Of a stretch of 64,000 bases of DNA, positions 1 through 64,000 are shown piece by piece (positions within the stretch are counted from its first letter, which is position 1; each line of letters starts with the position of its first letter). This DNA comes from Embleya scabrispora (GTDB lineage Bacteria; Actinomycetota; Actinomycetes; Streptomycetales; Streptomycetaceae): positions 682,001-746,000 of the forward strand of contig NZ_MWQN01000004.1 of NCBI RefSeq assembly GCF_002024165.1. The letters run 5' to 3'. The notes under the pieces are model-generated. The model was not told where the DNA came from and made no database searches. It saw only the letters and a list, made by a program, of their open reading frames with translations. The position numbers and the translations under genes are program-made.

Positions 1-9
1 GGGCATCGT

Positions 10-897
10 ATGCAGAACACCGAATATCTCGAGTTGGTGGAGACGGCCGGCGGCCGGGAGAACCATTACGCGCGCGTCGTCGATCGGTACTACGAACTCG
101 TGACGCCGATGTGCCGTGACGTGTGGTCGGACTCGTTTCACCTCGCGTGGTTCGCCGAGGGGCAACGACTGCACGAGGCGCAGCGCACGATGCAGCGGTG
201 GCTCGCGGACCGGGGCGGGTTCACGGCGGGCGACGAACTCCTCGATGTCGGCTGCGGCATCGGGGGCCCGGCCGCGAACGTGGCCGAGTACACCGGTGCC
301 ACGGTGACGGGTGTGAACATCTGCGGCCACCAGGTCCGGGTCGCCCGTTCCCTGCACACCGGCGACGTGGGCAGGCGACTGACCTTCGTCGAGGCGGACG
401 CGATGCACCTCCCCTACGGTCCGGCGGAGTTCGACGGCGTCTACTCGATCGAGGCGCTGTGCTACACGCCCGACAAATCCCGCGCCTACGCGGAGGTGGC
501 CCGGGTCGTCAAGCCGGGCGGCGCGTTCGTGGGCGCGGACTGGTTCTGTGCGGACGACCTCTCGGAGGCGGACTACGCGCGGTGGGTGGAGCCGATGTGT
601 CGGGCGTTCGCCATCCCGCGCGTGATCCCGTTCGGCGCGGTCCGGGAACACCTGGAGACCGCCGGGTTCGAGGTCGAGTCGGTGTCGCGGTACGACGACC
701 ACGGCGACGTCGCCCCGAACTGGCGGCTGTGCGACGACAATGCGGCGAGCGCGGCCGGGGCGGGCGCCGGCGCCGGCTCGGACTCTCGGCCGGAGAGCTT
801 CGAATCCCTGCTGGAGGCGTCGGCGCCCGCACTTCGCGACGCATGCACGGCGGGCAAGGTGATCATGGGCTGTTGGGTCGCCCGCAGGCGAGGGTGA
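10..897 (+). CDS. SAM-dependent methyltransferase, sterol C24-methyltransferase-like
   Basis: 295 residues. Motif I of class I methyltransferases is clear (LLDVGCGIGGPA, about residues 77-88). The stretches YYELVT...SFHLAWFAEG near residue 28 and YSIEALCYTP near 145 resemble the substrate-binding regions of Erg6-type sterol methyltransferases, which also methylate other isoprenoids. It probably transfers a methyl group to carbon or oxygen of a hydrophobic small molecule in the cytoplasm. It is followed 38 bp later by a P450 and lies in the same tailoring run. An AG-rich stretch near residues 248-256 (alternating Ala-Gly) is probably a surface loop. The substrate cannot be read from sequence. 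The first ATG is used; the ribosome site is at the window edge and not informative. Confidence 0.85.
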   Translation: MQNTEYLELVETAGGRENHYARVVDRYYELVTPMCRDVWSDSFHLAWFAEGQRLHEAQRTMQRWLADRGGFTAGDELLDVGCGIGGPAANVAEYTGATVTGVNICGHQVRVARSLHTGDVGRRLTFVEADAMHLPYGPAEFDGVYSIEALCYTPDKSRAYAEVARVVKPGGAFVGADWFCADDLSEADYARWVEPMCRAFAIPRVIPFGAVREHLETAGFEVESVSRYDDHGDVAPNWRLCDDNAASAAGAGAGAGSDSRPESFESLLEASAPALRDACTAGKVIMGCWVARRRG

Positions 898-935
898 CGA
901 CGCCGCGAACCGTCCTTCCGAACGAAAGAGCGAAC

Positions 936-2348
936 ATGACGGACAACGCGAGGTTCGGCCCGGTTCCGGGAGCGCTGCCCCTGCTCGGTCACGCGGTGCG
1001 ACTCGGCAGGCGACCGCTCGACTTCCTCGCCTCCCTGCCGGCGTACGGCGACCTGGTCGAGATCAGGCTCGGACCCGTGCCGTTCCATGTGCTCTGCGAC
1101 CCCGATCTGGTGCACCAGGTCCTCGTGGACGACCGGACCTACGACAAGGGCGGGGCGATCTTCGACCTCGTGCGCACCGTGGCCGGCAACGGCCTGGCGA
1201 CCTGCCCGCACGACGACCACCGCGGGCAACGTCGGCTGCTGCAGCCGGCGTTCCACCGCGACCGGCTTCCCGGCTATGCCAAGGTGATGTCCGCCGAGGT
1301 GTCCACGATGCTCGACGGCTGGACGGCGAACCGCGAACTCGACGTGCTGGTCACCGTGAACGAGTTCGCCGCGAGCCTGGCCACCCGCACCCTGTTCGCC
1401 GCCGAACTCGACGACGCCACATTCGAGGAGCTGCGGCTGTGCATGCACACCGTCATGACCGGCATGATGCGCCGGATGCTCCTGCCCTGGTCCTTCCTGA
1501 ACCGGCTGCCGACCCCGGCCAACCGCCGCTTCGCGCAGGCCCGCGCACGGCTCAGGCGCTACGTCGTCCAACTCACTGCGGACTACCGGCGCGCGGGCGT
1601 GGACCACGGGGACCTGCTGTCCATCCTGCTGGCCGTCCGCAACGAGGACGGCCGGGGGTTGACCGACGCCGAGATCCACGACCAGGTCTTCACGTTCTAC
1701 CTCGGCGGCAGTGAGACCACGGCCCCCTCGCTGGCGTGGTCGTTGTACCTGCTGGGCCGCAACCCGGACATCCGCGGGCGACTCCACGACGAGGTCGACG
1801 CCGTGCTCTGCGGGCGGGTCGCCGAGTTCGACGACATCCCGAAACTGGACCTGACCCGACGGGTGATCATGGAGTCGCTGCGCCTGTACCCGCCGGGCTG
1901 GCTGTTCACCCGGGTGACCACCAAGGACACCGAACTGGCGGGCCGCCGGCTGCCGGCGGGTTCGGTCGTGCTGTACAGCCCGCACATCGTGCAGCACCGC
2001 GCCGACCTGTTCCCCGAGCCCGAACGTTTCGACCCGGACCGGTGGCTGGACGACGGCCCCCGACCGCCCCGGGGCGGGTTCACCCCCTTCGGCGCCGGCG
2101 CCCGCAAGTGCATCGGGGAGGTCTTCGCGCTGACCGAGGCCACCCTCGCGCTGGCCTCCATCGCGGCCCGCTGGGAACTCGACCCGCTGCCCGGCGCCCG
2201 CGAACGGCTCACGCCACGCCTGTCGTCCACACCCCGCTCGCTCCCGATGTCCCTGCGCGAGCGCACGCCGGACGCCGGCCGGACGGATCCCACCGTGTCC
2301 CGCGACACCGTCGTCCACCCACGTCGCCGGGGCATCCACCACACCTGA
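936..2348 (+). CDS. cytochrome P450 (terpene-oxygenase-like)
   Basis: 470 residues, a haem-thiolate mono-oxygenase. Seen: the I-helix oxygen-activation motif GGSETT, the K-helix ExxR (ESLR), and the haem loop FGAGARKCIGE with the Cys ligand at residue 392. The layout (RKCIGE rather than the usual bacterial HxCLG) and the length recall the PtlI/pentalenene oxygenase type and class II-like P450s that act on terpenes; that assignment is family inference. The ATG at 936 follows AAAGAG and starts the PVPGALPLLGH proline-rich hinge correctly. An upstream in-frame extension to 123 has no homology and is ignored. Stop and next start are 13 bp apart, so it is co-transcribed with the second methyltransferase. 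A dedicated redox partner is not visible. Confidence 0.9.
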   Translation: MTDNARFGPVPGALPLLGHAVRLGRRPLDFLASLPAYGDLVEIRLGPVPFHVLCDPDLVHQVLVDDRTYDKGGAIFDLVRTVAGNGLATCPHDDHRGQRRLLQPAFHRDRLPGYAKVMSAEVSTMLDGWTANRELDVLVTVNEFAASLATRTLFAAELDDATFEELRLCMHTVMTGMMRRMLLPWSFLNRLPTPANRRFAQARARLRRYVVQLTADYRRAGVDHGDLLSILLAVRNEDGRGLTDAEIHDQVFTFYLGGSETTAPSLAWSLYLLGRNPDIRGRLHDEVDAVLCGRVAEFDDIPKLDLTRRVIMESLRLYPPGWLFTRVTTKDTELAGRRLPAGSVVLYSPHIVQHRADLFPEPERFDPDRWLDDGPRPPRGGFTPFGAGARKCIGEVFALTEATLALASIAARWELDPLPGARERLTPRLSSTPRSLPMSLRERTPDAGRTDPTVSRDTVVHPRRRGIHHT

Positions 2349-2361
2349 AGGAGGGCCAACG

Positions 2362-3207
2362 ATGGAAGAACGCACCGCGGCGCCGACCGCTCCCGTGGCC
2401 GAGGAGGTCGGGCAGCTCTACGACCGCATGACCGACATCGCCGCCGACTTCCTCGGCGACGACGCACGGCAGGGCTACAACGCGCACCTGGGCTATTGGG
2501 ACACCCCCGACAGCGAACTCACCTACGACGAGGCCACCGATCGGCTCACCGACGTCATGGTGGAACGCCTGCGGATCGGCGCCGGCGGCCGGCTGCTCGA
2601 CGTGGGCTGCGGCGTCGGCGCGCCGGCGGTGCGGATCGCCCGCCTCACCGGGGCGAGCGTGACGGGCATCTCGGTCAGCAAGGAGCAGATCGCCCGCGCC
2701 GAGGCACTGGCACGGGAGACGCCGTTCCCGGACCGCCTCGACTTCCGCGTCGCCGACGCCATGGAACTTCCCTTTCCCGACGCCTCGTTCGATGCCGTGA
2801 TGGCGCTCGAATCGATGTGCCACATGCCCGACCGGGTGCAGGTCTACCGCGAGATGCGGCGGGTGCTCCGCCCCGGGGGCAGGATCGTGGCCACCGACTT
2901 CCACGGCCGCAGCGCATCGCCCTCCCCCGACCGGCTGGCCCTCCAGCGGACGATGGGGTCGACGACCGTGCGGATCGACGACTATCCACAGCTGATGCGC
3001 ACGTCGGGCCTGCGATTCCTGGAACTGCGGGACATCACCGACGAGACCCTGCCCAAGTCGTTCGCCTTCCTGGCCGAGCGCGCGGACAAGCTCCGCTTCG
3101 AGTTCGACGACACCGAGGCGGCCTGCTTCTACAACCCGCAGTCCGTGATCGACGTGCCCGCGCTCGGATATCTCCTCGTCGTCGCACAGCGGCCGCTCGA
3201 CGGCTGA
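2362..3207 (+). CDS. SAM-dependent methyltransferase, EryG/RebM-like O-methyltransferase
   Basis: 281 residues, start ATG after AAGGAGGG. Motif I is RLLDVGCGVGAPA (about residues 77-89), motif II is FRVADAMELPFPD, and the post-II region is ALESMCHMPDR, the pattern seen in natural-product sugar O-methyltransferases such as EryG, RebM and the rifamycin 27-O-methyltransferase. It may methylate a hydroxyl of the deoxysugar or of the aglycone. It lies between two P450 genes in one tight operon, which supports a tailoring role. Sugar versus aglycone cannot be decided from sequence. Confidence 0.87.
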   Translation: MEERTAAPTAPVAEEVGQLYDRMTDIAADFLGDDARQGYNAHLGYWDTPDSELTYDEATDRLTDVMVERLRIGAGGRLLDVGCGVGAPAVRIARLTGASVTGISVSKEQIARAEALARETPFPDRLDFRVADAMELPFPDASFDAVMALESMCHMPDRVQVYREMRRVLRPGGRIVATDFHGRSASPSPDRLALQRTMGSTTVRIDDYPQLMRTSGLRFLELRDITDETLPKSFAFLAERADKLRFEFDDTEAACFYNPQSVIDVPALGYLLVVAQRPLDG

Positions 3208-3240
3208 ACCGCGCCCGTGAACCGAACACCCGGAGGTGGC

Positions 3241-4413
3241 ATGGACGTCGTGGCGCAATTGCCGTTCCCACAGGCGCCGTTGCAGACCGCTCCCCGGCTG
3301 CGCGAGTTGCGCTCCCTGGGCACGGTGCACCGGGTACGCACCGCCATGGGCGACGAGGCGTGGCTGGTGACCGGTCACGCGCAGGTGCGACGGCTGCTGG
3401 ACGACGACCGGCTCGGCCGCACCCATCCGACCCCGGAGACCGCGGCCCGCACCGGGGAGACGTTGTTCGACGCGGTGCTCGGCGACTTCGCCACGGAGGC
3501 GGCCGATCACGCCCGCACCCGGGCGCTCCTGCAACCGCACTTCTCGCCCAGGCGCATGCGACCGCTGCGCCCGCGCGTGGAGGCCCTGACCACACGCCTG
3601 CTGGACGAGTTGATCGCGCACGGGCCGCCGGCGGACCTGCACGCCTTGGTCGCGGTGCCGCTGCCGATCCTGGTCATCTGCGCGCTGCTCGGCGTTCCGT
3701 ACCGGGACTGCGAGCGGTTCCGCGCCTGGACGGCCGATGCCGCCGATGTCGGCGATCCCGCCCGATCACGGCGCGGCCTGGCCGAACTGTACGGCTACGG
3801 ACGCGAGTTGGTCGCCCGCAAGCGGGTCGAGCCGGGCGACGACGTGATCTCCCGGCTGTGCGCGGCCGAGGATGTCCGCGACGACGAGATCGCCGGGTTG
3901 TCGATGGCGCTGCTGTTCGCCGGGCAGGAGACCACGGTGGTCCAGATCGGGATGGGTGCGCTGCTGTTGCTGAGCAACCCGGACCAGTGGCGGGCGCTGG
4001 TGCACGACCCCGGGCTGGTGGCCGGCGCGGTCGAGGAGATCCTGCGTGCGTCGAACACGGGCGGCGGCGGTGGAATCCCCCGCTACGCGCGCCGGGACCT
4101 GGAGGTCGACGGAGTCGCGATCCGGGCGGGCGACCTGGTGTTGCTGGACAACGGCTCCGCCAACCACGATCCCGCCGCCTTCCCGGACCCGGACCGGATG
4201 GACATCACCCGCGCGGCCTCGGCGCATGTCACCTTCGGGCACGGCCTGCGCTACTGCCTGGGCGCGCCCCTGGCCCGCATCGAACTGCACGCGGTGTTCA
4301 CCCGACTCGCCGCCCGCCTTCCGACGCTGCGCTTGGCGGTGGAGCCGGACGCGGTGCGGATGCGCCCGGACGCGGTGACCGGCGGGCCGGCCGAACTTCC
4401 GGTGCGGTGGTGA
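3241..4413 (+). CDS. cytochrome P450 (soluble bacterial class I type)
   Basis: 390 residues from the ATG at 3241, which has GGAGGTGG just upstream; a GTG 24 bp earlier (3217) is in frame but lacks such a site. Motifs: I-helix AGQETT, ExxR as EEILR, and haem loop FGHGLRYCLGAPLAR with Cys339 as ligand. This is the CYP105/CYP107-like layout that relies on ferredoxin and ferredoxin reductase, neither encoded here. Expected to hydroxylate or epoxidise the cluster product. Both P450s of this run have complete catalytic motifs, so neither looks like the haem-less helper proteins (DesVIII/EryCII type) that assist some glycosyltransferases. Confidence 0.92.
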   Translation: MDVVAQLPFPQAPLQTAPRLRELRSLGTVHRVRTAMGDEAWLVTGHAQVRRLLDDDRLGRTHPTPETAARTGETLFDAVLGDFATEAADHARTRALLQPHFSPRRMRPLRPRVEALTTRLLDELIAHGPPADLHALVAVPLPILVICALLGVPYRDCERFRAWTADAADVGDPARSRRGLAELYGYGRELVARKRVEPGDDVISRLCAAEDVRDDEIAGLSMALLFAGQETTVVQIGMGALLLLSNPDQWRALVHDPGLVAGAVEEILRASNTGGGGGIPRYARRDLEVDGVAIRAGDLVLLDNGSANHDPAAFPDPDRMDITRAASAHVTFGHGLRYCLGAPLARIELHAVFTRLAARLPTLRLAVEPDAVRMRPDAVTGGPAELPVRW

Positions 4414-4491
4414 CATCGAGCGCGGGCGACCGCGTCGCGCCCCGGTGCGCGGCGTCCGCCCGCACCGATACCCGAGAAAACGGAGTAGGTC

Positions 4492-5613
4492 ATGTCCTGG
4501 AGGACTCCGGGCCATCGCAGGTCGCTGCGGCTGTTCCGGGACGGAGCGGGCGCCACGCCGGCGCACATGGCGTTCCCGTCGGCCCCGCTGCCCCACCCCG
4601 ACGGGTGGTTCTGCGTCGGCTTCGGCCACGAGGTCGCCGCGGGTGAGGTGATCACCCGGCGGTCCACGGGCGAGGACGTCGTCCTGGCCCGAGGGGCGAG
4701 CGGCCGACTCCGCGCACTGCGCCCGCACTGTCCGCACCTGGGCGCGCACCTGGGTGTGATGGGCACCGTCACCGGGGACGACATCGTCTGCGGGTTCCAC
4801 CGGTTCGCGTTCAGCCTGGACGGGCCCTGCCGGCGTACCGCGTACGGCGGGCCACCGCCCAGGGCGACGCTCGACACGCTGCCCGTGCGCGAGACCGGCG
4901 GCCTCATCCTCGTCTGGCGGGCCCGCGACGGCTCGCCCCCCACGTGGGAGCCGCCGGCCCTCTCGACCTCGGGTTGGCGCGCCCCTCGCGGGACGATGTA
5001 CGAGGTCGCCGGGCACCCGCAGCAGATCACGGAGAATGTGGTCGACTTCGGGCACCTGGAGCACCTGCACGGAGCAACGCTCGCCGCCGCCCCCGAAGTG
5101 TCCTTCGACGGCCGGGAGTGCGGCGGGCGCTTCCGGGTCGTGCGAAGGCTCCCGCGCGTCGGGCAGGTCTCGGCGACCTACACGTTCCGGGTGTACGGCC
5201 TCGGCCTGACCGTCATCGAATGCGCCCTGTCGGACCACGTCGCGACCAGGTTCTTCGCCCTCCCCAATCCCGTCGATCCCTGGCGGGCCGAGTTCCGGTT
5301 CGCGGCCACGGCGAGGGTCGCACCGAGCGAGCGAGTGCCGAGGATGTGGTCGAAACCGGCAAGCGGCGTGGCCGCACGCCTGATTCGCGACGCCTTCTAT
5401 GTCATCCACGCCCACGGCGGTTCCCTGGACCTGCCGGTGTGGCACTACCAGACGTATCGCGAGACCCCACGTCTGGCGCCCGGCGACGGGCCCATCGGCC
5501 GCTATCGCAAGTGGGCCGAGCAGTTCTACTCCACACCACCGGCGACCACCACGGGAGATTGTCATGCCGTTTGCGACGTGCATCAGCGTCAAGGACACGG
5601 CGGCCAGCATTGA
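4492..5613 (+). CDS. Rieske non-haem iron oxygenase, alpha-subunit type
   Basis: 373 residues. The Rieske [2Fe-2S] ligands are C80-P-H82 and C100-G-F-H103. The mononuclear iron motif reads NVVDFGHLEHLH (D185, H188, H193), so both metal sites are complete. The family comprises ring-hydroxylating dioxygenases and mono-oxygenases, including 3-ketosteroid 9-alpha-hydroxylase (KshA) and cholesterol 7-desaturase types. It needs an external reductase, not encoded nearby. RBS-like CGGAG precedes the ATG. Its 3' end overlaps the following VOC gene by 50 bp, implying tight coupling. Probably an oxidative tailoring step acting with the two P450s. Confidence 0.9.
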   Translation: MSWRTPGHRRSLRLFRDGAGATPAHMAFPSAPLPHPDGWFCVGFGHEVAAGEVITRRSTGEDVVLARGASGRLRALRPHCPHLGAHLGVMGTVTGDDIVCGFHRFAFSLDGPCRRTAYGGPPPRATLDTLPVRETGGLILVWRARDGSPPTWEPPALSTSGWRAPRGTMYEVAGHPQQITENVVDFGHLEHLHGATLAAAPEVSFDGRECGGRFRVVRRLPRVGQVSATYTFRVYGLGLTVIECALSDHVATRFFALPNPVDPWRAEFRFAATARVAPSERVPRMWSKPASGVAARLIRDAFYVIHAHGGSLDLPVWHYQTYRETPRLAPGDGPIGRYRKWAEQFYSTPPATTTGDCHAVCDVHQRQGHGGQH

Positions 5614-6004
5614 GTTCTACGAGAAGCTCGGATTCGACGTCGACTCGGCGATCTCGCGCCCCGGCGACGACATCCACATGCTGCTCTACCGGGGCGACTT
5701 CTGCGGACTGCTGTACAGCAACGCCGACCTGAAGAACTGGCTGCCCGAACTCGCGGAGACCCCGATCAGCCTGGCCGGCATGCTGTACATGGGTGTCGAG
5801 GACTTCGACGGATTCCACGATCACGTCGCCCGGCACACCACCGTGATCAAGGGGCCCCTCACCGACGATGTCGGTCAGCGTGTGTTCTACTTCCGCGACA
5901 TCGACGGCTACGTCATCGGCATCCACGACAACGCGGCACTGCGCGACAGCGAGTTGGGGAGGTACGCGGCGGCGCAGGACCCGGCCGGGGAGCCGCGAGG
6001 CTGA
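5564..6004 (+). CDS. VOC-superfamily (glyoxalase/bleomycin-resistance fold) protein
   Basis: 146 residues. The start MPFATCISVKDTAASIEFYEK is the first beta-alpha unit of the vicinal oxygen chelate fold, and the C-terminal FYFRDIDGYVIGIHD is the typical last strand with a possible metal-ligand pattern. The ATG at 5564 has CGGGAGA upstream and lies inside the 3' end of the Rieske gene (50 bp overlap). VOC proteins in biosynthetic clusters act as dioxygenases, isomerases, cyclases or product-binding resistance proteins; which applies here cannot be told. Confidence 0.85.
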   Translation: MPFATCISVKDTAASIEFYEKLGFDVDSAISRPGDDIHMLLYRGDFCGLLYSNADLKNWLPELAETPISLAGMLYMGVEDFDGFHDHVARHTTVIKGPLTDDVGQRVFYFRDIDGYVIGIHDNAALRDSELGRYAAAQDPAGEPRG

Positions 6005-6032
6005 CGGCCGGGGCCCGTGGTGCGGTGCGCGA

Positions 6033-7418
6033 TCAGAGGAGGCAGGCCATCAGGCTGCGCGCCTCGACGTTGACGTAGTAGCCGAGGCGCAGAAGTCGGT
6101 TGAGCAAACCCAGCGACATCCACCGGTAGTTCGCCGGTGCCTCGATCACCTGGTCGTCCGGGATCCGGACGACCAGGTGCCTGGTGTCGGCGTGCCGGAA
6201 GCGCCCGCCGTCCTCGGACTGCACGGCGTCCACGACCACCCACGACCGATCGCAGTCCAACACCTCGGCCAGCGGCGGCAGATCCCGCGGCCCGCGATAG
6301 CTGCCCAGGGTCGACTGCACCGTCGCGGCGAGTTCGACCCGGTCGGTGGCGCCGGGCTGGGCCATCGCCTGGACCAGGAACATCAGGGTGCCTTGATGGC
6401 GCCGGCAGACGAAGCAGACGACGTTGCCAGGGTTGGGCTGCAACATCGGCTGCGCCCAGGTTCCCACTTCCCGGCTCGTCGCCCCGACCGACAGGCCGAC
6501 GATGCGGAAGTGGCGTCCCTCGTGGTGCCGGATGCCCTGCTCGTCGCAGATCCATCCGGCCATCCGGGGCAGGTCGATGCGCTTGACGTCGAGGCTGAAG
6601 CCGGCCTTCTGGTCGATGAGCCAGGTCATCGCCGACGCGAGCGCGTCGTCGGAGGCACCGCTGCGGTGCGACCGGACGATCTCCCCGTGGAATCCGTCCG
6701 GTTCGCGTGCGACGCCCGCCGACGGGTTCGGCGTCGCGTAGGCGATGGCCGACAACACGGTCCGGGCGTTCATGTTCACCCGGTTGCCCTGCGCGAGCAG
6801 GCCCCGGAGCTGGCCCAGGGTCAGCCAGGTGAAGTCGTCGGCGGCCGGGACCTCTTCGTGTTCGGGCACCTCGACGATCATGTTGCGGTTTCGCTTGTAG
6901 AGGTACCACGAGGAGTGTTCGGAGAGGAGTTGGTCGAAGACGACGACGCGCGGGCCGGGGTCGAGAAAGTAGTCGAGGTAGGGGGTCGACCGACCCCCGT
7001 GCACCCGCTGATAGTTGCTGGGGGTGGCCTGCACGGTGGCGCAGTACTGGACCAGGGCGCTGTTTCCCGGCTCCATCTTCGCCTGCATCAGGAAGTGGTG
7101 GACGCCGTGGATGCGCTTGACCAGGATCCCCAGGATGCCGATCTCCGGCTGCACGATGATCGGCTGGTACCACTGCGGCGTCGGGCCGAAGTTCGTCCGG
7201 ACAGAGAGCCCCTCGATGGCGAAGAAGCGGCCCGAGGAATGGCTGATCCGGTCGCCGAGATGCCAGTTCGTCAGCGAGCCGAGCGGGACCTCTTCCGTGT
7301 GGAACGTGGACGCGGCCTCGCGCTCCTTGAGAAAGGCCTCCGGGTCCGGGGTCAGCGGTGTCTCCAGGGTTCGCGCCGAGGAGAGGAAGTCCTCGGCGCC
7401 GCGGATCAGAATCGACAT
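6033..7418 (-). CDS. NDP-hexose 2,3-dehydratase
   Basis: 461 residues from the ATG at 7418 (GTG at 7475 would overlap the upstream gene). Two internally similar halves are visible, each with the block HFL-Q-A..-PG and then a C-terminal '(M/T)xLGxLxxLL': HHFLMQAKMEPGN in the first half and LMFLVQAMAQPGATD in the second. This duplicated architecture and length are typical of the family acting in macrolide, angucycline and anthracycline sugar pathways (TylX3/EryBVI type). It removes water from C2-C3 of NDP-4-keto-6-deoxyglucose, giving a 3,4-diketo sugar for a 3-ketoreductase. It follows the SDR gene by 40 bp on the same strand. Confidence 0.9.
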   Translation of the reverse strand: MSILIRGAEDFLSSARTLETPLTPDPEAFLKEREAASTFHTEEVPLGSLTNWHLGDRISHSSGRFFAIEGLSVRTNFGPTPQWYQPIIVQPEIGILGILVKRIHGVHHFLMQAKMEPGNSALVQYCATVQATPSNYQRVHGGRSTPYLDYFLDPGPRVVVFDQLLSEHSSWYLYKRNRNMIVEVPEHEEVPAADDFTWLTLGQLRGLLAQGNRVNMNARTVLSAIAYATPNPSAGVAREPDGFHGEIVRSHRSGASDDALASAMTWLIDQKAGFSLDVKRIDLPRMAGWICDEQGIRHHEGRHFRIVGLSVGATSREVGTWAQPMLQPNPGNVVCFVCRRHQGTLMFLVQAMAQPGATDRVELAATVQSTLGSYRGPRDLPPLAEVLDCDRSWVVVDAVQSEDGGRFRHADTRHLVVRIPDDQVIEAPANYRWMSLGLLNRLLRLGYYVNVEARSLMACLL

Positions 7419-7458
7419 CCCACTCGCCCTTCGCGCGGCCCGCCCACCGGGGTCCTGC

Positions 7459-8406
7459 TCACGACAACTCCCCACCGGCGTCGGCTTGTAGCTCGCGCGC
7501 CATCTTCTCGATGCCGGTGTCCGGGTCCAACGGCGCGAAATCGACGAGCGATCGCAGCAGGGAGGTGTCCACCACCAGGCTGCCCAGGTCGGTGCCGGCG
7601 CTCGGTCCCCGCGCGATCGTGATGTCCTTCTTCAACACGGTGGCGACCCGGTCGACCACCTGCGCCACGGAATAGCCCACGCCGGAGCCGACGTTGACGG
7701 TGGCGGGCACGCGCGTCGGCAACGAGAGCAGATCGAGGCTCGCGCGTACGAAGTCGTCCACGTGCACGAAGTCCCGCCGCTGTGCTCCGCTTCCGTGCAG
7801 CCGGAACGGCTCGCCCGACAGCGCGCAGCGGAACGCCGCCGACACCACGCCCTGCCCCCGGGCGGCCGGAAGCAGTCGGCCGTAGACGTTGGAGCAGCGC
7901 AGGACCGTGCCGGCCAGCCCGTGCACCCTTCGGTAGAACTCCAGGTAGGACTCGCCCGTCAGCCGCGACATGCCGTACGGGGATGTGGGCTCCGCGCGAT
8001 GCGTCTCGGCCCGCAGTCCCGGCTCGGGCCCCGGCGCGTAGACGCCGCCGGCCGAGGAGAGGAATACGATCCGGGTGTCGGGGCTGTGGGTGCGCACCGC
8101 CTCGCAGACGTTGATCAGCAGCGACAGCGTGTCCACGGCGTCGGCGGCCGGCGCGTACGCCGACGGAACCGGGAATCGGCCACCGGCGGCGATGACGACG
8201 ACGCTCGTGTCGCGGCCCAGCACGGACGGCAGTTCGTCGGCTCCGTCGCCCCGGACGAGGCGCAGCCCTCCGGTGGACGAGGCCTGCTCGCGCAGCGCGT
8301 ACGGATCGGAGCGGCCGATGACGGTCACGTCCCAGCCACGGCGTTCGGCGCCGATGGCGAGGGCGGTGCCCAGGAATCCGGCTCCGACGACGGCGGCTCT
8401 CGTCAT
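7459..8406 (-). CDS. NAD-dependent epimerase/dehydratase family protein (probable NDP-sugar 4-ketoreductase or epimerase)
   Basis: 315 residues, ATG at 8406 with GGAGGAG 4-10 bp upstream. The N-terminal nucleotide site is VVGAGFLGTALA. The catalytic Ser is in VFLSSAGGVY and the catalytic Tyr in SPYGMSR. The family normally has YxxxK, while here the Lys position is Arg (YGMSR), so the proton relay may be altered. The C-terminal RRDFVHVDDFVRA and NVGSG blocks are typical of GalE/RmlD-like extended SDRs. In the dideoxysugar context it most likely reduces the 4-keto group of the NDP sugar; an epimerase role is possible. First gene of a two-gene minus-strand operon, divergent from the glycosyltransferase. 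Confidence 0.82.
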   Translation of the reverse strand: MTRAAVVGAGFLGTALAIGAERRGWDVTVIGRSDPYALREQASSTGGLRLVRGDGADELPSVLGRDTSVVVIAAGGRFPVPSAYAPAADAVDTLSLLINVCEAVRTHSPDTRIVFLSSAGGVYAPGPEPGLRAETHRAEPTSPYGMSRLTGESYLEFYRRVHGLAGTVLRCSNVYGRLLPAARGQGVVSAAFRCALSGEPFRLHGSGAQRRDFVHVDDFVRASLDLLSLPTRVPATVNVGSGVGYSVAQVVDRVATVLKKDITIARGPSAGTDLGSLVVDTSLLRSLVDFAPLDPDTGIEKMARELQADAGGELS

Positions 8407-8707
8407 GGACCTCCTCCGTGAATCGGGACAACTCCCTTGGAGTGCGGGCGCGTCCGGTCGGTGGGCGGGCGAACCCGCAACAACCGTCGGGTCGTCGCCG
8501 CGTCGCCGACGGCAACGCGGCTGAACGGCACCATCTTTGCCGGCCGGATGGGCGGCCGGGCTCCGGACTGCGGACGGGTACCCCATACGGAGTAGTCGTG
8601 GCGTCGATTTGAACTCGTTCGGCCCAACGAAGCGTGCAATCGCCGATGAACCCCGTGAGGCTGGGACCCGGTTCGGGGGACGGCCGCCTCAGCAAACGGA
8701 GATCCGC
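8407..8707. promoter_or_regulatory. divergent promoter region between two sugar operons
   Basis: 301 bp without a gene, separating the minus-strand dehydratase/SDR operon from the plus-strand glycosyltransferase operon. Its right half is less GC-rich than the flanks. A candidate -35 (TTGAAC, 8609-8614) is visible, and next to it a small dyad CGTT-N6-AACG. No convincing -10 was found, so promoter positions are only inferred from gene layout. Frames reading through it lack coding character. Confidence 0.5.
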
Positions 8708-9991
8708 ATGCGCGTCGTGTTCGCGACTCTGCCCGTGAAAGCGCATCTGAATACGGTGATTCCGCTCGCGTGGGCCCTGCAGAGTGCCGGGCACGAGGTG
8801 CTGCTGACCGGCGACTGGGGCCCGGAGCGCGACTCGACGCGGTACATCGAGGCGGCCGGCCTGAACGCCGTCCCCCTGGGCGGCGAAGGCGACGTGTCCC
8901 CGGTCCGCCCCGGCGAGCACAACGAATCCGACTTCCTGGCGATGGATCCGGACGAGCGGGACGAGGGTCGGTGGGTCGGCTTCCGTGAGGCCGTGCGCTT
9001 CATGTACCGGCAGGTGTACGCGCCGGAATCCGAAGTGGGCCGACAGGGCGCCCTGTTGCGGAACCTGGTCGCGTTCACCGGCTCCTGGCGGCCGGATCTC
9101 CTGCTCTGGGACGCTCTCGTGTTCCCCGCTCCGGTGGCCGCCCGGCTGTGCGGTGCCGCGCATGCCCGGATCGTCTGGGGCATGGACACGATCGGCATGC
9201 TCCGGGACCGGATCCGCACGGACCTCGACGAGCGACGCGCCGCCTCGGCGGAGGACGTCGAGGATCCGTGCGCCGAGTGGTTGCGGCCGCTGCTCGATCC
9301 GTACGGTCTGGACTTCACGGAGGAGACCCTCCTCGGTCAGTGGTCGGTCGATCTGTGCCGCCCCCACCCGTACCGCTCCCACGGCACGACCGTCCCGATG
9401 CGCCGGATCCCCTTCGGCGGAGCGACCGAACTCGTCCCGTGGCTCCGGGAGAAGCCGGCGCGGCCCAGGGTCGTGCTCACGCTCGGGACGACCAGGGAGG
9501 AGATCCACCGGCGGACGCTGGCGTTTCCGCTGCGGGACTTCCTCGACGCGGCGGCGGAGTTGGACGCGGATCTGCTGACCACGATGTCGGCCGATCGGAT
9601 GTCCGCTCTCGGCCGGCTTCCGGACAATGTGCGGCCCATCGGCTACGTACCGTTCGGGCTGCTCCTGCCGACCTGTTCGGCGATCGTGCACAACGGCGGC
9701 CGGGGGACCTTCTCGGCGGCTGCCGGCTTCCGCGTACCGCAGGTGATCGTTCCGCAGCCCATGTGGGACGAGATGGTCACCGCGCGCCAGGTGACCGGCT
9801 ACGGGGCGGGGCTCGCACTGGACCCGGCGGGGCTGGAGGGGGCGACCGTGTGCAAGGCGCTGGTTCGGGTTCTCGACGATCCCGGCTTTCGGGCCGGGGC
9901 TCATCGCCTGTACGTCGACACGATGTCCGACCCCGCGCCGACGGACTGCGTTGCCCGCCTGGAGCAACTGACCACCCTCCATCGCGCGTGA
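8708..9991 (+). CDS. GT-B glycosyltransferase, macrolide/EryCIII-like family 1
   Basis: 427 residues. ATG at 8708 follows GGAG; upstream in-frame sequence has no homology. The N-terminus MRVVFATLPVKAHLNTVIPL and the phrase LAWALQSAGHEV match the start of EryCIII/DesVII/TylM2-type enzymes. The C-terminal nucleotide-sugar site reads IVHNGGRGTFSAAAGFRVPQ then QPMWDE, the counterpart of HHGGxGT...Q. It should transfer a TDP/UDP-deoxysugar to a hydrophobic aglycone in the cytoplasm. Relatives often need a P450-like activator (DesVIII type), which is not evident here. First gene of an operon with the pyruvyltransferase and ketoreductase. Confidence 0.92.
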   Translation: MRVVFATLPVKAHLNTVIPLAWALQSAGHEVLLTGDWGPERDSTRYIEAAGLNAVPLGGEGDVSPVRPGEHNESDFLAMDPDERDEGRWVGFREAVRFMYRQVYAPESEVGRQGALLRNLVAFTGSWRPDLLLWDALVFPAPVAARLCGAAHARIVWGMDTIGMLRDRIRTDLDERRAASAEDVEDPCAEWLRPLLDPYGLDFTEETLLGQWSVDLCRPHPYRSHGTTVPMRRIPFGGATELVPWLREKPARPRVVLTLGTTREEIHRRTLAFPLRDFLDAAAELDADLLTTMSADRMSALGRLPDNVRPIGYVPFGLLLPTCSAIVHNGGRGTFSAAAGFRVPQVIVPQPMWDEMVTARQVTGYGAGLALDPAGLEGATVCKALVRVLDDPGFRAGAHRLYVDTMSDPAPTDCVARLEQLTTLHRA

Positions 9992-10006
9992 GGAATCGGC
10001 CCTTTC

Positions 10007-11158
10007 ATGGTTCTTCCGAGCGACGGTGAGCCCCGCCCGTACTATCTCGTCTGCCCGGCGGGAATTCCCAACTACGGCGACGAACTCATCGCCATCACCT
10101 GGCTGCGGCATCTGGCCCGAGTGGCTCCCGAGGTCGACGTGGTCGTGGACTGCCTCTATCCCGAGGTGGCCGTCCGGCACATGGACGGCGTGCATCCGCG
10201 CGCTCGTTTCACCAGCGTGCTGTGGCGGTTGTGCCTGCGCCACTGGCCCGGCGACGACCCGGAGGCGACCTGCGCGGGTGTGGCGGACGCGGTGCGCACC
10301 CCGACGTCCGTGCCCGAACTGGCCGACGGGATCTCGGTACTGCGCGGCGCGGCGGTGGTGCACCTGGTCGGTGGCGGCTTCCTCAACGGCATCTGGCCGG
10401 TGTTCGTCGGGCTGTTGGCGGGCATCGCCGTCGCCGCCGAGACGGGCGACGCGAGGACGGCGATGACCGGGCAGGGATTGTGGCCGCCGGCCGACGCCGC
10501 CGGGTCGACCCGGTCGCTGATCGGGCGGTTCGACGTGGTCGACGTCCGCGACACGGCCTCGGCGGAGTTCGCCGGGCTCGCCCCGTCCGCCGACCACTGC
10601 GACGACGTGTTCCTCGGATTCGGCCCGCACCTGCTGCGCGCCGACGAGGAGCGGGTGCCGGAGGTCATGGTGAGCGTGCAGTCGCTGCTGACCGAGAACG
10701 AGGGTGCCGCCGAGGCGACGGTGCGCTTCGTGTCCGAGGTACTGCGCGCGTGGCGGGTGACGGACGTCGGCCTGCTGGAGTGCTCCCCCGACAAGGATCG
10801 GGACGTCCTGGCCATCGCCCAGATGCTGCTGCCCGGTGCCCGCCGGTACTCGCTCGGCGACGTCCTGGCCCACGGCCTGCCCGCGCGCGCCGGCCAGTGC
10901 TGGATCAGTACCCGTTTCCATCCGCACATGGTGGCCGGCGCGGCCGGCGCGCACGGGGTGGCCCTGGTGGTGCGGGACGACTACTACGACATCAAACATC
11001 GTTCGCTGATCGACTCCGGCTCCGCCTGGCGGCTGCTCCGACCGCCGGAGATTCCCGAACGCCCCACCACCGGCGGGTACGGTGCCGAGCGATTGGCCGA
11101 ACTGCGCACCGCCAAACTGGCCGTGGCCGAGCGGATCTATGGGCGTGGTTCCGGGTGA
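10007..11158 (+). CDS. polysaccharide pyruvyl transferase family protein
   Basis: 383 residues. Family signatures: N-terminal PNYGDELIAITW, central VHLVGGGFLNG, and C-terminal STRFHPHMVAGAAGAHGVALV (the conserved RxHxxxxA block). Members move pyruvate from phosphoenolpyruvate to a sugar, making a 4,6-ketal, usually on cell-wall or exopolysaccharides; some members are sulfotransfer- or sugar-transfer-like. Here it is sandwiched between a small-molecule glycosyltransferase and an NDP-sugar reductase (15 bp after the former, 5 bp before the latter), which suggests it decorates the deoxysugar of a natural product. That placement is the unusual part and the function is inference. Confidence 0.85.
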   Translation: MVLPSDGEPRPYYLVCPAGIPNYGDELIAITWLRHLARVAPEVDVVVDCLYPEVAVRHMDGVHPRARFTSVLWRLCLRHWPGDDPEATCAGVADAVRTPTSVPELADGISVLRGAAVVHLVGGGFLNGIWPVFVGLLAGIAVAAETGDARTAMTGQGLWPPADAAGSTRSLIGRFDVVDVRDTASAEFAGLAPSADHCDDVFLGFGPHLLRADEERVPEVMVSVQSLLTENEGAAEATVRFVSEVLRAWRVTDVGLLECSPDKDRDVLAIAQMLLPGARRYSLGDVLAHGLPARAGQCWISTRFHPHMVAGAAGAHGVALVVRDDYYDIKHRSLIDSGSAWRLLRPPEIPERPTTGGYGAERLAELRTAKLAVAERIYGRGSG

Positions 11159-11163
11159 GACAC

Positions 11164-12117
11164 ATGGAACTGCTGCTGATCGGACTGTCGGGGTTCGCCC
11201 GGCGCCGGGTGTTGCCCGCCGTCGCGTCGATGTCCGAGATTCCCACCATCGACATCGCCAGTCGCCACGCCACGCCGAACGACGTGGCGGGGATCCCGAA
11301 GCTGGGCCGGCTCCACGGCGACTGGCGCCGCGCGTTGGCGACGCGCCGACCGGGTCTGGCGTATGTGTCCCTGGTCAACAGCGAACATGCCGTCGCGGTC
11401 CGGGAGGCGCTGGGGCTGGGGTGGCACGTGGTGGTCGACAAGCCGGCTCTGCCGGGCGCGCGGGCGGCGGCCGAGATGGTGGAACTGGCGAGGTCGTCGT
11501 CCCTCGTGCTCGCCGAGGCGACGTGTTATGCGTTCCACCCGATGTTCCCCGTCGTCCGGAAGCGGGCCGCCGATGCCACCAAGGTGGTGGCCGTCTTCAC
11601 CCCGCCGGTGCCGGCGGGGGACTTTCGCCATGATCGGGCGCGCGGCGGCGGCGCGCTCCTCGACACCGGGCCCTATCTCGCGTCGTTGGGGCGGGTGTTG
11701 TGGGGCCTGGAGCCCGAGGAGGTCGGCGTGATGGTGACCGACCGCACGGCCGACGGCCTCGACCTCTCGTACAGCGCACTGGCCCGATACGCCGAGGGAA
11801 GGACCGTCGTCGGCCACTTCGGTTTCACCAGCACGTACCGCAATGCGCTACAGCTGCTGGGCAGGCACGAAGTCGTCGACGTCGAGCGGCCGTTCTCGAT
11901 GCCGCCGGAGAACGAGACGAGGGTGACGATCCGCAAGGACGACGAGGAACGCATCCACCGGGTCGCGCCCGCCGACAGCATGCGGCTCTTCCTGGACCGA
12001 GTGGTCGATGCCGCGTACACCGGCTCCCGGGAATTCGACGAACCGCTGCTCGGCGACGCCCGGACCCTCGACCGCCTGATCCGGGCCGCGAACGGCGACC
12101 GAACGCTGCCGTTCTAG
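11164..12117 (+). CDS. Gfo/Idh/MocA-family oxidoreductase (probable NDP-hexose 3-ketoreductase)
   Basis: 317 residues, ATG 5 bp after the previous stop. N-terminal dinucleotide site GLSGFARRRVLPA (a GxxG variant), the family Lys motif VVDKPALPG (EKP-like) around residue 95, and the substrate-domain motifs ATCYAFHPMF and GGGALLDTGPY. The length is usual for the family. In 2,6-dideoxyhexose pathways the 2,3-dehydratase product is reduced at C3 by just this type (TylC1, KijD10). Pairing with the dehydratase at 6033-7418 makes that the best assignment. Last gene of the operon. Confidence 0.85.
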   Translation: MELLLIGLSGFARRRVLPAVASMSEIPTIDIASRHATPNDVAGIPKLGRLHGDWRRALATRRPGLAYVSLVNSEHAVAVREALGLGWHVVVDKPALPGARAAAEMVELARSSSLVLAEATCYAFHPMFPVVRKRAADATKVVAVFTPPVPAGDFRHDRARGGGALLDTGPYLASLGRVLWGLEPEEVGVMVTDRTADGLDLSYSALARYAEGRTVVGHFGFTSTYRNALQLLGRHEVVDVERPFSMPPENETRVTIRKDDEERIHRVAPADSMRLFLDRVVDAAYTGSREFDEPLLGDARTLDRLIRAANGDRTLPF

Positions 12118-12230
12118 AGTTCCCGGGCTCGCCGGGCTGGGGTTTCGTCGGGTCCGGGCGCCGAACCGGAACGGGGCCTGCGACTTGTCGCCGCGGGGAA
12201 CCGTCCCTCGGGCGCCGACGTCACATCACC

Positions 12231-12950
12231 ATGGCCGAGTCGAATGCACGACCACCCGCCACCGCCCGGACGATCCTTGTCGTCGCCGCCGGACTGATCG
12301 CCGTCGCCTGCGTCGGAATCGCGCTGTGGCTCCTGCTCGCGGATGACGGCGAGGAGAACCACACGGCGGGAGAGCCGGTCCACTCGGTGTCCGACACACC
12401 CGTCGGCGCACCGACCACCGCCCCCGCCACCTCGCCCGCCGCCACACCCACCGCGTCCCCCGCCGAGACGGCGATCCCGCCGAGCACGACACCGCCCGGC
12501 GCCACACCCGGCGGCACGCGGACCCCCGCCGTCCCCGCCGACGGACGCGTCGACACGCGCACCATCTCCTTCGCCGAGGCACGCGGCCTGCCCAAGGTGT
12601 TCGCCGTCGCCGAATCGGCGGCGCAGGACGCGGACGTCCTGGCGGGCGTATTCGCCGGAAGCCCGAACAAGCGCCCGGCGGAACCCACCCCCGCAACGGA
12701 CTTCGTCCGCAACGTCGTGGTGACCGTGACCGTCGACGCGGGCTGCCTCGACCCCGAGGGGGCCCGGCTGTTCGCGACCGGGAACCGGCTCCGGCTCGAC
12801 GTACGCCTCCCCGATCGCAGCCCCCCGCCGGAGTGCCTCGCCCCGTACATCCGGCTGGCCCGCTTCGAGGTGCCGCGCGCGTCGCTGCCGCAGCGTCCGG
12901 TCCTGGACGGCAAGTCGCCGTCGACACCGGACGCGAACTCCCGTCCCTGA
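12231..12950 (+). CDS. hypothetical single-pass membrane protein with Thr/Pro-rich linker
   Basis: 239 residues; function not recognised. A transmembrane helix spans about residues 14-37 (ILVVAAGLIAVACVGIALWL), followed by a long Thr/Pro/Ala/Ser linker (about 45-105) and a small C-terminal domain with two cysteines (DAGCLDPEG and PPECLAPY), which may form a disulfide outside the cell. No clear ribosome site precedes the ATG at 12231. It lies 113 bp after the sugar operon and converges with the epoxide hydrolase. It may be unrelated to the cluster. Confidence 0.65.
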   Translation: MAESNARPPATARTILVVAAGLIAVACVGIALWLLLADDGEENHTAGEPVHSVSDTPVGAPTTAPATSPAATPTASPAETAIPPSTTPPGATPGGTRTPAVPADGRVDTRTISFAEARGLPKVFAVAESAAQDADVLAGVFAGSPNKRPAEPTPATDFVRNVVVTVTVDAGCLDPEGARLFATGNRLRLDVRLPDRSPPPECLAPYIRLARFEVPRASLPQRPVLDGKSPSTPDANSRP

Positions 12951-13028
12951 CCGGCGCGTCGCTCCCGAACCTCCGGGGCTCGCGGATCCGCGGGTGCGCG
13001 GGGCCGGGCACCGGGCGCCGCGTCGCTC

Positions 13029-14069
13029 TCAGCGGGCGAGGTCGACCGCCCGCCGCAGGTCGCCGACGTATGTCTCGGGGTGTTCCCAGGCGGCGAAGTG
13101 GCCGCCTGCGTGGTGCTCCACGTATTCGCGGATGTTCAGGAACGTCTCCGCGTAGCTTCGGGGTTCGGGTTTGAGGTCGTGCGCGAACACGGAGAGCACG
13201 GTCGGCGTTTCGACGCGGCCGGGGAGGGTGACCGGTTCGGCATAGGTGGCGAAAGAGGTGCCGATCGTGCCGGTGGCCCAGTAGGCGGTGACCCAGGTGA
13301 GCAGATCGTCCGGGGTGAACGCCGCCTCGTCGGACCAGGATTCCAGTTTCTCGACGATCCACGCGGCGAGGCCGGCGGGCGAGTCGCCGAGGGCCGCGGC
13401 GAGCGTGTTCGGCCGTGTCGACTGCTCGGCGATGTACCCGCCTTCGGCCCGGAACCACCGCGCGGTCCGCCCGAGGTAGTCGGCCGCGTCGGGCGCGAGC
13501 TTCGCCGGGTCGGCGGTGAGCGCGTGCTGCGGGGCGATGTTCGTGAGGTGCAACGCGGCCACCCGGTCCGGGTGTTCGGCCGCGAGGAGTTCCGCGATGG
13601 TGGCACCCACGTCGCCGCCGGACACCGTGTAGCGGGAATGGCCGAGCGCGTCGAGCGCGTCCGCGACGATCCCGGCGATCGCCCCGGCCGACATGCCCGG
13701 CGTGGTGAGCGGTGCCGCGAACGGGAAGCCGGGCAGCGCGGGAACCACCACGTGCATGTCCGTGAGCAGCGGCAGGACCCGCTCGAACCGCAGCACCGAG
13801 TCCGGCCAGCCGTGCAGCAGCACGACCACGGGGGCGCCGGGGTTCGCGGAGCGCTGGTGGATGACCCGCAGGTCGCTCTCGCCCGCCCGCACCGTCACCC
13901 ACGGGAGTTCGCCGATGCGGCGCTCGTGCACGTCCCAGTCGTACCCGTTCGCCCAGCGTTCGAGCAGTTCGTCGAGGCGGGTGCCGCCGAGGCCGCGGGT
14001 GGCGTCGTCGCTCCACGGGGTCGCCACGCGTCGCGTCCGCCGGATTCGCTCTCGCAGGTCATCCATCAT
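13029..14069 (-). CDS. epoxide hydrolase (EHN-domain alpha/beta hydrolase)
   Basis: 346 residues beginning MMDDLRERIRRTRRVATPW. The N-terminal lid characteristic of juvenile-hormone/microsomal-type epoxide hydrolases ends near the oxyanion motif HGWPDS (about residue 100). The nucleophile Asp is in SGGDVGA and the catalytic His in AGGHFAAWEHP. It should open epoxides to diols or detoxify them. The start codon sits directly beside two short inverted repeats shared with the divergent tetR gene, so it is probably repressed by that TetR protein. An in-frame extension upstream to 14243 reads through the tetR gene and is rejected. Confidence 0.88.
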   Translation of the reverse strand: MMDDLRERIRRTRRVATPWSDDATRGLGGTRLDELLERWANGYDWDVHERRIGELPWVTVRAGESDLRVIHQRSANPGAPVVVLLHGWPDSVLRFERVLPLLTDMHVVVPALPGFPFAAPLTTPGMSAGAIAGIVADALDALGHSRYTVSGGDVGATIAELLAAEHPDRVAALHLTNIAPQHALTADPAKLAPDAADYLGRTARWFRAEGGYIAEQSTRPNTLAAALGDSPAGLAAWIVEKLESWSDEAAFTPDDLLTWVTAYWATGTIGTSFATYAEPVTLPGRVETPTVLSVFAHDLKPEPRSYAETFLNIREYVEHHAGGHFAAWEHPETYVGDLRRAVDLAR

Positions 14070-14105
14070 GTGTACGAGAATACACACGTTGTATATGCTC
14101 ATACA
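14070..14105. promoter_or_regulatory. two tandem TetR-type operator half-palindromes in a 37-bp divergent promoter
   Basis: Seen: GTGTA-N6-TACAC at 14070-14085 and TGTAT-N6-ATACA at 14090-14105. Their centres are 20 bp apart, about two helical turns, so two dimers could bind one DNA face. The second dyad ends 1 bp before the tetR ATG (14107), and the first touches the epoxide hydrolase start. That leaves no room for ordinary leaders, so tetR transcription may be leaderless. Binding by the neighbouring TetR is inferred. Confidence 0.65.
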
Positions 14106-14106
14106 C

Positions 14107-14667
14107 ATGACGTCTCGGAACGCGACCGCGACCAGGCAGCGGATCCTGGAACACGCACGACGCCAGTTCGCCCGGCACGGGTACACGGCGGTCACCGTCA
14201 AGGGTGTGGCCGACGCCGCCGGCGTGTCGCCCAACCTCATCACGCGCTATTTCGGCGGCAAGGACGGCCTGTTCCTGGCGGCGACCCGGGTCGAACTGCC
14301 CGTCGAGAACTCCGTCGACGGCGACCGCTCCACGCTCGGCGCGCGCCTCGCGGCGAGCATCGTGCGGCGTTGGTTCGGTACATCCGGGGAGGACCCGCTG
14401 CTCGTCCTGCATCGCGCGTCCGGCGAACGCCCGGAGGCGGCGGAGGCGCTGGCCGCCTTCCTCGACAAGAGCTCCCTGGAACCCCTGCACCGCTACCTGC
14501 GCGGCACCGGCCTGCCCGACGCCGAGGCCCGCGACCGGGCCGCGGCCATCGACGCCTTCGTCCTCGGCGTCTCCGCCCGCCGCCGCGTCCTGCGCGCCGA
14601 ACTCGGCGACCCGGCCGGCCTGCGGGCCTGGCTGGCCACCACCATCCAGCGCCTGGCCGACGGTTGA
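14107..14667 (+). CDS. TetR-family transcriptional regulator
   Basis: 186 residues, start MTSRNATATRQRILEHARRQF. The helix-turn-helix is at about residues 27-50 (TVKGVADAAGVSPNLITRYFGGKDGLF). The C-terminal ligand domain has no assignable subfamily. It is divergent from the epoxide hydrolase with only 37 bp between start codons, and both starts abut the dyads at 14070-14105. The straightforward model is a local repressor of the hydrolase and of itself, released by an epoxide or related small molecule. Confidence 0.88.
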   Translation: MTSRNATATRQRILEHARRQFARHGYTAVTVKGVADAAGVSPNLITRYFGGKDGLFLAATRVELPVENSVDGDRSTLGARLAASIVRRWFGTSGEDPLLVLHRASGERPEAAEALAAFLDKSSLEPLHRYLRGTGLPDAEARDRAAAIDAFVLGVSARRRVLRAELGDPAGLRAWLATTIQRLADG

Positions 14668-14754
14668 GATCCTGGTGATATCTCAGTCTGATACTGTTGT
14701 GATCTCAATGCTCATTGCGGCCGCCGGACGGAGCGGCTCCGACGGGAGATTGTC

Positions 14755-15336
14755 GTGACCACCGCACTGATCATCGGTGACCTCCAGCAGGGCATCACCG
14801 GCAGCTATCCCTTCGCCCGACAAGTCCTGCCCCGGCTCGGCGAGTTGTTGCCGCGGGCCCGCTCCGCCGGTGCTCTCGTGGTGTTCGTGCGCTTCGCGTT
14901 CCGCGGCAACGGGGCCGATCTCCTCCGGGACAACGCGCTGTACCGGACGTTCTACGAGGCCGGCGACGCCTTCCACGAGGGCACCGCCGGCACCGAGCTC
15001 GCCCTGCCGGTCGCCGACCAGGACGTCGTCGTGCTCAAACGCCGCACGAGCGCGTTCGCCGGCACGGATCTCGACCTCGTACTGCGGGCGCGCGGCGTCG
15101 ACACGATCGCGATCACCGGCGTCGCCACCGGCGCCATGGTCGCGGCCACCGCCTACGACGGGGCCGATCGCGGATACCGGGTGGCCGTGCTGCGCGACGG
15201 CTGCGCCGACGGCGATCCGGCCATCCACGACTTCTTCATGGACGCCGTCTTCCCGAGCCGCGGATTCGCGGTGATGCCGTGCGCGGCCTGGCATCCGGAA
15301 CCGCTCGGCCACCCCGCGCGTGTCGCCGGCTCCTAG
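14755..15336 (+). CDS. isochorismatase-fold (cysteine hydrolase superfamily) protein lacking the usual Cys
   Basis: 193 residues, GTG start with CGGGAGA upstream. The fold is shown by ALIIGDLQQG (Asp), the VVLKRRTSAFAGTDL block (Lys) and the cis-peptide region GVATGAMVAATAYDGADRGY. In nicotinamidase-type members the nucleophile Cys follows here (TSGCV); this protein has TGAMV. The Asp and Lys are kept, the Cys is not, as in true isochorismatases and some uncharacterised Streptomyces relatives. Upstream 14677-14707 holds two related decamers, TGATATCTCA and TGTGATCTCA, possibly regulator sites. It converges on the GntR gene with a 4-bp overlap. Confidence 0.82.
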   Translation: MTTALIIGDLQQGITGSYPFARQVLPRLGELLPRARSAGALVVFVRFAFRGNGADLLRDNALYRTFYEAGDAFHEGTAGTELALPVADQDVVVLKRRTSAFAGTDLDLVLRARGVDTIAITGVATGAMVAATAYDGADRGYRVAVLRDGCADGDPAIHDFFMDAVFPSRGFAVMPCAAWHPEPLGHPARVAGS

Positions 15337-16076
15337 GCGGGCGGCAGCGGTGAGACGGGCATCTCGATCGGCGCCTTGTTGACGGAGGCGCTTCGGGCCA
15401 GGACCTGGAGCACGTCGCGATGCACGCGCTCGCATCGGCTGCGCATCGCCTCGTGGGTGCCGGCCACGTCCCGCGCGCGCAACCGTTCGAAGACGGCCGC
15501 CAGTTCTCCGGGCGGGCTCGCGGCGTCGGGGGCGATCAACGCGGCCATGCGCAGGACCCGTTCCAGTTCGTCCAGCACGTCGACGATCGCCTTGGCCAGA
15601 CGGTTGTTGCCGCCGGAGTTGGCGATGATGGCCTCGAATTCGATCGAGGCCCGCAACGCCTCCTCCTGGCCCAACTCGCCTGCCGCGAGCGCGAAATGCA
15701 CCCGGGACAACACTTCGAGCCGCTCCAGCGCGGGCCCGTCGACACCTCGGCGCGCCGCCGCGGACGCGGCCTCCCCGGCCAGCAGCGTGCGCAATCCGCA
15801 GAGGTCGTCGGTGTCCTGGAGCGTGATCGGCCTGACGACGTAACCCGCGCGCGGCAGCGCGGCCACGAGCCCGTCCCGCCGCAGTCGGGCCAGCGCCTCG
15901 CGTACCGGCGTCTTGCTGATGTCCCACTGCCGCGCGAGCGAGGTCTCGGTGAAGCTGCTACCGGGCGACAGCGTCAGGTCGATGAGCTGACGCCGGATCG
16001 CCCGGTAGGCCTGGTTCGTGCGATCGAGGCCGGTCTCCTCCGCGCCGACCAACAACAATGCGGGGATATGCGGCAT
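15333..16076 (-). CDS. GntR-family regulator, FadR (FCD-domain) subfamily
   Basis: 247 residues from the ATG at 16076. The winged helix (about residues 21-80) includes TETSLARQWDISKTPVREALARLRRDGLV, the classic GntR signature. The C-terminal FCD domain follows and binds metal plus a carboxylated effector in relatives. An in-frame extension back to 16304 would read a short tandem repeat and is not believable; a GTG at 16118 is a weaker alternative. It converges on the isochorismatase-fold gene, the two stops sharing one CTAG. It may control that gene. Confidence 0.87.
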   Translation of the reverse strand: MPHIPALLLVGAEETGLDRTNQAYRAIRRQLIDLTLSPGSSFTETSLARQWDISKTPVREALARLRRDGLVAALPRAGYVVRPITLQDTDDLCGLRTLLAGEAASAAARRGVDGPALERLEVLSRVHFALAAGELGQEEALRASIEFEAIIANSGGNNRLAKAIVDVLDELERVLRMAALIAPDAASPPGELAAVFERLRARDVAGTHEAMRSRCERVHRDVLQVLARSASVNKAPIEMPVSPLPPA

Positions 16077-16192
16077 TCCCGTGATCACCGAATCGTCTTC
16101 ACGAGCATCTTTACGCACCTCGCCAGCGTACCACCGCACCCAATTGATACAGCAGTTTGTCCCGCTGCCGGCCCTCCGGCATATATGGATAA

Positions 16193-16207
16193 GGAATCCC
16201 GTATTCC
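16193..16207. repeat. short inverted repeat upstream of the GntR gene
   Basis: GGAAT-CCCGT-ATTCC, perfect 5-bp arms with a 5-bp spacer. It lies in the 184-bp gap between the GntR start and the downstream VOC gene. It could be an operator; no direct support. Confidence 0.4.
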
Positions 16208-16212
16208 AAGAG

Positions 16213-16248
16213 GGCAATGGAGGCAATGGAGGCAATGGAGGCAATGGA
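16213..16248 (+). repeat. four perfect tandem copies of a 9-bp unit
   Basis: GGCAATGGA is repeated exactly four times head to tail in a gap between genes. Read through, it would encode a Leu-Pro-Pro or Gly-Asn-Gly triplet repeat, but no believable gene covers it. Nine-base units can expand or contract by slippage. Confidence 0.85.
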
Positions 16249-16260
16249 CCGGCGGATTCG

Positions 16261-16650
16261 TCAGGTATCCATCGCCGCTCGTTCGGCCGCACTGCGCAGC
16301 ACACAGAATTCGTTGCCCTCGGGATCGGCGAGAATCACCCAACCCGATCCGTCCGGATTCCGGTGGTCGGCGAAAAGCGTGGCCCCCAGGCCGAGCAGTC
16401 GCTCCACCTCCTCGTCGCGCGACGTCTCGGGGCGCAGACACAGATGGACCCGGTTCTTGACGGTCTTGGCCTCGGACACCTGGTTGAAGAACAACACCGG
16501 ACCGTCCGCGAGTTGCACCTCGGTCTCCCGCGCGCCCGGTTTGTCCTCCGGATGCAGCGGGCGGCCGGTCACCCCGCTCCAGAACCGAGCCAACTCGTAG
16601 GCATCCGCACAGTCGATCGCCACATTCTGCAATACCGAGACCATGGGCAT
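16261..16650 (-). CDS. VOC-superfamily glyoxalase-like protein
   Basis: 129 residues from the ATG at 16650, preceded by GGGAAG. Begins MPMVSVLQNVAIDCADAYEL; the middle VHLCLRP and the C-terminal GWVILADPEGNEFCVLRSA are the hallmark DPEGNEFC ending of small glyoxalase-like Streptomyces proteins. Substrate unknown; it may act in detoxification or ligand binding. Stand-alone gene on the minus strand, 159 bp from and divergent to the LanB gene. Confidence 0.85.
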   Translation of the reverse strand: MPMVSVLQNVAIDCADAYELARFWSGVTGRPLHPEDKPGARETEVQLADGPVLFFNQVSEAKTVKNRVHLCLRPETSRDEEVERLLGLGATLFADHRNPDGSGWVILADPEGNEFCVLRSAAERAAMDT

Positions 16651-16809
16651 GATTCTTCCCGATCCTCGTGCCGAACACCCGGGTAGGCAGTAGTCGATCA
16701 ACGGTGTTTCGGCTCACTTTCGGGCGGTCGACGCGCCACTGTTGTATCCAACCGGACCTGCCGCACCGGAGCGTGCACGGCGTGGCGGGTCGAACGACCG
16801 GAGGATCGT

Positions 16810-19800
16810 GTGTCGGACGGGACGCAGCTCTACCGCAGCACCGGGGTCGCCCTGCTCCGGGCGGCGGTGACACCGTTGGGCGAAATGCCCACGCGGTGGC
16901 CGGACTTCGACGACGCGTCCGACTGCGTGGCCTGGTTGCGGCGGACGTGGTCGCGACCCGGGCTTGTCGCCGGCGTCACCGCCGCAGGCCCCACCCTCGC
17001 GCGCCGGGTCGAGGCGCTGATCGCCGGCACCGACGACGGCGACCCGAAACGGGTGCGCCGGGCGACCGCCGCCGTGGTCCGCTATGTGCTGCGCAGCGCC
17101 GGACGCCCCACGCCCTTCGGCCTGTTCGCCGGTGTCGCGCCGTTGACCGTGGGCGCGCACGCTCGGGTCGACTGGGGGTCGCGGCATCGGCCGGTGGCCC
17201 GGGTCGACACCGAATGGCTTGCCGACGTCGTCGACCGACTGGAGGCGTGTCCGGAGCTGTTGGCCCGCGTGGACGTGGTGTTCGGCCGGCCGGTGACCGA
17301 GCGGGGCGACCGATTGGAGTTGGCGAACGGTCCGTTCCGGGTGAGCGTGCGCCGTACGCGGGCCGTGCTCGCGGCGCGGGAGGCAGCGGCGTCGCCGGTG
17401 CGTTTCGGCACGCTCGTCGACGCCGTGGCCGAGGCGTTTCCCCGGGTCGACCGCGTCCGGGTCGAGGCCCTGTCGACCGACCTCCTGCGGCGCGGCTTCC
17501 TGATCAGCGCGTTGCGCGCGCCGATGACCGTCACCGACCCGCTCGCGCGGCTCGTGGACGAACTCCGGCGGGTGCACGCGGACGGGGTGCCCGCCGTGGC
17601 GCCGCTGGTGGCCGGGCTGCGCCTGGTGGCCGAGGGTGTGCACCGACACAACGAGGCGTCGCTCGCCGACCGCGCCGCGCTGCGGGCCGAGCTGGGTGCG
17701 CGGATGCGTACGCTGTCCGATGCGGGCCGTACCGCGCTCGGCGTGGATACGCGGCTCGACTGCCGGGTCGCCGTTCCCCATGCGGTGGCGTGGGAGATGG
17801 AGCGGGCCGCGAGCGCGTTGTTGCGTACCACGCGTCGGCCCGGGGGCGAGCCGGCGTGGCGGGCGTACCATGCCGCGTTCGTCGACCGGTACGGCGTCGG
17901 GACGCCGGTGCCCCTGACCGATGTCGTCGACCCGGACACCGGGCTCGGCTATCCCGCCGGATACCCCACCGCCGCCGAGGCCGCGCCGGTCGAGACGGCG
18001 ACGCCGCGCGACGACCTTCTGCTCGCGATGGCGTGGCAGGCCATGGCGGACGGTGTCGGCGTGGGCGAGGTCGGCTTGACCGACGCGGACGTGCGTACCC
18101 TGGCCGACGGCACGGGCTTCGACGAGCGGCGGATACCTCCGCACCTCGAACTGTCCGCGCGCGTACACGCCCGCGGCGTTCGGGCGTTGGATCGTGGGGA
18201 GTTCACCCTCGTGGTCGCGCCGGCGGGCGCGGCCGGGACGATCACCTCGCGGTTCACCCCGACGGCGACCGGTTCGGGTCTGGAGGAGGTGTACCGGACG
18301 TTGCCGCCCGCGACCGAGGGCGCGTTGCGGGTGCAGTTGGCCACGCCGCCGGTGTACGCCCATGCGCAGAACGTCGGCCGCGTCCCGGGGTATCTGCCCC
18401 ATGTCCTGTCCCTGGGCGAACACCGCGGTCCCGACGACCCGCACATCGCCGTGGACGTCCGGGACTTCGCCGTGCTGGCCACCTCGACCGGTTTGCACCT
18501 GGTCGATCGCTCACGGCAGCTCGTCGTGGAGCCCCAAGTGTTCCATGCCCTCGCCCTGCACCGGCAGGTGTCCCCGCTCGCGCGGTTCGTCGCCCGGCTG
18601 CCGCGTGCGTTGGGGGCCCAGTGGTACGAGTTCGACTGGGGGCCGCGGGCGCAACTCCTGCCCTGGCTGCCCAGGGTGCGGTACGGACGCTCGGTGCTCT
18701 CCCCCGCGCGGTGGCGGCCGACCGGGGACGACCTGCCGGCCGCGAGCGCCGACCAGAACTCGTGGCGATACGCCCTGGAAGCGTGGCGCACCCGCTGGAA
18801 GTGCCCGGATGTCGTCGAGTTGCGTGACGGCGCCGACCGCACCCTGCGCCTGTCCCTGGACGAGCCCGCGCACGCCGAACTGTTGCGCGTCCACATGGCC
18901 AAGCGCGGACACGCGATCGTGCACGAGGCCGCGTCGGCCGCCGAGTTCGGGTGGATCGACGGCCACGTCCACGAGATCGCCCTCCCCCTGGTCGCCCGCC
19001 GACCGCCCGCACCCTCGCCGTTGATCGGTCTGCCGGGGCTCACGGCCGACCCCGTGTGCGGCGCGGCGCCCGGATCGGCGAGCGAGGAGTGGGTGTTCGC
19101 GAAGGTCCACACGCATCACGAGCGCTTCGACGAGATCATCGCCCACCGCCTGCCCGAACTCGCGGCCGCGCTGGACCGGGACCGCGCCCGGTGGTTCGTG
19201 CGTTCCCGCGGCATCTGTGAGAGGGACCATCTCCGGCTGTACATCCACACCCCGGACCCGCACGACCGAGCGGCCGTGATGGCGGCGGCCGAGCGCTGGA
19301 TCCGGGAGTTGCGTGCCGGGCGGGCCGCGTCCCATCTCGTGCTGGACACCTACCGGCCCGAAGTCGGCCGCTACGGCGCCGGAGCGGCCATGGCGGCGGC
19401 CGAGCGGGTCTTCGCCGCCGACTCGCGCGCGGTGACCGCGTGGCTGGCGCACGCGCCCACGATCGACCTCGCGCCGCTCGCGTGGGCCGCGTTGTCGATG
19501 GTGGGCATCGCATGCGCCTTCCACGGCGGACCCGGTGAGGGCATGCGGCGCCTGGCCGTACGACCGATCGGCGCGGCGCCGCCGGTGGAGCGGGCGATCG
19601 CGGACACCGTACCGACCCGGATCACCGCCGACGGCGTCGATCTGGCGGGCCTGCCGGAGGAGTTGACCGCGGCCTGGGCGGCCCGTGCGGACGCCCTGGC
19701 CGCCTACCGAGAGTCGCTGCCCGCCGAAACCGACACCGACGCCGTCCTGGACGCGCTCCTGCGCCTGCACCACAACCGCGCCCTGGGGATCGACCCGACC

Positions 19801-19872
19801 GGGGAACGAACCTGCCGACGCCTCGCCCGCCAGGCCGCCTTGGCCTTCCGGGCCCGCCCGGTCGGCCCGTGA
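16810..19872 (+). CDS. full-length class I lanthipeptide dehydratase (LanB)
   Basis: 1,020 residues, GTG at 16810 with GGAGGA 5 bp upstream. Domains: an N-terminal glutamylation domain (about residues 1-700; signature RPTPFGLFAGVAP near 97) and a C-terminal SpaB_C/elimination domain (about 756-1010; WVFAKVHTHHERFDEI, DTYRPEVGRYGAGAAMAAAE, LHHNRALGID). The two-domain layout and size match NisB-type enzymes. These use glutamyl-tRNA to dehydrate Ser/Thr in a precursor peptide. No LanA precursor, LanC cyclase, transporter or leader protease of known type is adjacent. It therefore looks orphaned, or serves a precursor encoded elsewhere or too small to recognise. A hairpin surrounds its stop codon. 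Confidence 0.92.
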   Translation: MSDGTQLYRSTGVALLRAAVTPLGEMPTRWPDFDDASDCVAWLRRTWSRPGLVAGVTAAGPTLARRVEALIAGTDDGDPKRVRRATAAVVRYVLRSAGRPTPFGLFAGVAPLTVGAHARVDWGSRHRPVARVDTEWLADVVDRLEACPELLARVDVVFGRPVTERGDRLELANGPFRVSVRRTRAVLAAREAAASPVRFGTLVDAVAEAFPRVDRVRVEALSTDLLRRGFLISALRAPMTVTDPLARLVDELRRVHADGVPAVAPLVAGLRLVAEGVHRHNEASLADRAALRAELGARMRTLSDAGRTALGVDTRLDCRVAVPHAVAWEMERAASALLRTTRRPGGEPAWRAYHAAFVDRYGVGTPVPLTDVVDPDTGLGYPAGYPTAAEAAPVETATPRDDLLLAMAWQAMADGVGVGEVGLTDADVRTLADGTGFDERRIPPHLELSARVHARGVRALDRGEFTLVVAPAGAAGTITSRFTPTATGSGLEEVYRTLPPATEGALRVQLATPPVYAHAQNVGRVPGYLPHVLSLGEHRGPDDPHIAVDVRDFAVLATSTGLHLVDRSRQLVVEPQVFHALALHRQVSPLARFVARLPRALGAQWYEFDWGPRAQLLPWLPRVRYGRSVLSPARWRPTGDDLPAASADQNSWRYALEAWRTRWKCPDVVELRDGADRTLRLSLDEPAHAELLRVHMAKRGHAIVHEAASAAEFGWIDGHVHEIALPLVARRPPAPSPLIGLPGLTADPVCGAAPGSASEEWVFAKVHTHHERFDEIIAHRLPELAAALDRDRARWFVRSRGICERDHLRLYIHTPDPHDRAAVMAAAERWIRELRAGRAASHLVLDTYRPEVGRYGAGAAMAAAERVFAADSRAVTAWLAHAPTIDLAPLAWAALSMVGIACAFHGGPGEGMRRLAVRPIGAAPPVERAIADTVPTRITADGVDLAGLPEELTAAWAARADALAAYRESLPAETDTDAVLDALLRLHHNRALGIDPTGERTCRRLARQAALAFRARPVGP

Positions 19873-19882
19873 GCCGACCGGG
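19857..19882 (+). terminator. hairpin wrapped around the LanB stop codon
   Basis: A perfect 10-bp stem (CCCGGTCGGC / GCCGACCGGG) with a 6-bp loop that contains the TGA stop at 19870-19872. No U-tract, as usual in high-GC actinomycetes. It ends the LanB transcript before the convergent protease gene. Confidence 0.6.
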
Positions 19883-19979
19883 CGGAACCTTCCGGACCGC
19901 TACCGGGGCCGGATCACGACACGAGGTTCCGCTCCTCGGGTTCGGTCGGGTGCGCCGCCTACCACTTGTGCCGCTCGGG

Positions 19980-21278
19980 CTACTTGGGAAGGTTCCAGAG
20001 TTGGCCCTTGCCCGTGTTGGCGGAGTGGAGCTGCACCACCGTGCTGTTCGCGGTGCTTCCGCCCTTCACGTCCAGGACCTTGCCGCTCGCCACGTGCACG
20101 ATGCGGCCCTTGGCGTCGATCCGCCACTTCTGCGCGGCGCTGCCGTTGCAGTCCCACAGCGAGATCTTGGTGCCGTCGGCGGACGCGTTGCGCGCGTCGT
20201 CCAGGCACTTGCCCATCGAGCGCAGCGTGCCGTCCGGGTACCGGATCCAGGACTGACCCGGGCCGGTGTTGCAGGTGTAGATCTGGATCTGGGTGCCGTT
20301 GGCCGGCTTGCCGCCCTTGACGTCCAGGCACTTCCCGGCGATCCCGGTGATCCTGCCCTGTGGGGGCACCGGAGCGCCGGCCGCGGCGGCCAGCGTGCGA
20401 AGCCCCTGCACGTCGAACTGCTGCACGTACTGGCCCGCTCGGGAGTCCGGGTAGGCGTTCAGGCGGGTGCACATGACCGGGTTCTCACCCGAGTCGGTAC
20501 CGGTGGCGCACTTGCCGGGTGTGTCGTCGGCGTGCGCCAGACCCAGGGTGTGGCCCAGTTCGTGGCTGACGTGGTTGCGCATGCCGACCTCGCCGAAGCG
20601 CGCGGTGGGCTTGCCGTCGGCGGTGAAGAAGGACGTGTTGATGTACGCGTGCCCGCTGGTCACCGTGTCCGGGGTACTGCGCGAGTGGAACCCGCAACTC
20701 CACCCCGGCGTCCCGGATCCGTCCATGACGACCTTCCACGGACTGCCGTCGGTGGTCGTCACGCACGGGTTGAGGAACGCGCCGATCACGATCTCGCCCT
20801 TGGGACGGACGTAGTCGTGACCGACGGGCCTGGTGTCGACCTTGATCGGCAGCGCCGTCTCGTGCTGGATCTCGGCCGCGGAGCGTTCGACGTACGGCGC
20901 CAGCCAGTCGACCGACTTCTGATCGTAGAACTTGATCGTGTAGCCGGTCGACAGCAGCTTCGCCGCGCCGGCCGACTTCCACCCGGGCCCGGACGGCGCC
21001 GCCGCGGCGGCGGAGACGGCCGTACGCTGCCGGGCGGCGGCGAGCGGCGGAATCGTCATCCGGCCATGGACGAACGCGGTGCCGTCGACATCCGACCAGC
21101 CGGAGTCGGGCGCCTCGACCCCGTCCAACGCCTGCTGAACCGGCACCGCATCCGGGTGGGCGTCCCGGTCGTCCTGATCGCCGAACGCCGAGCCCGACAG
21201 TTGCAATCCACCGACGATCGCAGCGGTCGCCGCGAATGCGGCGACCAACGATATTCGGCGTTTCCCCGTGACTTTCAA
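19980..21278 (-). CDS. secreted metzincin-type metalloprotease with C-terminal ricin-B lectin domain
   Basis: 432 residues; the best start is TTG at 21278 after ACGGGGA. A Sec signal peptide is seen (KRRISLVAAFAATAAIVGGLQ...). The zinc site is HELGHTLGLAH (HExxHxxGxxH) around residues 235-246, with nearby MCT as a possible Met-turn. From about residue 305 a beta-trefoil carbohydrate-binding domain has repeated GKCLDVKGG, GKCLDDARN and GKVLDVKGG units, each followed by a Q-x-W-like block (GQSWIRY, AQKWRID, GQLWNLP). It likely degrades extracellular protein while attached to glycans. It converges on the LanB gene; a maturation role there is only speculation. Confidence 0.88.
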   Translation of the reverse strand: MKVTGKRRISLVAAFAATAAIVGGLQLSGSAFGDQDDRDAHPDAVPVQQALDGVEAPDSGWSDVDGTAFVHGRMTIPPLAAARQRTAVSAAAAAPSGPGWKSAGAAKLLSTGYTIKFYDQKSVDWLAPYVERSAAEIQHETALPIKVDTRPVGHDYVRPKGEIVIGAFLNPCVTTTDGSPWKVVMDGSGTPGWSCGFHSRSTPDTVTSGHAYINTSFFTADGKPTARFGEVGMRNHVSHELGHTLGLAHADDTPGKCATGTDSGENPVMCTRLNAYPDSRAGQYVQQFDVQGLRTLAAAAGAPVPPQGRITGIAGKCLDVKGGKPANGTQIQIYTCNTGPGQSWIRYPDGTLRSMGKCLDDARNASADGTKISLWDCNGSAAQKWRIDAKGRIVHVASGKVLDVKGGSTANSTVVQLHSANTGKGQLWNLPK

Positions 21279-21435
21279 ATCCCCGTAACCCTTCGTTCAC
21301 GGCCGTGAACGCGCCTTCCGGCACCGGCCGAAAAACACCGTACAGGTCACCGGTCGCAACGGTTTTCGCCCCCGCGTCCCCCGCGCAACCCGACCCCGCG
21401 CCGCGCGATCGGGATGGTCGAAACCCCCCGGCGCG

Positions 21436-21930
21436 CTACGCGCGGATGGCTGCGTGGGCGGCTTCGATCAGGATGTGGGGGTCGATGTGGAGAGCGCGCA
21501 ACGCGCGGGCGGCCGTGCCGTGTTCGAGTTCGGCGACGGCGATCAGGACGTGGGCCGTGCGCAGGTTCTTGGGGCGGTCGGCCTTGGCCAGGGCTGTCGC
21601 GCGCTGGAATACCTCGTTCGCGGTGCCGGAGGCTCGGTAGGGTCCGCGCGGGGCGGGGGCGGGTGTGGGGGCGGGGATCGTATCGGTGTCGATCCCGACC
21701 GAACGCAGCGCGGCGGCGTGGGATTCGGCCAGGGCGCGGCGGACGTCCTCGACGGTGGCACCGGATGCGGCCAGTGCCGTCCGGGCGGAGTCGTCGGGGA
21801 GGGTGAGGGCGGCCAGGAGCAGGTGCTCGGGGCCGGGGGTTTCCTCGCCGAGCGCGCGGGCCTGCTCCTCTGCGCCGGTGAGGAGACGCTTCATCGCGCC
21901 CATGTCGTGTATCGCGGTGCGGATGCCCAC
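21436..21930 (-). CDS. Clp N-terminal-domain protein without ATPase
   Basis: 164 residues, GTG with AAGGAGA upstream. Two Clp-R repeats are visible: RALGEETPGPEHLLLAALTL (first) and ALAKADRPKNLRTAHVLIAV (second). These resemble the N-domain of ClpC/ClpA that binds adaptors or phosphoarginine-marked substrates. There is no AAA+ module, so it cannot unfold proteins alone and may act as adaptor, decoy or sensor. It is 27 bp downstream of a small HTH gene on the same strand, forming a two-gene operon behind twin palindromes. Confidence 0.85.
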   Translation of the reverse strand: MGIRTAIHDMGAMKRLLTGAEEQARALGEETPGPEHLLLAALTLPDDSARTALAASGATVEDVRRALAESHAAALRSVGIDTDTIPAPTPAPAPRGPYRASGTANEVFQRATALAKADRPKNLRTAHVLIAVAELEHGTAARALRALHIDPHILIEAAHAAIRA

Positions 21931-21957
21931 GGTGGATCTCCTTGCCGGGCCGGTGGA

Positions 21958-22185
21958 TCACCGGTCCTGGGGTGGTGGCGTTCGTCGGGAGGGTGACAGT
22001 CGTTTGTGGGCGGCCTGGGCACTCATGCCCAGGGCCTGACCGATGTGGTTCCAGGTCCAACCCTGGGCGAGGGCGTGGTCTACCGCCGCTCGCTCCAGCG
22101 CCGCGGCGAGGCCGCGCAGTGCGACCACGGCCGCGAACGCGTCCTCCGGTTGCTCGGGCGAGGGAACGTCCTTGGCGTCGATCAC
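21958..22185 (-). CDS. small helix-turn-helix protein partnered with the Clp-N protein
   Basis: 75 residues, GTG start at 22185. The HTH is at about residues 43-66 (WTWNHIGQALGMSAQAAHKRL), preceded by a helical segment EDAFAAVVALRGLAAALERAA. It resembles the small HTH proteins that accompany Clp-N genes in many Streptomyces genomes. The start codon is only 1 bp from a perfect 18-bp palindrome, so this gene is probably leaderless and autoregulated. A C-terminal basic, Pro-rich tail follows. Confidence 0.82.
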   Translation of the reverse strand: MIDAKDVPSPEQPEDAFAAVVALRGLAAALERAAVDHALAQGWTWNHIGQALGMSAQAAHKRLSPSRRTPPPQDR

Positions 22186-22186
22186 A

Positions 22187-22233
22187 CATCAACTTTAGTT
22201 GATGGACGCGCAAGCCGTCAACAAAAGTTGATG
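22187..22233. promoter_or_regulatory. two copies of a CRTCAAC-N4-GTTGATG operator
   Basis: First copy CATCAAC-TTTA-GTTGATG (22187-22204) is perfect; second CGTCAAC-AAAA-GTTGATG (22216-22233) has one mismatch. Centres are 29 bp apart. Both are AT-rich against a GC-rich background and sit directly upstream of the small HTH gene, in the 65 bp before the frameshifted XRE gene ends. Binding by the HTH protein is inferred. Confidence 0.7.
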
Positions 22234-22250
22234 AGGCGCGCGGGGTCGGG

Positions 22251-23617
22251 TCAGAGCGCGAACGGATACACCGGCACCGGCCCGCCCCCCGCGTCCGCGT
22301 ACGGTGCCGGCCGGCCGAGGGCCGGCCCGAGTGTCGTGGTGCCCGGCGTCGCGCGGTTGCGGAGGCCGGTGTCGTAGGCGTCCATCGCGGCTTCGGTGCG
22401 GCCCGAGCGGCGCAGCAGGTCGCCCGGAAGCATGCACAGGTCGGCCAAGTCCCCCACCGCCCCGCTGCGTTCGAGGACGTCGAGCGCGCCGACGCAGTGC
22501 TCCTCGGCGCATTCCGGCTCGCCCCGCTCCTCGGCCATCAGACCGAGCAGCCGATGGGCGCCCGCCGCGTGCACCGCACCGCGGGTGTCGTCGAGGTCGA
22601 GCACGCCCGACAACAACTCCCGCGCCTCCTCGTGCCGGCCGAGGCGGCGCAGTACGTCGGCCGGTTCCACCTCGACCTGGGCGGTGAACAGGCGGGCGCG
22701 TGCGGCCACCGGCATCTCGCGCGCGGTGCGCAGTTCGGTCTCGGCGGCGTCGAGCGCGTCGTGCTGGGCGTGGACGTAGCCGCGCATCCAGTGGCAGTGG
22801 GCGAGTTCGGTACGCAGATGCAGCTGCTGGTAGAGCTCCTGCGCCTTGGCCGGCGAGGCGTCCGCGTCGGCGATGCGGCCCTCCGCGAGCAGCGTGCGGG
22901 CGACGCTGCGATGCATGCCGGCCACCAGCGCGGGATCGGGGACCCGCGGCGCCGGCGCGAGGGCGACCTCGGCGGCGTGTGCGGCGCGGACGTACGCCCC
23001 CATGTCCATGTAGGGCGCGATGGAGGCGGCGTGCAGGAGGACGAGCGCGTCGGGGTCGTGCAGGTCGTCGCCGGCGAGTTCGTCCAGCGCGGTCTCCAGC
23101 ACGTAGCACGCGTAGCGCGGTTCGCCGGCCAGGAAGTGCGCCACGGCCCGGCCGCGGATCGCGCGGGCCCGGCGGGGCGCGGGTTCGCCGGCGAGTAGCC
23201 GCTCGGCCGCCTCGAAGTGGGCGCGGGCCCGGGCCGGTTCGCCGGTGGTCAGCGCGCATTCGCCGAGTCCGATCCGGGCGCCGGCCTGCTCGACCGGCAG
23301 CGCCGGGCGCTCGGCGTCGGCGAGCAGTTCCCCGTAGCGCAGGGCGGCCCGCTCGGGGGTGCCGGTGGCGAGCAGGCGCTGGGCGTCGGTGAGCGCGAGG
23401 CGCAGTTCCGTGGGTGACCGGTGGTCAGCTCTTCGTAGTTGGTGCCGAGTTGCCCGGCGAGGAAGCGCAGGGCGGCCTCCGAGGGACGGGCCTTGCCCGA
23501 TTCCAGGGTGGAGATGTGGGCCGCGGTGTACCTCGGCTCGGCGAGCCGGCGTTGCGTCGATCCCAGTTGGTTGCGCGTACGTTGGATGCGCCTTCCGATC
23601 TCGGCCGGCTCGTCCAT
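22251..23617 (-). pseudogene. XRE-family regulator with TPR-like domain, split by a frameshift
   Basis: The N-terminal part (ATG at 23617, MDEPAEIGRRIQRTRNQLG) carries an XRE helix-turn-helix (QRRLAEPRYTAAHISTLESG) and ends in one frame at NYEELTTGHP. The rest, TELRLALTDAQRLLATG onward, is in the next frame and forms about 380 residues of TPR-like helices (YGELLADAERPALPVEQAGARIG...). One extra G at the GGG of 23412-23414 would rejoin them as TTGHPTELRLAL. So this is either a one-base deletion or a base-calling error. The intact product would be a tetratricopeptide regulator of the kind common in Streptomyces. It is divergent from the M64-like protease. Confidence 0.75.
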
Positions 23618-23742
23618 CGGGTACCCCTGCGGTAGTTCCTCCCCCGAGGCATTGTGCGGCAACGTCTCGACGCCTGGCTTGAGTTCGGACTTGGATTTCC
23701 TGAAGTCCGGATCCATCCCCCTCGCGTGCCAAGGAGAATCCC

Positions 23743-25137
23743 TTGCGCAGATCGAGTACATCCCGCCGCGGACGCGTGCTCGCGGCCGCCGCGGCCGCCC
23801 TTCTCGTGTGCACCGTCGTCACCGCCCCGGGTGCGGCCGCCGGTGCCGCCACAGGACGACCGACCACCGACCGGGTCCACGTCGAGATCCCCGGCCCCGA
23901 ATCCGCGGCGCCCACCGCGCTCGCGCAACCGCACACCGAGGCGGGCTCCGGATACACCCGGGTCCCCCGGCGGGGCAGGGACGGATCACCACCCGGCGCC
24001 CTCGCCGCCGAAACCGCGTCGGGCGACGGCGCGATCACCAGCATCGTCGACAACGGCCCCACCGCGGACCGCCTCGACATCGTCTTCGTCGGCGACGGGT
24101 ACACCGCGGCCGAACTCGAGCGGTTCCACACCGACGTCAGGGCTCGCTGGGCGGAGATCGTGGCCGTCGAGCCGTACACCACGTACGCGAGTCTCTTCAA
24201 CGTCTGGGCGGTGGACGCGGTTTCACGCCAGTCCGGAGTGTCCGGCGATCCGTCCCGGGACGTGGTCCGCGACACGGCGATCGGTTCCTATCTCTGGTGC
24301 GAGAACACCGAACGGCTGCTGTGCGTCGACGAGGCCAAGGTCGACGCGTACGTCGGCAAAGCCCCCGCCGTCGACCTGGTGATGGTGCTCGCCAACAGCG
24401 GCAAGTACGGCGGTGCCGGCTACAACACGCCCAGCCCGACGCTCGGTTACGAGGGCATCGCCACCTCCTCCGCGCACAACGCCCAGTCGGGCCAGGTCGC
24501 CATCCACGAGACGGGGCACTCGCTCGGCAAGCTCGCCGACGAGTACTTCTATCCCGGCGTCCCCGGCTACGAGCACTACACCGGCCCCGAACCGGGCGAG
24601 TCCAACATCACCGAACTGTCCGCCGCGCGCATGCGGAGCACGCGCACCAAGTGGTACCGCCGGCTGGGCCGGACGTCACCGGACGGCGGCACGGTCGGCG
24701 CCTACACCGGCGGTGGCTACTACGTGACGGGCCTGAACCGGCCGACGGACGGCTCGCTGATGCGCTTCACCGGCAAGCCCTTCAATCTGCCCGGTGTCGA
24801 GGCGATGATCGCCGGTTTCCACCGGCACGCCTCCGCGGCACGCGCCCTCGCCCCGACGGCGCGGACGTTGCGCGCCGGGGACAGCGCGCGCATCGCCCTG
24901 GCCCGACCCGCCGGTCCGGCCGCGCGACCGCTTCGGGTGCGGTGGTACCTCGACGACAAGCCGCTGGAGCCACCGGCGTCGGAGGACGCGGTGCAGGTCT
25001 CGGAACTGCGCCTCGATCCGCGTCGCCCGGGGCCGCACCGGTTGACCGTGGTGGTCGTCGACCCGACGGACTCGGTCCGTGACCCCGCCATCGCCCAAAC
25101 CCTGCGGACGAGTCTGACCTGGACCGTCCGGGCCTGA
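23743..25137 (+). CDS. secreted IgA-peptidase-M64-like metalloprotease
   Basis: 464 residues; TTG start at 23743 with an excellent AAGGAGAA. A signal peptide (RRGRVLAAAAAALLVCTVV) precedes the mature part. The catalytic motif is IHETGHSLGKLADEY: H255, E256, H259 bind or activate zinc, and the downstream ADEY is the M64 signature. DRLDIVFVGDGYTAAE (about 105-120) is the typical start of the M64 fold. A C-terminal Ig-like region (LRVRWYLDDKPLEPP...HRLTVVVVD) follows. It likely digests extracellular protein. It is transcribed away from the broken XRE regulator, which may have controlled it. Confidence 0.88.
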   Translation: MRRSSTSRRGRVLAAAAAALLVCTVVTAPGAAAGAATGRPTTDRVHVEIPGPESAAPTALAQPHTEAGSGYTRVPRRGRDGSPPGALAAETASGDGAITSIVDNGPTADRLDIVFVGDGYTAAELERFHTDVRARWAEIVAVEPYTTYASLFNVWAVDAVSRQSGVSGDPSRDVVRDTAIGSYLWCENTERLLCVDEAKVDAYVGKAPAVDLVMVLANSGKYGGAGYNTPSPTLGYEGIATSSAHNAQSGQVAIHETGHSLGKLADEYFYPGVPGYEHYTGPEPGESNITELSAARMRSTRTKWYRRLGRTSPDGGTVGAYTGGGYYVTGLNRPTDGSLMRFTGKPFNLPGVEAMIAGFHRHASAARALAPTARTLRAGDSARIALARPAGPAARPLRVRWYLDDKPLEPPASEDAVQVSELRLDPRRPGPHRLTVVVVDPTDSVRDPAIAQTLRTSLTWTVRA

Positions 25138-25180
25138 TCCGGGTCGTCGGGGACCGACCGCTCGCACCACCGGCAGCACG

Positions 25181-25213
25181 GCGACCCCGGCGCGCCCCTC
25201 GCGCCGGGGTCGC
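25181..25213 (+). terminator. 14-bp perfect GC hairpin after the M64-like protease
   Basis: GCGACCCCGGCGCG pairs exactly with CGCGCCGGGGTCGC around a 5-bp loop, 43 bp after the stop codon. Confidence 0.75.
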
Positions 25214-25234
25214 GCCGTTGCGCCCGGTCCCCAC

Positions 25235-25266
25235 GGGAGCCGACCGCCGCGGGAGCCGACCGCCGC
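25235..25266 (+). repeat. exact 16-bp tandem duplication
   Basis: GGGAGCCGACCGCCGC occurs twice in direct succession between the terminator hairpin and the next small gene. Likely a slippage product. Confidence 0.8.
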
Positions 25267-25397
25267 GTCGTGGCCGTTCCGCCACGACGGTGCGTACGGG
25301 GTCGTATCCGCTTCGCATCCTCCGCCTCGGATAATGTGGGCGTACCGAGGTCGAAGCCTGTCGGACGATCCTCGCGCCCGTCCGGAGGGAAATCGCG

Positions 25398-25595
25398 ATG
25401 CCGACCACTCGCCACGAGGAGCTGCGCGCTGCGATCGTGCAGGCCCGCGAGGCGCTCACCGCGCATCCGGACGCCGCGACCTCCCCGGCCCTTGCCGACC
25501 TCGTCGCCGCCGCGGAGCCGTTCGCCAACCTCACCCAGGCGGTACCGCCGCCGACGACGCGGCAGTTCCAGGCCAACCTGCGGCCCGACCCGTGA
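25398..25595 (+). CDS. small hypothetical protein
   Basis: 65 residues, ATG after CGGAGGG, so translation looks real. MPTTRHEELRAAIVQAREAL is predicted helical, as is ALADLVAAAEPFANL; the tail is Pro/Thr-rich. No family recognised. It sits alone, converging on the WhiB-like gene with a 21-bp gap. Confidence 0.65.
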   Translation: MPTTRHEELRAAIVQAREALTAHPDAATSPALADLVAAAEPFANLTQAVPPPTTRQFQANLRPDP

Positions 25596-25616
25596 CCCTC
25601 GACGCGCGATCCCGGC

Positions 25617-25874
25617 TCAGGCCGCGTGGCGGTTGTGGTGCCGGCGGGTGTTTCTTCTGCGCAGCGCGCGGCGCTCGTCCTCACTGAGGCCGCCCCACAC
25701 ACCGCTTTCCTGCTTGGTCTCCATCGCCCACGAGAGGCAAGCCTCGATCACCGGGCACTGACGGCAGACCGATTTCGCCTGGTCGATCTGCTCTCTGGCC
25801 GGACCGGAGTTGCCGACCGGGAAGAACAGTTCGGGGTCTTCGTGCGTACAGGCAGCGGCGGATCGCCAGTCCAT
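25617..25874 (-). CDS. WhiB-like iron-sulfur regulator (WhiB1/WblE type)
   Basis: 85 residues from the ATG at 25874 (AAGGAAG upstream). Cluster ligands are C9, C37, C40 and C46, the same spacing as mycobacterial WhiB1. The turn motif GVWGG and the basic C-terminal ERRALRRRNTRRHHNRHAA are present. MDWRSAAACTHEDPELFFPV also matches the WhiB1/WblE start. Such proteins bind a nitric-oxide- and oxygen-sensitive [4Fe-4S] cluster, contact the principal sigma factor and act as transcription factors. As the sequence departs from the essential WblE at several places, it may be a paralogue. Confidence 0.93.
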   Translation of the reverse strand: MDWRSAAACTHEDPELFFPVGNSGPAREQIDQAKSVCRQCPVIEACLSWAMETKQESGVWGGLSEDERRALRRRNTRRHHNRHAA

Positions 25875-26037
25875 GTCTTCCTTTCCGACCGCGCCGACGG
25901 GCACGGTCCTGCGGTTCGGGTTCTCGGCCCTGCTGCCCGGGATACCTCCTCCCAACCGGCCGAGTCGGCAGAAACCGGGGGAAGTTCGCGGATGCCCGCC
26001 GCCGCGATGCTACGCGGCGCCTTCGCACGGCCGTCGC

Positions 26038-26679
26038 TCACACTCGGACCTCGTCGACGGCCGGGAGAGCGAGTCGCAACGTGTCCTCCGCCGCGTCGGG
26101 CTCGGCCAGCAGGGCCGGAAGGAGCAGCCGCCACAGGTCGGCGAGGTCGTTCTCGATGTCGGCACGGCCGGAGAGCGCGTCGGAGACCGTATGCAGGCCG
26201 AAGAACGCGTGGATGATCGCCTTCGCCGCCCCGGCCGAGTCGATCCGGTCCGCGAGTTCGCCCTCCTCCCGCGCCCGCTCGAGGAGGGCCCGGACGGCGG
26301 CGATCCAGCCCACGAACGGAGCGGGCAGCGTCGCGTCGATCCCGTACCGCTCGCTCCACAACCGCGCACCACCGCGCACGAGCGGATCGTCCCGAAACGC
26401 CCGGGCCACCGCGAAGCTCAACCGCACCAGGCCCACCACCGCCGGCACACCGGCCCCGGCGTGCCGTTCGATCAACACCGGCCAGGCGTCGAAGTGTGCC
26501 TCGACGATCGCGCGGGCCAGGGCGTCCTTGTTCGAGAAGTGGAAATAGATGGCCCCGCTGGTGAGTCCCGACGCGTTGCCGATGTCGCTGATGCTCGTAC
26601 CCGCGAAACCTCGCTCGTGGAACAGACATGCCGCGGTCTCCATAAGAGACCGGCGAGTCGCCCCTGCCCGTGCCTGCAC
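26038..26679 (-). CDS. gamma-butyrolactone receptor-like TetR regulator (ScbR/ArpA family)
   Basis: 213 residues, GTG start. The HTH region FHERGFAGTSISDIGNASGL followed by TSGAIYFHFSNKDALARAIVEAHF is the highly conserved DNA-binding part of ArpA/ScbR proteins. These dimeric repressors leave DNA on binding a butyrolactone or butenolide. The C-terminal domain keeps the length of the family. It is divergent from an afsA homologue, the standard layout of autoregulator loci. A CCAAC-N11-GTTGG dyad lies just upstream of its start. It may govern secondary metabolism such as the left-hand cluster. Confidence 0.9.
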   Translation of the reverse strand: MQARAGATRRSLMETAACLFHERGFAGTSISDIGNASGLTSGAIYFHFSNKDALARAIVEAHFDAWPVLIERHAGAGVPAVVGLVRLSFAVARAFRDDPLVRGGARLWSERYGIDATLPAPFVGWIAAVRALLERAREEGELADRIDSAGAAKAIIHAFFGLHTVSDALSGRADIENDLADLWRLLLPALLAEPDAAEDTLRLALPAVDEVRV

Positions 26680-26688
26680 GTGCCACCT

Positions 26689-26709
26689 CCAACTCGAACG
26701 CCCGGTTGG
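26689..26709. promoter_or_regulatory. candidate autoregulator-receptor site
   Basis: CCAAC-N11-GTTGG, 10 bp upstream of the ScbR-like start and between it and afsA. Receptor boxes have CGGTTGG-like halves, and CGGTTGG occurs at 26703-26709. The match to a full consensus is poor, so confidence is low. Confidence 0.3.
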
Positions 26710-26789
26710 CAGTCGTCCGTCCTCGGCCGCACCGGCGCCGGATCGTCGGGCCTGACGCCCCGTCGCCCGACGGGTGGAACGAAGACGAC

Positions 26790-27749
26790 ATGCACCTTCC
26801 CGGCACCTGGGTTCTGCTTGTATTCATGGTTGCTTTTGGCGGCGGCTCGGCGTCCTCGCACTCGTCGACGAGAGCGCTGAGCTGGTCGCGCACCGTGGAA
26901 CGGGAATCGGTGCATCGAGTGTCGGTGGCCGAGGTGCTGCTCACCGACGTGGTCCGGGTCGCGGACACGACCTTCCTGGCCGCCGCCCAGTGGCCCCGCT
27001 CCCATCCCACGTTTCGCCCCACCGACGACGGTGGCCACAGTCGGCTGATGGTCCTGGAAACCCTCCGTCAGCTCGGAATCTTCATCCCGGGGCAGTTCTA
27101 TGCGGTGCCTCCGGAGGCACACTTCCTGATCAAGGACCTTTTCTACGGTGTCGACGCCTCGGCTGAGCCGCGTTCGCCGCATGGCGCCTGCGATATCACC
27201 TGTTTGGCGGAGGTCGACGACTTCCGCCCCACGCCCGACGGCCGCGGATTGCGGGGGGTACGGCTGCGGATGCGGCTCTCGGTCGGCGCCACGACCTTCG
27301 CCCGCGCGGGGGGCAACGCGCGCTTCGTGGACCCCCACACCTACGCGGCGCTGCGCCGGGGTGCCACGGGGGCGGGTGCGGCGACTGCGCGCGTGCGGCC
27401 GACGCCGGAGGCGGTGGACGTGACGCTACCCCGGGACGTGCTGGTCGCCGGGCCCGACGGCGGTGTCCTGGAGGTGGATCCGGCCGATCGGCTGCATCCG
27501 TTCTTCTTCGACCACGCCGGCGATCACGTGCCCGGGATGGTGCTCGTCGAAGCCGCCCGGCAGGCGATCGCGCTCGTGAGCGGCGGCGAATTGCTCCGGC
27601 CGACGGCGTTTCGCCTGCGTGCTCCCCTGTTCACCGAGTTCGACCCGCCCGCGCGGATCGAGTGCACGCTGCACCACGGGCGACAGGCCGCGTTCCGCTT
27701 CCGTCAGGGCGGGGTGTACACGGCCCTGGGGGCGGCGCGCTACCGCTGA
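26790..27749 (+). CDS. AfsA-like gamma-butyrolactone (A-factor) biosynthesis protein
   Basis: About 319 residues if ATG 26790 is used; ATG 26826 is equally possible since neither has a clear ribosome site. Two AfsA hotdog repeats are present: VHRVSVAEVLLTDVVRVADT...HPTFRP...ETLRQLGIF (first) and DVTLPRDVLVAGPDGG...HPFFFDHAGDHVPGMVLVEAARQ (second). AfsA condenses dihydroxyacetone phosphate with a beta-ketoacyl-ACP, the committing step to butyrolactone signals. A residue stretch near the start (GTWVLLVFMVAFGGG) is hydrophobic and untypical. Divergent from the ScbR-like receptor; a HAD phosphatase follows 155 bp downstream. Confidence 0.88.
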   Translation: MHLPGTWVLLVFMVAFGGGSASSHSSTRALSWSRTVERESVHRVSVAEVLLTDVVRVADTTFLAAAQWPRSHPTFRPTDDGGHSRLMVLETLRQLGIFIPGQFYAVPPEAHFLIKDLFYGVDASAEPRSPHGACDITCLAEVDDFRPTPDGRGLRGVRLRMRLSVGATTFARAGGNARFVDPHTYAALRRGATGAGAATARVRPTPEAVDVTLPRDVLVAGPDGGVLEVDPADRLHPFFFDHAGDHVPGMVLVEAARQAIALVSGGELLRPTAFRLRAPLFTEFDPPARIECTLHHGRQAAFRFRQGGVYTALGAARYR

Positions 27750-27782
27750 CGACGTCGACACGCAGACGATCCGTCGACATTT

Positions 27783-27799
27783 GAATACGGACAGTATTC
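27783..27799. promoter_or_regulatory. inverted repeat upstream of the HAD phosphatase
   Basis: GAATAC-GGACA-GTATTC, perfect 6-bp arms, within an AT-richer patch (27770-27835) that also holds the near-palindrome CGTAATGATCGTTATG at 27807-27822. Likely promoter or operator region for the next gene. Confidence 0.5.
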
Positions 27800-27904
27800 G
27801 ACCTAGCGTAATGATCGTTATGTTTCGGGACAAAACCCGCTCGCCGACGTCTCGGGCGGAGTTGTCGCCCCGGAATCCACATCTCTCGATCGGACGGCTC
27901 ACCC

Positions 27905-28606
27905 ATGGCAGGAAATTCCCTTCTCTCCTGGACTCCGGCGGCAATCGTCTTCGATTGCGACGGCACGCTGATGGACAGCGAGCGCCACTGGGAAGAGGCA
28001 CGCGAACTGGTGCTGCGCGGATACGGCATGGACACCCCGGACGACTTCGGCGAACGCACGAAGGGCCTGCATTTCACCGAATGCGGACGGGTCATGACCG
28101 AGATGGCAGGACTCTCCGCCGGTCAGGCCGACCAGGTGACGGCGCAACTGCTCGACCACTTTCGGAAGTTGGTCGCCGCCGCCCCCGTGACCATTCCCGG
28201 CGCGAGCGAATTCGTGCGGCTGACCGCCGACTTCGCGCCGTTGGCCGTGGCGAGCAATTGCCCGCGCGACGTCGTGGAGTCGGGGTTGGCACAGGCCGGG
28301 CTGCTCCCGTACTTCACCGACATCGTGGTCCCGGACGCGACGTTGCGTCCCAAGCCCGACCCGGACGTCTATCTCGCGGCGGCGCGGGCCTGCGGCGCCC
28401 CGCCGTCCGTATGCCTGGCGGTCGAGGACTCCTACTGCGGCATCCTGTCCGCTTCACGCGCGGGCCTGCGGGTCCTGGGCGTGGGGCCCGCCCCGCGGGA
28501 CGAGGAACTGGCCCTCGCCGACATGTGGGTATCCACGTTGGCCGACGCCGCCCTGGTCGCCTGGGCCGAGTCGCGCGAGCCGGTGGGCGCCTGCGTACGC
28601 ATCTGA
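27905..28606 (+). CDS. HAD-superfamily phosphatase
   Basis: 233 residues. Motif I is IVFDCDGTLMDSE (Asp nucleophile and acid), motif II is VASNC, motif III Lys is in RPKPDPDVYLAA, and motif IV is AVEDSYCGI. A cap follows motif I (C1 type), as in beta-phosphoglucomutase-like phosphatases. Because AfsA-type synthesis gives a phosphorylated intermediate, this enzyme could supply the dephosphorylation step; that is inference from position only. No good ribosome site precedes the ATG. Confidence 0.87.
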   Translation: MAGNSLLSWTPAAIVFDCDGTLMDSERHWEEARELVLRGYGMDTPDDFGERTKGLHFTECGRVMTEMAGLSAGQADQVTAQLLDHFRKLVAAAPVTIPGASEFVRLTADFAPLAVASNCPRDVVESGLAQAGLLPYFTDIVVPDATLRPKPDPDVYLAAARACGAPPSVCLAVEDSYCGILSASRAGLRVLGVGPAPRDEELALADMWVSTLADAALVAWAESREPVGACVRI

Positions 28607-28623
28607 TCGCCGCCCGATCGTCG

Positions 28624-28658
28624 CTCTCCGCGACCGAGCGGACGGAGGTCGCGGAGAG
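28624..28658. terminator. bidirectional terminator between convergent genes
   Basis: Perfect 12-bp stem CTCTCCGCGACC / GGTCGCGGAGAG with an 11-bp loop, exactly between the HAD gene (ends 28606) and the ATPase gene (ends 28670). Confidence 0.8.
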
Positions 28659-28669
28659 GCGGCGGTTGT

Positions 28670-29086
28670 TCATCCGTCGTGCGCAGAGGTGCCCGGTGGA
28701 TGGAAGCAGGCGGTGACGGCCTTGCCGTGCGGGGTGGGGTGGGTCCCCCATTCGTCGGCGATCGCGTCGACGATGGCCAGGCCCCGGCCCGATGTGGCGA
28801 GACCCTCGGGGCCGCGCGGGGCCGGCAGCCCGGGGCCGGTGTCGGCGACGTAGACGTTCAGGCAGCGGCTGTCCCAGGCCAGGACCAGTCGGGCCGTGCT
28901 GCGCGCGTGGACGTGGGCGTTGGTGATCAACTCCGAGACCGTGAGCAGGATGTCGTCCACCGTCTCCGAGGCGTCCGCCGTCCATGCCAGGCCGGCCAGC
29001 CGCTCCCGGGCCCAGCGCCGGCCCGCCTCCACACCGCCGCCGATCGGAAAGGAGTGTGCCCACCCGACCGCTCGCAGGTCCGCCAT
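28670..29086 (-). CDS. HATPase (RsbW/anti-sigma-type) ATP-binding protein
   Basis: 138 residues from ATG 29086 (AGGAG upstream). The Bergerat fold motifs are seen: N-box ELITNAHVHA, G1 VADTGPGLP and G2 GRGLAIVDAIADEWG. It is a single-domain kinase of the type that phosphorylates anti-anti-sigma factors or sequesters a sigma factor; Streptomyces have dozens. Partner proteins are not adjacent. The following 238 bp up to the next gene hold nothing recognisable. Confidence 0.88.
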   Translation of the reverse strand: MADLRAVGWAHSFPIGGGVEAGRRWARERLAGLAWTADASETVDDILLTVSELITNAHVHARSTARLVLAWDSRCLNVYVADTGPGLPAPRGPEGLATSGRGLAIVDAIADEWGTHPTPHGKAVTACFHPPGTSAHDG

Positions 29087-29324
29087 GTCATGCTCCTCTC
29101 GCCGGATAGCCGTCAACCGAACGCCTGCCCCACACGACCACACTCACGCCGCCCCACCGACCACCCCCGCACACACCGGCCTTCGCGACGAGGCCGGAAA
29201 GGCGGTCCGCTTGGTTCCGAGACCAACCGGTGGAAGAAGCCGCCCAGGACGATGGTGGTTGCAGGTGGCGTGCGCCGCCGGGAGTCGGGCTGCGTGGTGT
29301 GATCGTTGTTGGTTTGCTCGGGGG

Positions 29325-29921
29325 TCAGGACAGGAAGCCCACGATGCCGTGGGTCGGGTGGGGGCGGGCTGCTTGGAGCCAGGTGCCGAGTTCTTCCACT
29401 GCTTCGCGCACGTCGTCGTCCAGGGCTGCGAGTTGGTCCTGGGGGACGGCCTCGTACTGGGCCAGTGCGGTGGCGCAGGCGGCCGGTGACCAGACGCCGT
29501 GGCCGGGGAGATCGGCGTGCGGCAACGGCTCCGGCAGTCGGTAGCCGAGTTCCGACACCGTGACGGCCTCGATCCCGAGGGACTTCAGGGCCTCGTCCAC
29601 GTGCCCCAGCCACGCGAACTTGAAGGGCGAGAAGCTGTTGCCCCACAACCGGCGTCCGTGGAAGGCGCAGATCATCCGGTACGCGTACCCGTACTGGAAG
29701 GCGTGCCGCTCCTCGAACGGGCCGCCTTCCACGACCGCCGTCAGCGCCTCGTATCGCGTCGGCGCGCCGTTCTCGATCTCGTGCGCGAAGTAGTCGTCGT
29801 CCCGCGACATCTCCTGCTTGAACCGCCCGCCGATCGCGCGGCGGACCCGCACGTCACCGGATCCCACCACGGCACGCGCGACCTCGGGGTCGACCAGGTA
29901 CAACGACAGCGAAAGACTCAT
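29325..29921 (-). CDS. conserved hypothetical protein (DUF7691-like)
   Basis: 198 residues. MSLSLSLYLVDPEVARAVVG and the block YGYAYRMICAFHGRRLWGNS...FSPFKF resemble a group of uncharacterised Streptomyces proteins that I associate, without certainty, with DUF7691. The C-terminus LGTWLQAARPHPTHGIVGFLS is also typical of that group. No signal peptide or membrane segment. Often found as immunity-like singletons, but no toxin is adjacent. The 232 bp upstream, to the PEBP gene, contain the promoters of both divergent genes, with no clear motif. Confidence 0.7.
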   Translation of the reverse strand: MSLSLSLYLVDPEVARAVVGSGDVRVRRAIGGRFKQEMSRDDDYFAHEIENGAPTRYEALTAVVEGGPFEERHAFQYGYAYRMICAFHGRRLWGNSFSPFKFAWLGHVDEALKSLGIEAVTVSELGYRLPEPLPHADLPGHGVWSPAACATALAQYEAVPQDQLAALDDDVREAVEELGTWLQAARPHPTHGIVGFLS

Positions 29922-30153
29922 ACGGCCAACCTATCCGTACCGCCCGACACACCGTCGAGGGCTGCGCGGGCGCCGAGTACACCTGTCCCGCGTAGACGTC
30001 GCGGTCGGCACCGGCGCTTCGTTGTCGGACGGGAATGCGGCTGAGATGTTGACCGAAATGGAAAACTCGGCCTTCGGATGGGGTGTTGGCCGCCGGAATC
30101 CCGGATGCCTAGGCTGAATCCACCGTCGACACAAGCATCCTCGGGAGCCTCCA

Positions 30154-30750
30154 GTGAGAAGCACACGAATCGTGCTGTGCGCCCTGCTCGTCGCCTGGGC
30201 CGTCGGCCTCTCGCCCGTCGCCGCGTCGGCATCGTCGGCGCCCGTGTCCCCGGCGGATCGCAACGCCTTCGCCCTGTCCAGCGCCGCGTTCGCGGACGGC
30301 GGCCTCATCCCCAAGGTCCACGAGTGCACCAGCGGTGGCGGCCACGATCCGGGCAAGAGGAACGAGTCCCCGCCCCTGGCCTGGTCGGGCGCGCCGGCCG
30401 CCGCCAAGAGCTACGCGATCGTCATGCGCGATCTCGACAACGCCAACCTCATCCACTGGGTCGTCTACGACATCCCGGTCGGCACCACCTCGCTGCCCCA
30501 GAACGTCGACCACGCCTACCGGCCGTCGGTGCCGGCGGGAGCCCGGCAGGTCTACTACCGGGGCAGCGCGAGCCTGTACGGCTACCAGGGGCCCTGCTCG
30601 CCGTCGACCGTGAACACCTACGAGTTCGTCGTCCACGCGCTCAACCGGACGTCGCTGACCGAGCTGAACTCCGGCTCCTCCACCCAGACCGCCGCCAGGA
30701 CGATCGCCGCGGCCTCGATCGGCTCGGCCAGGATCAGCGGCGAGTCGTAG
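30154..30750 (+). CDS. secreted YbhB/YbcL-family (PEBP-like, Raf kinase inhibitor-like) protein
   Basis: 198 residues, GTG start with GGAGCC upstream. Signal peptide RSTRIVLCALLVAWAVGLSPVA. The phosphatidylethanolamine-binding fold is shown by NESPPLAWSGAP, SYAIVMRDLD, IHWVVYDIP and the late GYQGPCSP (anion-pocket) block. PEBP proteins bind phosphoryl or small ligands; bacterial roles are obscure, some inhibit proteases. Exported here, so it acts outside the membrane. Confidence 0.9.
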   Translation: MRSTRIVLCALLVAWAVGLSPVAASASSAPVSPADRNAFALSSAAFADGGLIPKVHECTSGGGHDPGKRNESPPLAWSGAPAAAKSYAIVMRDLDNANLIHWVVYDIPVGTTSLPQNVDHAYRPSVPAGARQVYYRGSASLYGYQGPCSPSTVNTYEFVVHALNRTSLTELNSGSSTQTAARTIAAASIGSARISGES

Positions 30751-30817
30751 CCCGACGATGCCCGGACGCCCGGCGCGCCGCGGCACACCGCATGCGGCGC
30801 GCCGGCATCCGCGCGGA

Positions 30818-31275
30818 TCAGGACCGGCGGCGCAGCCGGAACCACTGGGGTTTGGTCCGGTTCATCGGCCGGCCCAGGCCCGCCGTGACGCCGCGACCGA
30901 CGGCCTGTCGCTGGTCGGCGTCGAAGCCCTGGAAGCAGCCGATGTCGAGGAAGAGGTCGAAGGTTCCCAGCTCGGTCGACCGCAGGTCGGTCACGTCGCC
31001 CACGACGTAGGTGACACCTTCGTCGCCCCGCTGCCGGGCCGCCTCGATCGCGGCCGGCACGTAGTCGACACCCACGGCCTGCCGGCCCCGCCGGGCGAGT
31101 TCGGGGGTGAACCGGCCGCGCCCGCGCCCCAGATCGAGCGCTCGGCCGAGCGGTCTCGGTCGGTCGACGTCCTCACGAGCGAGTACCGCGAGATGCTCTC
31201 CCCCGAGGCTTTCCCGTACGACTCCCAGGGCGTCATCCCGAAGCGGTACGAACGGGCATAGTTCGTCATGTCCAT
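30818..31275 (-). pseudogene. decayed SAM-dependent methyltransferase
   Basis: The start is intact in one frame (MTNYARSYRFGMTPWESYGK), then near 31190 the homology shifts to a second frame: REDVDRPRPLGRALDLGRGR, then RFTPELARRGRQAVGVDYVP. There motif I has Arg in place of the usual Cys/Gly (DLGRGRG). The protein ends about 60-80 residues early, with GRPMNRTKPQWFRLRRRS apparently joined after an internal deletion. Frameshift plus deletion make it nonfunctional. Convergent with the PEBP gene. Confidence 0.75.
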
Positions 31276-31343
31276 CGACCTCCCGAGTCGATCATCAGGT
31301 TGGGCGGCGACGAATTCCGGGACGGAGCCGGGGTCCCGGCGTG

Positions 31344-32363
31344 CTACGCGCCGAACCCCTGTCGCGCGCCGCGCAGTTCGAGGACGTACCTCGCGGTCGA
31401 CGCGACGACGCGGTCCTGGTCCCGGGACAGCTCCGCGAGGGCCCGTGACGACGTGCTCCCGGGGATGTCCGCCAGCGCCTGGGTCAACCGGCGACGCGCC
31501 GACGACCCCACCGGGGCTTGCGCGAGACAGTCGACCAGGGCGCCGGCTATACGATCCGCCACCGCCGGATCGCCGGCCTGCATGCTCAACGCGTCGGCCG
31601 CGTCGGCGTCGTTCCGCTCCGCCACGATCATGTCGAGGAGCGTCGGAATCGCCTCCGCCACGCCGCGCGCGCCCAGCGCCAACGCCGCCTGTCCGCGGAC
31701 CACCACGTCCGCGTGCGTGAGCGCGTCCCGGAGCAGCGCGGTCGCCTCGGCGTTCGCGATCTCGGCGATGGACCGGACGGCACGCTCGCGCACCTCGGCC
31801 TCCGGCGCGTCGAGCCCCGCCGCCAGCAGTGCCGACGCGTCCTCGCCCGCCTGCGCCAGGGCCCAGCGCAGGGCGCCGGCCACGTTCGGGTCCGACTCGC
31901 GCAACACGGCCTCGACCAGCGCTTCCACCGGCACGGGGCCCTCGTCGATCGCGGACAGCGCCGCCCGCTGCCGCGCGTCCGCGCTTTGCGATCCCAATGC
32001 CCGCAGGAGCGCGACGATTCGGAGCAGGTCCTGCCGGCCGGCCGGTTCGGCGGCACCGATCCGCCGCAGTCGCGTCAACAACCGTGTCTCCGCGGCGATG
32101 CGCTCGCGCGTCCGCCGGATCAGATCGTCGACGAGTTCGGCGGGCGCGAAGTCGGCATCGTCGAGCACCCGCCCGACGTCGCCCAGCGACAGTCCCAACG
32201 ACCGCAGGCTCTCGATGTGGAAGATCCGCCGGATGTCCTCGGCGGAATACTCCCGATAGCCCGAACCGGTGCGACCCGTCGGCTGTACCAGTCCGAGCGT
32301 TTCATAGTGCCTGAGCATGCGGGCACTGACTCCGGAGCGTCGCGCGACGTCACCGATCAACAC
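31344..32363 (-). CDS. MerR-family regulator fused to HEAT repeats
   Basis: 339 residues, GTG at 32363. The MerR winged helix is residues 1-70 (LIGDVARRSGVSARMLRHYE, GYREYSAEDIRRI) with the dimerisation helix after it (LIRRTRERIAAETRLLTRL). Instead of a small metal or drug pocket, the remaining ~220 residues are HEAT-like helical pairs (DPNVAGALRWALAQAG, APEAEVRERAVRSIAEIANAEATALL, HADVVVRGQAALALG). The sensor is therefore probably a protein-binding solenoid. The start lies 3 bp after the stop of the upstream HEAT gene, so both are translated together from a MerR-type promoter at 33059-33089. Confidence 0.9.
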   Translation of the reverse strand: MLIGDVARRSGVSARMLRHYETLGLVQPTGRTGSGYREYSAEDIRRIFHIESLRSLGLSLGDVGRVLDDADFAPAELVDDLIRRTRERIAAETRLLTRLRRIGAAEPAGRQDLLRIVALLRALGSQSADARQRAALSAIDEGPVPVEALVEAVLRESDPNVAGALRWALAQAGEDASALLAAGLDAPEAEVRERAVRSIAEIANAEATALLRDALTHADVVVRGQAALALGARGVAEAIPTLLDMIVAERNDADAADALSMQAGDPAVADRIAGALVDCLAQAPVGSSARRRLTQALADIPGSTSSRALAELSRDQDRVVASTARYVLELRGARQGFGA

Positions 32364-32366
32364 CGC

Positions 32367-33038
32367 CTACCGCCCTTCTCCGCCGGCCCCGTCGAGGGCC
32401 GCGACCCGCTTCGCCTCCTCGATCGCGAACTCGAATCCGGCATCCGGGTCGCGCCACAGCCGCTCCGTCGCGATCGCGTGCGCACGCACGCGGGGGTCGC
32501 GGTCCGCCGTCGCGGCGCCGAGTGTCGGCACCATCGCCTCCCCGAGCGCGATCAGCGCCCGGCTGAGGCTCAGCTGCGTCTCGCGTTCGCCGCGACCGAG
32601 TTGCGTCGCCAACATCCCGGCCAACGCGTGCCGGGCATCCTCGGGCACCAGCACCACCGCCGCCCGCCAGGCGCTGCGCGCCACCTCGTCGTCGGCGTCG
32701 AACAGCAGCGCCGGTGTGATCGCCGGCCACGCCCGCCGATCCCCGATCTTGGACAGCGTGTGCAACGCCTGGCCGCGGGCCTGTGCCCGTTCCGAACGTA
32801 GTTCCTCGACCAGCAGCGGGACCGTCATCGACGCCGGGTGGCGGGTGAGTGCCCACGTCAACGTCTCCCTCACCTGGAAGTCGGGGTCGATCCCGCACCG
32901 CTCCACGAGCGTGCCGACGAAGCCCGGGTCCGGGTTCGTGCCGGCCGCCAGCGCCACCCGCACCCGGACCGAGGGATTGCCGTCCGCAAGCCCCCGAAGA
33001 ATCCGCATCGTGCCCGCGCCCTGTTCCGCCATGGCCAT
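32367..33038 (-). CDS. HEAT-repeat protein in operon with the MerR-HEAT regulator
   Basis: 223 residues from ATG 33038 (GAGGAGGTGG upstream). Entirely helical repeats, about 30 residues each: NPSVRVRVALAAGTNPDP, DPDFQVRETLTWALTRHP, RAQARGQALHTLSKIGD, DDEVARSAWRAAVVL, DPRVRAHAIATERLWRDP. No catalytic motif. The similarity of its repeats to those of the downstream MerR suggests the two solenoids bind the same partner or each other. First gene of the operon. Confidence 0.85.
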   Translation of the reverse strand: MAMAEQGAGTMRILRGLADGNPSVRVRVALAAGTNPDPGFVGTLVERCGIDPDFQVRETLTWALTRHPASMTVPLLVEELRSERAQARGQALHTLSKIGDRRAWPAITPALLFDADDEVARSAWRAAVVLVPEDARHALAGMLATQLGRGERETQLSLSRALIALGEAMVPTLGAATADRDPRVRAHAIATERLWRDPDAGFEFAIEEAKRVAALDGAGGEGR

Positions 33039-33058
33039 CGCGACCACCTCCTCGGCAC

Positions 33059-33089
33059 AGTCAAAACCTTGCCATCGTGTCAAGGTCAA
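33059..33089 (-). promoter_or_regulatory. MerR-type promoter with 19-bp spacer and dyad
   Basis: Minus strand: -35 TTGACC (33084-33089), a 19-bp spacer, and -10-like TTGACT (33059-33064). The perfect dyad ACCTTG-N9-CAAGGT fills 33066-33086. Overlong spacers with a dyad inside are the hallmark of MerR-activated promoters, where the protein untwists DNA. It drives the HEAT and MerR genes, so autoregulation is likely. Confidence 0.75.
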
Positions 33090-33214
33090 CCTGAGAGCCG
33101 GCGGGGCGTGAAGCACCGGTCCGGGTGCTCCGGCCCGGGCCGGGGAGGTCCGGCTCGGCGGGTGTGTGGTGTGGCGCCGGATCGCGTGTCGGCCCCGCGT
33201 GGGCCGAAGTGGCC

Positions 33215-34132
33215 TCATCGTGTGGTCAGTTCGGTCACCAGTCGGGTCGCGACGGGTACGGGGACGTCGTGTCGCGCGGCCGCGCGCAGCAACGCGCCGC
33301 CGATCGCGTCGAGTTCGGTGGGTCGGCCGGCCTCGACGTCGCGCTGCATGGACGACTTGGTCTGTTCCGGGAACGAGTCGTAGAGCGCCAGGGAGTGCGC
33401 CGGATCGACGGGGACGCCGCAGGCCCGACTCACCGCGGCGGCCTCCTCGACGAGCGCGAGCAGTTCCGCGCGCCGCCCGGTGCGCACCTCGCCGATGGTG
33501 AGCCCGTAGCGGCTGGTGAGCAGCGCGAAGGGGGCGAGGAAGGCCAGCTTCGCCCACAACGCGGCCGCCTCGCCGCCCACCGCCCGGGTGCGCACACCGG
33601 CGTCGGTGAACATCGCCGCCCACGGCTCGACGCGCTCGTGCGGGCCGGCCAGGTCGATCTCCGTGAACGGGCTGCCGTGTTCGATCACGCCCGGCGCCAG
33701 GCGTGTGGACTCGACGCGGATCACGCCCGGGACGACGGCCTGTTCGCCGTAGTATCCGCGCAGCAGGGCCGGGTGCTCGACGCCGTTGAGCAGCGGCAGG
33801 ATCACCCCGTCCCCGAGCGCTCCCGCCGGGATGCGCTCCAGCGCGTCACGCAGTCCCGTGTGCTTGACCGTGATCAGGCACAGATCGACGGGCTCGCGCA
33901 GGCGCGTGTCCGCCTCGACCCGGGCGGTGAACTCGCCGAACTGCCTGCTGCGTACCCGAATTCCGCCCTGGCGCAGGGCACTTGCGGTTTCCTCGCCCGC
34001 GACGCAGGTCACCCGGTGGCCGGCCCGGGACAGCAGGGCGGCGAGCAGCCCGCCCACTCCTCCCGGTCCGAGGACCGCCACGGCTCGGGGAGACACGGCG
34101 GCAGGATCGTGGGACGACGTCGAAGCGGGCAC
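33215..34132 (-). CDS. 2-dehydropantoate 2-reductase (ketopantoate reductase) family protein
   Basis: 305 residues, GTG at 34132 with AAAGGAAA upstream. N-terminal NADPH site VLGPGGVGGLLAALLSRAGH, the catalytic Lys region ALWAKLAFLAP (about residue 190), LLNGVEH, and the C-terminal SSMQRDVEAGRPTELDAIGG, the most conserved block of the family. It reduces ketopantoate in coenzyme A synthesis, or a similar 2-keto acid as an accessory paralogue. It is divergent from a LysR regulator, which favours an inducible, non-housekeeping role. A small hairpin CGGCCC-N5-GGGCCG follows its stop. Confidence 0.88.
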   Translation of the reverse strand: MPASTSSHDPAAVSPRAVAVLGPGGVGGLLAALLSRAGHRVTCVAGEETASALRQGGIRVRSRQFGEFTARVEADTRLREPVDLCLITVKHTGLRDALERIPAGALGDGVILPLLNGVEHPALLRGYYGEQAVVPGVIRVESTRLAPGVIEHGSPFTEIDLAGPHERVEPWAAMFTDAGVRTRAVGGEAAALWAKLAFLAPFALLTSRYGLTIGEVRTGRRAELLALVEEAAAVSRACGVPVDPAHSLALYDSFPEQTKSSMQRDVEAGRPTELDAIGGALLRAAARHDVPVPVATRLVTELTTR

Positions 34133-34309
34133 GGACGGTTTCCTTTCGATGGCGACGAGGGTCGGCACCCGTCCCGCCGGGTTGTCTCCCGTCCGGACGG
34201 GGACGCGTGGTCGGGTCGGGTTGCCGCCCGGTTCCGATGATCGAACCGGGCGGCCACCCAAGTCAATCCTCGGGTTCACTGCCAACTTCCCAAGCCCTAC
34301 CTTGGAGCC

Positions 34310-35248
34310 ATGACCCTCGATGACCTCCGTATCTTCGTCGCGGTGTGCCGGGCCGGGAGCCTGAGCGCCGTCGCCCGGGACCTCTCGTGCACCCAGTCGG
34401 CGGTGAGCCAGCACGTGAAGCGGTTGGAACGGGAGACGAAAGTGCAACTCCTGGAGCGGCACCCGCGCGGCGTGGCCCCCACGGCGGCGGGTCGACTGCT
34501 GCACGCGGCGGCGGCCGACGGCATCGCCGGACTGGACGTGGCCCTGCGTCGACTCGACGAACTCGCGTGCGGCGAGGCGGGATCGGTCCGGGTCACCACG
34601 GGCGCGACGACCGTACGGCACTTCATGTCACAGGCGGTCGTCGCCTTCCGTAGCCGATATCCCCGGGCCAGTCTGGAGTTTCGCACCGAGACCTCCAGCC
34701 GCAGCTGCTTCGACGCGCTCGCCTCCAACACCCTCGACCTCGCCTGGATCACCGTCGGCGGCCCGATTCCCGGCATTCAACAGCGCTGCGTGGCCGAACT
34801 GCCCTGGGTGTTGGCGGTCCGGGCCGACGACCCGCTGGCCGAACGCACCCACATCGACGCGATCGACCTGGCCGGCATCCGCTACATACGACCGCCGGAG
34901 GACTCCTCCTCGCGGGCCCATCTCGACGCGGCCTTCACGAAACTGGACATCCGCATCCCGCCCGAATCGGGCGTCGCCGACTGGGACACCGCCATCCTGC
35001 TGGTCGAACTGGGCCTGGGACACGCCATCGTGCCCGCCCTGCCCGACCGGCGGGCGTCCGCCGACACCGATCCCGTGCGTTTCCTGCCCATCCCGGCCCT
35101 GCCCCGCCTGCCGGTGGGCTGGGCCGTACGCCGCTGGGACGACCTGACCCCCCTGGCCCGGGCCTTCGCCGACAGCGTCACCCTCACCGAAACCGGCCCG
35201 CGTGGTCGGCACACCACTGACCGAACGTACGGGCGGGCCGACCGGTGA
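34310..35248 (+). CDS. LysR-family transcriptional regulator
   Basis: 312 residues. The winged HTH is at the N-terminus (LRIFVAVCRAGSLSAVARDL, TQSAVSQHVKRLERETKVQLLER), followed by the two-lobed effector domain. It is divergent from the ketopantoate-reductase gene across 177 bp, the usual arrangement for a LysR activator and its target. The last 65 bp overlap the 3' end of the convergent NmrA-like gene, so the two antisense 3' ends share DNA. The C-terminal tail after residue ~300 is basic and variable. Confidence 0.9.
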   Translation: MTLDDLRIFVAVCRAGSLSAVARDLSCTQSAVSQHVKRLERETKVQLLERHPRGVAPTAAGRLLHAAAADGIAGLDVALRRLDELACGEAGSVRVTTGATTVRHFMSQAVVAFRSRYPRASLEFRTETSSRSCFDALASNTLDLAWITVGGPIPGIQQRCVAELPWVLAVRADDPLAERTHIDAIDLAGIRYIRPPEDSSSRAHLDAAFTKLDIRIPPESGVADWDTAILLVELGLGHAIVPALPDRRASADTDPVRFLPIPALPRLPVGWAVRRWDDLTPLARAFADSVTLTETGPRGRHTTDRTYGRADR

Positions 35249-35993
35249 CCCGTTCGACGGTGTCGACCACCGTGGAGGCGTCGACGGGCGGGTCGGCGTA
35301 CCAGCCGATCACGTAGTCCGCGTCCTCCCGGGACACACCGCCGGCCATCAGCCTGTCCACGGCCTGTTCGGGCGTGATCGCGACGAAGTCGATGTCGCGG
35401 GAGATCGACCGGGCCAGGATCGCGATGCGCTCGCGTGTGGTCAGCGCTTCGGGTCCGGTGAGGGTGTAGGCGCGTCCCGCGTGGCCGTCGTCGAGCAGGG
35501 CGGCCGCGGCCACCGCGCCGATGTCGGCCTCGTGCACCAGCGCGCTGGGGAAGTCGTACGGCTCGCGCACCACCCCCTCGGCCCGGATCGAGTCGATCCA
35601 GGTCAGGGTGTTGGACATGAACTCCTGCGGCTCCAGGCGCGTCCACTCCACCCCGGAGTCCGCCACGGCCTGCTCGACCGGCCCGACCCAACCGCCCCAC
35701 ACCACCGTGATGCGCCGTACACCCGCCTCGACCGCTCGCCGCACCAACTCCGGCCCGGTCTCGGCCGATCCCGCCGTCACCGTGACGTGCAGCCGATCCA
35801 CACCGTCGAGGGCGGCACCCAACCCCTCCGGCGACGTATGCGTCCCGGCCACCGTTTCGACCCCCGCCGGCAGCCTCCCCGCGGCCGCGACCGGATCACG
35901 CGTCAACGCCCGAACCTTCTCCCCTCGCCGAACCAACTCCGCAACCACATGCCGACCGGTGTTCCCGGTGGCACCCGTAACCAGCGTCGTCAC
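35184..35993 (-). CDS. NmrA-like NAD(P)-binding SDR
   Basis: 269 residues, GTG start after GAGAGGGG. MTTLVTGATGNTGRHVVAEL is the GxxGxxG dinucleotide site. No catalytic YxxxK, as in atypical SDRs such as NmrA/HSCARG sensors and isoflavone-reductase-like enzymes; EPQEFMSNTL and SALVHEADIGAVAAAALL are typical of the group. It may act as a redox sensor or quinone reductase. A MerR-type promoter lies just upstream (36019-36049). Confidence 0.88.
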   Translation of the reverse strand: MTTLVTGATGNTGRHVVAELVRRGEKVRALTRDPVAAAGRLPAGVETVAGTHTSPEGLGAALDGVDRLHVTVTAGSAETGPELVRRAVEAGVRRITVVWGGWVGPVEQAVADSGVEWTRLEPQEFMSNTLTWIDSIRAEGVVREPYDFPSALVHEADIGAVAAAALLDDGHAGRAYTLTGPEALTTRERIAILARSISRDIDFVAITPEQAVDRLMAGGVSREDADYVIGWYADPPVDASTVVDTVERVTGRPARTFGQWCADHAGRFR

Positions 35994-36018
35994 AGCCGAA
36001 CCCCTCTCGTTTCCCCGG

Positions 36019-36049
36019 ACGCTAGAAGTTCAACCCCACTTGAAGTCAA
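36019..36049 (-). promoter_or_regulatory. second MerR-type promoter (NmrA-like gene)
   Basis: Minus strand: -35 TTGACT (36044-36049), a 19-bp spacer, -10 TAGCGT (36019-36024). Within lies the dyad AGTTCAA-N6-TTGAAGT (36027-36046; perfect TTCAA/TTGAA core). The half-sites differ from those at 33066-33086, so a different MerR protein is expected. No merR gene is adjacent. Confidence 0.7.
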
Positions 36050-36089
36050 GCCACCCCACATCGAACCCGTCCGCCGCTATCGTGCGCAC

Positions 36090-36620
36090 ATGACCGACTC
36101 CGGCCGCCGGCCGCTTCTCTTTCTTGATGTCGACGGACCGCTCATACCGTTCGGCGCGTCGGCGGAGCAGTATCCGGATGGTTATCCCACCTACCGGCTC
36201 GTTTCCGAACGCCCGGATGCCTTTGCCAATCCGCTGTTGGCCAGGGTCGATCCCGCGCATGGTGCACGGTTGGCGGCACTGGGCTGTGACGTGGTGTGGG
36301 CGACCACGTGGATGCATGAGGCGAACGAGAGTGTGTCACCGCGGATCGGGCTTGCGCGGCTGCCCGTGGTGACGTGGCCGGAGTCGGTCGACGGCGACGC
36401 GCACGCCGAACGGGCCGGGTTGCACTGGAAGACCCGTGCTCTCGTCGCCTGGGCGGCGGGGCGGCCGTTCGTGTGGGTCGACGACGAGATCGGCGACGGC
36501 GATCGGGGCTGGGTGGCCGCTCACCATCCCGCGCCGGCCCTGTTGCACCGGGTCGACGCCGTACACGGGCTCACCGCGGCCGACTATGCGGTCCTGGGTG
36601 CGTGGGTGGCCGGCCTGTGA
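36090..36620 (+). CDS. HAD-like hydrolase
   Basis: 176 residues. LLFLDVDGPLIPFG carries the DxDG nucleophile motif; a Thr motif ATTWMHEAN and the acidic FVWVDDEIGD (metal-binding motif IV) follow, so the core is complete without a cap domain. It resembles small HAD proteins of Streptomyces of unknown substrate. Its ATG has no ribosome site, and TATCGT lies 6 bp upstream, so a leaderless transcript is possible. Its 3' end overlaps a truncated serine hydrolase on the other strand. Confidence 0.78.
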   Translation: MTDSGRRPLLFLDVDGPLIPFGASAEQYPDGYPTYRLVSERPDAFANPLLARVDPAHGARLAALGCDVVWATTWMHEANESVSPRIGLARLPVVTWPESVDGDAHAERAGLHWKTRALVAWAAGRPFVWVDDEIGDGDRGWVAAHHPAPALLHRVDAVHGLTAADYAVLGAWVAGL

Positions 36621-37189
36621 GCGTCGCCGGGGGAGTCGTGTTGCAGAATTCGGGTCCAGGTGTCGTAGCGGTGGTCCAGGAAGGTCTTGCCCAAGAGGTG
36701 CAGGTCGGGGTCGTCCGTGTAGTCCGCGACGCCGCCGGTGTGGTTGAGCAGTTGCCGCAGGGTGATGGTGCGGCCGTCGTTGCCGCGTCCGCGGACCAGG
36801 CCCGGCAGCCATGTCTCCACGCTGTCCGCGAGGCTCAGCCGGCCCTCGGCCTCCAGTTGCAGCAGGACCGTGGCGATGAACGGCTTGGAGATGCTGCCCA
36901 CCCGGAACCGGTTGACCGGGCGCGGTGGGCGGCCCGTGCGGAGGTCGGCGACACCGGCCGTCGCGCGCCAGACACCGTGCGCGTCCCGGGCCCGGACGAT
37001 GACGCCCGGCACACCCGACCGGAGCGCGAACTCCATGGCGGCCCGGGTCTGTTCGTGGCCGGCACCCGACGCGGCGGACCCGCCCGTCGCGGCGGCCGCG
37101 TCGCCGGCCGTCGAGGGCACGCCGGCCCCGACGGCGGCCATCGCCACGGCCGCGACCGCGGCGACCAGGGCCCTTCGTACCGTCCGCAT
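36584..37189 (-). pseudogene. truncated serine hydrolase (beta-lactamase/DD-peptidase fold)
   Basis: About 200 residues from ATG 37189 (GGAGG upstream). A signal peptide (RTVRRALVAAVAAVAMAAV) and the SxxK nucleophile motif GSISKPF are present, then LLNHTGGVADYTDDPD. Family homology stops at LGKTFLDHRYDTWT, just where the convergent HAD gene ends. The YxN and HxG motifs and about 200 C-terminal residues are missing. A deletion or rearrangement seems to have removed the 3' half, so activity is unlikely. Confidence 0.75.
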
Positions 37190-37416
37190 CGCCACCGCGG
37201 CCTCCTTCTCGCCGACCTCGTCCATCCTCCCCTGCCGACCGGCTCCGGATGACCCGATATCCCCGAAATCAACCCATTCGGGTCGCAACCGCGCCCCGCG
37301 CGCACGCGGACCCCGTTTTGGTCTAGACCTCTACCCGCTCATGCCGCACGCTGGGGGATGCACCGGCCCGGCTCGCCCGCTCGCGTCCCGTCACCGTCTC
37401 GACGGAAGGTTGCCCG

Positions 37417-38394
37417 ATGCGCATCCGTACCCTGTCGCTCGCCCTGGTGACCACCCTCGCCACCATGCTCGCGGCCGCCCCGCCCGGCCACACCGTCGCC
37501 TCCGCGACCGACCCGGTCGTGCTCGTGTCGACGTCGGCGCAGCTCAAGTCGGCGTTGGCCGCGGCCGTCCCGGGCGCCACCATCCGCCTCGCCGACGGCA
37601 CCTACACCGGCAACTTCCGTACCACCAGGGCCGGTCGCGCCGACGCCCGGATCACCCTCGTCGGCTCCGCGAACGCCGTACTGCGCACCGGTACCGGCGG
37701 CGGCAACGCCCTGCACCTCGACGGCGCCGGCTACTGGACCGTACGCGGCATCACCCTCACCCACGCCCAGAAGGGCATCATGATCGACGCCGCCCGCGGC
37801 GTGCTGGTGGACTCCGTCACCGTGCACGAACTCACCATGGAGGGAGTGCACTTCCGCAACTCCAGCAGCGACGGCGCGATCGTCGACTCACGGATCCACG
37901 ACACCGGCCGGGACAATCGCGGCATGGGCGAGGGCGTGTACGTCGGCACCGCCAACACGCTTGCCGACCGCAGCGATCGGGTGCAGATCCTGCGCAACGT
38001 GATCGGCCCCGACGTGCGCGGCGAGGCGGTGGACCTGAAGGAGGGCACCACCGGCGGCCGGGTCGCGGGCAACACCTTCGACGGCACGGGCCTGACCGGG
38101 AACAACTACGACGACTCGTGGGTCGACGTGAAGGGGAACGGCTACCTGATCGAGGGCAATACGGGCCGCGACTCCACGAACGACGGCTTCCAGGTGCACG
38201 CGCAGTTCCCGGGTTGGGGCTGCGGCACCGTCTTCCACGCCAACCGCGCCGACCTGACCGGCGCGACGGGCCCGGACCGACTCGCCATCCACGCCGTCTC
38301 GTACACCGCCGACTGCCCCACCACCGTCACCGCCGACAACACCGTCGTCGGCGGCAACGGCTTGGTCAACGCGGGCGTGCCGATCATCCCCTGA
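37417..38394 (+). CDS. secreted right-handed beta-helix protein (pectate-lyase-like)
   Basis: 325 residues with a signal peptide (RIRTLSLALVTTLATMLAA). The first repeat LKSALAAAVPGATIRLADGTY is the usual opening of parallel beta-helix polysaccharide lyases (chondroitinase B/alginate lyase-like). Later coils include YWTVRGITLTHAQKGIMID, GVLVDSVTVHELTMEGVHF and GYLIEGNTGRDSTNDGFQVH. Two Cys (GWGCGTV and TADCPTT) may form a disulfide. It probably binds or cleaves an acidic polysaccharide outside the cell. The catalytic residues of named families cannot be fixed. Confidence 0.85.
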   Translation: MRIRTLSLALVTTLATMLAAAPPGHTVASATDPVVLVSTSAQLKSALAAAVPGATIRLADGTYTGNFRTTRAGRADARITLVGSANAVLRTGTGGGNALHLDGAGYWTVRGITLTHAQKGIMIDAARGVLVDSVTVHELTMEGVHFRNSSSDGAIVDSRIHDTGRDNRGMGEGVYVGTANTLADRSDRVQILRNVIGPDVRGEAVDLKEGTTGGRVAGNTFDGTGLTGNNYDDSWVDVKGNGYLIEGNTGRDSTNDGFQVHAQFPGWGCGTVFHANRADLTGATGPDRLAIHAVSYTADCPTTVTADNTVVGGNGLVNAGVPIIP

Positions 38395-38399
38395 CCCGC

Positions 38400-39233
38400 T
38401 CACGGGCGGGGCCCGCGTTTGCGGACGGCCCGCTCCGCCGCCGGGATCCGGTGGTGGATGTCCGCGAGCATCGTGTGCATCGCGATCCGGAAGATCTCCG
38501 CCTGGTGCGTGTCCAGGAACGAGGTGTGGCCGAACACCTCCAAGGCGACCAGGCCGTGCATGTGCCCCCAGGCGCTCAGGATGATGGCGACGGCGGGCGG
38601 CGGCAGTGTGCCCAGCCCGTCCGGTGGCAGCCGCTCCAACTCCTCGCGCAGCGCCGGCGACAGCGGCGGGATGTCGGCGGCGGCCAGCTGCTCCGCGGTC
38701 ACCCCGCCGAACAGCTCGCGCTCGAAGATCGCGCTCATCCGGCGGACGGCCCGGGTGGTCGGACCGTCGGTGGGCGCCGCGTAGTGGCGTAGCGGCGCCC
38801 CGTAGATCAACTGGAACCGCTCCGGGTTGGCGACGGCCCACCGGCGGTAGCCCTCCGCCGCCGCCACCATGCGCGACAGGCCCGGCTCGGCCACCGCGTC
38901 CACCGCGACCTGTACCGCGTCGGCGAGGTCGTCGTACGCCTTGGTGATGAGCGCGGTGACGAGGTCGTCGCGGCTCGGGAAGTAGTGGTAGAGCGCCTGC
39001 ACGGTCATCCCCAGGCTGCGGGCGACCGCACGCAGCGACAACGAGTGCGGTCCCTCCCGCCCGATGTGGTCCTCGGCGGCGCTCAGGATCTCCCGCACCG
39101 CGACGGCCCGACGCCGCTCCCGCAGCGTGAGCGGCGCGGGCTCCGGCGCGGACTCCGGCGCGGGCTCAGGCGCAGGCGGCCCGGACGACGCGGGCGGCGT
39201 GGGCACGGTCGATCCGGCTTCGACTGGAGACAT
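38400..39233 (-). CDS. TetR-family regulator with WHG-type C-terminal domain
   Basis: 277 residues. A Pro/Ala/Glu N-terminal extension (APEPAPESAPEPAP, encoded by near-repeats of GCTCCGGCGCGG) precedes the HTH SLRAVARSLGMTVQALYHYF. The C-terminal part with ALEVFGHTSFLDT is the WHG/TetR_C_13 type. It is divergent from the MMPL transporter (240 bp apart) and likely represses it. An IR AAGAAA-N17-TTTCTT lies between them but is weak. Confidence 0.88.
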   Translation of the reverse strand: MSPVEAGSTVPTPPASSGPPAPEPAPESAPEPAPLTLRERRRAVAVREILSAAEDHIGREGPHSLSLRAVARSLGMTVQALYHYFPSRDDLVTALITKAYDDLADAVQVAVDAVAEPGLSRMVAAAEGYRRWAVANPERFQLIYGAPLRHYAAPTDGPTTRAVRRMSAIFERELFGGVTAEQLAAADIPPLSPALREELERLPPDGLGTLPPPAVAIILSAWGHMHGLVALEVFGHTSFLDTHQAEIFRIAMHTMLADIHHRIPAAERAVRKRGPRP

Positions 39234-39473
39234 GCGACGACCTTACGACGAAGGTTCCGGCACGCCACGACCCGGGCGCACCCTGTGAAGAAAATCTGAC
39301 ACTGCCAAAGTTTCTTGTACCTCACTAGGGTCGTCAAGGGCGACGGGGAGAGCGGAAGCACCTCCCCGCCCGGACCCGAACACCGCCGATGGGCCGACCC
39401 GCCCACGCGCGCCGCGACCGGCGCATTTCCGGTCTTTTCTGTTGTTTATGGCAAGAGCCCAAGGAGACAACCC

Positions 39474-41717
39474 GTGTTTGAACGCATAGCCGAACTCACG
39501 GTTCGCCGGCCGAAATTGGTACTCGTCGTCGCGGGTCTGCTCGTGGTGCTGATGGGCGTCCTGGGCGCCGGCGCGTTCGGCAAACTGCTGAGCGGGGGCG
39601 GGTTCGACGATTCGGCCTCCGAGTCCACCCGCGCCAAACAGGTCATCGACAAGAAGTTCGGCGGCGAGACCAATCTGGTCCTGCTGGTCCGCGCCCCCGA
39701 CGGCGGCGTCGACGGCCCCGCGGCCAAGCAGGGCGGGCAGACCCTGGTCGCCGACCTCAAAAAGGAGAAACACCTCGACAACGTGATCTCCTACTGGGAC
39801 GCGGGCATCCCGGAACTGCGCTCCAAAGACGGCCGGCAGGCCATGGTGCTCGCCCATGTCAAGGGCGACGACAGCGAGCGCGCGGAGAACGTCAAGGGCA
39901 TCCTCGAGCACTACACCGGGCGGTACGGTCCCGGGCTCACCATCCGGGCCGGCGGCGCCGGCGCCGTCGGCGACGAGTTGTCCGAGCAGGTGGTGAAGGA
40001 CCTCGTCCTGGCCGAGGCGATCGCCGTACCGCTGACCCTGCTCCTGCTCCTCGTCGTCTTCGGCAGCGTGGTCGCGGCGCTGCTGCCGCTGGTCATCGGG
40101 ACCGTCGCGGTCGTCGGCACGTTCGCCGAACTCGCCGTCCTCGGCGGCCTCACCGACGTCTCGGTCTTCGCGATCAACCTGACCACGGCCCTGGGCCTCG
40201 GCCTCGGTATCGACTACGCCCTGTTGATGATCAGCCGATTCCGCGAACACCTCGCGGCCGGGGCGGAGGTGGACGAGGCCGTCCGGCACACCGTGCGCAC
40301 CGCGGGCCGTACGGTCGCGTTCTCCGCCGCCACGGTCGCCGCCGCGCTCGCCTCACTCCTGGTCTTCCCGCAGTTCTTCCTCCGCTCGTTCGCCTACGCC
40401 GGCGTCGGAGTGATCATCGTCGCCGCGGTCGCCACCCTGTTCGTGATGCCCGCGCTGCTCGCCCTCCTGGGACACCGGGTCAACAGCGGCCGCATGCCGT
40501 GGGCGAGGTTCGACCGCCCCGCCTCCGCCCGCACGCCCCTGTGGGGACGGATCGCCGGCACCGTCATGCGGCGTCCCGCGCTCACCGCGATTCCGGTGCT
40601 CGCCGTACTGCTGCTGGCCGCGAGCCCGCTGCTCGGCATCACCTTCGGCACGGCCGACGAACGGGTGCTGCCCGAGGACGCGCAGAGCCGGGAGGTCTCG
40701 GCCGCGCTGCGGGCGGACTTCGACGGCAACGACGCCGCGGCCGTACACATCGTCGTCGACGGTCCGGTGACCGAGGGCCCGTTGGCGGCGTACGCGAGCG
40801 AGTTGTCCCGGCACAGGGACGTGGTCCGCGTCGCGACCTCCACCGGCACGTACATCGGCGGCCGGCCCGCCGCGCCCGGCGCCGGCAACCCGGCTCTGGG
40901 CCGCCCGGACGCCCAACGCATCGACGTGGTGAGCGCCCTGGCCCCCAAGTCGGACGCCGCTCAGGACCTGGTCGCCGACGTACGGGCGGTCACGCCGCCT
41001 CCGGGAACCCACCCGCTGGTCAGCGGCACCGACGCCGAACTGGTCGACTCCAAGGACTCGATCGGCGGCCGACTCCCCCTCGCGATCGCCCTGGTCGCCG
41101 TCACCACCTTCCTCCTGCTCTTCCTGTTCACCGGCAGCGTCGTACAACCGCTGCGCGCACTGCTCCTGAACATGATCAGCCTGGGCGCGGCCCTGGGCGC
41201 GATGACCTGGATGTTCCAGGACGGTCACCTCGCCTCCCTGTTCGGCTTCACCCCGCAGCCGATGGACACGTCGATGACCGTGCTGATGTTCTGCATCGCC
41301 TTCGGCCTGTCGATGGACTACGAGGTGTTCGTGCTCAGCCGGATCAAGGAACTGCACGACGAGGGCAAGGACACCGAGTCCGCCGTGGTCGACGGCCTCG
41401 GCCACACGGGACGCATCGTCAGCGCCGCGGCCGCGCTGCTCGCGGTCAGCTTCTTCGCCTTCGGGACGGCCGAGATCAGCTTCATGCAGATGTTCGGCAT
41501 GGGTACCGGGCTGGCCATCCTGATCGACGCGATCGCCGTGCGGGGCGTGCTGGTCCCCGTCGCGATGCGGCTGCTGGGCCGCTCGGCCTGGTACGCGCCC
41601 GGCCCGCTGCGCAGGTTCCACGACCGCTTCGGCCTGAGCGAAGGCGGCCCGGCGCCGGCGGCCGCGCCGAAGCCCCCGGTCGGCGCGGTCATCGAGAAGG
41701 ACACGGCGGGCGTCTGA
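39474..41717 (+). CDS. MMPL-family (RND superfamily) membrane transporter
   Basis: 747 residues, GTG at 39474 with AAGGAGA. Two repeated halves, each with a periplasmic loop after the first helix and five more membrane segments. Signatures: GLGLGIDYALLMISRFRE in the first half and FGLSMDYEVFVLSRIKE in the second, the Asp-Tyr pairs of the proton relay. MMPL proteins export lipids, siderophores or antibiotics. Its TetR neighbour suggests induction by a substrate. A strong 19-bp hairpin terminator follows. Confidence 0.93.
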   Translation: MFERIAELTVRRPKLVLVVAGLLVVLMGVLGAGAFGKLLSGGGFDDSASESTRAKQVIDKKFGGETNLVLLVRAPDGGVDGPAAKQGGQTLVADLKKEKHLDNVISYWDAGIPELRSKDGRQAMVLAHVKGDDSERAENVKGILEHYTGRYGPGLTIRAGGAGAVGDELSEQVVKDLVLAEAIAVPLTLLLLLVVFGSVVAALLPLVIGTVAVVGTFAELAVLGGLTDVSVFAINLTTALGLGLGIDYALLMISRFREHLAAGAEVDEAVRHTVRTAGRTVAFSAATVAAALASLLVFPQFFLRSFAYAGVGVIIVAAVATLFVMPALLALLGHRVNSGRMPWARFDRPASARTPLWGRIAGTVMRRPALTAIPVLAVLLLAASPLLGITFGTADERVLPEDAQSREVSAALRADFDGNDAAAVHIVVDGPVTEGPLAAYASELSRHRDVVRVATSTGTYIGGRPAAPGAGNPALGRPDAQRIDVVSALAPKSDAAQDLVADVRAVTPPPGTHPLVSGTDAELVDSKDSIGGRLPLAIALVAVTTFLLLFLFTGSVVQPLRALLLNMISLGAALGAMTWMFQDGHLASLFGFTPQPMDTSMTVLMFCIAFGLSMDYEVFVLSRIKELHDEGKDTESAVVDGLGHTGRIVSAAAALLAVSFFAFGTAEISFMQMFGMGTGLAILIDAIAVRGVLVPVAMRLLGRSAWYAPGPLRRFHDRFGLSEGGPAPAAAPKPPVGAVIEKDTAGV

Positions 41718-41729
41718 CACACCGGTGCG

Positions 41730-41771
41730 GGCAACGGGCCGGGGCGCGGACACGCGCCCCGGCCCGTTGCC
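41730..41771 (+). terminator. 19-bp perfect hairpin after the MMPL gene
   Basis: GGCAACGGGCCGGGGCGCG pairs without mismatch to CGCGCCCCGGCCCGTTGCC around GACA, 12 bp past the stop codon. No T-run. The longest perfect stem noticed in the window. Confidence 0.85.
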
Positions 41772-41783
41772 GCGTCCGCTTCG

Positions 41784-41837
41784 CGCCTTGCGCGTACGGC
41801 AACCCGTCTCGGCATCGCCTTGCGCATCCGGCAACCC
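41784..41837 (+). repeat. imperfect 22-bp direct repeat
   Basis: The two copies (41784-41805, 41816-41837) both begin CGCCTTGCGC and end CGGCAACCC and differ at two positions, with 10 bp between. They lie between the MMPL terminator and the methyltransferase start and may carry promoter or regulator sites. Confidence 0.7.
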
Positions 41838-41875
41838 ATCGGGTCAACGGCACACGATCCGCCTAGCGTGACGGC

Positions 41876-42829
41876 ATGACCCACCCCGCACCCCACGGCG
41901 CGCACACCGCCCCCGCACACGAACACGTCGAGGCCGACCTCACCGAGACCCTCGACCTGGACGCGGAAGTCCTCGCCGAGCACATCGAGGCCGTCATCGC
42001 GTCACTGCCACCGGGTACCGACCCCCGCCACATCGTGGACCTGGGCTGCGGAACCGGCGCCGGTACGCTCGCCCTGCTCCGGCGCTTCCCGAACTCCCGG
42101 GTGACGGCCGTCGACTCCGCCCCCGCCCACCTGGATCGCCTGCGGGACAGGGCGGTCGCCGACGGCGTGGACGAGCGTCTGCGCATCGTGCGGGCCGACC
42201 TCGACGCCCCCGCCCCGCCCGACCTCGGCCACCCGGATCTGGTCTGGGCGTCCGCCTCGATGCACCACATGAGCGACCCTGATCGGACCCTGCGCCAGGT
42301 CCGCGAACTGCTGTCCCCGGGCGGTCTGTTCGTCATGATCGAACTGGCCGCCTTCCCCCGCTTCCTCCCCCCTGCGGCCCCGGCGGACAGCCCCGGCCTC
42401 GAAGACCGCTGCCACGCCGCGGTCGACCGGCAACACGCGGCGATGACCTCCCACCGGGGTGCGGATTGGGCCCCCAAGCTCACCGCGGCCGGCTTCGCCA
42501 TCGAATCCGAACACACCCGAACGCTGCACGTGCCCGCGTCGCGAAACCCGGCGGTGACCCGCTACGCCCACACCACCTTTACCGGCCTGCGCACCCGGAT
42601 CGGCCGGCTCCTGACCCCCGAGGACCGCACGGCCCTGGACCGCCTCCTCGATCCCGACTCGCCCCGAAGCCTGCACCACCGCGAGGATCTGGCCCTGCAG
42701 ACCCGGCGCACGACCTGGACCGCCCGCGTCGGCCGACCCCGCGCCGGCAACCCCGATCCCTCGCCACTTCCAAGCAATGCGAAAGTACCGACGCCGGGAG
42801 TTCGTCCCGACGACATCCGCCCGCAATAG
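41876..42829 (+). CDS. class I SAM-dependent methyltransferase
   Basis: 317 residues. Motif I is IVDLGCGTGAGTLALL (about 53-68), the acidic motif II AVDSAPAHL and the ASASMHHMSDPD / LLSPGGLFVMIELAAFP blocks are clear. It belongs to the broad Methyltransf_25/12-like group. The long C-terminal segment (about 240-317) is rich in Arg/Pro and unremarkable. Substrate unknown. It follows the MMPL gene by 158 bp on the same strand, after a terminator, so it probably has its own promoter. Confidence 0.86.
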   Translation: MTHPAPHGAHTAPAHEHVEADLTETLDLDAEVLAEHIEAVIASLPPGTDPRHIVDLGCGTGAGTLALLRRFPNSRVTAVDSAPAHLDRLRDRAVADGVDERLRIVRADLDAPAPPDLGHPDLVWASASMHHMSDPDRTLRQVRELLSPGGLFVMIELAAFPRFLPPAAPADSPGLEDRCHAAVDRQHAAMTSHRGADWAPKLTAAGFAIESEHTRTLHVPASRNPAVTRYAHTTFTGLRTRIGRLLTPEDRTALDRLLDPDSPRSLHHREDLALQTRRTTWTARVGRPRAGNPDPSPLPSNAKVPTPGVRPDDIRPQ

Positions 42830-42840
42830 CGACCCGCACA

Positions 42841-42939
42841 AATGCGATCCTTCTCTTCGACGCGCGCGATCGGGATAAAGATCGGATCGTATCCAAAGCC
42901 GTTTCCGCCGCCCGACAATTCCGAAGCGGACCGAATCAT
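42841..42939 (-). pseudogene. remnant of an RdgB/Ham1-type XTP/dITP pyrophosphatase
   Basis: A short stretch reads GGGNGFGYDPIFIP followed by RVEEKDRI. GFGYDPIF and EEKxxI are the two most conserved blocks of RdgB-type inosine-triphosphate pyrophosphatases, here closer together than normal. Nothing of the rest (about 190 residues) is present. Base composition is notably AT-richer than neighbours. Best read as a decayed fragment in the 192-bp gap before lsr2; chance similarity is possible. Confidence 0.45.
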
Positions 42940-43021
42940 CTGATCTCCCGGCCGCCGGGTAGGCGACGTGGACCCCCTTTCCGTTACGATCAGCCCGCTC
43001 CCAGGAAGGGGATTCTCACCA

Positions 43022-43354
43022 ATGGCTCAGCGCGTAGTCACGCTCTACACGGATGACATCACCGGCAACGAGGGTGAAGACATCGCAACGCATACCTTCG
43101 GCTTGGATGGCGTCACCTACGAGATCGACCTCGGCCAGGACACCTACCAGCAACTGCTGGACGCCCTCGGCCCGTATTTCCACGCCGGCCGCAAGACCGG
43201 CACGTCGCGCCGCACCGCCGTCAAGGCGCACAGGACCGGCGACGGCCCGGACCCGGTGAAGGTCAGGGAGTGGGCCAAGGCACAGGGCATCGACATCAAC
43301 GCCCGCGGCCGGGTACCGGGTGACATCGTGGCGAAGTACCAGGCGGCGCACTGA
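43022..43354 (+). CDS. lsr2: Lsr2-family nucleoid-associated protein
   Basis: 110 residues from ATG 43022 (AGGAAGGGG upstream). The N-terminal dimerisation domain MAQRVVTLYTDDITGNEGED and THTFGLDGVTYEIDL, and the C-terminal DNA-binding domain VREWAKAQGIDINARGRVPGDIV with the RGR minor-groove hook, are both complete. Lsr2 bridges AT-rich DNA and silences horizontally acquired genes in actinobacteria. Streptomyces usually carry two paralogues (Lsr2 and LsrL); which this is cannot be said. A compound hairpin terminator follows. Confidence 0.94.
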   Translation: MAQRVVTLYTDDITGNEGEDIATHTFGLDGVTYEIDLGQDTYQQLLDALGPYFHAGRKTGTSRRTAVKAHRTGDGPDPVKVREWAKAQGIDINARGRVPGDIVAKYQAAH

Positions 43355-43387
43355 CCGGAACGCGCACACTCGGACACGGGCCGAGCC

Positions 43388-43438
43388 CGGTGCGGAGGCG
43401 CGCGCGGGCGCCACGGGGCGCCCCCGGCCTCCGCACCG
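43388..43438 (+). terminator. nested hairpin after lsr2
   Basis: Outer 12-bp stem CGGTGCGGAGGC / GCCTCCGCACCG (43388-43399, 43427-43438) encloses an inner 7-bp stem GGGCGCC / GGCGCCC (43406-43412, 43417-43423). Confidence 0.75.
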
Positions 43439-43533
43439 TCGGCCGCCGACGCCGCGACGGTCGGCGGGGTCCGTGCGCGCGTTCGGTAGCATCACGTTTC
43501 GCTGGAGCGTGGCGGACGACGGGGTGAGGGGCC

Positions 43534-44001
43534 ATGAGCGACGACGTTTTGTCGGTCATTCCGAGTGATCCGCAGTGGCAACCGGAGCGGGACGCGGTCG
43601 ACGCCGTCGTCGCGCTCGTGGCGGACCTGGCTCCCGGGCGTTTCGGGGGCGTGGCCGTGGAGATCGACGTGTCGTGGTACGACGCGCCGAACGCCGTCGA
43701 TTGTGGGGCAAATTTGGAGCGGATCGGCTGCCCCCTGTGTCGGGGCGACGTCGATCCGGGCTGGTGGGGCGATCTTCTGGAGGCCCACCGGGACGAGGGA
43801 TTTCCGACGCTCGCGGTCGAGGTCCCGTGTTGCGGCGGATCGACCACCCTGGACGCGCTCGACTACGACTGGCCCTGCGGTTTCGCCCGCTTCGAGATCG
43901 CCGTGTGGAACCCCGGGCGTACGTGGTTCGACGGGGACGAGTTGGCAAGACTCGCGGCCGAACTGGGCCACCCCGTCAAGCAGATCCAGGCGCACGTCTG
44001 A
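43534..44001 (+). CDS. conserved hypothetical protein with Cys pairs
   Basis: 155 residues, ATG after GAGGGG. Not recognised by family. Seen: RIGCPLCRGDV and EVPCCGGSTTLDALDYDWPCGFARFEIAVWNPG, which could form a small metal or disulfide site, plus an acidic N-terminal half and aromatic-rich middle. Proteins of this look are common in Streptomyces as immunity-like singletons; no partner toxin is adjacent. Converges on the flavin oxidase (42-bp gap). Confidence 0.7.
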   Translation: MSDDVLSVIPSDPQWQPERDAVDAVVALVADLAPGRFGGVAVEIDVSWYDAPNAVDCGANLERIGCPLCRGDVDPGWWGDLLEAHRDEGFPTLAVEVPCCGGSTTLDALDYDWPCGFARFEIAVWNPGRTWFDGDELARLAAELGHPVKQIQAHV

Positions 44002-44043
44002 TCCGCGGCGGGAGCGCTCGCACGCGAGGGGTCCGGCAGCGGA

Positions 44044-45573
44044 TCAGGCGTTGGCGACCGACTGCGGGAAGGCGAAGACGCCCGTCGGGTCGTAGTGGTG
44101 GGCCACCGACTTCAGGCGCCGGAGGTTGCCTCCGTAGTAGGCGGTGCCCCAGTCGGGGAGGGTTGCGTCGATGTAGTTGACGTAGGCGCCCGTCGCGCCC
44201 AGTGCGGCGAGGCCGTCGCGGACCGCGTCGACCGCCTCGGTGGCCGCCGCCTGGCCGGCCGGGGTGGTGTTCGCGTAGATCTGGGCGGTGGCCAGGGCAT
44301 CGCGGTGCGGGAAGGCGGTCGCGTCGGGAGCGAGTTCGGCGACGGCGCCGCCCATCGAGTCCAGGAGCAGGTCCAGCCCGACGCGGCCGGCCATCAGGCC
44401 CACCACGGCCTGTCCGTCCAGCGCGGCGGTCAGCACGCGGGAGACGGCGACGAATGCCTCGCGGGTCAGTCGTCCGCCCTCGGACGTCGGGTGGCACTGG
44501 GCGATGGTGTCGGTCGAACAACCGGCCATGTACTTCATCGCGTCCAGGTAGTTCTTCGCCTGCGCGCTGCGGGTTCCGGGCCGCGTTCCGACGGCGGCGA
44601 TCAGCGTGTCCAGGAGCGGGTTCAGCGCGTCGGGCGTGCCGACGTAGCAGCCGCCCACGCGACACGTCGGCGGCGTGCCGCCGGAGATGACGCAGTTCGA
44701 CCACAACTCCGGTCGCGCGTCCGCGATCCACTCCTGCCAGGCCCCGACCACCGAGGGCGTCGCGCCGGACGGGAAACGCAGCGAGAACACGGTGAGCGGG
44801 GGCGCCGGTTCCGAACGGAACGTGAACCGCGTGACCACCCCGAAGTTGCCGCCGCCCCCGCCGCGCAGCGCCCAGTAAAGGTCCGGCTCGGCGCAGTCGG
44901 ACACGGTGAGCACGCGCGAGTCGGCGGTGACCACCTCGGCCTCGACCAGCCGGTCGCAGGTGAGTCCGTACTTGCGGGTCAGCACCCCGATCCCGCCGCC
45001 CAGGGTCAACCCGCCGATCCCCACCGTCGGACACGAGCCGCCCGGCAGCAGCCGGCCCGCCTGCGCGAGTGCGGCGTACACCTCGATCAGCCGGGCGCCG
45101 GCGCCGACGTCCACCGTCCCGTCGTCGTGCACCTCGATCCGCGCCATCGGCCGCAGATCCATCACCAGCCCGTCGTCGGGCACGCTGTATCCGAGGTAGC
45201 TGTGCCCTCCGCTGCGCGCGGCGATCGGCACGCCGTGGCCTCGGGCCGCGTCCAGGCAGCTCCGTACATCCGTCGCCGACGTGCAGCGGGCCACCGCCGC
45301 CGGGAGTCGACGGTCGTACAACTCGTTGAAGCCGAGCCGCGCCACGTCGTATCCCTGGTCCGCGGGCAGCAGCAGCCGACCGTCGAGGCGCGCCTTCAAC
45401 GCCGACCAGTCCGGCGGCCCGACCGTGGGCATCCGCGTCCCGGCGTGCGTCCGCGCCCGGGGGGCCGGCCGGCTCACGGCGCCCCGCACCGATCCGTCGG
45501 CCGTCGACCCCGTGAGCACCAACGCACCGCCGACCCCCAAAGCGGTCAGGAATCCTCGTCGATCGATCGTCAT
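44044..45573 (-). CDS. Tat-exported FAD-linked oxidase, berberine-bridge family
   Basis: 509 residues, ATG after GGGAGATG. Twin-arginine signal RRGFLTALGVGGALVL. PCMH FAD-binding domain: AARSGGHSYLGYS carries the His that attaches FAD at C8-alpha, and KYGLTCDRLVEAEVV the Cys attached at C6, so a bicovalent flavin is expected. The C-terminal BBE segment ends AYYGGNLRRLKSVAHHYDP...FPQSV, the standard terminal block. Such enzymes oxidise sugars, alkaloids or polyketides outside the membrane. Confidence 0.93.
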   Translation of the reverse strand: MTIDRRGFLTALGVGGALVLTGSTADGSVRGAVSRPAPRARTHAGTRMPTVGPPDWSALKARLDGRLLLPADQGYDVARLGFNELYDRRLPAAVARCTSATDVRSCLDAARGHGVPIAARSGGHSYLGYSVPDDGLVMDLRPMARIEVHDDGTVDVGAGARLIEVYAALAQAGRLLPGGSCPTVGIGGLTLGGGIGVLTRKYGLTCDRLVEAEVVTADSRVLTVSDCAEPDLYWALRGGGGGNFGVVTRFTFRSEPAPPLTVFSLRFPSGATPSVVGAWQEWIADARPELWSNCVISGGTPPTCRVGGCYVGTPDALNPLLDTLIAAVGTRPGTRSAQAKNYLDAMKYMAGCSTDTIAQCHPTSEGGRLTREAFVAVSRVLTAALDGQAVVGLMAGRVGLDLLLDSMGGAVAELAPDATAFPHRDALATAQIYANTTPAGQAAATEAVDAVRDGLAALGATGAYVNYIDATLPDWGTAYYGGNLRRLKSVAHHYDPTGVFAFPQSVANA

Positions 45574-45710
45574 ATACCCACATCTCCCGGCGATCCGTGC
45601 GCACCGCGTGCCGGCGACGCATACCCTGAGTTATCGCAAGCTTTACCCCCGAATCGGTCGAAGGCGCGCCGGGCCGCGCTCATCGGTCGATCCGGCGGGG
45701 TCCACCCGGC

Positions 45711-46241
45711 TCAGTCCACTCCGCCGATCACGGCCCTGCCCTCGGCCGCGGCGGCGGCGAAGAACGGACCCAGGTCCTCCAGTTCGTGGTCCTCGCGCTC
45801 CCCGTCCCAGCGGGCCGCCCGACCGTCGCGGGACCAGCCTTCCGCGACCAGGCCCTCGGCCACCCGACGGACCTCGTCCGGGCCGAGCACGAAGGCGGGC
45901 CCGTAGCAGAACTCGTACTCGTCGACGACGTCGCAGCCGTGCCCGGTCGCCCTGGCCAACCAGGGGTAGGCCGCCTCCCAGTCGGCCGTGTCCTCCTCGG
46001 CCCGCGCCCGGCTCTCGGCGACCGCGGCCAGTAGGCGGTAGTCCAACCCGTAGGAGTCCGCGCGCGGGCGAAACTCGCCGGGGAGCGCCGCCGCTTGCTC
46101 CGCGTCGGGGCGGTCGGCCGGGTCGATTCGGTCGGGTTCGTCGGCCGGGTCGACGAAGAGCGTCCCGATCAGTTCGGGCCGCTCCCGTACCGCCGCCGGC
46201 ACCGACGGTTCGACCTTCGCGAGGGTCAACCACATGGACAT
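45711..46241 (-). CDS. DUF1877 (YfbM-like) protein
   Basis: 176 residues from ATG 46241, with AAGGGA upstream. MSMWLTLAKVEPS and the C-terminal FVLGPDEVRRVAEGLVAEG, DHELEDLGPFFAAAAAEGRAVIGGVD follow the DUF1877 pattern. Cytoplasmic; role unknown, sometimes near toxin-immunity genes. Monocistronic. An in-frame upstream extension to 46673 has no homology and is dropped. Confidence 0.85.
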   Translation of the reverse strand: MSMWLTLAKVEPSVPAAVRERPELIGTLFVDPADEPDRIDPADRPDAEQAAALPGEFRPRADSYGLDYRLLAAVAESRARAEEDTADWEAAYPWLARATGHGCDVVDEYEFCYGPAFVLGPDEVRRVAEGLVAEGWSRDGRAARWDGEREDHELEDLGPFFAAAAAEGRAVIGGVD

Positions 46242-46641
46242 GGCTCTCGGCTTCCCTTCCTCGTGCGCGGTCGGCCCGGAACGGCCGTCCGATCCACGCG
46301 GGGAAGGTATCGGCGGCCACGGACAGGTCACTTCCGCGACCGGGTTTTTCGGGTCGCCGGGCATGCAACCCGCGAGCGGCGGAGCGCGTGTGCGGTGGGA
46401 AACCTCGGTTCGGAGGTGTGGATGAACACCGTTGTGTCGCGGTCGCCGGAGAGAGGGAGGGTTTCGGATGGGAACACCCTGGATGGACGCTCGCCAACGG
46501 CCCTGCCGGGGCCGGTACCCGGGTTTTCGGCGGCGGCTGCGAATCCTCAAATTCAGCGCAGATCCAACAACCTTGTAACGCGCCGTGGTTAGTGTTCGCG
46601 GTTCGAGCCGACACACATCCGGGAAGCGAGGATCCGGGCCC
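46242..46641. other. 400-bp gene-free divergent region
   Basis: Between the DUF1877 gene and the ECF sigma gene. Its right part (46530-46610) is AT-richer, with AACAACCTTGTAACGCGCC followed by TTAGTGTT, which could hold a promoter for the sigma gene; the -35/-10 spacing is not standard. No small gene or RNA is recognisable. Confidence 0.5.
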
Positions 46642-47223
46642 GTGACGTCTTTTTGTACCCGAGGCCGTGACACCGGCGGCCAGGCCTGCTCGACGCCCGA
46701 CGGCGAGCCGGCGGACCTCGCGGAACCCGCGGACCTCGCGGAACGCGTCTATCGGCAATACTCCACGCCGTTGTTGTCGTTCTGCCTCAAGCTCACCGGC
46801 GGGGACCGGCCGTGGGCCGAGGACGTGGTCCAGGAGACCATGGTGCGCGCGTGGCGGCACGCGGGCACGATCGCCGACGACACGTCGAACCTGATGCCGT
46901 GGCTGGCGACGGTGGCGCGCCGGATCGTGATGGACGACCGCCGTGCGCGCCGTTCCCGGCCGCAGGAGTGCAGCCCGGAGCCCCTGGAGTACGTTTTGGC
47001 CGACGACCAGTGGGAGCCCCTGCTCTGGAAGATGGCCGTCGCCGACGCACTGCCCTCGCTCACCGCCGCGCATCGCGAGATCATCGCCGAGACGGTGTTG
47101 AGCGATCGCGATCTCAAGCAGGCCGCCGAACTGCTCGGCATACCGGTCGGAACGGCGAAGTCCCGTACCTACTACGCGATCCGCGCCCTTCGGCAGGCTC
47201 TGGAGGAGCGCGGCGGCGGATGA
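46642..47223 (+). CDS. ECF-family RNA polymerase sigma factor
   Basis: 193 residues from GTG 46642 (GAGGA upstream; an earlier ATG/GTG at 46585 is in frame but lacks homology). Region 2 reads VYRQYSTPLLSFCLKLTGGD then AEDVVQETMVRAWRH; region 4 reads LPSLTAAHREIIAETVLSDRDLKQAAELLGIPVGTAKSRTYYAIRAL. An adjacent anti-sigma gene is not found; the next gene instead starts the type VII-like locus, which this sigma factor may drive. A duplicated AEPADLAE segment precedes region 2. Confidence 0.92.
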   Translation: MTSFCTRGRDTGGQACSTPDGEPADLAEPADLAERVYRQYSTPLLSFCLKLTGGDRPWAEDVVQETMVRAWRHAGTIADDTSNLMPWLATVARRIVMDDRRARRSRPQECSPEPLEYVLADDQWEPLLWKMAVADALPSLTAAHREIIAETVLSDRDLKQAAELLGIPVGTAKSRTYYAIRALRQALEERGGG

Positions 47224-47243
47224 GCACCCGAAATTCCATACAG

Positions 47244-47281
47244 TGTCGCGCGGACCACGCGACAGCACGGTCGGGTGCTGT
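47244..47281 (+). promoter_or_regulatory. two mutually exclusive hairpins between sigma and type VII genes
   Basis: TGTCGCG-N7-CGCGACA (47244-47264) and ACAGCAC-N6-GTGCTGT (47262-47281) share ACA at 47262-47264, so only one can form. The region is 91 bp long and leads the 47315 gene. Either a terminator plus leader or an attenuator. Confidence 0.45.
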
Positions 47282-47314
47282 CGTGGATGCCCGATGTGGG
47301 GAGCAACCCGGCAG

Positions 47315-48940
47315 ATGAGGAACACCGATCCGCTCGACTTCTTCGCGAATCACCGCGAAACGATCCTCCGTTGGGGCGGCATCTCGGCCGCCGCGCTCGT
47401 GGTCTTCCTGGTCCTCCGGTTCTTCGCGATGCGAATGGGCGGATGGAAGGCGGCGACGCGGCGATTGTGGCGGGAAATCGCGCTGACGGCCTACGCATTC
47501 GGCGGCCCCGTGCGGGCCTGGTTGCGGTATCGGCGCTCGGTACGGGCGCTGGTGCGGGGCCTGGGCGCGGCGGCGACCTGGCGGGACGCGGAACGTGCCC
47601 TGGTGGCCGCGAAGTTCGCCGCGGCGCCCGCTCAGCCGTATGCCGCCGTCGTCGGCGAGGACACGGTGACGGTGCTGTTCGCCGCCGCCGGGATGCCGTC
47701 GCCTCGCGGCGTCTGGCGGCCGGTCCCCGACGATCCGTGGGCCTGGACGGCCGGCCGGGCGCAGTTGCCGTCGGTCACGCCGGACGCGGAAGGGGTCAGG
47801 CCGGTCGTCGTCGCCCTGGGCGAGCGGGACCGGGAGTGCGTGTTCGTCGACCTCGTGGTCGGTCCGGCGATGGTGTGTGTACAGGGGGATCCGCGTTCAG
47901 GACCGGCCCTGTTCCAGGCGGTCGCGGCCCAGTTGGACGCCAGGCTGCCGACCGGGCAGGTCGTGGTCGCCGAAGGGGTGCACCGCGACGTGGCCGGACA
48001 GCCGGTGCGGGAGGCGTACCGGACCGCCCGCGGCAGACCGCCCCGGCTGGGGCTGCCCACGTTCCTGGTGACTCCGGAGCTGCCGGATCCGCTGCCGCCC
48101 GAGCTGGCCGAACCGCCCGGCGGCGAACTCCCGTTGCGGCTGCTGCTCGGCGGGCCCGGACGAGGACACATCCGGACGCTGCTCACCGATCGACACGGTC
48201 GGGTCGGCGTGCCCGGCACACCGTTGGTGGTGGTGTGCCATTCCCTCGGCGCGGCGCTGGCCCGGGTGCTGCCGAACATTCCGCCGGTGCTGCCGCCGGT
48301 ACCGGCGCCGGTGGCCCGCTCCGGAGTGGACCACGCCGCGTGGTTCGCCGAGGAGGAGGCCAGGGCCGAAACTCCCGCCGCCGAGCCGCGGGCGGCGGAG
48401 CCGGTGGCCATCATGGAACCGGCCGAATCCATGGCCGCGGCCGTCTCGGCACGATCCTCGACCGCCGAGCCGGCCTCGGCCCGCCCCGCACACGAATCGG
48501 CCGGCACGGCCGCATCGCGCGCCGCGGCCCCCGCCACACCCACCGGCTCACCCGCCGTCTCGGCCCGTCGAGAGGCAACTCCCCACCAGGAGCCCGCCGG
48601 CACCCCCGGTCGATCCCCCGTCACCGAACCACCCACCGGCCGCGATCCTGCCCCGATCATCGAGCCCACCCACAGACCCGACCCGGCTCCCCCGGCCGGC
48701 CGCACCAACGAACCCGACGCACCTCCCCCGGCCGACCCAACGCACAGGCCCGACGCGTCCCGCCCCGTCGAACCGACCCACGGGCCCGACGCGTCCGCCC
48801 CCGCCGAACCGACCCACAGGGCCGACACGTCCCGCCCCGCCGAACCAACCCCCGATGAACCCGATTCGGCCACCGGCACCCCCACCGGCCGAACCCCCGA
48901 TCCCGCCCCGGAACCGTTTCCCCCCGGCTCCGGGGGCTGA
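47315..48940 (+). CDS. membrane protein with Pro-rich repeat tail, type VII-locus associated
   Basis: 541 residues, ATG 47315 after GGGGAG. One transmembrane helix (about residues 20-42, GISAAALVVFLVLRFFAM) near the N-terminus; a folded part to about residue 345 with no recognised family; then a disordered tail (about 350-541) with repeats of PTHRPDxxxPxE-type 13-mers (EPTHRPDPAPP, DPTHRPDASRP, EPTHGPDASAP, EPTHRADTSRP). Directly upstream of the EssC-like ATPase (175 bp), so likely a component or partner of that machine, on the inner membrane. No similarity to EccB/EccD/EccE seen. Confidence 0.78.
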   Translation: MRNTDPLDFFANHRETILRWGGISAAALVVFLVLRFFAMRMGGWKAATRRLWREIALTAYAFGGPVRAWLRYRRSVRALVRGLGAAATWRDAERALVAAKFAAAPAQPYAAVVGEDTVTVLFAAAGMPSPRGVWRPVPDDPWAWTAGRAQLPSVTPDAEGVRPVVVALGERDRECVFVDLVVGPAMVCVQGDPRSGPALFQAVAAQLDARLPTGQVVVAEGVHRDVAGQPVREAYRTARGRPPRLGLPTFLVTPELPDPLPPELAEPPGGELPLRLLLGGPGRGHIRTLLTDRHGRVGVPGTPLVVVCHSLGAALARVLPNIPPVLPPVPAPVARSGVDHAAWFAEEEARAETPAAEPRAAEPVAIMEPAESMAAAVSARSSTAEPASARPAHESAGTAASRAAAPATPTGSPAVSARREATPHQEPAGTPGRSPVTEPPTGRDPAPIIEPTHRPDPAPPAGRTNEPDAPPPADPTHRPDASRPVEPTHGPDASAPAEPTHRADTSRPAEPTPDEPDSATGTPTGRTPDPAPEPFPPGSGG

Positions 48941-49115
48941 GAGGGCCTGTCCCGCGGGATCTCGGTGAGGCCGCGCCGTCAGGTACCGGACGGCGCGGCT
49001 CGATCCACCGGGATCCGCCGCACAGGCCCACCGCGGCCCCGCCTCGTCCCCGGACCACCCCCGTCGGGGGCGAGGCGGGGCCCGTTCCCCCTCCCCCACC
49101 CCGCGAGAGAGTTGC

Positions 49116-52100
49116 ATGCCCGTGAATCTCGCTCTCACCACCACCGATCCGCAGGGCCGGCGCTCCGACCACCTGCTGGACGTGCCCGATTCGGCGACCG
49201 TCGCCGACCTCGGGTCGGTGCTGGGCGCCGCCGATCTGTTCCTGGGTGATCGGCGGCTCAATCCCGACGCGCGCGTGGGCGCGAGCGGCATCCGCCCCGG
49301 TGCGGTGATCGGTCTCGGCGGTCCCGCGCCGACCGAGACCGCGACGCGGGCGTGGCGACCGCCCGGGTCCGATCCGGTCCTGGTCACCGTGCGGCACGTC
49401 TCGGGCCCCGGCGCGGGCCGGGTCTGGCGGCTCGGCCCCGGCCGGCACGAGGTCGGCACCGATCGTGCGTGCGCGTTGCGCCTGGACGGCGGCGGCGCCC
49501 CCGCGCAGGGCACCTGGATCACGGTAGGCGCGGACGGCTCCGTCACGGTCGCCCTCCCGGACGACGCCGACGAGGCCGACTGCGGCCTGCGCAGCCTCAC
49601 CCCGCCGCCGCCCGTCGATCCGATCACCGGCACCCCGCTGTCCGCCGAGGAGCCGGCCGGCACGCAGGAGGGCGGCCCCGGCGGGCACTCGACGGAGCCC
49701 CCGCCGACGGGCCCGGACGGACAACCCGTACAGCCGCCGCCGCCGCCCGTCGGCCAACTGCCGCCGCTCGACGACGGCTCGCTCCCCTGGCCGACCTACG
49801 CCGACCTGTCCCTCGGTGAGCACCTGCTGCGCCCCGGCCCGCCTGACGAACCCGAGGCCGCGGTACGCCCGGCCCCGGACGGCCTCGGCATCGAGTACAA
49901 CCGGCCGCCGCGCATCGCCCCGCACCTGGACGCCGAGTCGATCCGGATGATGGGCCCGCCGACGGATACCAGCAAACGCCCGTTCCCCTTCCTGATGATG
50001 ATCGCCCCGCTCCTGATGGGCCTGGCGATGATGTTCCTGTTCCGAAGCTTGTTCTTCGTCATCTTCGTGTTCTTCACGCCGCTGATGGCGGTCGGCAACT
50101 GGATCTCCGGAAAGCGCACCGGTCGCCGCGACTACCAGGAGGCGAAGCGGGTCTATCGCATCCGCCGATCGGCCCTGGAAACCGAGATGCGCCGCGCGAC
50201 TGTCGAGGAACGCGGGCTGCGCAACTCGACGTTCCCGGATCCGGCGGCGCTGTTGCTGACCGCGACCGGCCCCGGCTTGGCCCTCTGGCAGCGCCGACGG
50301 CGCGACTCCGACCACCTGACGATCCGACTGGGCACCCTCACCCGCGCGTCCCTCAAGAGCATCGACGACCAGGCCCGGGAGAACCACTACCGCAACGTCA
50401 ACTGGCGGATCGCGGACGTGCCGTTCGGGGTCGAGATGACCGCCTTCGGGGTGGTCGGGATCGGCGCGTCCGGGGAGTTGCCGCGCCGGATCGCGAGTTG
50501 GGCGGTGATCCAGACCGCCGTCCTGCACAGCCCACGCGATGTGCGCGTCGTCGTGCTGACCGAGGACGAGCACGCCGAGGCCTGGCAGTGGGTGCGGTGG
50601 TTGCCGCACCTGCGTCCCGGCCGACCCGGCGCCGCGGTGGTGGCCCTCGGCACCGATCCGGAGAGCACCGCACACCGGGTCAACGAGTTGATCTCCGACG
50701 TGCAGACCCGCCTGGACTCCTCGCAGTCGGCGCTCGGCCCCACCCTGCAGCGCGAACCCGACGTGCTGGTGATCCTGGACGGCGCCCGCCGTCTGCGCGA
50801 TGTCCCGGGCATGATCGAGGTGTTGACCAACGGCCCGGCCGTGCGGGTGTTCAGCCTGTGCCTGGAGGAGCGCGAACACCTGCTGCCGGAGGAGTGCACG
50901 GCGGTGGTGACGGCGAACGGCGGCCGGCTCGACCTGAAGGCGTCACACGTTCCGGAGGTCAAGGGCATCCGGGCCGATCTGGTCGACCCCGCCTGGTGCG
51001 AGGAGGTCGCGCGCGCCCTGGCGCCGGTGCTCGACGTCACCGTGGAGAGCGATTCCGGACTGCCGTCCGAGGTCGCGCTGTTGCCGCTGATCGGCCAGGA
51101 ACCGCCGGACGCCGAGGTGCTGCTGCGGGCCTGGGCGCGCCGCCCGGCGTCCACCACGTTCGTCCTGGGCAGCGGGTACGAGGGTGTGTTGCGCCTGGAC
51201 CTGGTCCGCGACGGCCCGCACGGCCTGATCGGCGGCACCACCGGCTCGGGCAAGTCGGAACTCCTGCAGACGATGATCGCGTCGCTGGCAGCGGTCAACC
51301 GGCCGGACGAACTGACCTTCGTGCTGGTCGACTACAAGGGCGGCAGCGCGTTTCGCGAATGCGCCGAACTCCCGCACACACTCGGCATGATCACCGACCT
51401 GGACGGCCACCTGGTCAAACGCGCGCTGGCCTCTCTCGACGCCGAACTCCGCCGCCGCGAGACGGTCCTGAACGAGGTCGAGGCCAAGGACCACACCGAA
51501 TACCGGATCAAGCGCGCGCGTGATCCGCGACTGCCCCCGCTGCCGCGACTTCTGCTGGTGATCGACGAGTTCGCCACCCTGGTGCGCGAACTGCCGGACT
51601 TCGTACCCGGTTTGATCAGCCTCGCCCAGCGCGGCCGCTCGCTCGGTCTGCACCTGCTGCTGGCCACCCAGCGGCCCGGCGGCTCGGTCAGCAACGAGAT
51701 CAAGGCCAACACCAACCTGCGCATGGCCCTGCGGGTGACCGACCGCTCGGAGAGCCAGGACATCATCGACGGCATCGAGGCCGCCGGCATCTCGGCCAAC
51801 AACCCGGGACGGGCCCTGGTCCGCCGCGGCGAGGGCCCGCCCACGCCGTTCCAGACCGCGTTCGTCGGCGGGGAACGCCCCGGCGCGGTGCCGAGTTCGA
51901 TCGCCAAGGCCGCCGCGACCCGGCCGGTACGCGGCATCCGGCTCGGCTGGCAGCGCCTCGGCCGCCCGCTCGACTTCTCCGAAGCCGACGCCGGTGCCGA
52001 CATCGAGAACGACACGGACACGGGACCCGAGTCGCCCTTCGACCCGCACGAGGATTCGATGTCCGGGCAGTCCGAGGAGCTGCCGACGGACCTGCGCGCC

Positions 52101-53804
52101 CTGGTGGACGCGCTGCGCGAAGCCGCGGACCGGCTGCCCGACTTCCGGCCGCAGCCCAGCCCCTGGCTGCCGCCGATGGACGACCGCATGCGGCTGGACG
52201 AGTTGCCCGCCATTCCGGAGCCGGCGCCCGGCGCGCTGCCGATGGTCCCCTACGCCCTGCTCGACATCCCGCACCTCCAGGCCCGGCGTCTGGCCGCGAT
52301 CGACTTCGCGTCCTTCGGCCACCTGTACGTCATCGGCGCACCACGTTCCGGCCGCACCCAGGTGCTGCGCACCATCGCGGGCGCGGGGGCGCTCACCATC
52401 CCGTGCTCCGATCTGCACATCTACGCGATCGACGCGGCCGGCGGGGGCCTGAGCGTGCTGGAGGCGCTGCCGCACTGCGGCGCGGTCGTCTCGCGCCACG
52501 ACGCGGAGCGCATGGAGCGGCTGATCAACCGGCTGATCGCCGAACTGACCGTTCGGCAGCGGCTGATCGCCCGGCACGACTGCGCCGACGTCACCGAACT
52601 GCGCGGCAAGGTGGGCAAGGATCAACGGCCCGCGCATCTGGTGCTCATGGTGGACGGCTGGGACGCGCTGAGCACCATGCTCGACGACTACGACGGCGGC
52701 CGGTTGTACGCCGACGTCGTGCGGCTCCTGCGCGAGGGCCAGGGTGCCGGGATCCATGTGATCGCCACGTCGGAGCGGCTGTTGCTCGGCGGGCGCCTGG
52801 CCGCGCACAACGACCATCGGCTGCTGCTGCGCCAGACCGACCCGGGCGACTACACGCTCATCGGGATCCCCCGCAACAGCATCCCGGCGGCGGTGGCGCC
52901 GGGGCGGGGTTGGCTCGCGCCGGGGGCGATCGAGGCGCAGATCGCGTTGTTGCCGTCGATCGCCGAGGCGCCGGTCGCGGCGGCCGTCGACGGGGATGAC
53001 CCGTCGGCGAACGACCAGAGTGATCAGGCCGAGGCGATGCGGGAGTTGGGCCGGCGGGCGACCGTCCGCGACAGCAACGTGCCGGACGTACGGCGCCCGT
53101 TCCGGGTCGGCGAGATGCCGACGCTGATCGGGTTCCAGGAGGCGCACGACCGGGTGCCGCAGTCGCTGCGCAAGCCGTTCCACGCGCTGTTGGGTGTGGG
53201 CGGCGACGCGGTGGCTCCGCTGACCTACGACTTCGCGGACGGCGGCGGGTCGTTCATGGTCGCCGGGCCGCCGCGCAGCGGGCGCACCACGGCACTGGCC
53301 GCGATGTGTGTGTCGCTGCTGATGGGCGGCACCCGGCTGGTCGTTCTCACCCCGCGCGACTCGCAGTTGCGCAAGTTGTCCGCACACGGCTTGGCGCAGG
53401 TGCTCACCGACCCCGATCCGGAGCCGGAGGTGCTGGTGGAGGCACTGACCTCGGTGCGCGAGCATCCGGTGGTGGTCGTGGTGGACGACGCCGATCTGAT
53501 GCTGGCCTGCTCCGCCGACTCGGTATTGCGCCGGATCGCGACGTCGGGCCGGGACCACGGTCAGGGGCTGCTGCTGGCCGGGTTGGCCGAGTCGATGAGT
53601 TCGCTGGGTTGGGTCGGCATGGCTCGGCGTTCGCGGCGCGGCCTGTTGCTGGGGCCCAAGACGCTCGGCGAGGCGGATCTGATCGGGGCCCGGCTGTCGG
53701 CCGAGCAGGTGCGTACCCCGCTGGGTCCGGGCCGAGGCTGGACCGCGGGCGACGCGGGCGCGGCCATCGCGGTCCAGGTGCCGCTGACGGTGCTGGACGG
53801 CTGA
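49116..53804 (+). CDS. EssC/EccC-type FtsK/SpoIIIE ATPase of a type VII secretion-like system
   Basis: 1,562 residues, ATG after GAGAGA. Residues 1-190 hold a ubiquitin/FHA-like region (VTVRHVSGPGAGRVWRLGPG; RHEVGTDRACALRL), then a Pro-rich linker and a hydrophobic hairpin at about 289-328 (LMMIAPLLMGLAMMFLF...). Three P-loop domains follow: the first has an intact Walker A GGTTGSGKSE (about 706) and Walker B LLLVIDEFA (about 815). The second (GAPRSGRT, about 1072) and third (GPPRSGRT, about 1380) have Arg in place of Lys. The FHA-like head makes it resemble Firmicute EssC more than mycobacterial EccC. It would pump Esx-type substrates across the membrane. Confidence 0.93.
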   Translation: MPVNLALTTTDPQGRRSDHLLDVPDSATVADLGSVLGAADLFLGDRRLNPDARVGASGIRPGAVIGLGGPAPTETATRAWRPPGSDPVLVTVRHVSGPGAGRVWRLGPGRHEVGTDRACALRLDGGGAPAQGTWITVGADGSVTVALPDDADEADCGLRSLTPPPPVDPITGTPLSAEEPAGTQEGGPGGHSTEPPPTGPDGQPVQPPPPPVGQLPPLDDGSLPWPTYADLSLGEHLLRPGPPDEPEAAVRPAPDGLGIEYNRPPRIAPHLDAESIRMMGPPTDTSKRPFPFLMMIAPLLMGLAMMFLFRSLFFVIFVFFTPLMAVGNWISGKRTGRRDYQEAKRVYRIRRSALETEMRRATVEERGLRNSTFPDPAALLLTATGPGLALWQRRRRDSDHLTIRLGTLTRASLKSIDDQARENHYRNVNWRIADVPFGVEMTAFGVVGIGASGELPRRIASWAVIQTAVLHSPRDVRVVVLTEDEHAEAWQWVRWLPHLRPGRPGAAVVALGTDPESTAHRVNELISDVQTRLDSSQSALGPTLQREPDVLVILDGARRLRDVPGMIEVLTNGPAVRVFSLCLEEREHLLPEECTAVVTANGGRLDLKASHVPEVKGIRADLVDPAWCEEVARALAPVLDVTVESDSGLPSEVALLPLIGQEPPDAEVLLRAWARRPASTTFVLGSGYEGVLRLDLVRDGPHGLIGGTTGSGKSELLQTMIASLAAVNRPDELTFVLVDYKGGSAFRECAELPHTLGMITDLDGHLVKRALASLDAELRRRETVLNEVEAKDHTEYRIKRARDPRLPPLPRLLLVIDEFATLVRELPDFVPGLISLAQRGRSLGLHLLLATQRPGGSVSNEIKANTNLRMALRVTDRSESQDIIDGIEAAGISANNPGRALVRRGEGPPTPFQTAFVGGERPGAVPSSIAKAAATRPVRGIRLGWQRLGRPLDFSEADAGADIENDTDTGPESPFDPHEDSMSGQSEELPTDLRALVDALREAADRLPDFRPQPSPWLPPMDDRMRLDELPAIPEPAPGALPMVPYALLDIPHLQARRLAAIDFASFGHLYVIGAPRSGRTQVLRTIAGAGALTIPCSDLHIYAIDAAGGGLSVLEALPHCGAVVSRHDAERMERLINRLIAELTVRQRLIARHDCADVTELRGKVGKDQRPAHLVLMVDGWDALSTMLDDYDGGRLYADVVRLLREGQGAGIHVIATSERLLLGGRLAAHNDHRLLLRQTDPGDYTLIGIPRNSIPAAVAPGRGWLAPGAIEAQIALLPSIAEAPVAAAVDGDDPSANDQSDQAEAMRELGRRATVRDSNVPDVRRPFRVGEMPTLIGFQEAHDRVPQSLRKPFHALLGVGGDAVAPLTYDFADGGGSFMVAGPPRSGRTTALAAMCVSLLMGGTRLVVLTPRDSQLRKLSAHGLAQVLTDPDPEPEVLVEALTSVREHPVVVVVDDADLMLACSADSVLRRIATSGRDHGQGLLLAGLAESMSSLGWVGMARRSRRGLLLGPKTLGEADLIGARLSAEQVRTPLGPGRGWTAGDAGAAIAVQVPLTVLDG

Positions 53805-53818
53805 CCGGCGGCGCGGGG

Positions 53819-53868
53819 CCGGTCGGCATGTTCCCGTCCACTGCGGACTTCCGGAACGTGCCGACCGG
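53819..53868. terminator. bidirectional 16-bp hairpin
   Basis: CCGGTCGGCATGTTCC pairs with GGAACGTGCCGACCGG (one G-U), loop 18 bp. It lies between the convergent ATPase and first WXG100-like gene. Confidence 0.8.
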
Positions 53869-53896
53869 TCCCGGCCGAAGTGGGGCCGGCCGGCGG

Positions 53897-54232
53897 CTAC
53901 TTGTGTGCCGCAGCTTCCGCCTTCATCTTCGCGATGGCGGCGTTGATGTCGCCCATCAGCTTCGTGTCGGATTTACCCAGTGAGTCCGCGATCTCGGTGA
54001 AGTTCTTGGCATACGCGCTGATGTTGGCCGCCGAGTTCTTCATCTGCGTGCTGAAGGTTTGGTACGCCTCCTGCAGGGCGGGGCTGGCCTTCTCGAACAC
54101 CAGGCCGTCGTGGAGCAGATTGGCGACCTGGGTCTGGAGGTCGTCGAGCTCATTGGAGATGTCGGTCAGCTTGGTGCCCATCCGCGTGGCGGCGCTGCGG
54201 ATTTCGTCGTAATCGACCTTGATGTCGGCCAT
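53897..54232 (-). CDS. WXG100-like secreted protein
   Basis: 111 residues, ATG after GGAGGACTCG. An all-helical hairpin typical of Esx proteins in size: helix 1 MADIKVDYDEIRSAATRMGT, turn LHDGLVFEKASPALQEAYQ, helix 2 TFSTQMKNSAANISAYAKNF. The W-x-G turn is replaced by DGLVFEKASP. Likely exported by the EssC-like ATPase, alone or as a partner of the next protein. The C-terminus MKAEAAAHK is charged. First of three minus-strand genes transcribed toward the ATPase. Confidence 0.83.
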   Translation of the reverse strand: MADIKVDYDEIRSAATRMGTKLTDISNELDDLQTQVANLLHDGLVFEKASPALQEAYQTFSTQMKNSAANISAYAKNFTEIADSLGKSDTKLMGDINAAIAKMKAEAAAHK

Positions 54233-54281
54233 CGAGTCCTCCGAGGGGTTCGATTGTCGGGTGGGGAGGCGCGGGCGGGCG

Positions 54282-54590
54282 CTACTGGGAGGAGTTGACC
54301 TTGTCGGCGATGTCCTTGTCCATGTCCTGGACCGACTGCATGATCTGCCGGAACTGCTGCGCGTAACCCTTGATGCTTTCCGTCGCGGCCTGGAGCGCCG
54401 TGCTGAACTTCTCGTACTGCGCCTGGAGCGCGGGGCTGGCCTTGACGAGCACGAGGTTGGTGGTCAGCACGTTGTCGACCTCGGTCTTGGCCTCCTTCAT
54501 CCGGGGGACGAGCGTGTGCTCGACGCTGTTGTCCAGGAGGTTGGACACCCGGGTGATCTCGGAGTAGGTGAGTTTGATATTGGCGCCCAT
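54282..54590 (-). CDS. second WXG100-like secreted protein
   Basis: 102 residues from ATG 54590 (GAGGAGA upstream; an extension to 54953 is out of context). MGANIKLTYSEITRVSNLLD; turn TTNLVLVKASPALQAQYEKF; helix 2 ALQAATESIKGYAQQFRQIM. The shared core 'VxxKASPALQxxYxxF' with the neighbouring gene marks a paralogous pair that probably heterodimerises. Again no W-x-G. Cytoplasmic until exported. Confidence 0.83.
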   Translation of the reverse strand: MGANIKLTYSEITRVSNLLDNSVEHTLVPRMKEAKTEVDNVLTTNLVLVKASPALQAQYEKFSTALQAATESIKGYAQQFRQIMQSVQDMDKDIADKVNSSQ

Positions 54591-54649
54591 GGCGGGTCTC
54601 CTCGGGAACGAGTCGGGGTGGGTCGTCACGAACAACGGTGCGGCGAGGG

Positions 54650-55672
54650 TCAGTTGATCTTGCCTCCGGGCGGCGGCTTCTGCACGCCCCCGCCCTTTTC
54701 GGTACCGTCCCTGCCGGCGTCCTCGTCGGCGTACTTGGGATCGCGCTTCCACTCGCTCTGGGGTCCGTCGCGAATGTAGTGCTCGGTCGTCTTCCCGGAG
54801 TGGCTGATCATGGTGCCACTGCCGTCCTTGTTGATGGTGAAGTCCGACGTACTCTTGGTGCCGTCGCTCAACGTGGTGGTGATCGAGTAGTCGCGGACGT
54901 CGATCCGGCCGGGCTTTCCGTTCTTGCCCGCGCCCGGTACGTCGTCGACCCATTCCGGGGGACCCTTGTACGTGGTGGTCGTCTCGTAGGTCTGCCCCTG
55001 CGGATTGGTGATCTTCGACGTCTCCTTGACGATGTTGTTGTCCTTGTCCAACTCGACACTCACGTCGATCTTGCCGTGCTCGTCCTCGTAGTGGTGCGAA
55101 GTCGGCGGCTTGTCACTGGGCTTGGGGGGCTCGTCGCCGGGCTTGGGGGGCGCGCTGTTCTCACCCTTGGCGATCCAGGCGGCACACCACGCGGGCGCCT
55201 CCGGATCGTGGCATGCGTGCCGGATGCTCTCCTCCGGGTGATCGCGGAAGTACTGGGTGGCACCGATCGAGGCCAGGTAGTCGTCCCACTTGGCCTTGTC
55301 CGCGAGCCACTTGTCGTGCACGGCCTTGGTGTTGCGCCATTGGTCGATGCCCAGGCCGGTGGTGATCAGTCCCGCCGAGCCGGAGATCCTGGAGTCCTGG
55401 TCGAAGAAGAGGTCGGACACCGCCTTGAAGCTGTCGGCGAGCTTGTTCAGCCCCTCCTTGGCCTTGGCGGTACGGGACTTGGAGTGGTGATAGAAGCTGT
55501 TGAACGAGGTCGAGAGGCCGGAGGTGCCCAGGGCCGCGCGGCGCTCGGCGGCGCCGGCCTCGCCCAGCTCGCGAAATGCCCCGCCGGAGCCCGAATCAGC
55601 CTGCTTGGCGAGTTCTCTGAGCTTGGTGTTGATCTCGTGCAGGTTGGTGTAGTCGATGGCGAAATCCGCCAT
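54650..55672 (-). CDS. Esx-like N-terminal domain protein with beta-rich C-terminal region
   Basis: 340 residues. N-terminal about 105 residues are helical and start like the two WXG100-like proteins (MADFAIDYTNLHEINTKLRE). A middle part with Cys residues (HACHDPEAPAWCAAW) and a Pro-rich linker (PPKPGDEPPKPSDKPP) follow, then a beta-rich tail of short Thr-rich strands (YEDEHGKIDVSVELDKDNN, KTTEHYIRDG). Length and layout suggest a type VII substrate or effector. Shares a 188-bp divergent promoter region with the giant gene. Confidence 0.78.
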   Translation of the reverse strand: MADFAIDYTNLHEINTKLRELAKQADSGSGGAFRELGEAGAAERRAALGTSGLSTSFNSFYHHSKSRTAKAKEGLNKLADSFKAVSDLFFDQDSRISGSAGLITTGLGIDQWRNTKAVHDKWLADKAKWDDYLASIGATQYFRDHPEESIRHACHDPEAPAWCAAWIAKGENSAPPKPGDEPPKPSDKPPTSHHYEDEHGKIDVSVELDKDNNIVKETSKITNPQGQTYETTTTYKGPPEWVDDVPGAGKNGKPGRIDVRDYSITTTLSDGTKSTSDFTINKDGSGTMISHSGKTTEHYIRDGPQSEWKRDPKYADEDAGRDGTEKGGGVQKPPPGGKIN

Positions 55673-55737
55673 TCGGACCTCCTGTTCCTCGCCCGACTCG
55701 CGTGGTGCGCGCCCGCGCCGCGAACCGCTCCCATTTC

Positions 55738-55816
55738 TGTACGCGTCGCAACCATCGGGGGTTCAACCGAGATTGTCGCGAGGAAGAATGAACCCGGCGA
55801 ACCAATGGCGCGTACA
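55738..55816. promoter_or_regulatory. concentric inverted repeats in the divergent promoter
   Basis: Outer arms TGTACGCG (55738-55745) and CGCGTACA (55809-55816); inner arms GGTTCA (55760-55765) and TGAACC (55789-55794). Both pairs share the centre at 55777 and leave 14-bp gaps on each side. Lies between the Esx-like gene and the giant substrate gene. May be a double operator or a looping site. Confidence 0.6.
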
Positions 55817-55860
55817 AAGGAGCGCCGTGGTTGCACGAATCGAGCGAGAGAGGCGCTTCG

Positions 55861-58800
55861 ATGGCTCGTCCCGGGGACTGGAGTGCGCTCGGCCTCGACA
55901 GCGATCCGACGCCCGGCGACGCCGACCGGATCGACCGCGTGATCGCCGCGGAACTGGCGTTCGTCGAACTCGCCAAGACCATCGACAGCGGTCTGACCGA
56001 AGTCAAGAACACCTCCAGCGTGATCTTCGTCGGCAAGACCGCCGAGGCGCTGCGCGGCGTCATCGACGGAAACCTGCGCAATTACATCTCCACGTTCAAG
56101 AAGGCCCACGAGGACGTACGCGCCGCGCTGACCGCCTACGTCGGCGTCATGCGTCACGAGCAACACCGCGCGGACACCGCGTTGTCCGCCGCGGCCGCGC
56201 TGTCGGAGGACGACAAGGAGGGGCGGGCCGCGCACAAGACCACCGCGGAGGACGCCAAGTCGATCCTGTCGACCGCGGCCGACACCGCCGCGCGCAAGAT
56301 CATGGCCGCCGGCCAGTCCATCGCCTCCCCCGTGGACGAGTGCGAGGAGTTCTGGAAGGCGCTCGGCTGGATCGCGCTGATCCTGGCCATTCCCGCGATC
56401 TTCATCGGCGGTCCGCTCGCGCTGCTCAGCATCGCGCTGAATGTCGCGCTCCTGATCAAGACCGCGATCGACTTCGCGCACGGCAAGGCGAGTGTCACCC
56501 AACTCGTGTTGGGCATCCTGGGCATGATCGCCCCCACGACCAAGGGCCTGCACCTGGGTCAGCTGTGGAGTGGCATCAAGGGCATCGGCGGGCGCGGGAT
56601 CACCGGCACCAAGAACTTCTTCGGCGGCGGCGCCAACTCGTTCGGGCTGTTCGGCCGGGTCGGGTTGGGTATCGACGACGCGGTGGCCGCGGCGGGCTCG
56701 TGGATCAGGGGCGGCGCACAGGGGCTCAAACTGGGTCCGCTCCTGACCATGGGGCCCGGTTTCGCGAAGCTGGGCGGCGGCCTCAAATTCTTCCCGCTCG
56801 GCGCCGAACTCACGGTGATCAACCTGGCCGGCGCGAAGACGTTCTTCGGACTGCGTGCGGTGGCGACCACGCTCAACGCGTTCAAGAATCTGGGCACCTC
56901 CATCGCGCACGGCCTGAGCGGCTTCAAGGGACTGCGCCTGTTCCTGCCGGTGGCGGCCGACGAGATGCCCAACGGCCTGGGGCTGGCCTTCCGGATCGGC
57001 TTCATCGACCGCGGCGTGTTCGGCATGTACCGCTACGGCGCCTTCATCGACGGCAAGTTCATCGGCGCGGGCTCCAAGATCTCCGCCGCCGCCAACGCCG
57101 GGTTCAACGCGTTCGGGCACGGCGGCGAGCTGATCAAGCTGCCCAACGTGCACCTGGGCTCGTTCGACTCGGTGCACTCGGGCCCGCTCGGCGGCGCGTT
57201 CGACATGCCGCCGCTGTCCACGAAGTTCACCAACGGCTTCGGCCACTTCGATGTGATCAACCTGCCGTCGCTGAACACGTTCGGCACCGGCTTCCACGCC
57301 GGCAACCTCCCCGGCCTGGGCACCTTCATCAACGACCTGGGCGGCCTGAACGCGCTTACCCACCTTCCCGGAGTCGGCGCCAGGATCGCCGACATCCCCT
57401 CGTTCTCGTTCACCGGGTTGGGCCTGACCCACCTCACCGGCAACTTCTCCGTCCCGCACGGGATCACCGGCCTCGGCGCCACCGGCGTGCACGCGCTGCC
57501 GCCCGCGCTCGGACACATCAGCATCCCCAACCTGGACACCGTCGGCGCCGGCGTGGTCGGCAAGATCCAACTCGGCCTGCCCGGATCGAGCGCGCTGGTG
57601 CACGACCTGCCCACGCCGGGTACGAACACGCACACCGGGCTCGACGGGCTCGGCGCCGTCGCTCTCCCGCAACCGGGCCACGTCGCCATGCCGGACGTCA
57701 CCACGCCGGCCCTGCCACACGTCAATGTGTCCGGGGTCGGCGCCCTCCCGCTCACCACGCACATCCAGACGCCGAACGTCGGCGCGCTGCCGAACACCGG
57801 CCAGGTCGCCGTGCCTTCGGTAACCGGCATCGGCGCCCTCGGACACGTCGCGACGCCCAACGTCGGCGGCCTGCCCGCGATCGCCCAGGTGGCGACTCCC
57901 CACACGGGCGGGCCGATCCACATGGCCGACGTGAATTCGGCCCACCTCGGCGGCCTGCGTACCGGCGCCGACGGCGAGACCTCCCTGGTCGGGCCCGGCG
58001 CGAGCGGGGTCGACGTCAAGGGTGTGCAAGGCCTGGGCGGCACCGGCACGCACATCGACCTCAACGGCAGCCGGGTGGTCCTCGGCGGCCCGGCGTCGGG
58101 CCCGGTGGTGCACACCGCGCCGGGCGGCCTGCCGGGTGTTCCGACCGTGTCCGGCGGCCTCACCGGCGGCGCGCACTTCGTCCCGGCGAGCGGGGCGACC
58201 CACAACCTCAACGTGTTCATGATGCAGGGCGCGAGCTACGACTTCGCGCACACGTTCCGCACCATCCCGGGCCTGAACGGCGTCGAGGTACGGGTCCTGC
58301 CAAGCACGCAGGCCGGCCGCACCGTCGACATCCACATCGATCCCGGCGGTCGCAGCGACCTCTCGGCGGACCACATCACCGTCGGCGACCGGGAGGTGTT
58401 GCGGATCGAGCGCAATCTCGGGGACGGCGGCACCCAGCGCTGGGACTACGAGCTGAGCGCCGCGAACAACCATCGCCTCCTCGACGACCAGATCATCGAC
58501 ACCCACGTCACCGGCCCCGTCCCCGGGCAGGCCGTCGAACTGACCACGCTGCCCGCCCCGCAGCTCCCGCACGTCACCACCACCGGGTCGACCGTGCCGA
58601 CCGTCGCCGGCCCCGGGCAGCGTGTCGTCGACATCCCCGGACTGTCCGGCACGCGCCTGGAGTACCGCGTCGGCGACGGCGGCGGCATCGAGGGCATCCG
58701 GATCACCGGCGGTCCGGACGCGGCGCACCTGACCCCCTCGCGTGTGACCGGCCCGGCCGGGAACGACATCGTGCGGGTCGAGCAGGAGATCGTGGCGAAC

Positions 58801-61800
58801 GTCGCGGTGCGCCGCTGGGACTTCGACGTATCGGGTGAAAGCGGGCGGCTCGACCGCATCGAACGGCGCATCACCCTCACCGGCGGCGAACACGACGACA
58901 CCCTGGTCGCGATCCATGTCGACCACAACGACCGAACCCTCGGCATCACCCACTTCGACGGCGCCAGCAACGCCCTGCACACGGACCCGGGCGCGCCACC
59001 GGTGCACTTCAACGACGTGGGCATCGTCGTCCCCACACCCGGCGGCTTCCGGCTCTACGACCCGGCCACCGGTACGCCGTCGGGCTCCGGGCTGCGCCTG
59101 ATCGGCTCCAACGGCCGGCCCCTGGCGCTGCACGTGCTGACCCCGGACGGCGGCGGCGCCCGCACCCTCGTCGGCGCGGACGCCGCCAGGTCACTCGGCG
59201 TCGTCACCGTGCCGGAACACGCGGGCGGCATGCTCCACGTCGTCCCCAACGGCACCGGCCCGACCGTGCGCGTCTTCGGCGCCGACGGCCGGTTCTCGCA
59301 CAACTCGCTGCCGCTGACCGGCATCGACCGCCTGGGCGTGGCCGGCGGCCACATCCGCTCGCCGCACGTCGGCACGCCCCAACTGGCGCACGCCGACGGC
59401 GCGCCGGTGCCCGACACCCATGTCTTCCGCCAGATCGGCAACGAGTTCCGGATCCAACACGCCGGCGGCCGGTTCCACGTCGACGCGGCCGGCGCCCGCG
59501 CACACGACGTGGTGACCCTCACCACCCCCGGCGGCGCCGGAACGGGCCTGCACGTGTTCACCCCGGTCGGCGGTCCGAACCGGCTGCCGCACCTGCGCGC
59601 GGACGACGGCGCGCCGGCCACGGTCGCGACCGTGCGCACCGTGAACAACACGTTCCACGTCACCGGCGCGAGCGGGCAGCCCCATGTCGTACAGGTGCAC
59701 GCCCCGGGGGGCGCCCACTCGCATGACGCCCTGCCGCTCACGGGAGGCGGCGCGCCCGGCGGCTTCATCCGGCTGCCCGACGCCGCCGACGGAGCGCCGC
59801 GACTGGTGCACGGCGACGGCCGGATCGTGCCGGGGGAGACCGAGGTCACCCCGCAGCACGGCGGCGGCTACCTGGTGGGGCACCCCGGCGGCAAGATCGT
59901 CGTGAACAACGTCGGCGCGCACACCCACAACGCGCTCGAGCTGACCGGCGGTCCCGGGGCCGGGCGGTTCGTCCACACTCCGGTGGGCACCCCCGACGTC
60001 CCCGTGCCGCACCCGAGCGACCGAAGCGGCGTATCCGACACGAACCTCACCGTCACCCGCGTCGGCGACGAGTTCCGACTCACCGACCCCGACGGGTCGT
60101 TCACCGCGCACGGTCTCGACGGTGCCCACCGCTACGACGCGACCCACCTGAGCGGCGGCCCGTTCGACGGCCGGTTCGTGCGCATCGAAGGCGGCACCGA
60201 CACTCTCGTCGACGAGCATCTCGTCGCCGTCCCCAACGCGCACGTCGTGCGCCAGACCGGGATCACCACCGAGGGGTTCGCGCAAACGACTGCTGGGCCG
60301 GGTCGTGGATTCAGGGTCGGCGACGGCACCGATCACATCGTCGTCGACATGCGCGGCGCACACCGCTACGACGTGGTCGGCCTGCGCGGGGCCGACGGCG
60401 CCGCGACGCACGAGTTCGTCTTCACCCCGGCCCCGGTCGCCGGGGCGGCGGCGCCCGACCCGCGGCACCTGCTCAAGGGCGCCGACGGCGGCAACCTCGG
60501 CTTCTCGGTGGTCGCGCGCCCCGACGGCACACTCCGGGTCACCCACGGGGAGACCGGCATGGTCCGGGGCTTCTCCGCCACCGGCGCGTTCGAGTTCGAG
60601 GTGTTGCGCCTGACCGGTGTGGACCGTGTCGACCTGTCGCAACTCGTCCGGGTACACCCCGGCGGGGCGCACACCCTGGTCGACGACACGCTCGCCGACG
60701 TCGCGAACACGACCGTGCGCATCCGCCCCGGCGGCGGCTACCACGTCGCGGGCGCCGGCGGCGAGTTCCGCCTGTTCGACCGGACCGGCAACCTCGACTT
60801 CCACGTGACCGCGCGCCCGGTGACGCAGGAGGGCGGGATCACCGTGTTCCGGGTGGACGACGGCGCGGGAGTCCACCGGTTCGACATGATCGGGCTGTCC
60901 GACGCCCGGATCGGCGATCCCCTGCACACCCGGTTCCTGAGCACCACGCCGGGCGACCTGCGGGTGCTGAGCGGCCATCTCGACCACCTCCCGGGCCTGC
61001 GCGCGACCCAGGAACCCGGCGGCGGGTACCGGATCGGCGGCGTCGGCGCGCGTGCCGGCGAGTTCCAGCGGTTCGACCCGGGTGGGCGCCTGGAGTTCCA
61101 GCGCATCGACATCGTCGGCGCCCGGGGCGGCATCGACCCGAACCGGCACTTCGAGGTCACGTACCCCGCGGGCGGCGGCGAGGCCACGTGGTCGCTGGTA
61201 CGCACCGACGCCCACGGTGTCCCCATCCCCACGCCGGGCCGACCGAAGTGGTTCGACGGCGGCGTGGTGGACACGAAGGGGGCGGACGCCGGCCACGTGC
61301 ACCTGATCAGCCACCTCAAGGTCACCGTGTTCGAACGACGCGTCCTGTCCGATGGCAACATCCTCGACGCCCACCACTCGTCCGCCTCGCTGGGCACCTT
61401 CAGTCTGGTCAATCAGCGGGGTCGATGGGCCGAGTTCGACATCAACGGCAACCTCGTGCACGAGGGCACCCGGCACTGGGGTGAGAGCACCCGCAGCTGG
61501 TTCGACGTCAAGAGCGTGTTCGGCTTCGACGTGCGGGTCCGGCACTTCCAGCTCAGCGCGGACGGCGGGCACGTGCTGGCCGATCTGCGCCACCACCCGG
61601 CGACCCAGGGCTTCGCGGCCGACACCAGGTGGGTGCGCTTCGACGCCGACTTCCGGGCGATCGCGTCCGGCAACCGGCACTGGGACTCCGGCCTCGGACG
61701 CGGCTGGACCGACACCATGCGCCACCCGATCACCAACGAGATCGTCACCGCCCAGAAGAAGTTCGGCCGCTTCCAGCTCGGTCTGCACAACGTGCGCCGC

Positions 61801-64000
61801 TACCACCAGCTCGAACTGGGACCGGACGGCGTCCCCTCGCGCGACTGGGTCTCCCGGCACGCCGACGGCAACATCAACGGGCTCGGCAAGACCCTGCACA
61901 ACGGCGACTTCCTCACGTTCGAACGTTTCGCCGAGCAGCGGCCCCCGGTGTTCTTCCGCAACCTGTTCAGCGGCGAGTTCCGCGTCGCCGACCTCTCCCG
62001 GCACCCGTGGCTGGCCCACGACAACCGGCTGCGCGTGGGCACCTGGAAGCAGGAGCCGGCGGGCGGCGGTCCGGAAGGGCACGGCGTACAGTTCATCACC
62101 AACAACAAGACGGTGATCGACGTCGCGCACACCGGCGACATCGTCCGCGAGGTGCGCCCCCTGCACAACGGCACCACTCTCACCGTCGGCGACGTCCGGA
62201 TGCCCGAGGTCGCCGGCGCGCAGGTGGCGCACCGCCCCGGCTACCTGCCGTGGACCGAGGGCGCCGACGGCCTGCACGGCCACCGCACGTTCCACGAGGG
62301 CGACTTCGTCGTCACCCCGGGCACCGGCGATCGCCAGATCACCTGGCAGGACCGGATCACCGACGACGTGGAGGACGGCGACTGGTACTCCCCCGGCACC
62401 AAGGAGTGGCGGGTGGTGCGCACCGGCCTCTCCGACGGCACGGTCATCGACTACCGGCCCAGGCCCGCCGTCGGCGCCGCCGACGGCGCGGGGCCGAACA
62501 CCCGCGGCCTGTTCGACACCCACGCCGGGAACTGGATCCGGTACGACCACCACGGCGTGGTCGTCGCCCGGATGGACTCCTTCCCCGCTCCCGACGGAGT
62601 GGGACGCGTCGAGATCATCGGCACCATGGGGCGCAACCCGCGCGAGTTCCGGTGGCACGACGCGCTCGATCCCACCATCGGCGGCAAGCGCATCACCGCC
62701 TTCGAACGGCAGATCTCGCCGTGGCACTTCGACCGCGAGTCGTTCCAGGACTTCGACGCGGGCGGCAACCTCATCCGCGACCACCGACAACTCGGCGAGG
62801 GCCTGAGCGTCCAGGGATGGAAGGGTGTCGACGCCGCGGGCAACGAGGTCTGGCACTGGAACAAGCTGGACGCGAACAACAACGTGATGCACTTCGGCGA
62901 CGGTGTCGGCGATCGTGTCCGGCACTGGTTCGACCGGCACGGCAACCCGCTCCCCGGCTGGGAGAAGGGCGCCCGGTGGTCCGATCGGATCACCAGCCTG
63001 GACCACCAGGTCGTGCAGGAGATCCCGGCGCGCAAATACACCAACGCCTTCCGGGACTTCTTCACCGACAGCCCGTTCCGGGTCCGCGACTTCCGGCCCA
63101 CTCCCACCACGGAGTTCAACCGGCACCTGTGGCAGGAGTCCGACCAGGGCATCATCGCGCAGGCGAAGGTCAAGCTCGCGGACGACACGTTCCTGGAGAT
63201 CAACAACTTCAACAAACACGCCCGGCGCTACGACATCGACGGCATCACCGTCATCAACGAGCGCACGATCCCCGGCTACATCCACGAGTACAACGCCGAC
63301 GGCGGCATCATCATCGGTCGCGAGACCCACTTCACCGGCCTCGCCAACGAATACCGCGCCCTGAACCGCACGTTCCGCGAACCCAACCGCTGGGGCTACG
63401 GCCCGTCCGTGGACGGCGAGGTGGTGCCGGAGCCGTTCATGCTTCGCGCGCTGCAGTCCGTCGGCATCGACATGTCCCACGAGTTCCTGCTCGACTTCAC
63501 CGTGAACCTCCTGGTGCTGTCCATCATCCGGTTGCGCGCCGGCGGCGGGTTGAGCATGATCGACGTCGGCCGCGCCGCGTTCGGCGCCGCGTTGAGCTCG
63601 ATGACCAAGGGCACCGTCTCGTCGGCGCACCTGGCGGCCAACCGGGGCGGCTGGAAGGTGTACTGGTCGAACATCGACTACGGACAGCCGGGGCCTTGGC
63701 GGCCCAACGACGACAGTGCCAACACCGAGTGGGCGGCCAACGAGCGCCCGGTGCGCTGGCGCGGAGGCACGTACGAGTTCGCCGTGGGCCTGAGCACCGG
63801 CGCGGTGGCGGGGTTCGTCAGCGGCGCGGCGCAGTCCGCGATCTTCGGGGTCCGCCGTGCCGACGGCGCGATCATCAAACTCACCGGCGGCGACGCCGCG
63901 TTGGCCGGTCTGGCCTCCATGGTCGGCGGGGTCCTGGGCACCGTCTCGGTGGGCGCGCTGCGGGCCCTGATCCAGCACTCGATGGGCAGCCGGTGGATCC
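55861..64000 (+). CDS. giant repeat-rich putative type VII substrate (5' part; runs off window)
   Basis: At least 2,713 residues with no in-frame stop, open at the right edge. The ATG at 55861 follows GAGAGAGG and opens MARPGDWSALGLDSDPTPGD, a start seen on large Streptomyces Esx-like proteins. Residues about 1-160 are helical (Esx-like), about 163-205 are hydrophobic (WIALILAIPAIFIGG), and 400-700 are Gly/Leu/Pro-rich short repeats (NVGALPNTGQVAVPS) reminiscent of mycobacterial MPTR tails. From about 1113 come ~65-residue beta-repeats, then YD-like modules (FDxxGN) up to about 2450. Another hydrophobic region lies at about 2541-2710. A C-terminal effector domain, if any, is beyond the window. 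The opposite-strand reading frames are shadows. Confidence 0.8.
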   Translation, partial: MARPGDWSALGLDSDPTPGDADRIDRVIAAELAFVELAKTIDSGLTEVKNTSSVIFVGKTAEALRGVIDGNLRNYISTFKKAHEDVRAALTAYVGVMRHEQHRADTALSAAAALSEDDKEGRAAHKTTAEDAKSILSTAADTAARKIMAAGQSIASPVDECEEFWKALGWIALILAIPAIFIGGPLALLSIALNVALLIKTAIDFAHGKASVTQLVLGILGMIAPTTKGLHLGQLWSGIKGIGGRGITGTKNFFGGGANSFGLFGRVGLGIDDAVAAAGSWIRGGAQGLKLGPLLTMGPGFAKLGGGLKFFPLGAELTVINLAGAKTFFGLRAVATTLNAFKNLGTSIAHGLSGFKGLRLFLPVAADEMPNGLGLAFRIGFIDRGVFGMYRYGAFIDGKFIGAGSKISAAANAGFNAFGHGGELIKLPNVHLGSFDSVHSGPLGGAFDMPPLSTKFTNGFGHFDVINLPSLNTFGTGFHAGNLPGLGTFINDLGGLNALTHLPGVGARIADIPSFSFTGLGLTHLTGNFSVPHGITGLGATGVHALPPALGHISIPNLDTVGAGVVGKIQLGLPGSSALVHDLPTPGTNTHTGLDGLGAVALPQPGHVAMPDVTTPALPHVNVSGVGALPLTTHIQTPNVGALPNTGQVAVPSVTGIGALGHVATPNVGGLPAIAQVATPHTGGPIHMADVNSAHLGGLRTGADGETSLVGPGASGVDVKGVQGLGGTGTHIDLNGSRVVLGGPASGPVVHTAPGGLPGVPTVSGGLTGGAHFVPASGATHNLNVFMMQGASYDFAHTFRTIPGLNGVEVRVLPSTQAGRTVDIHIDPGGRSDLSADHITVGDREVLRIERNLGDGGTQRWDYELSAANNHRLLDDQIIDTHVTGPVPGQAVELTTLPAPQLPHVTTTGSTVPTVAGPGQRVVDIPGLSGTRLEYRVGDGGGIEGIRITGGPDAAHLTPSRVTGPAGNDIVRVEQEIVANVAVRRWDFDVSGESGRLDRIERRITLTGGEHDDTLVAIHVDHNDRTLGITHFDGASNALHTDPGAPPVHFNDVGIVVPTPGGFRLYDPATGTPSGSGLRLIGSNGRPLALHVLTPDGGGARTLVGADAARSLGVVTVPEHAGGMLHVVPNGTGPTVRVFGADGRFSHNSLPLTGIDRLGVAGGHIRSPHVGTPQLAHADGAPVPDTHVFRQIGNEFRIQHAGGRFHVDAAGARAHDVVTLTTPGGAGTGLHVFTPVGGPNRLPHLRADDGAPATVATVRTVNNTFHVTGASGQPHVVQVHAPGGAHSHDALPLTGGGAPGGFIRLPDAADGAPRLVHGDGRIVPGETEVTPQHGGGYLVGHPGGKIVVNNVGAHTHNALELTGGPGAGRFVHTPVGTPDVPVPHPSDRSGVSDTNLTVTRVGDEFRLTDPDGSFTAHGLDGAHRYDATHLSGGPFDGRFVRIEGGTDTLVDEHLVAVPNAHVVRQTGITTEGFAQTTAGPGRGFRVGDGTDHIVVDMRGAHRYDVVGLRGADGAATHEFVFTPAPVAGAAAPDPRHLLKGADGGNLGFSVVARPDGTLRVTHGETGMVRGFSATGAFEFEVLRLTGVDRVDLSQLVRVHPGGAHTLVDDTLADVANTTVRIRPGGGYHVAGAGGEFRLFDRTGNLDFHVTARPVTQEGGITVFRVDDGAGVHRFDMIGLSDARIGDPLHTRFLSTTPGDLRVLSGHLDHLPGLRATQEPGGGYRIGGVGARAGEFQRFDPGGRLEFQRIDIVGARGGIDPNRHFEVTYPAGGGEATWSLVRTDAHGVPIPTPGRPKWFDGGVVDTKGADAGHVHLISHLKVTVFERRVLSDGNILDAHHSSASLGTFSLVNQRGRWAEFDINGNLVHEGTRHWGESTRSWFDVKSVFGFDVRVRHFQLSADGGHVLADLRHHPATQGFAADTRWVRFDADFRAIASGNRHWDSGLGRGWTDTMRHPITNEIVTAQKKFGRFQLGLHNVRRYHQLELGPDGVPSRDWVSRHADGNINGLGKTLHNGDFLTFERFAEQRPPVFFRNLFSGEFRVADLSRHPWLAHDNRLRVGTWKQEPAGGGPEGHGVQFITNNKTVIDVAHTGDIVREVRPLHNGTTLTVGDVRMPEVAGAQVAHRPGYLPWTEGADGLHGHRTFHEGDFVVTPGTGDRQITWQDRITDDVEDGDWYSPGTKEWRVVRTGLSDGTVIDYRPRPAVGAADGAGPNTRGLFDTHAGNWIRYDHHGVVVARMDSFPAPDGVGRVEIIGTMGRNPREFRWHDALDPTIGGKRITAFERQISPWHFDRESFQDFDAGGNLIRDHRQLGEGLSVQGWKGVDAAGNEVWHWNKLDANNNVMHFGDGVGDRVRHWFDRHGNPLPGWEKGARWSDRITSLDHQVVQEIPARKYTNAFRDFFTDSPFRVRDFRPTPTTEFNRHLWQESDQGIIAQAKVKLADDTFLEINNFNKHARRYDIDGITVINERTIPGYIHEYNADGGIIIGRETHFTGLANEYRALNRTFREPNRWGYGPSVDGEVVPEPFMLRALQSVGIDMSHEFLLDFTVNLLVLSIIRLRAGGGLSMIDVGRAAFGAALSSMTKGTVSSAHLAANRGGWKVYWSNIDYGQPGPWRPNDDSANTEWAANERPVRWRGGTYEFAVGLSTGAVAGFVSGAAQSAIFGVRRADGAIIKLTGGDAALAGLASMVGGVLGTVSVGALRALIQHSMGSRWI
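59200..61160 (+). repeat. about nine protein-level beta-repeats in the giant gene
   Basis: Imperfect ~65-residue units sharing blocks like GG(G/R)(F/Y)xVxxAxG...H(D/N)xxxLTGG: RIQHAGGRFHVDAAGARAHD, HGGGYLVGHPGGKIVVNNVG, RPGGGYHVAGAGGEFRLFD, PGGGYRIGGVGARAGEFQRF. Divergent at DNA level, so not recent tandem copies. Confidence 0.6.

Follow-up and report, generated by a model that had tools for sequence, protein, structure and literature searches.

The 10.96-Mb genome of Embleya scabrispora contains a genuine and conserved type VII-like locus that is linked to a single giant protein. The locus, designated A, lies within the 64,000-nucleotide stretch of DNA that was analysed (C4:682001-746000, hereafter the window), in which the gene set spans positions 46585-64170 (window coordinates). 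Judged from sequence, it is probably dedicated to the type VII-like export of one giant protein, which would be displayed at the surface or secreted. There is still debate on how type VII motors carry proteins through the membrane and on the identity of the pore-forming subunit. With its compact motor, one conserved giant, a linked sigma factor and a promoter pair of its own, the locus, which also exists in relatives belonging to Streptomyces, represents a small system in which the need for a pore, cargo recognition and regulation can each be tested by single deletions.

Gene set, promoter pair and linked sigma factor

All six genes described in an earlier note on this DNA were found again at the same coordinates (Table 1). 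The giant gene, which that note had followed for more than 2,713 residues up to the edge of the window, was completed by extending the contig to the right. Its stop codon lies at 64170, i.e. 170 bp past the window, giving a full length of 2,769 amino acids, and a gene for a beta-helix/AAA protein comes next. This AAA gene, two paralogous loci and the rarity of the promoter pair could not be seen within the window of the earlier note. The sigma factor gene is located directly 5' of the proline-rich gene in the same direction, and the sigma factor is probably a member of the system.

Table 1. Features of locus A (window coordinates)
Feature	Position	Strand	Basis
ECF-type sigma factor, 212 aa, start codon uncertain	46585..47223	+	Pfam Sigma70_r2 1e-12, r4 3e-7
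Proline-rich single-pass membrane protein, 541 aa	47315..48940	+	One predicted membrane helix; homologues in 28/38 loci
Triple P-loop type VII-like ATPase, 1,562 aa	49116..53804	+	FtsK_SpoIIIE; three P-loop motifs
WXG1, 111 aa, WXG100 family without W-x-G	53897..54232	-	PF06013 2.5e-9
WXG2, 102 aa, WXG1 paralogue	54282..54590	-	31% identity, 9e-11
Tailed Esx protein, 340 aa	54650..55672	-	28% identity to paralogue B, 6e-25
TGAACC-N16-CGTACA promoter-like site toward esx/WXG arm	55738..55765	-	One of the genome's two exact matches
TGAACC-N16-CGTACA promoter-like site toward giant	55789..55816	+	The other of the two exact genome matches
Giant gene, 2,769 aa	55861..64170 (last 170 bp beyond window)	+	Extension of contig to the right
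Beta-helix/EccA-like AAA gene, 876 aa	64167-66797 (outside window)		ATGA overlap with giant stop

The two paralogous loci of the same genome, B (C1:5865390-5883641) and C (C1:862971 to about 881570), each contain genes for a proline-rich protein, an ATPase, WXG proteins, a tailed Esx protein, a giant and a beta-helix/AAA protein. A sigma gene is adjacent to locus B; none was found at locus C.

Between the esx and the giant genes of locus A, two TGAACC-N16-CGTACA sites diverge. A search of the complete genome for this exact A-type motif gave two matches, both of them at locus A, and a backward-pattern control gave none. A B-type motif (CGTGGTC) occurs three times, two of them at locus B. A looser pair with the motif on both strands was detected in 34 of 46 such regions, which include one identical pair (L135/G040), compared to 0.85% of 4,000 random 300-bp windows drawn from the same loci with the true sites included. 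From the form of the motif we infer that the TGAACC-N16-CGT sites may be ECF promoters. Side by side with this, the promoter region of locus B (C1:5875842-5875923) contains a divergent pair that by eye forms a near-perfect inverted repeat.

Sigma gene and motif pair were compared in 32 loci after omission of six loci lacking the upstream end (L117, L121, L127, L128, L130 and L139). Both were present in 22 loci, the sigma gene alone in four, the pair alone in one and neither in five (p=0.003). If the sigma gene of L146, which lies just outside the fetched stretch on the same contig, is counted, the table changes to 22/5/1/4 (p=0.015), and with a distant sigma gene on the contig of L151 to 22/6/1/3 (p=0.057). 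Since these tests are uncorrected for kinship, the sigma link is plausible but not proven. Against it count the five or six of 32 loci that possess a sigma gene but no such pair, L142, which has the motif but no sigma gene within the locus, and locus C, which has neither. Motif placement and the modest association are consistent with a linked ECF-type sigma factor that would read the paired sites and jointly activate the giant and the esx/WXG arm.

Distribution and co-inheritance of the locus

By searching genome contigs with a profile built from the N-terminal 430 amino acids of the giant, 38 named loci were identified in 11 genera (Embleya, Streptomyces, Kitasatospora, Actinacidiphila, Dactylosporangium, Catenuloplanes, Kribbella, Nonomuraea, Actinocrinis, Catenulispora and Actinospica). 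The whole set or a part of it is common to these loci: an ATPase gene was found in 38, WXG and tailed Esx genes in 37 each, the proline-rich gene in 28, sigma and beta-helix genes in 26 each and the AAA part in 19; the main-clade C-terminus of the giant is present in 19 of the 38. Many of the misses coincide with the end of a contig or locus, and others are genuine absences. The sigma homologues mostly occupy the same position, except in L148 and L149, where the beta-helix/AAA and sigma genes precede the giant. In L125 the block of ATPase, proline-rich and sigma genes is inverted. The rearranged locus L151, in which the ATPase remains only as a partial reversed frame and WXG and Esx genes are missing, counts against the export reading. 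A decayed ESX locus was ruled out as an explanation, as intact copies under purifying selection recur.

Co-inheritance was studied in 394 genomes sampled evenly from the class; 17 of these contain the giant's N-terminus (E<=1e-25). When three or four ATPase candidates per genome were scored with a profile of domains D2-D3, built from giant-linked ATPases, 18 places in 16 genomes reached at least 693 bits, a limit set after viewing the list, and all 16 genomes are among the 17 bearing a giant. Thus, at this limit the giant accompanies the ATPase clade in 16/16 genomes. The two refutations set out in the earlier note did not materialise: EccB, EccD and mycosin were not found beside the window, and the giant does co-occur with the ATPase. 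The next match (621 bits) belongs to a genome without a giant, and in the seventeenth giant-bearing genome (G292) the giant lies on a 4.7-kb contig. Correlations of distances with those of the ATPase, uncorrected for the relatedness of the species, were 0.89 for the giant's N-terminus, 0.93 for the tailed Esx protein and 0.96 for the proline-rich protein.

At E<=1e-40, the same ATPase profile matches 191 of the 394 genomes, a number in which ordinary EccC and other relatives may be included. Twelve ATPase loci without a giant (L168-L179) were inspected. Seven of them have WXG- or Esx-like matches, five (L168, L169, L171, L176 and L179) encode a protein of 427-465 amino acids with a giant-like signal end, and EccB, EccD or mycosin were found at none of the twelve. 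Given these core-less relatives, the giant system looks like one branch of a wider core-less family, and such ATPase/WXG loci may be widespread among actinomycetes. In the own genome, a fourth ATPase of the same type was noticed (L019, C1:4296250-4300911), where a 1,553-aa frame has a degenerate Walker A motif (GAARSGRS); no giant was seen alongside, and by eye a kinase-like gene adjoins.

The ATPase, its small partners and the pore

The triple P-loop ATPase reported in the earlier note is borne out by two stretches matching FtsK_SpoIIIE (Pfam, 4e-55) and by three P-loop motifs. In all 43 giant-linked ATPases, which comprise one identical pair (L135 = G040) and further close orthologues, P-loop 1 possesses its Lys, Asp and Glu residues, and P-loops 2 and 3 have Arg in place of the Walker A Lys. 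The genome's own EccC has Lys in all three P-loops. As Arg occurs likewise in P-loops 2 and 3 of 12/12 relatives without a giant (L168-L179), it is a mark of the wider family. A tree was calculated from the 43 giant-linked ATPases, the 12 relatives from other actinomycetes and, from the own genome, an orphan and EccC. The giant-linked proteins formed one clade (support 0.96); since EccC was the outgroup used for rooting, the tree cannot settle an EccC-type affinity. Driven by its sole canonical P-loop, D1, the ATPase would, by homology to known motors, act as a membrane motor that may export the giant.

The ATPase is EssC-like in architecture only, in that three P-loop domains are united in one chain. 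To this extent its proposed likeness to Firmicute EssC stands, while the NCBIfam scores all remained under their cut-offs (EssC 488.5 bits for the whole chain, cut-off 778.4; EccCa 359 bits and EccCb 297 bits for the halves). By these scores the ATPase is assigned to neither EssC nor EccC. Among solved structures, the best relatives are 4nh0 (227 bits; named FtsK/SpoIIIE) and YukB (221 bits), with which the ATPase aligns across residues 260-918. A membrane segment is located at about 300-318, preceded by a long stretch; such a stretch ahead of the membrane segment is a trait of EssC. The suggestion that this head is FHA-like found no firm support: neither the whole chain nor its first 328 amino acids gave a Pfam match at E<=0.1, and only a weak match to TIGR02500 was obtained at 93-154 (E=0.001).

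Both small proteins proposed as WXG100-like proved to be so, WXG1 by exceeding the cut-off of the WXG100 model (37.7 versus 27.3 bits) and WXG2 as its homologue. However, neither W-x-G nor YxxxD/E was found in any of 48 WXG-type partners within the searched parts of the named loci. These motifs are the usual type VII marks, and their absence counts against the export reading. The ESX pair of the own genome shows both W-x-G and YxxxE by eye. The third small protein has an Esx-like helical N-terminus and a repetitive tail. Homologues exist in both paralogous loci, so the Esx-like protein of the earlier note is retained, while the beta character of its tail was judged by eye only. By homology, the Esx-type proteins may be targeting partners for the helical, T7SS-signal-like N-terminus of the giant.

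When the EccB, EccD, mycosin and Esx proteins of the own genome were used as BLAST queries, no match was detected within 40001-83000 (window coordinates), nor, at E<=1e-5, in 51 distinct loci obtained from the 38 named and 26 further-listed loci, which overlap in 13 contigs. The absence of EccB, EccD and mycosin asserted earlier thus holds for the locus, for the DNA beside the window and for the other loci. EssB/YukC (PF10140) gave no match in the genome, with a positive B. subtilis control, and none of the locus proteins that were scanned matched EssA, EsaA or EsaB. The only EccB (C1:4806542) and the only EccD (C1:4821264) of the genome belong to one ordinary ESX cluster, in which the best mycosin match among the matches listed is also situated (C1:4809442), in a search dominated by other subtilisins.

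The locus may be a substrate-specific motor that works on the genome's single ordinary ESX channel (EccB/EccD/mycosin, C1) and is not an independent exporter, an alternative that we consider possible without favouring it. It concerns the pore and is compatible with dedicated export. The clustering of the channel genes in one place, their absence from the loci and the lack of an EssB/YukC match in the genome fit such borrowing. EccB was found in 34/35 genomes with a giant locus, but nearly as often in relatives without a giant (17/18). As the base rates are about equal, co-occurrence is uninformative on pore borrowing and was dropped as a sign of a common pore. Moreover, the ATPase is just 27-29% identical to the own EccC, and in each of four same-genus genomes three or four N-terminal matches to the giant face a single EccB, so that EccB copies do not track the giants. 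One giant-bearing draft genome (G078) gave no EccB match, with EccD and mycosin scoring 102 and 310 bits.

Of the minimal or alternative type VII system envisaged in the earlier note, a motor without a co-encoded Ecc core in a Streptomyces-type host, tied to one giant, has been retained. With an ordinary ESX core elsewhere in the genome, such an alternative system need not be autonomous. That it constitutes an autonomous third type VII-like form in actinomycetes, with no ESX pore or Ess partners, a one-P-loop motor, a single-pass proline-rich partner, a giant cargo that helps to build its own path through the envelope and a private sigma factor, is in our opinion unlikely.

Compared to known systems, the locus shares with T7SSb (EssC/YukB of Bacillota) a single-chain ATPase with three P-loop domains and adjacent WXG-family proteins. 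It differs in lacking EssB throughout the genome, in the Arg of P-loops 2 and 3 (43/43), in its giant partner and in the linked sigma factor; the core components of T7SSb are named in parts of PMC9333272. With ESX-4-type T7SSa it has in common the actinomycete host, an FtsK-type motor matching EccC models below their cut-offs and an EccA-like AAA domain, but EccB, EccD and mycosin are missing from the locus and the WXG partners are devoid of W-x-G and YxxxD/E. For S. coelicolor, a table in PMC4791881 marks only ESX-4, and passages of PMC8401907 describe ESX copies of Streptomyces. A table note in Zhang et al. 2012 (PMC3482391) treats as mobile T7SS certain clusters that combine a YueA-like ATPase with solo WXG proteins. 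These clusters resemble the locus in their three FtsK/HerA domains and solo WXG proteins, but they are noted there for proteobacteria, planctomycetes and other phyla, with only the middle domain active, whereas the Embleya locus resides in an actinomycete, has only its first domain canonical and possesses a giant partner. A literature search at the level of titles and abstract openings, exclusive of subscription papers, revealed no description of the locus among the matches listed and no paper combining Embleya and type VII secretion.

The giant protein and its neighbours

The giant consists of a T7SS-signal-like N-terminus, a variable, repeat-bearing middle (about 400-1690) and a conserved C-terminal region of about 1,080 amino acids. 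Across 11 giants, residues 1-400 and the part beyond about 1690 are highly conserved, whereas the stretch between them is poorly conserved and contains large gaps. Full-length giants range from 2,352 to 4,010 amino acids (B, 2,602; C, 2,364), and one frame reaches 5,229. Over residues 1-140, the giant shares homology with the signal domain of T7SS-linked RHS proteins (hhalign, probability 99.3%). PF21725 falls just short of its cut-off of 27 bits in giants B (7e-6, 26.5 bits) and L124, is at chance level in C and gave no match in A, L123 and L135. An Esx-like N-terminus with repeats had been noted earlier; the T7SS-signal-like N-terminus and the repeats stand, with the repeats situated in the middle of the protein. 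An ungapped offset scan against block shuffles revealed, in giant A, spacings of about 68-74 amino acids and their multiples within about 1190-1525 and a further 28-aa spacing near 634-701, both above the shuffled controls. Mid-region repeats spaced by about 65-75 amino acids exist in giants A, B, C and G040 and are near-identical in B, while G039 has two distant repeat matches only. The count of the motif (F/Y/W)D..G exceeded the shuffle maximum in five of 11 giants (A, B, G044, G040 and G050) and was tied with it or below it in the other six.

Behind the signal domain, all seven giants scanned have a hydrophobic segment at about 162-194 (171-189 in giant A); a second one lies near 212-230 in G020 and G039. 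This segment, the conserved ends and a length-variable middle that would fit a spacer across the wall, together with the fact that the giant is encoded with the giant-linked ATPase clade, might indicate that the giant is not cargo but a machine part, a cell-envelope conduit for the small Esx proteins. Such a conduit would be functionally comparable to EsaA/YueB. However, the giant carries the signal domain of presumed cargo, and we rate a conduit as very improbable. If the giant is exported, as is preferred here, the N-terminal hydrophobic segment could be its anchor outside the cell, the repeat-bearing middle a stalk and the conserved C-terminal region of about 1,080 amino acids the working head.

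Selection was estimated from two comparisons within Embleya, in which dN/dS amounted to 0.29 and 0.38 for the giant and to 0.10 and 0.15 for the ATPase. Within the genus, the giant is thus under purifying selection, which is strongest at the N-terminus. Against the more distant G020, the values rose to 0.72 (giant) and 0.32 (ATPase), which counts against dedicated export of a conserved giant. In the main clade, the C-terminal region is conserved from Embleya to Catenulispora and includes invariant residues. For region 1690-2769, no Pfam toxin or repeat relative was detected in giants A, B and C, apart from one chance-level match in C, and profiles of the N- and C-termini gave PDB matches only at E 0.04 or worse.

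An effector domain and an immunity gene were looked for at the end of the giant. That it is a contact-dependent antibacterial toxin of the polymorphic type delivered by the ATPase could be deduced from its signal domain, which it shares with a T7SS-linked RHS deaminase protein, from hydrophobic segments near the C-terminus of giants A and G020 (absent from five others scanned) and from the existence of a clade with a different C-terminus. This clade 2 is formed by ten Streptomyces loci, and the differing C-terminus was seen in nine. But Pfam toxin domains were found neither in six giants nor in six clade-2 tails, the latter yielding nothing better than E=0.07. The ATGA overlap leaves no immunity-like gene between the giant and the AAA gene, and beyond the AAA gene a comparison of ten loci revealed common frames only among same-type loci of near relatives, with the exception of one region in common with G032. 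For the main clade, a toxin with an exchangeable tail was ruled out by the conserved C-terminus. We therefore hold delivery of a toxin to be rather doubtful, and on present sequence data surface or secreted display of the giant is more likely than a swap-tail toxin. As a separate observation, clade-2 giants (L139, L140, L144, L145 and L152) end in Lys/Arg-rich stretches, e.g. KRPRKGKGRA.

The relationship to T7SS-linked RHS proteins is confined to the homologous N-terminal signal domain, since the giants scanned show neither a Pfam match to RHS repeats nor a toxin domain. An RHS fold of the C-terminal region was likewise unsupported (hhalign against the RHS profile, 3% probability). An example of such RHS proteins was encountered at L180 (G038:C1:8038501-8044000), whose 1,495 amino acids comprise a T7SS signal domain common with the giant, RHS repeats and an XOO_2897-like deaminase C-terminus.

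The stop codon of the giant gene and the start codon of the AAA gene overlap as ATGA, and the beta-helix/AAA gene is translationally coupled to the giant. It encodes a right-handed beta-helix (PF13229, 1e-33) fused to an AAA domain near SpoVK/EccA/CbbX, which scored under the cut-offs of TIGR02881 (258 bits) and TIGR03922 EccA (227 bits, cut-off 467). The coupled protein may keep the giant export-competent or strip off its partners. The proline-rich protein has a predicted membrane helix at about residues 21-39, a domain of about 300 amino acids and a proline-rich tail, and no relative was found in Pfam or NCBIfam and no credible one in the PDB (profile matches E 0.04 or worse). It had been proposed as a channel or tether component. 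A membrane protein with a single predicted helix it is, but since there is only one hydrophobic segment, which is followed by basic residues, it is unlikely to form a channel by itself. The locus encodes no EccB/EccD or EssB partner.

In three genomes (G179:C1:3871252 and 3881072; G266:C151; G392:C69), a giant-linked ATPase was seen with two giant genes nearby on the same contig, separated by 10-12 kb, an arrangement that suggests tandem cargo.
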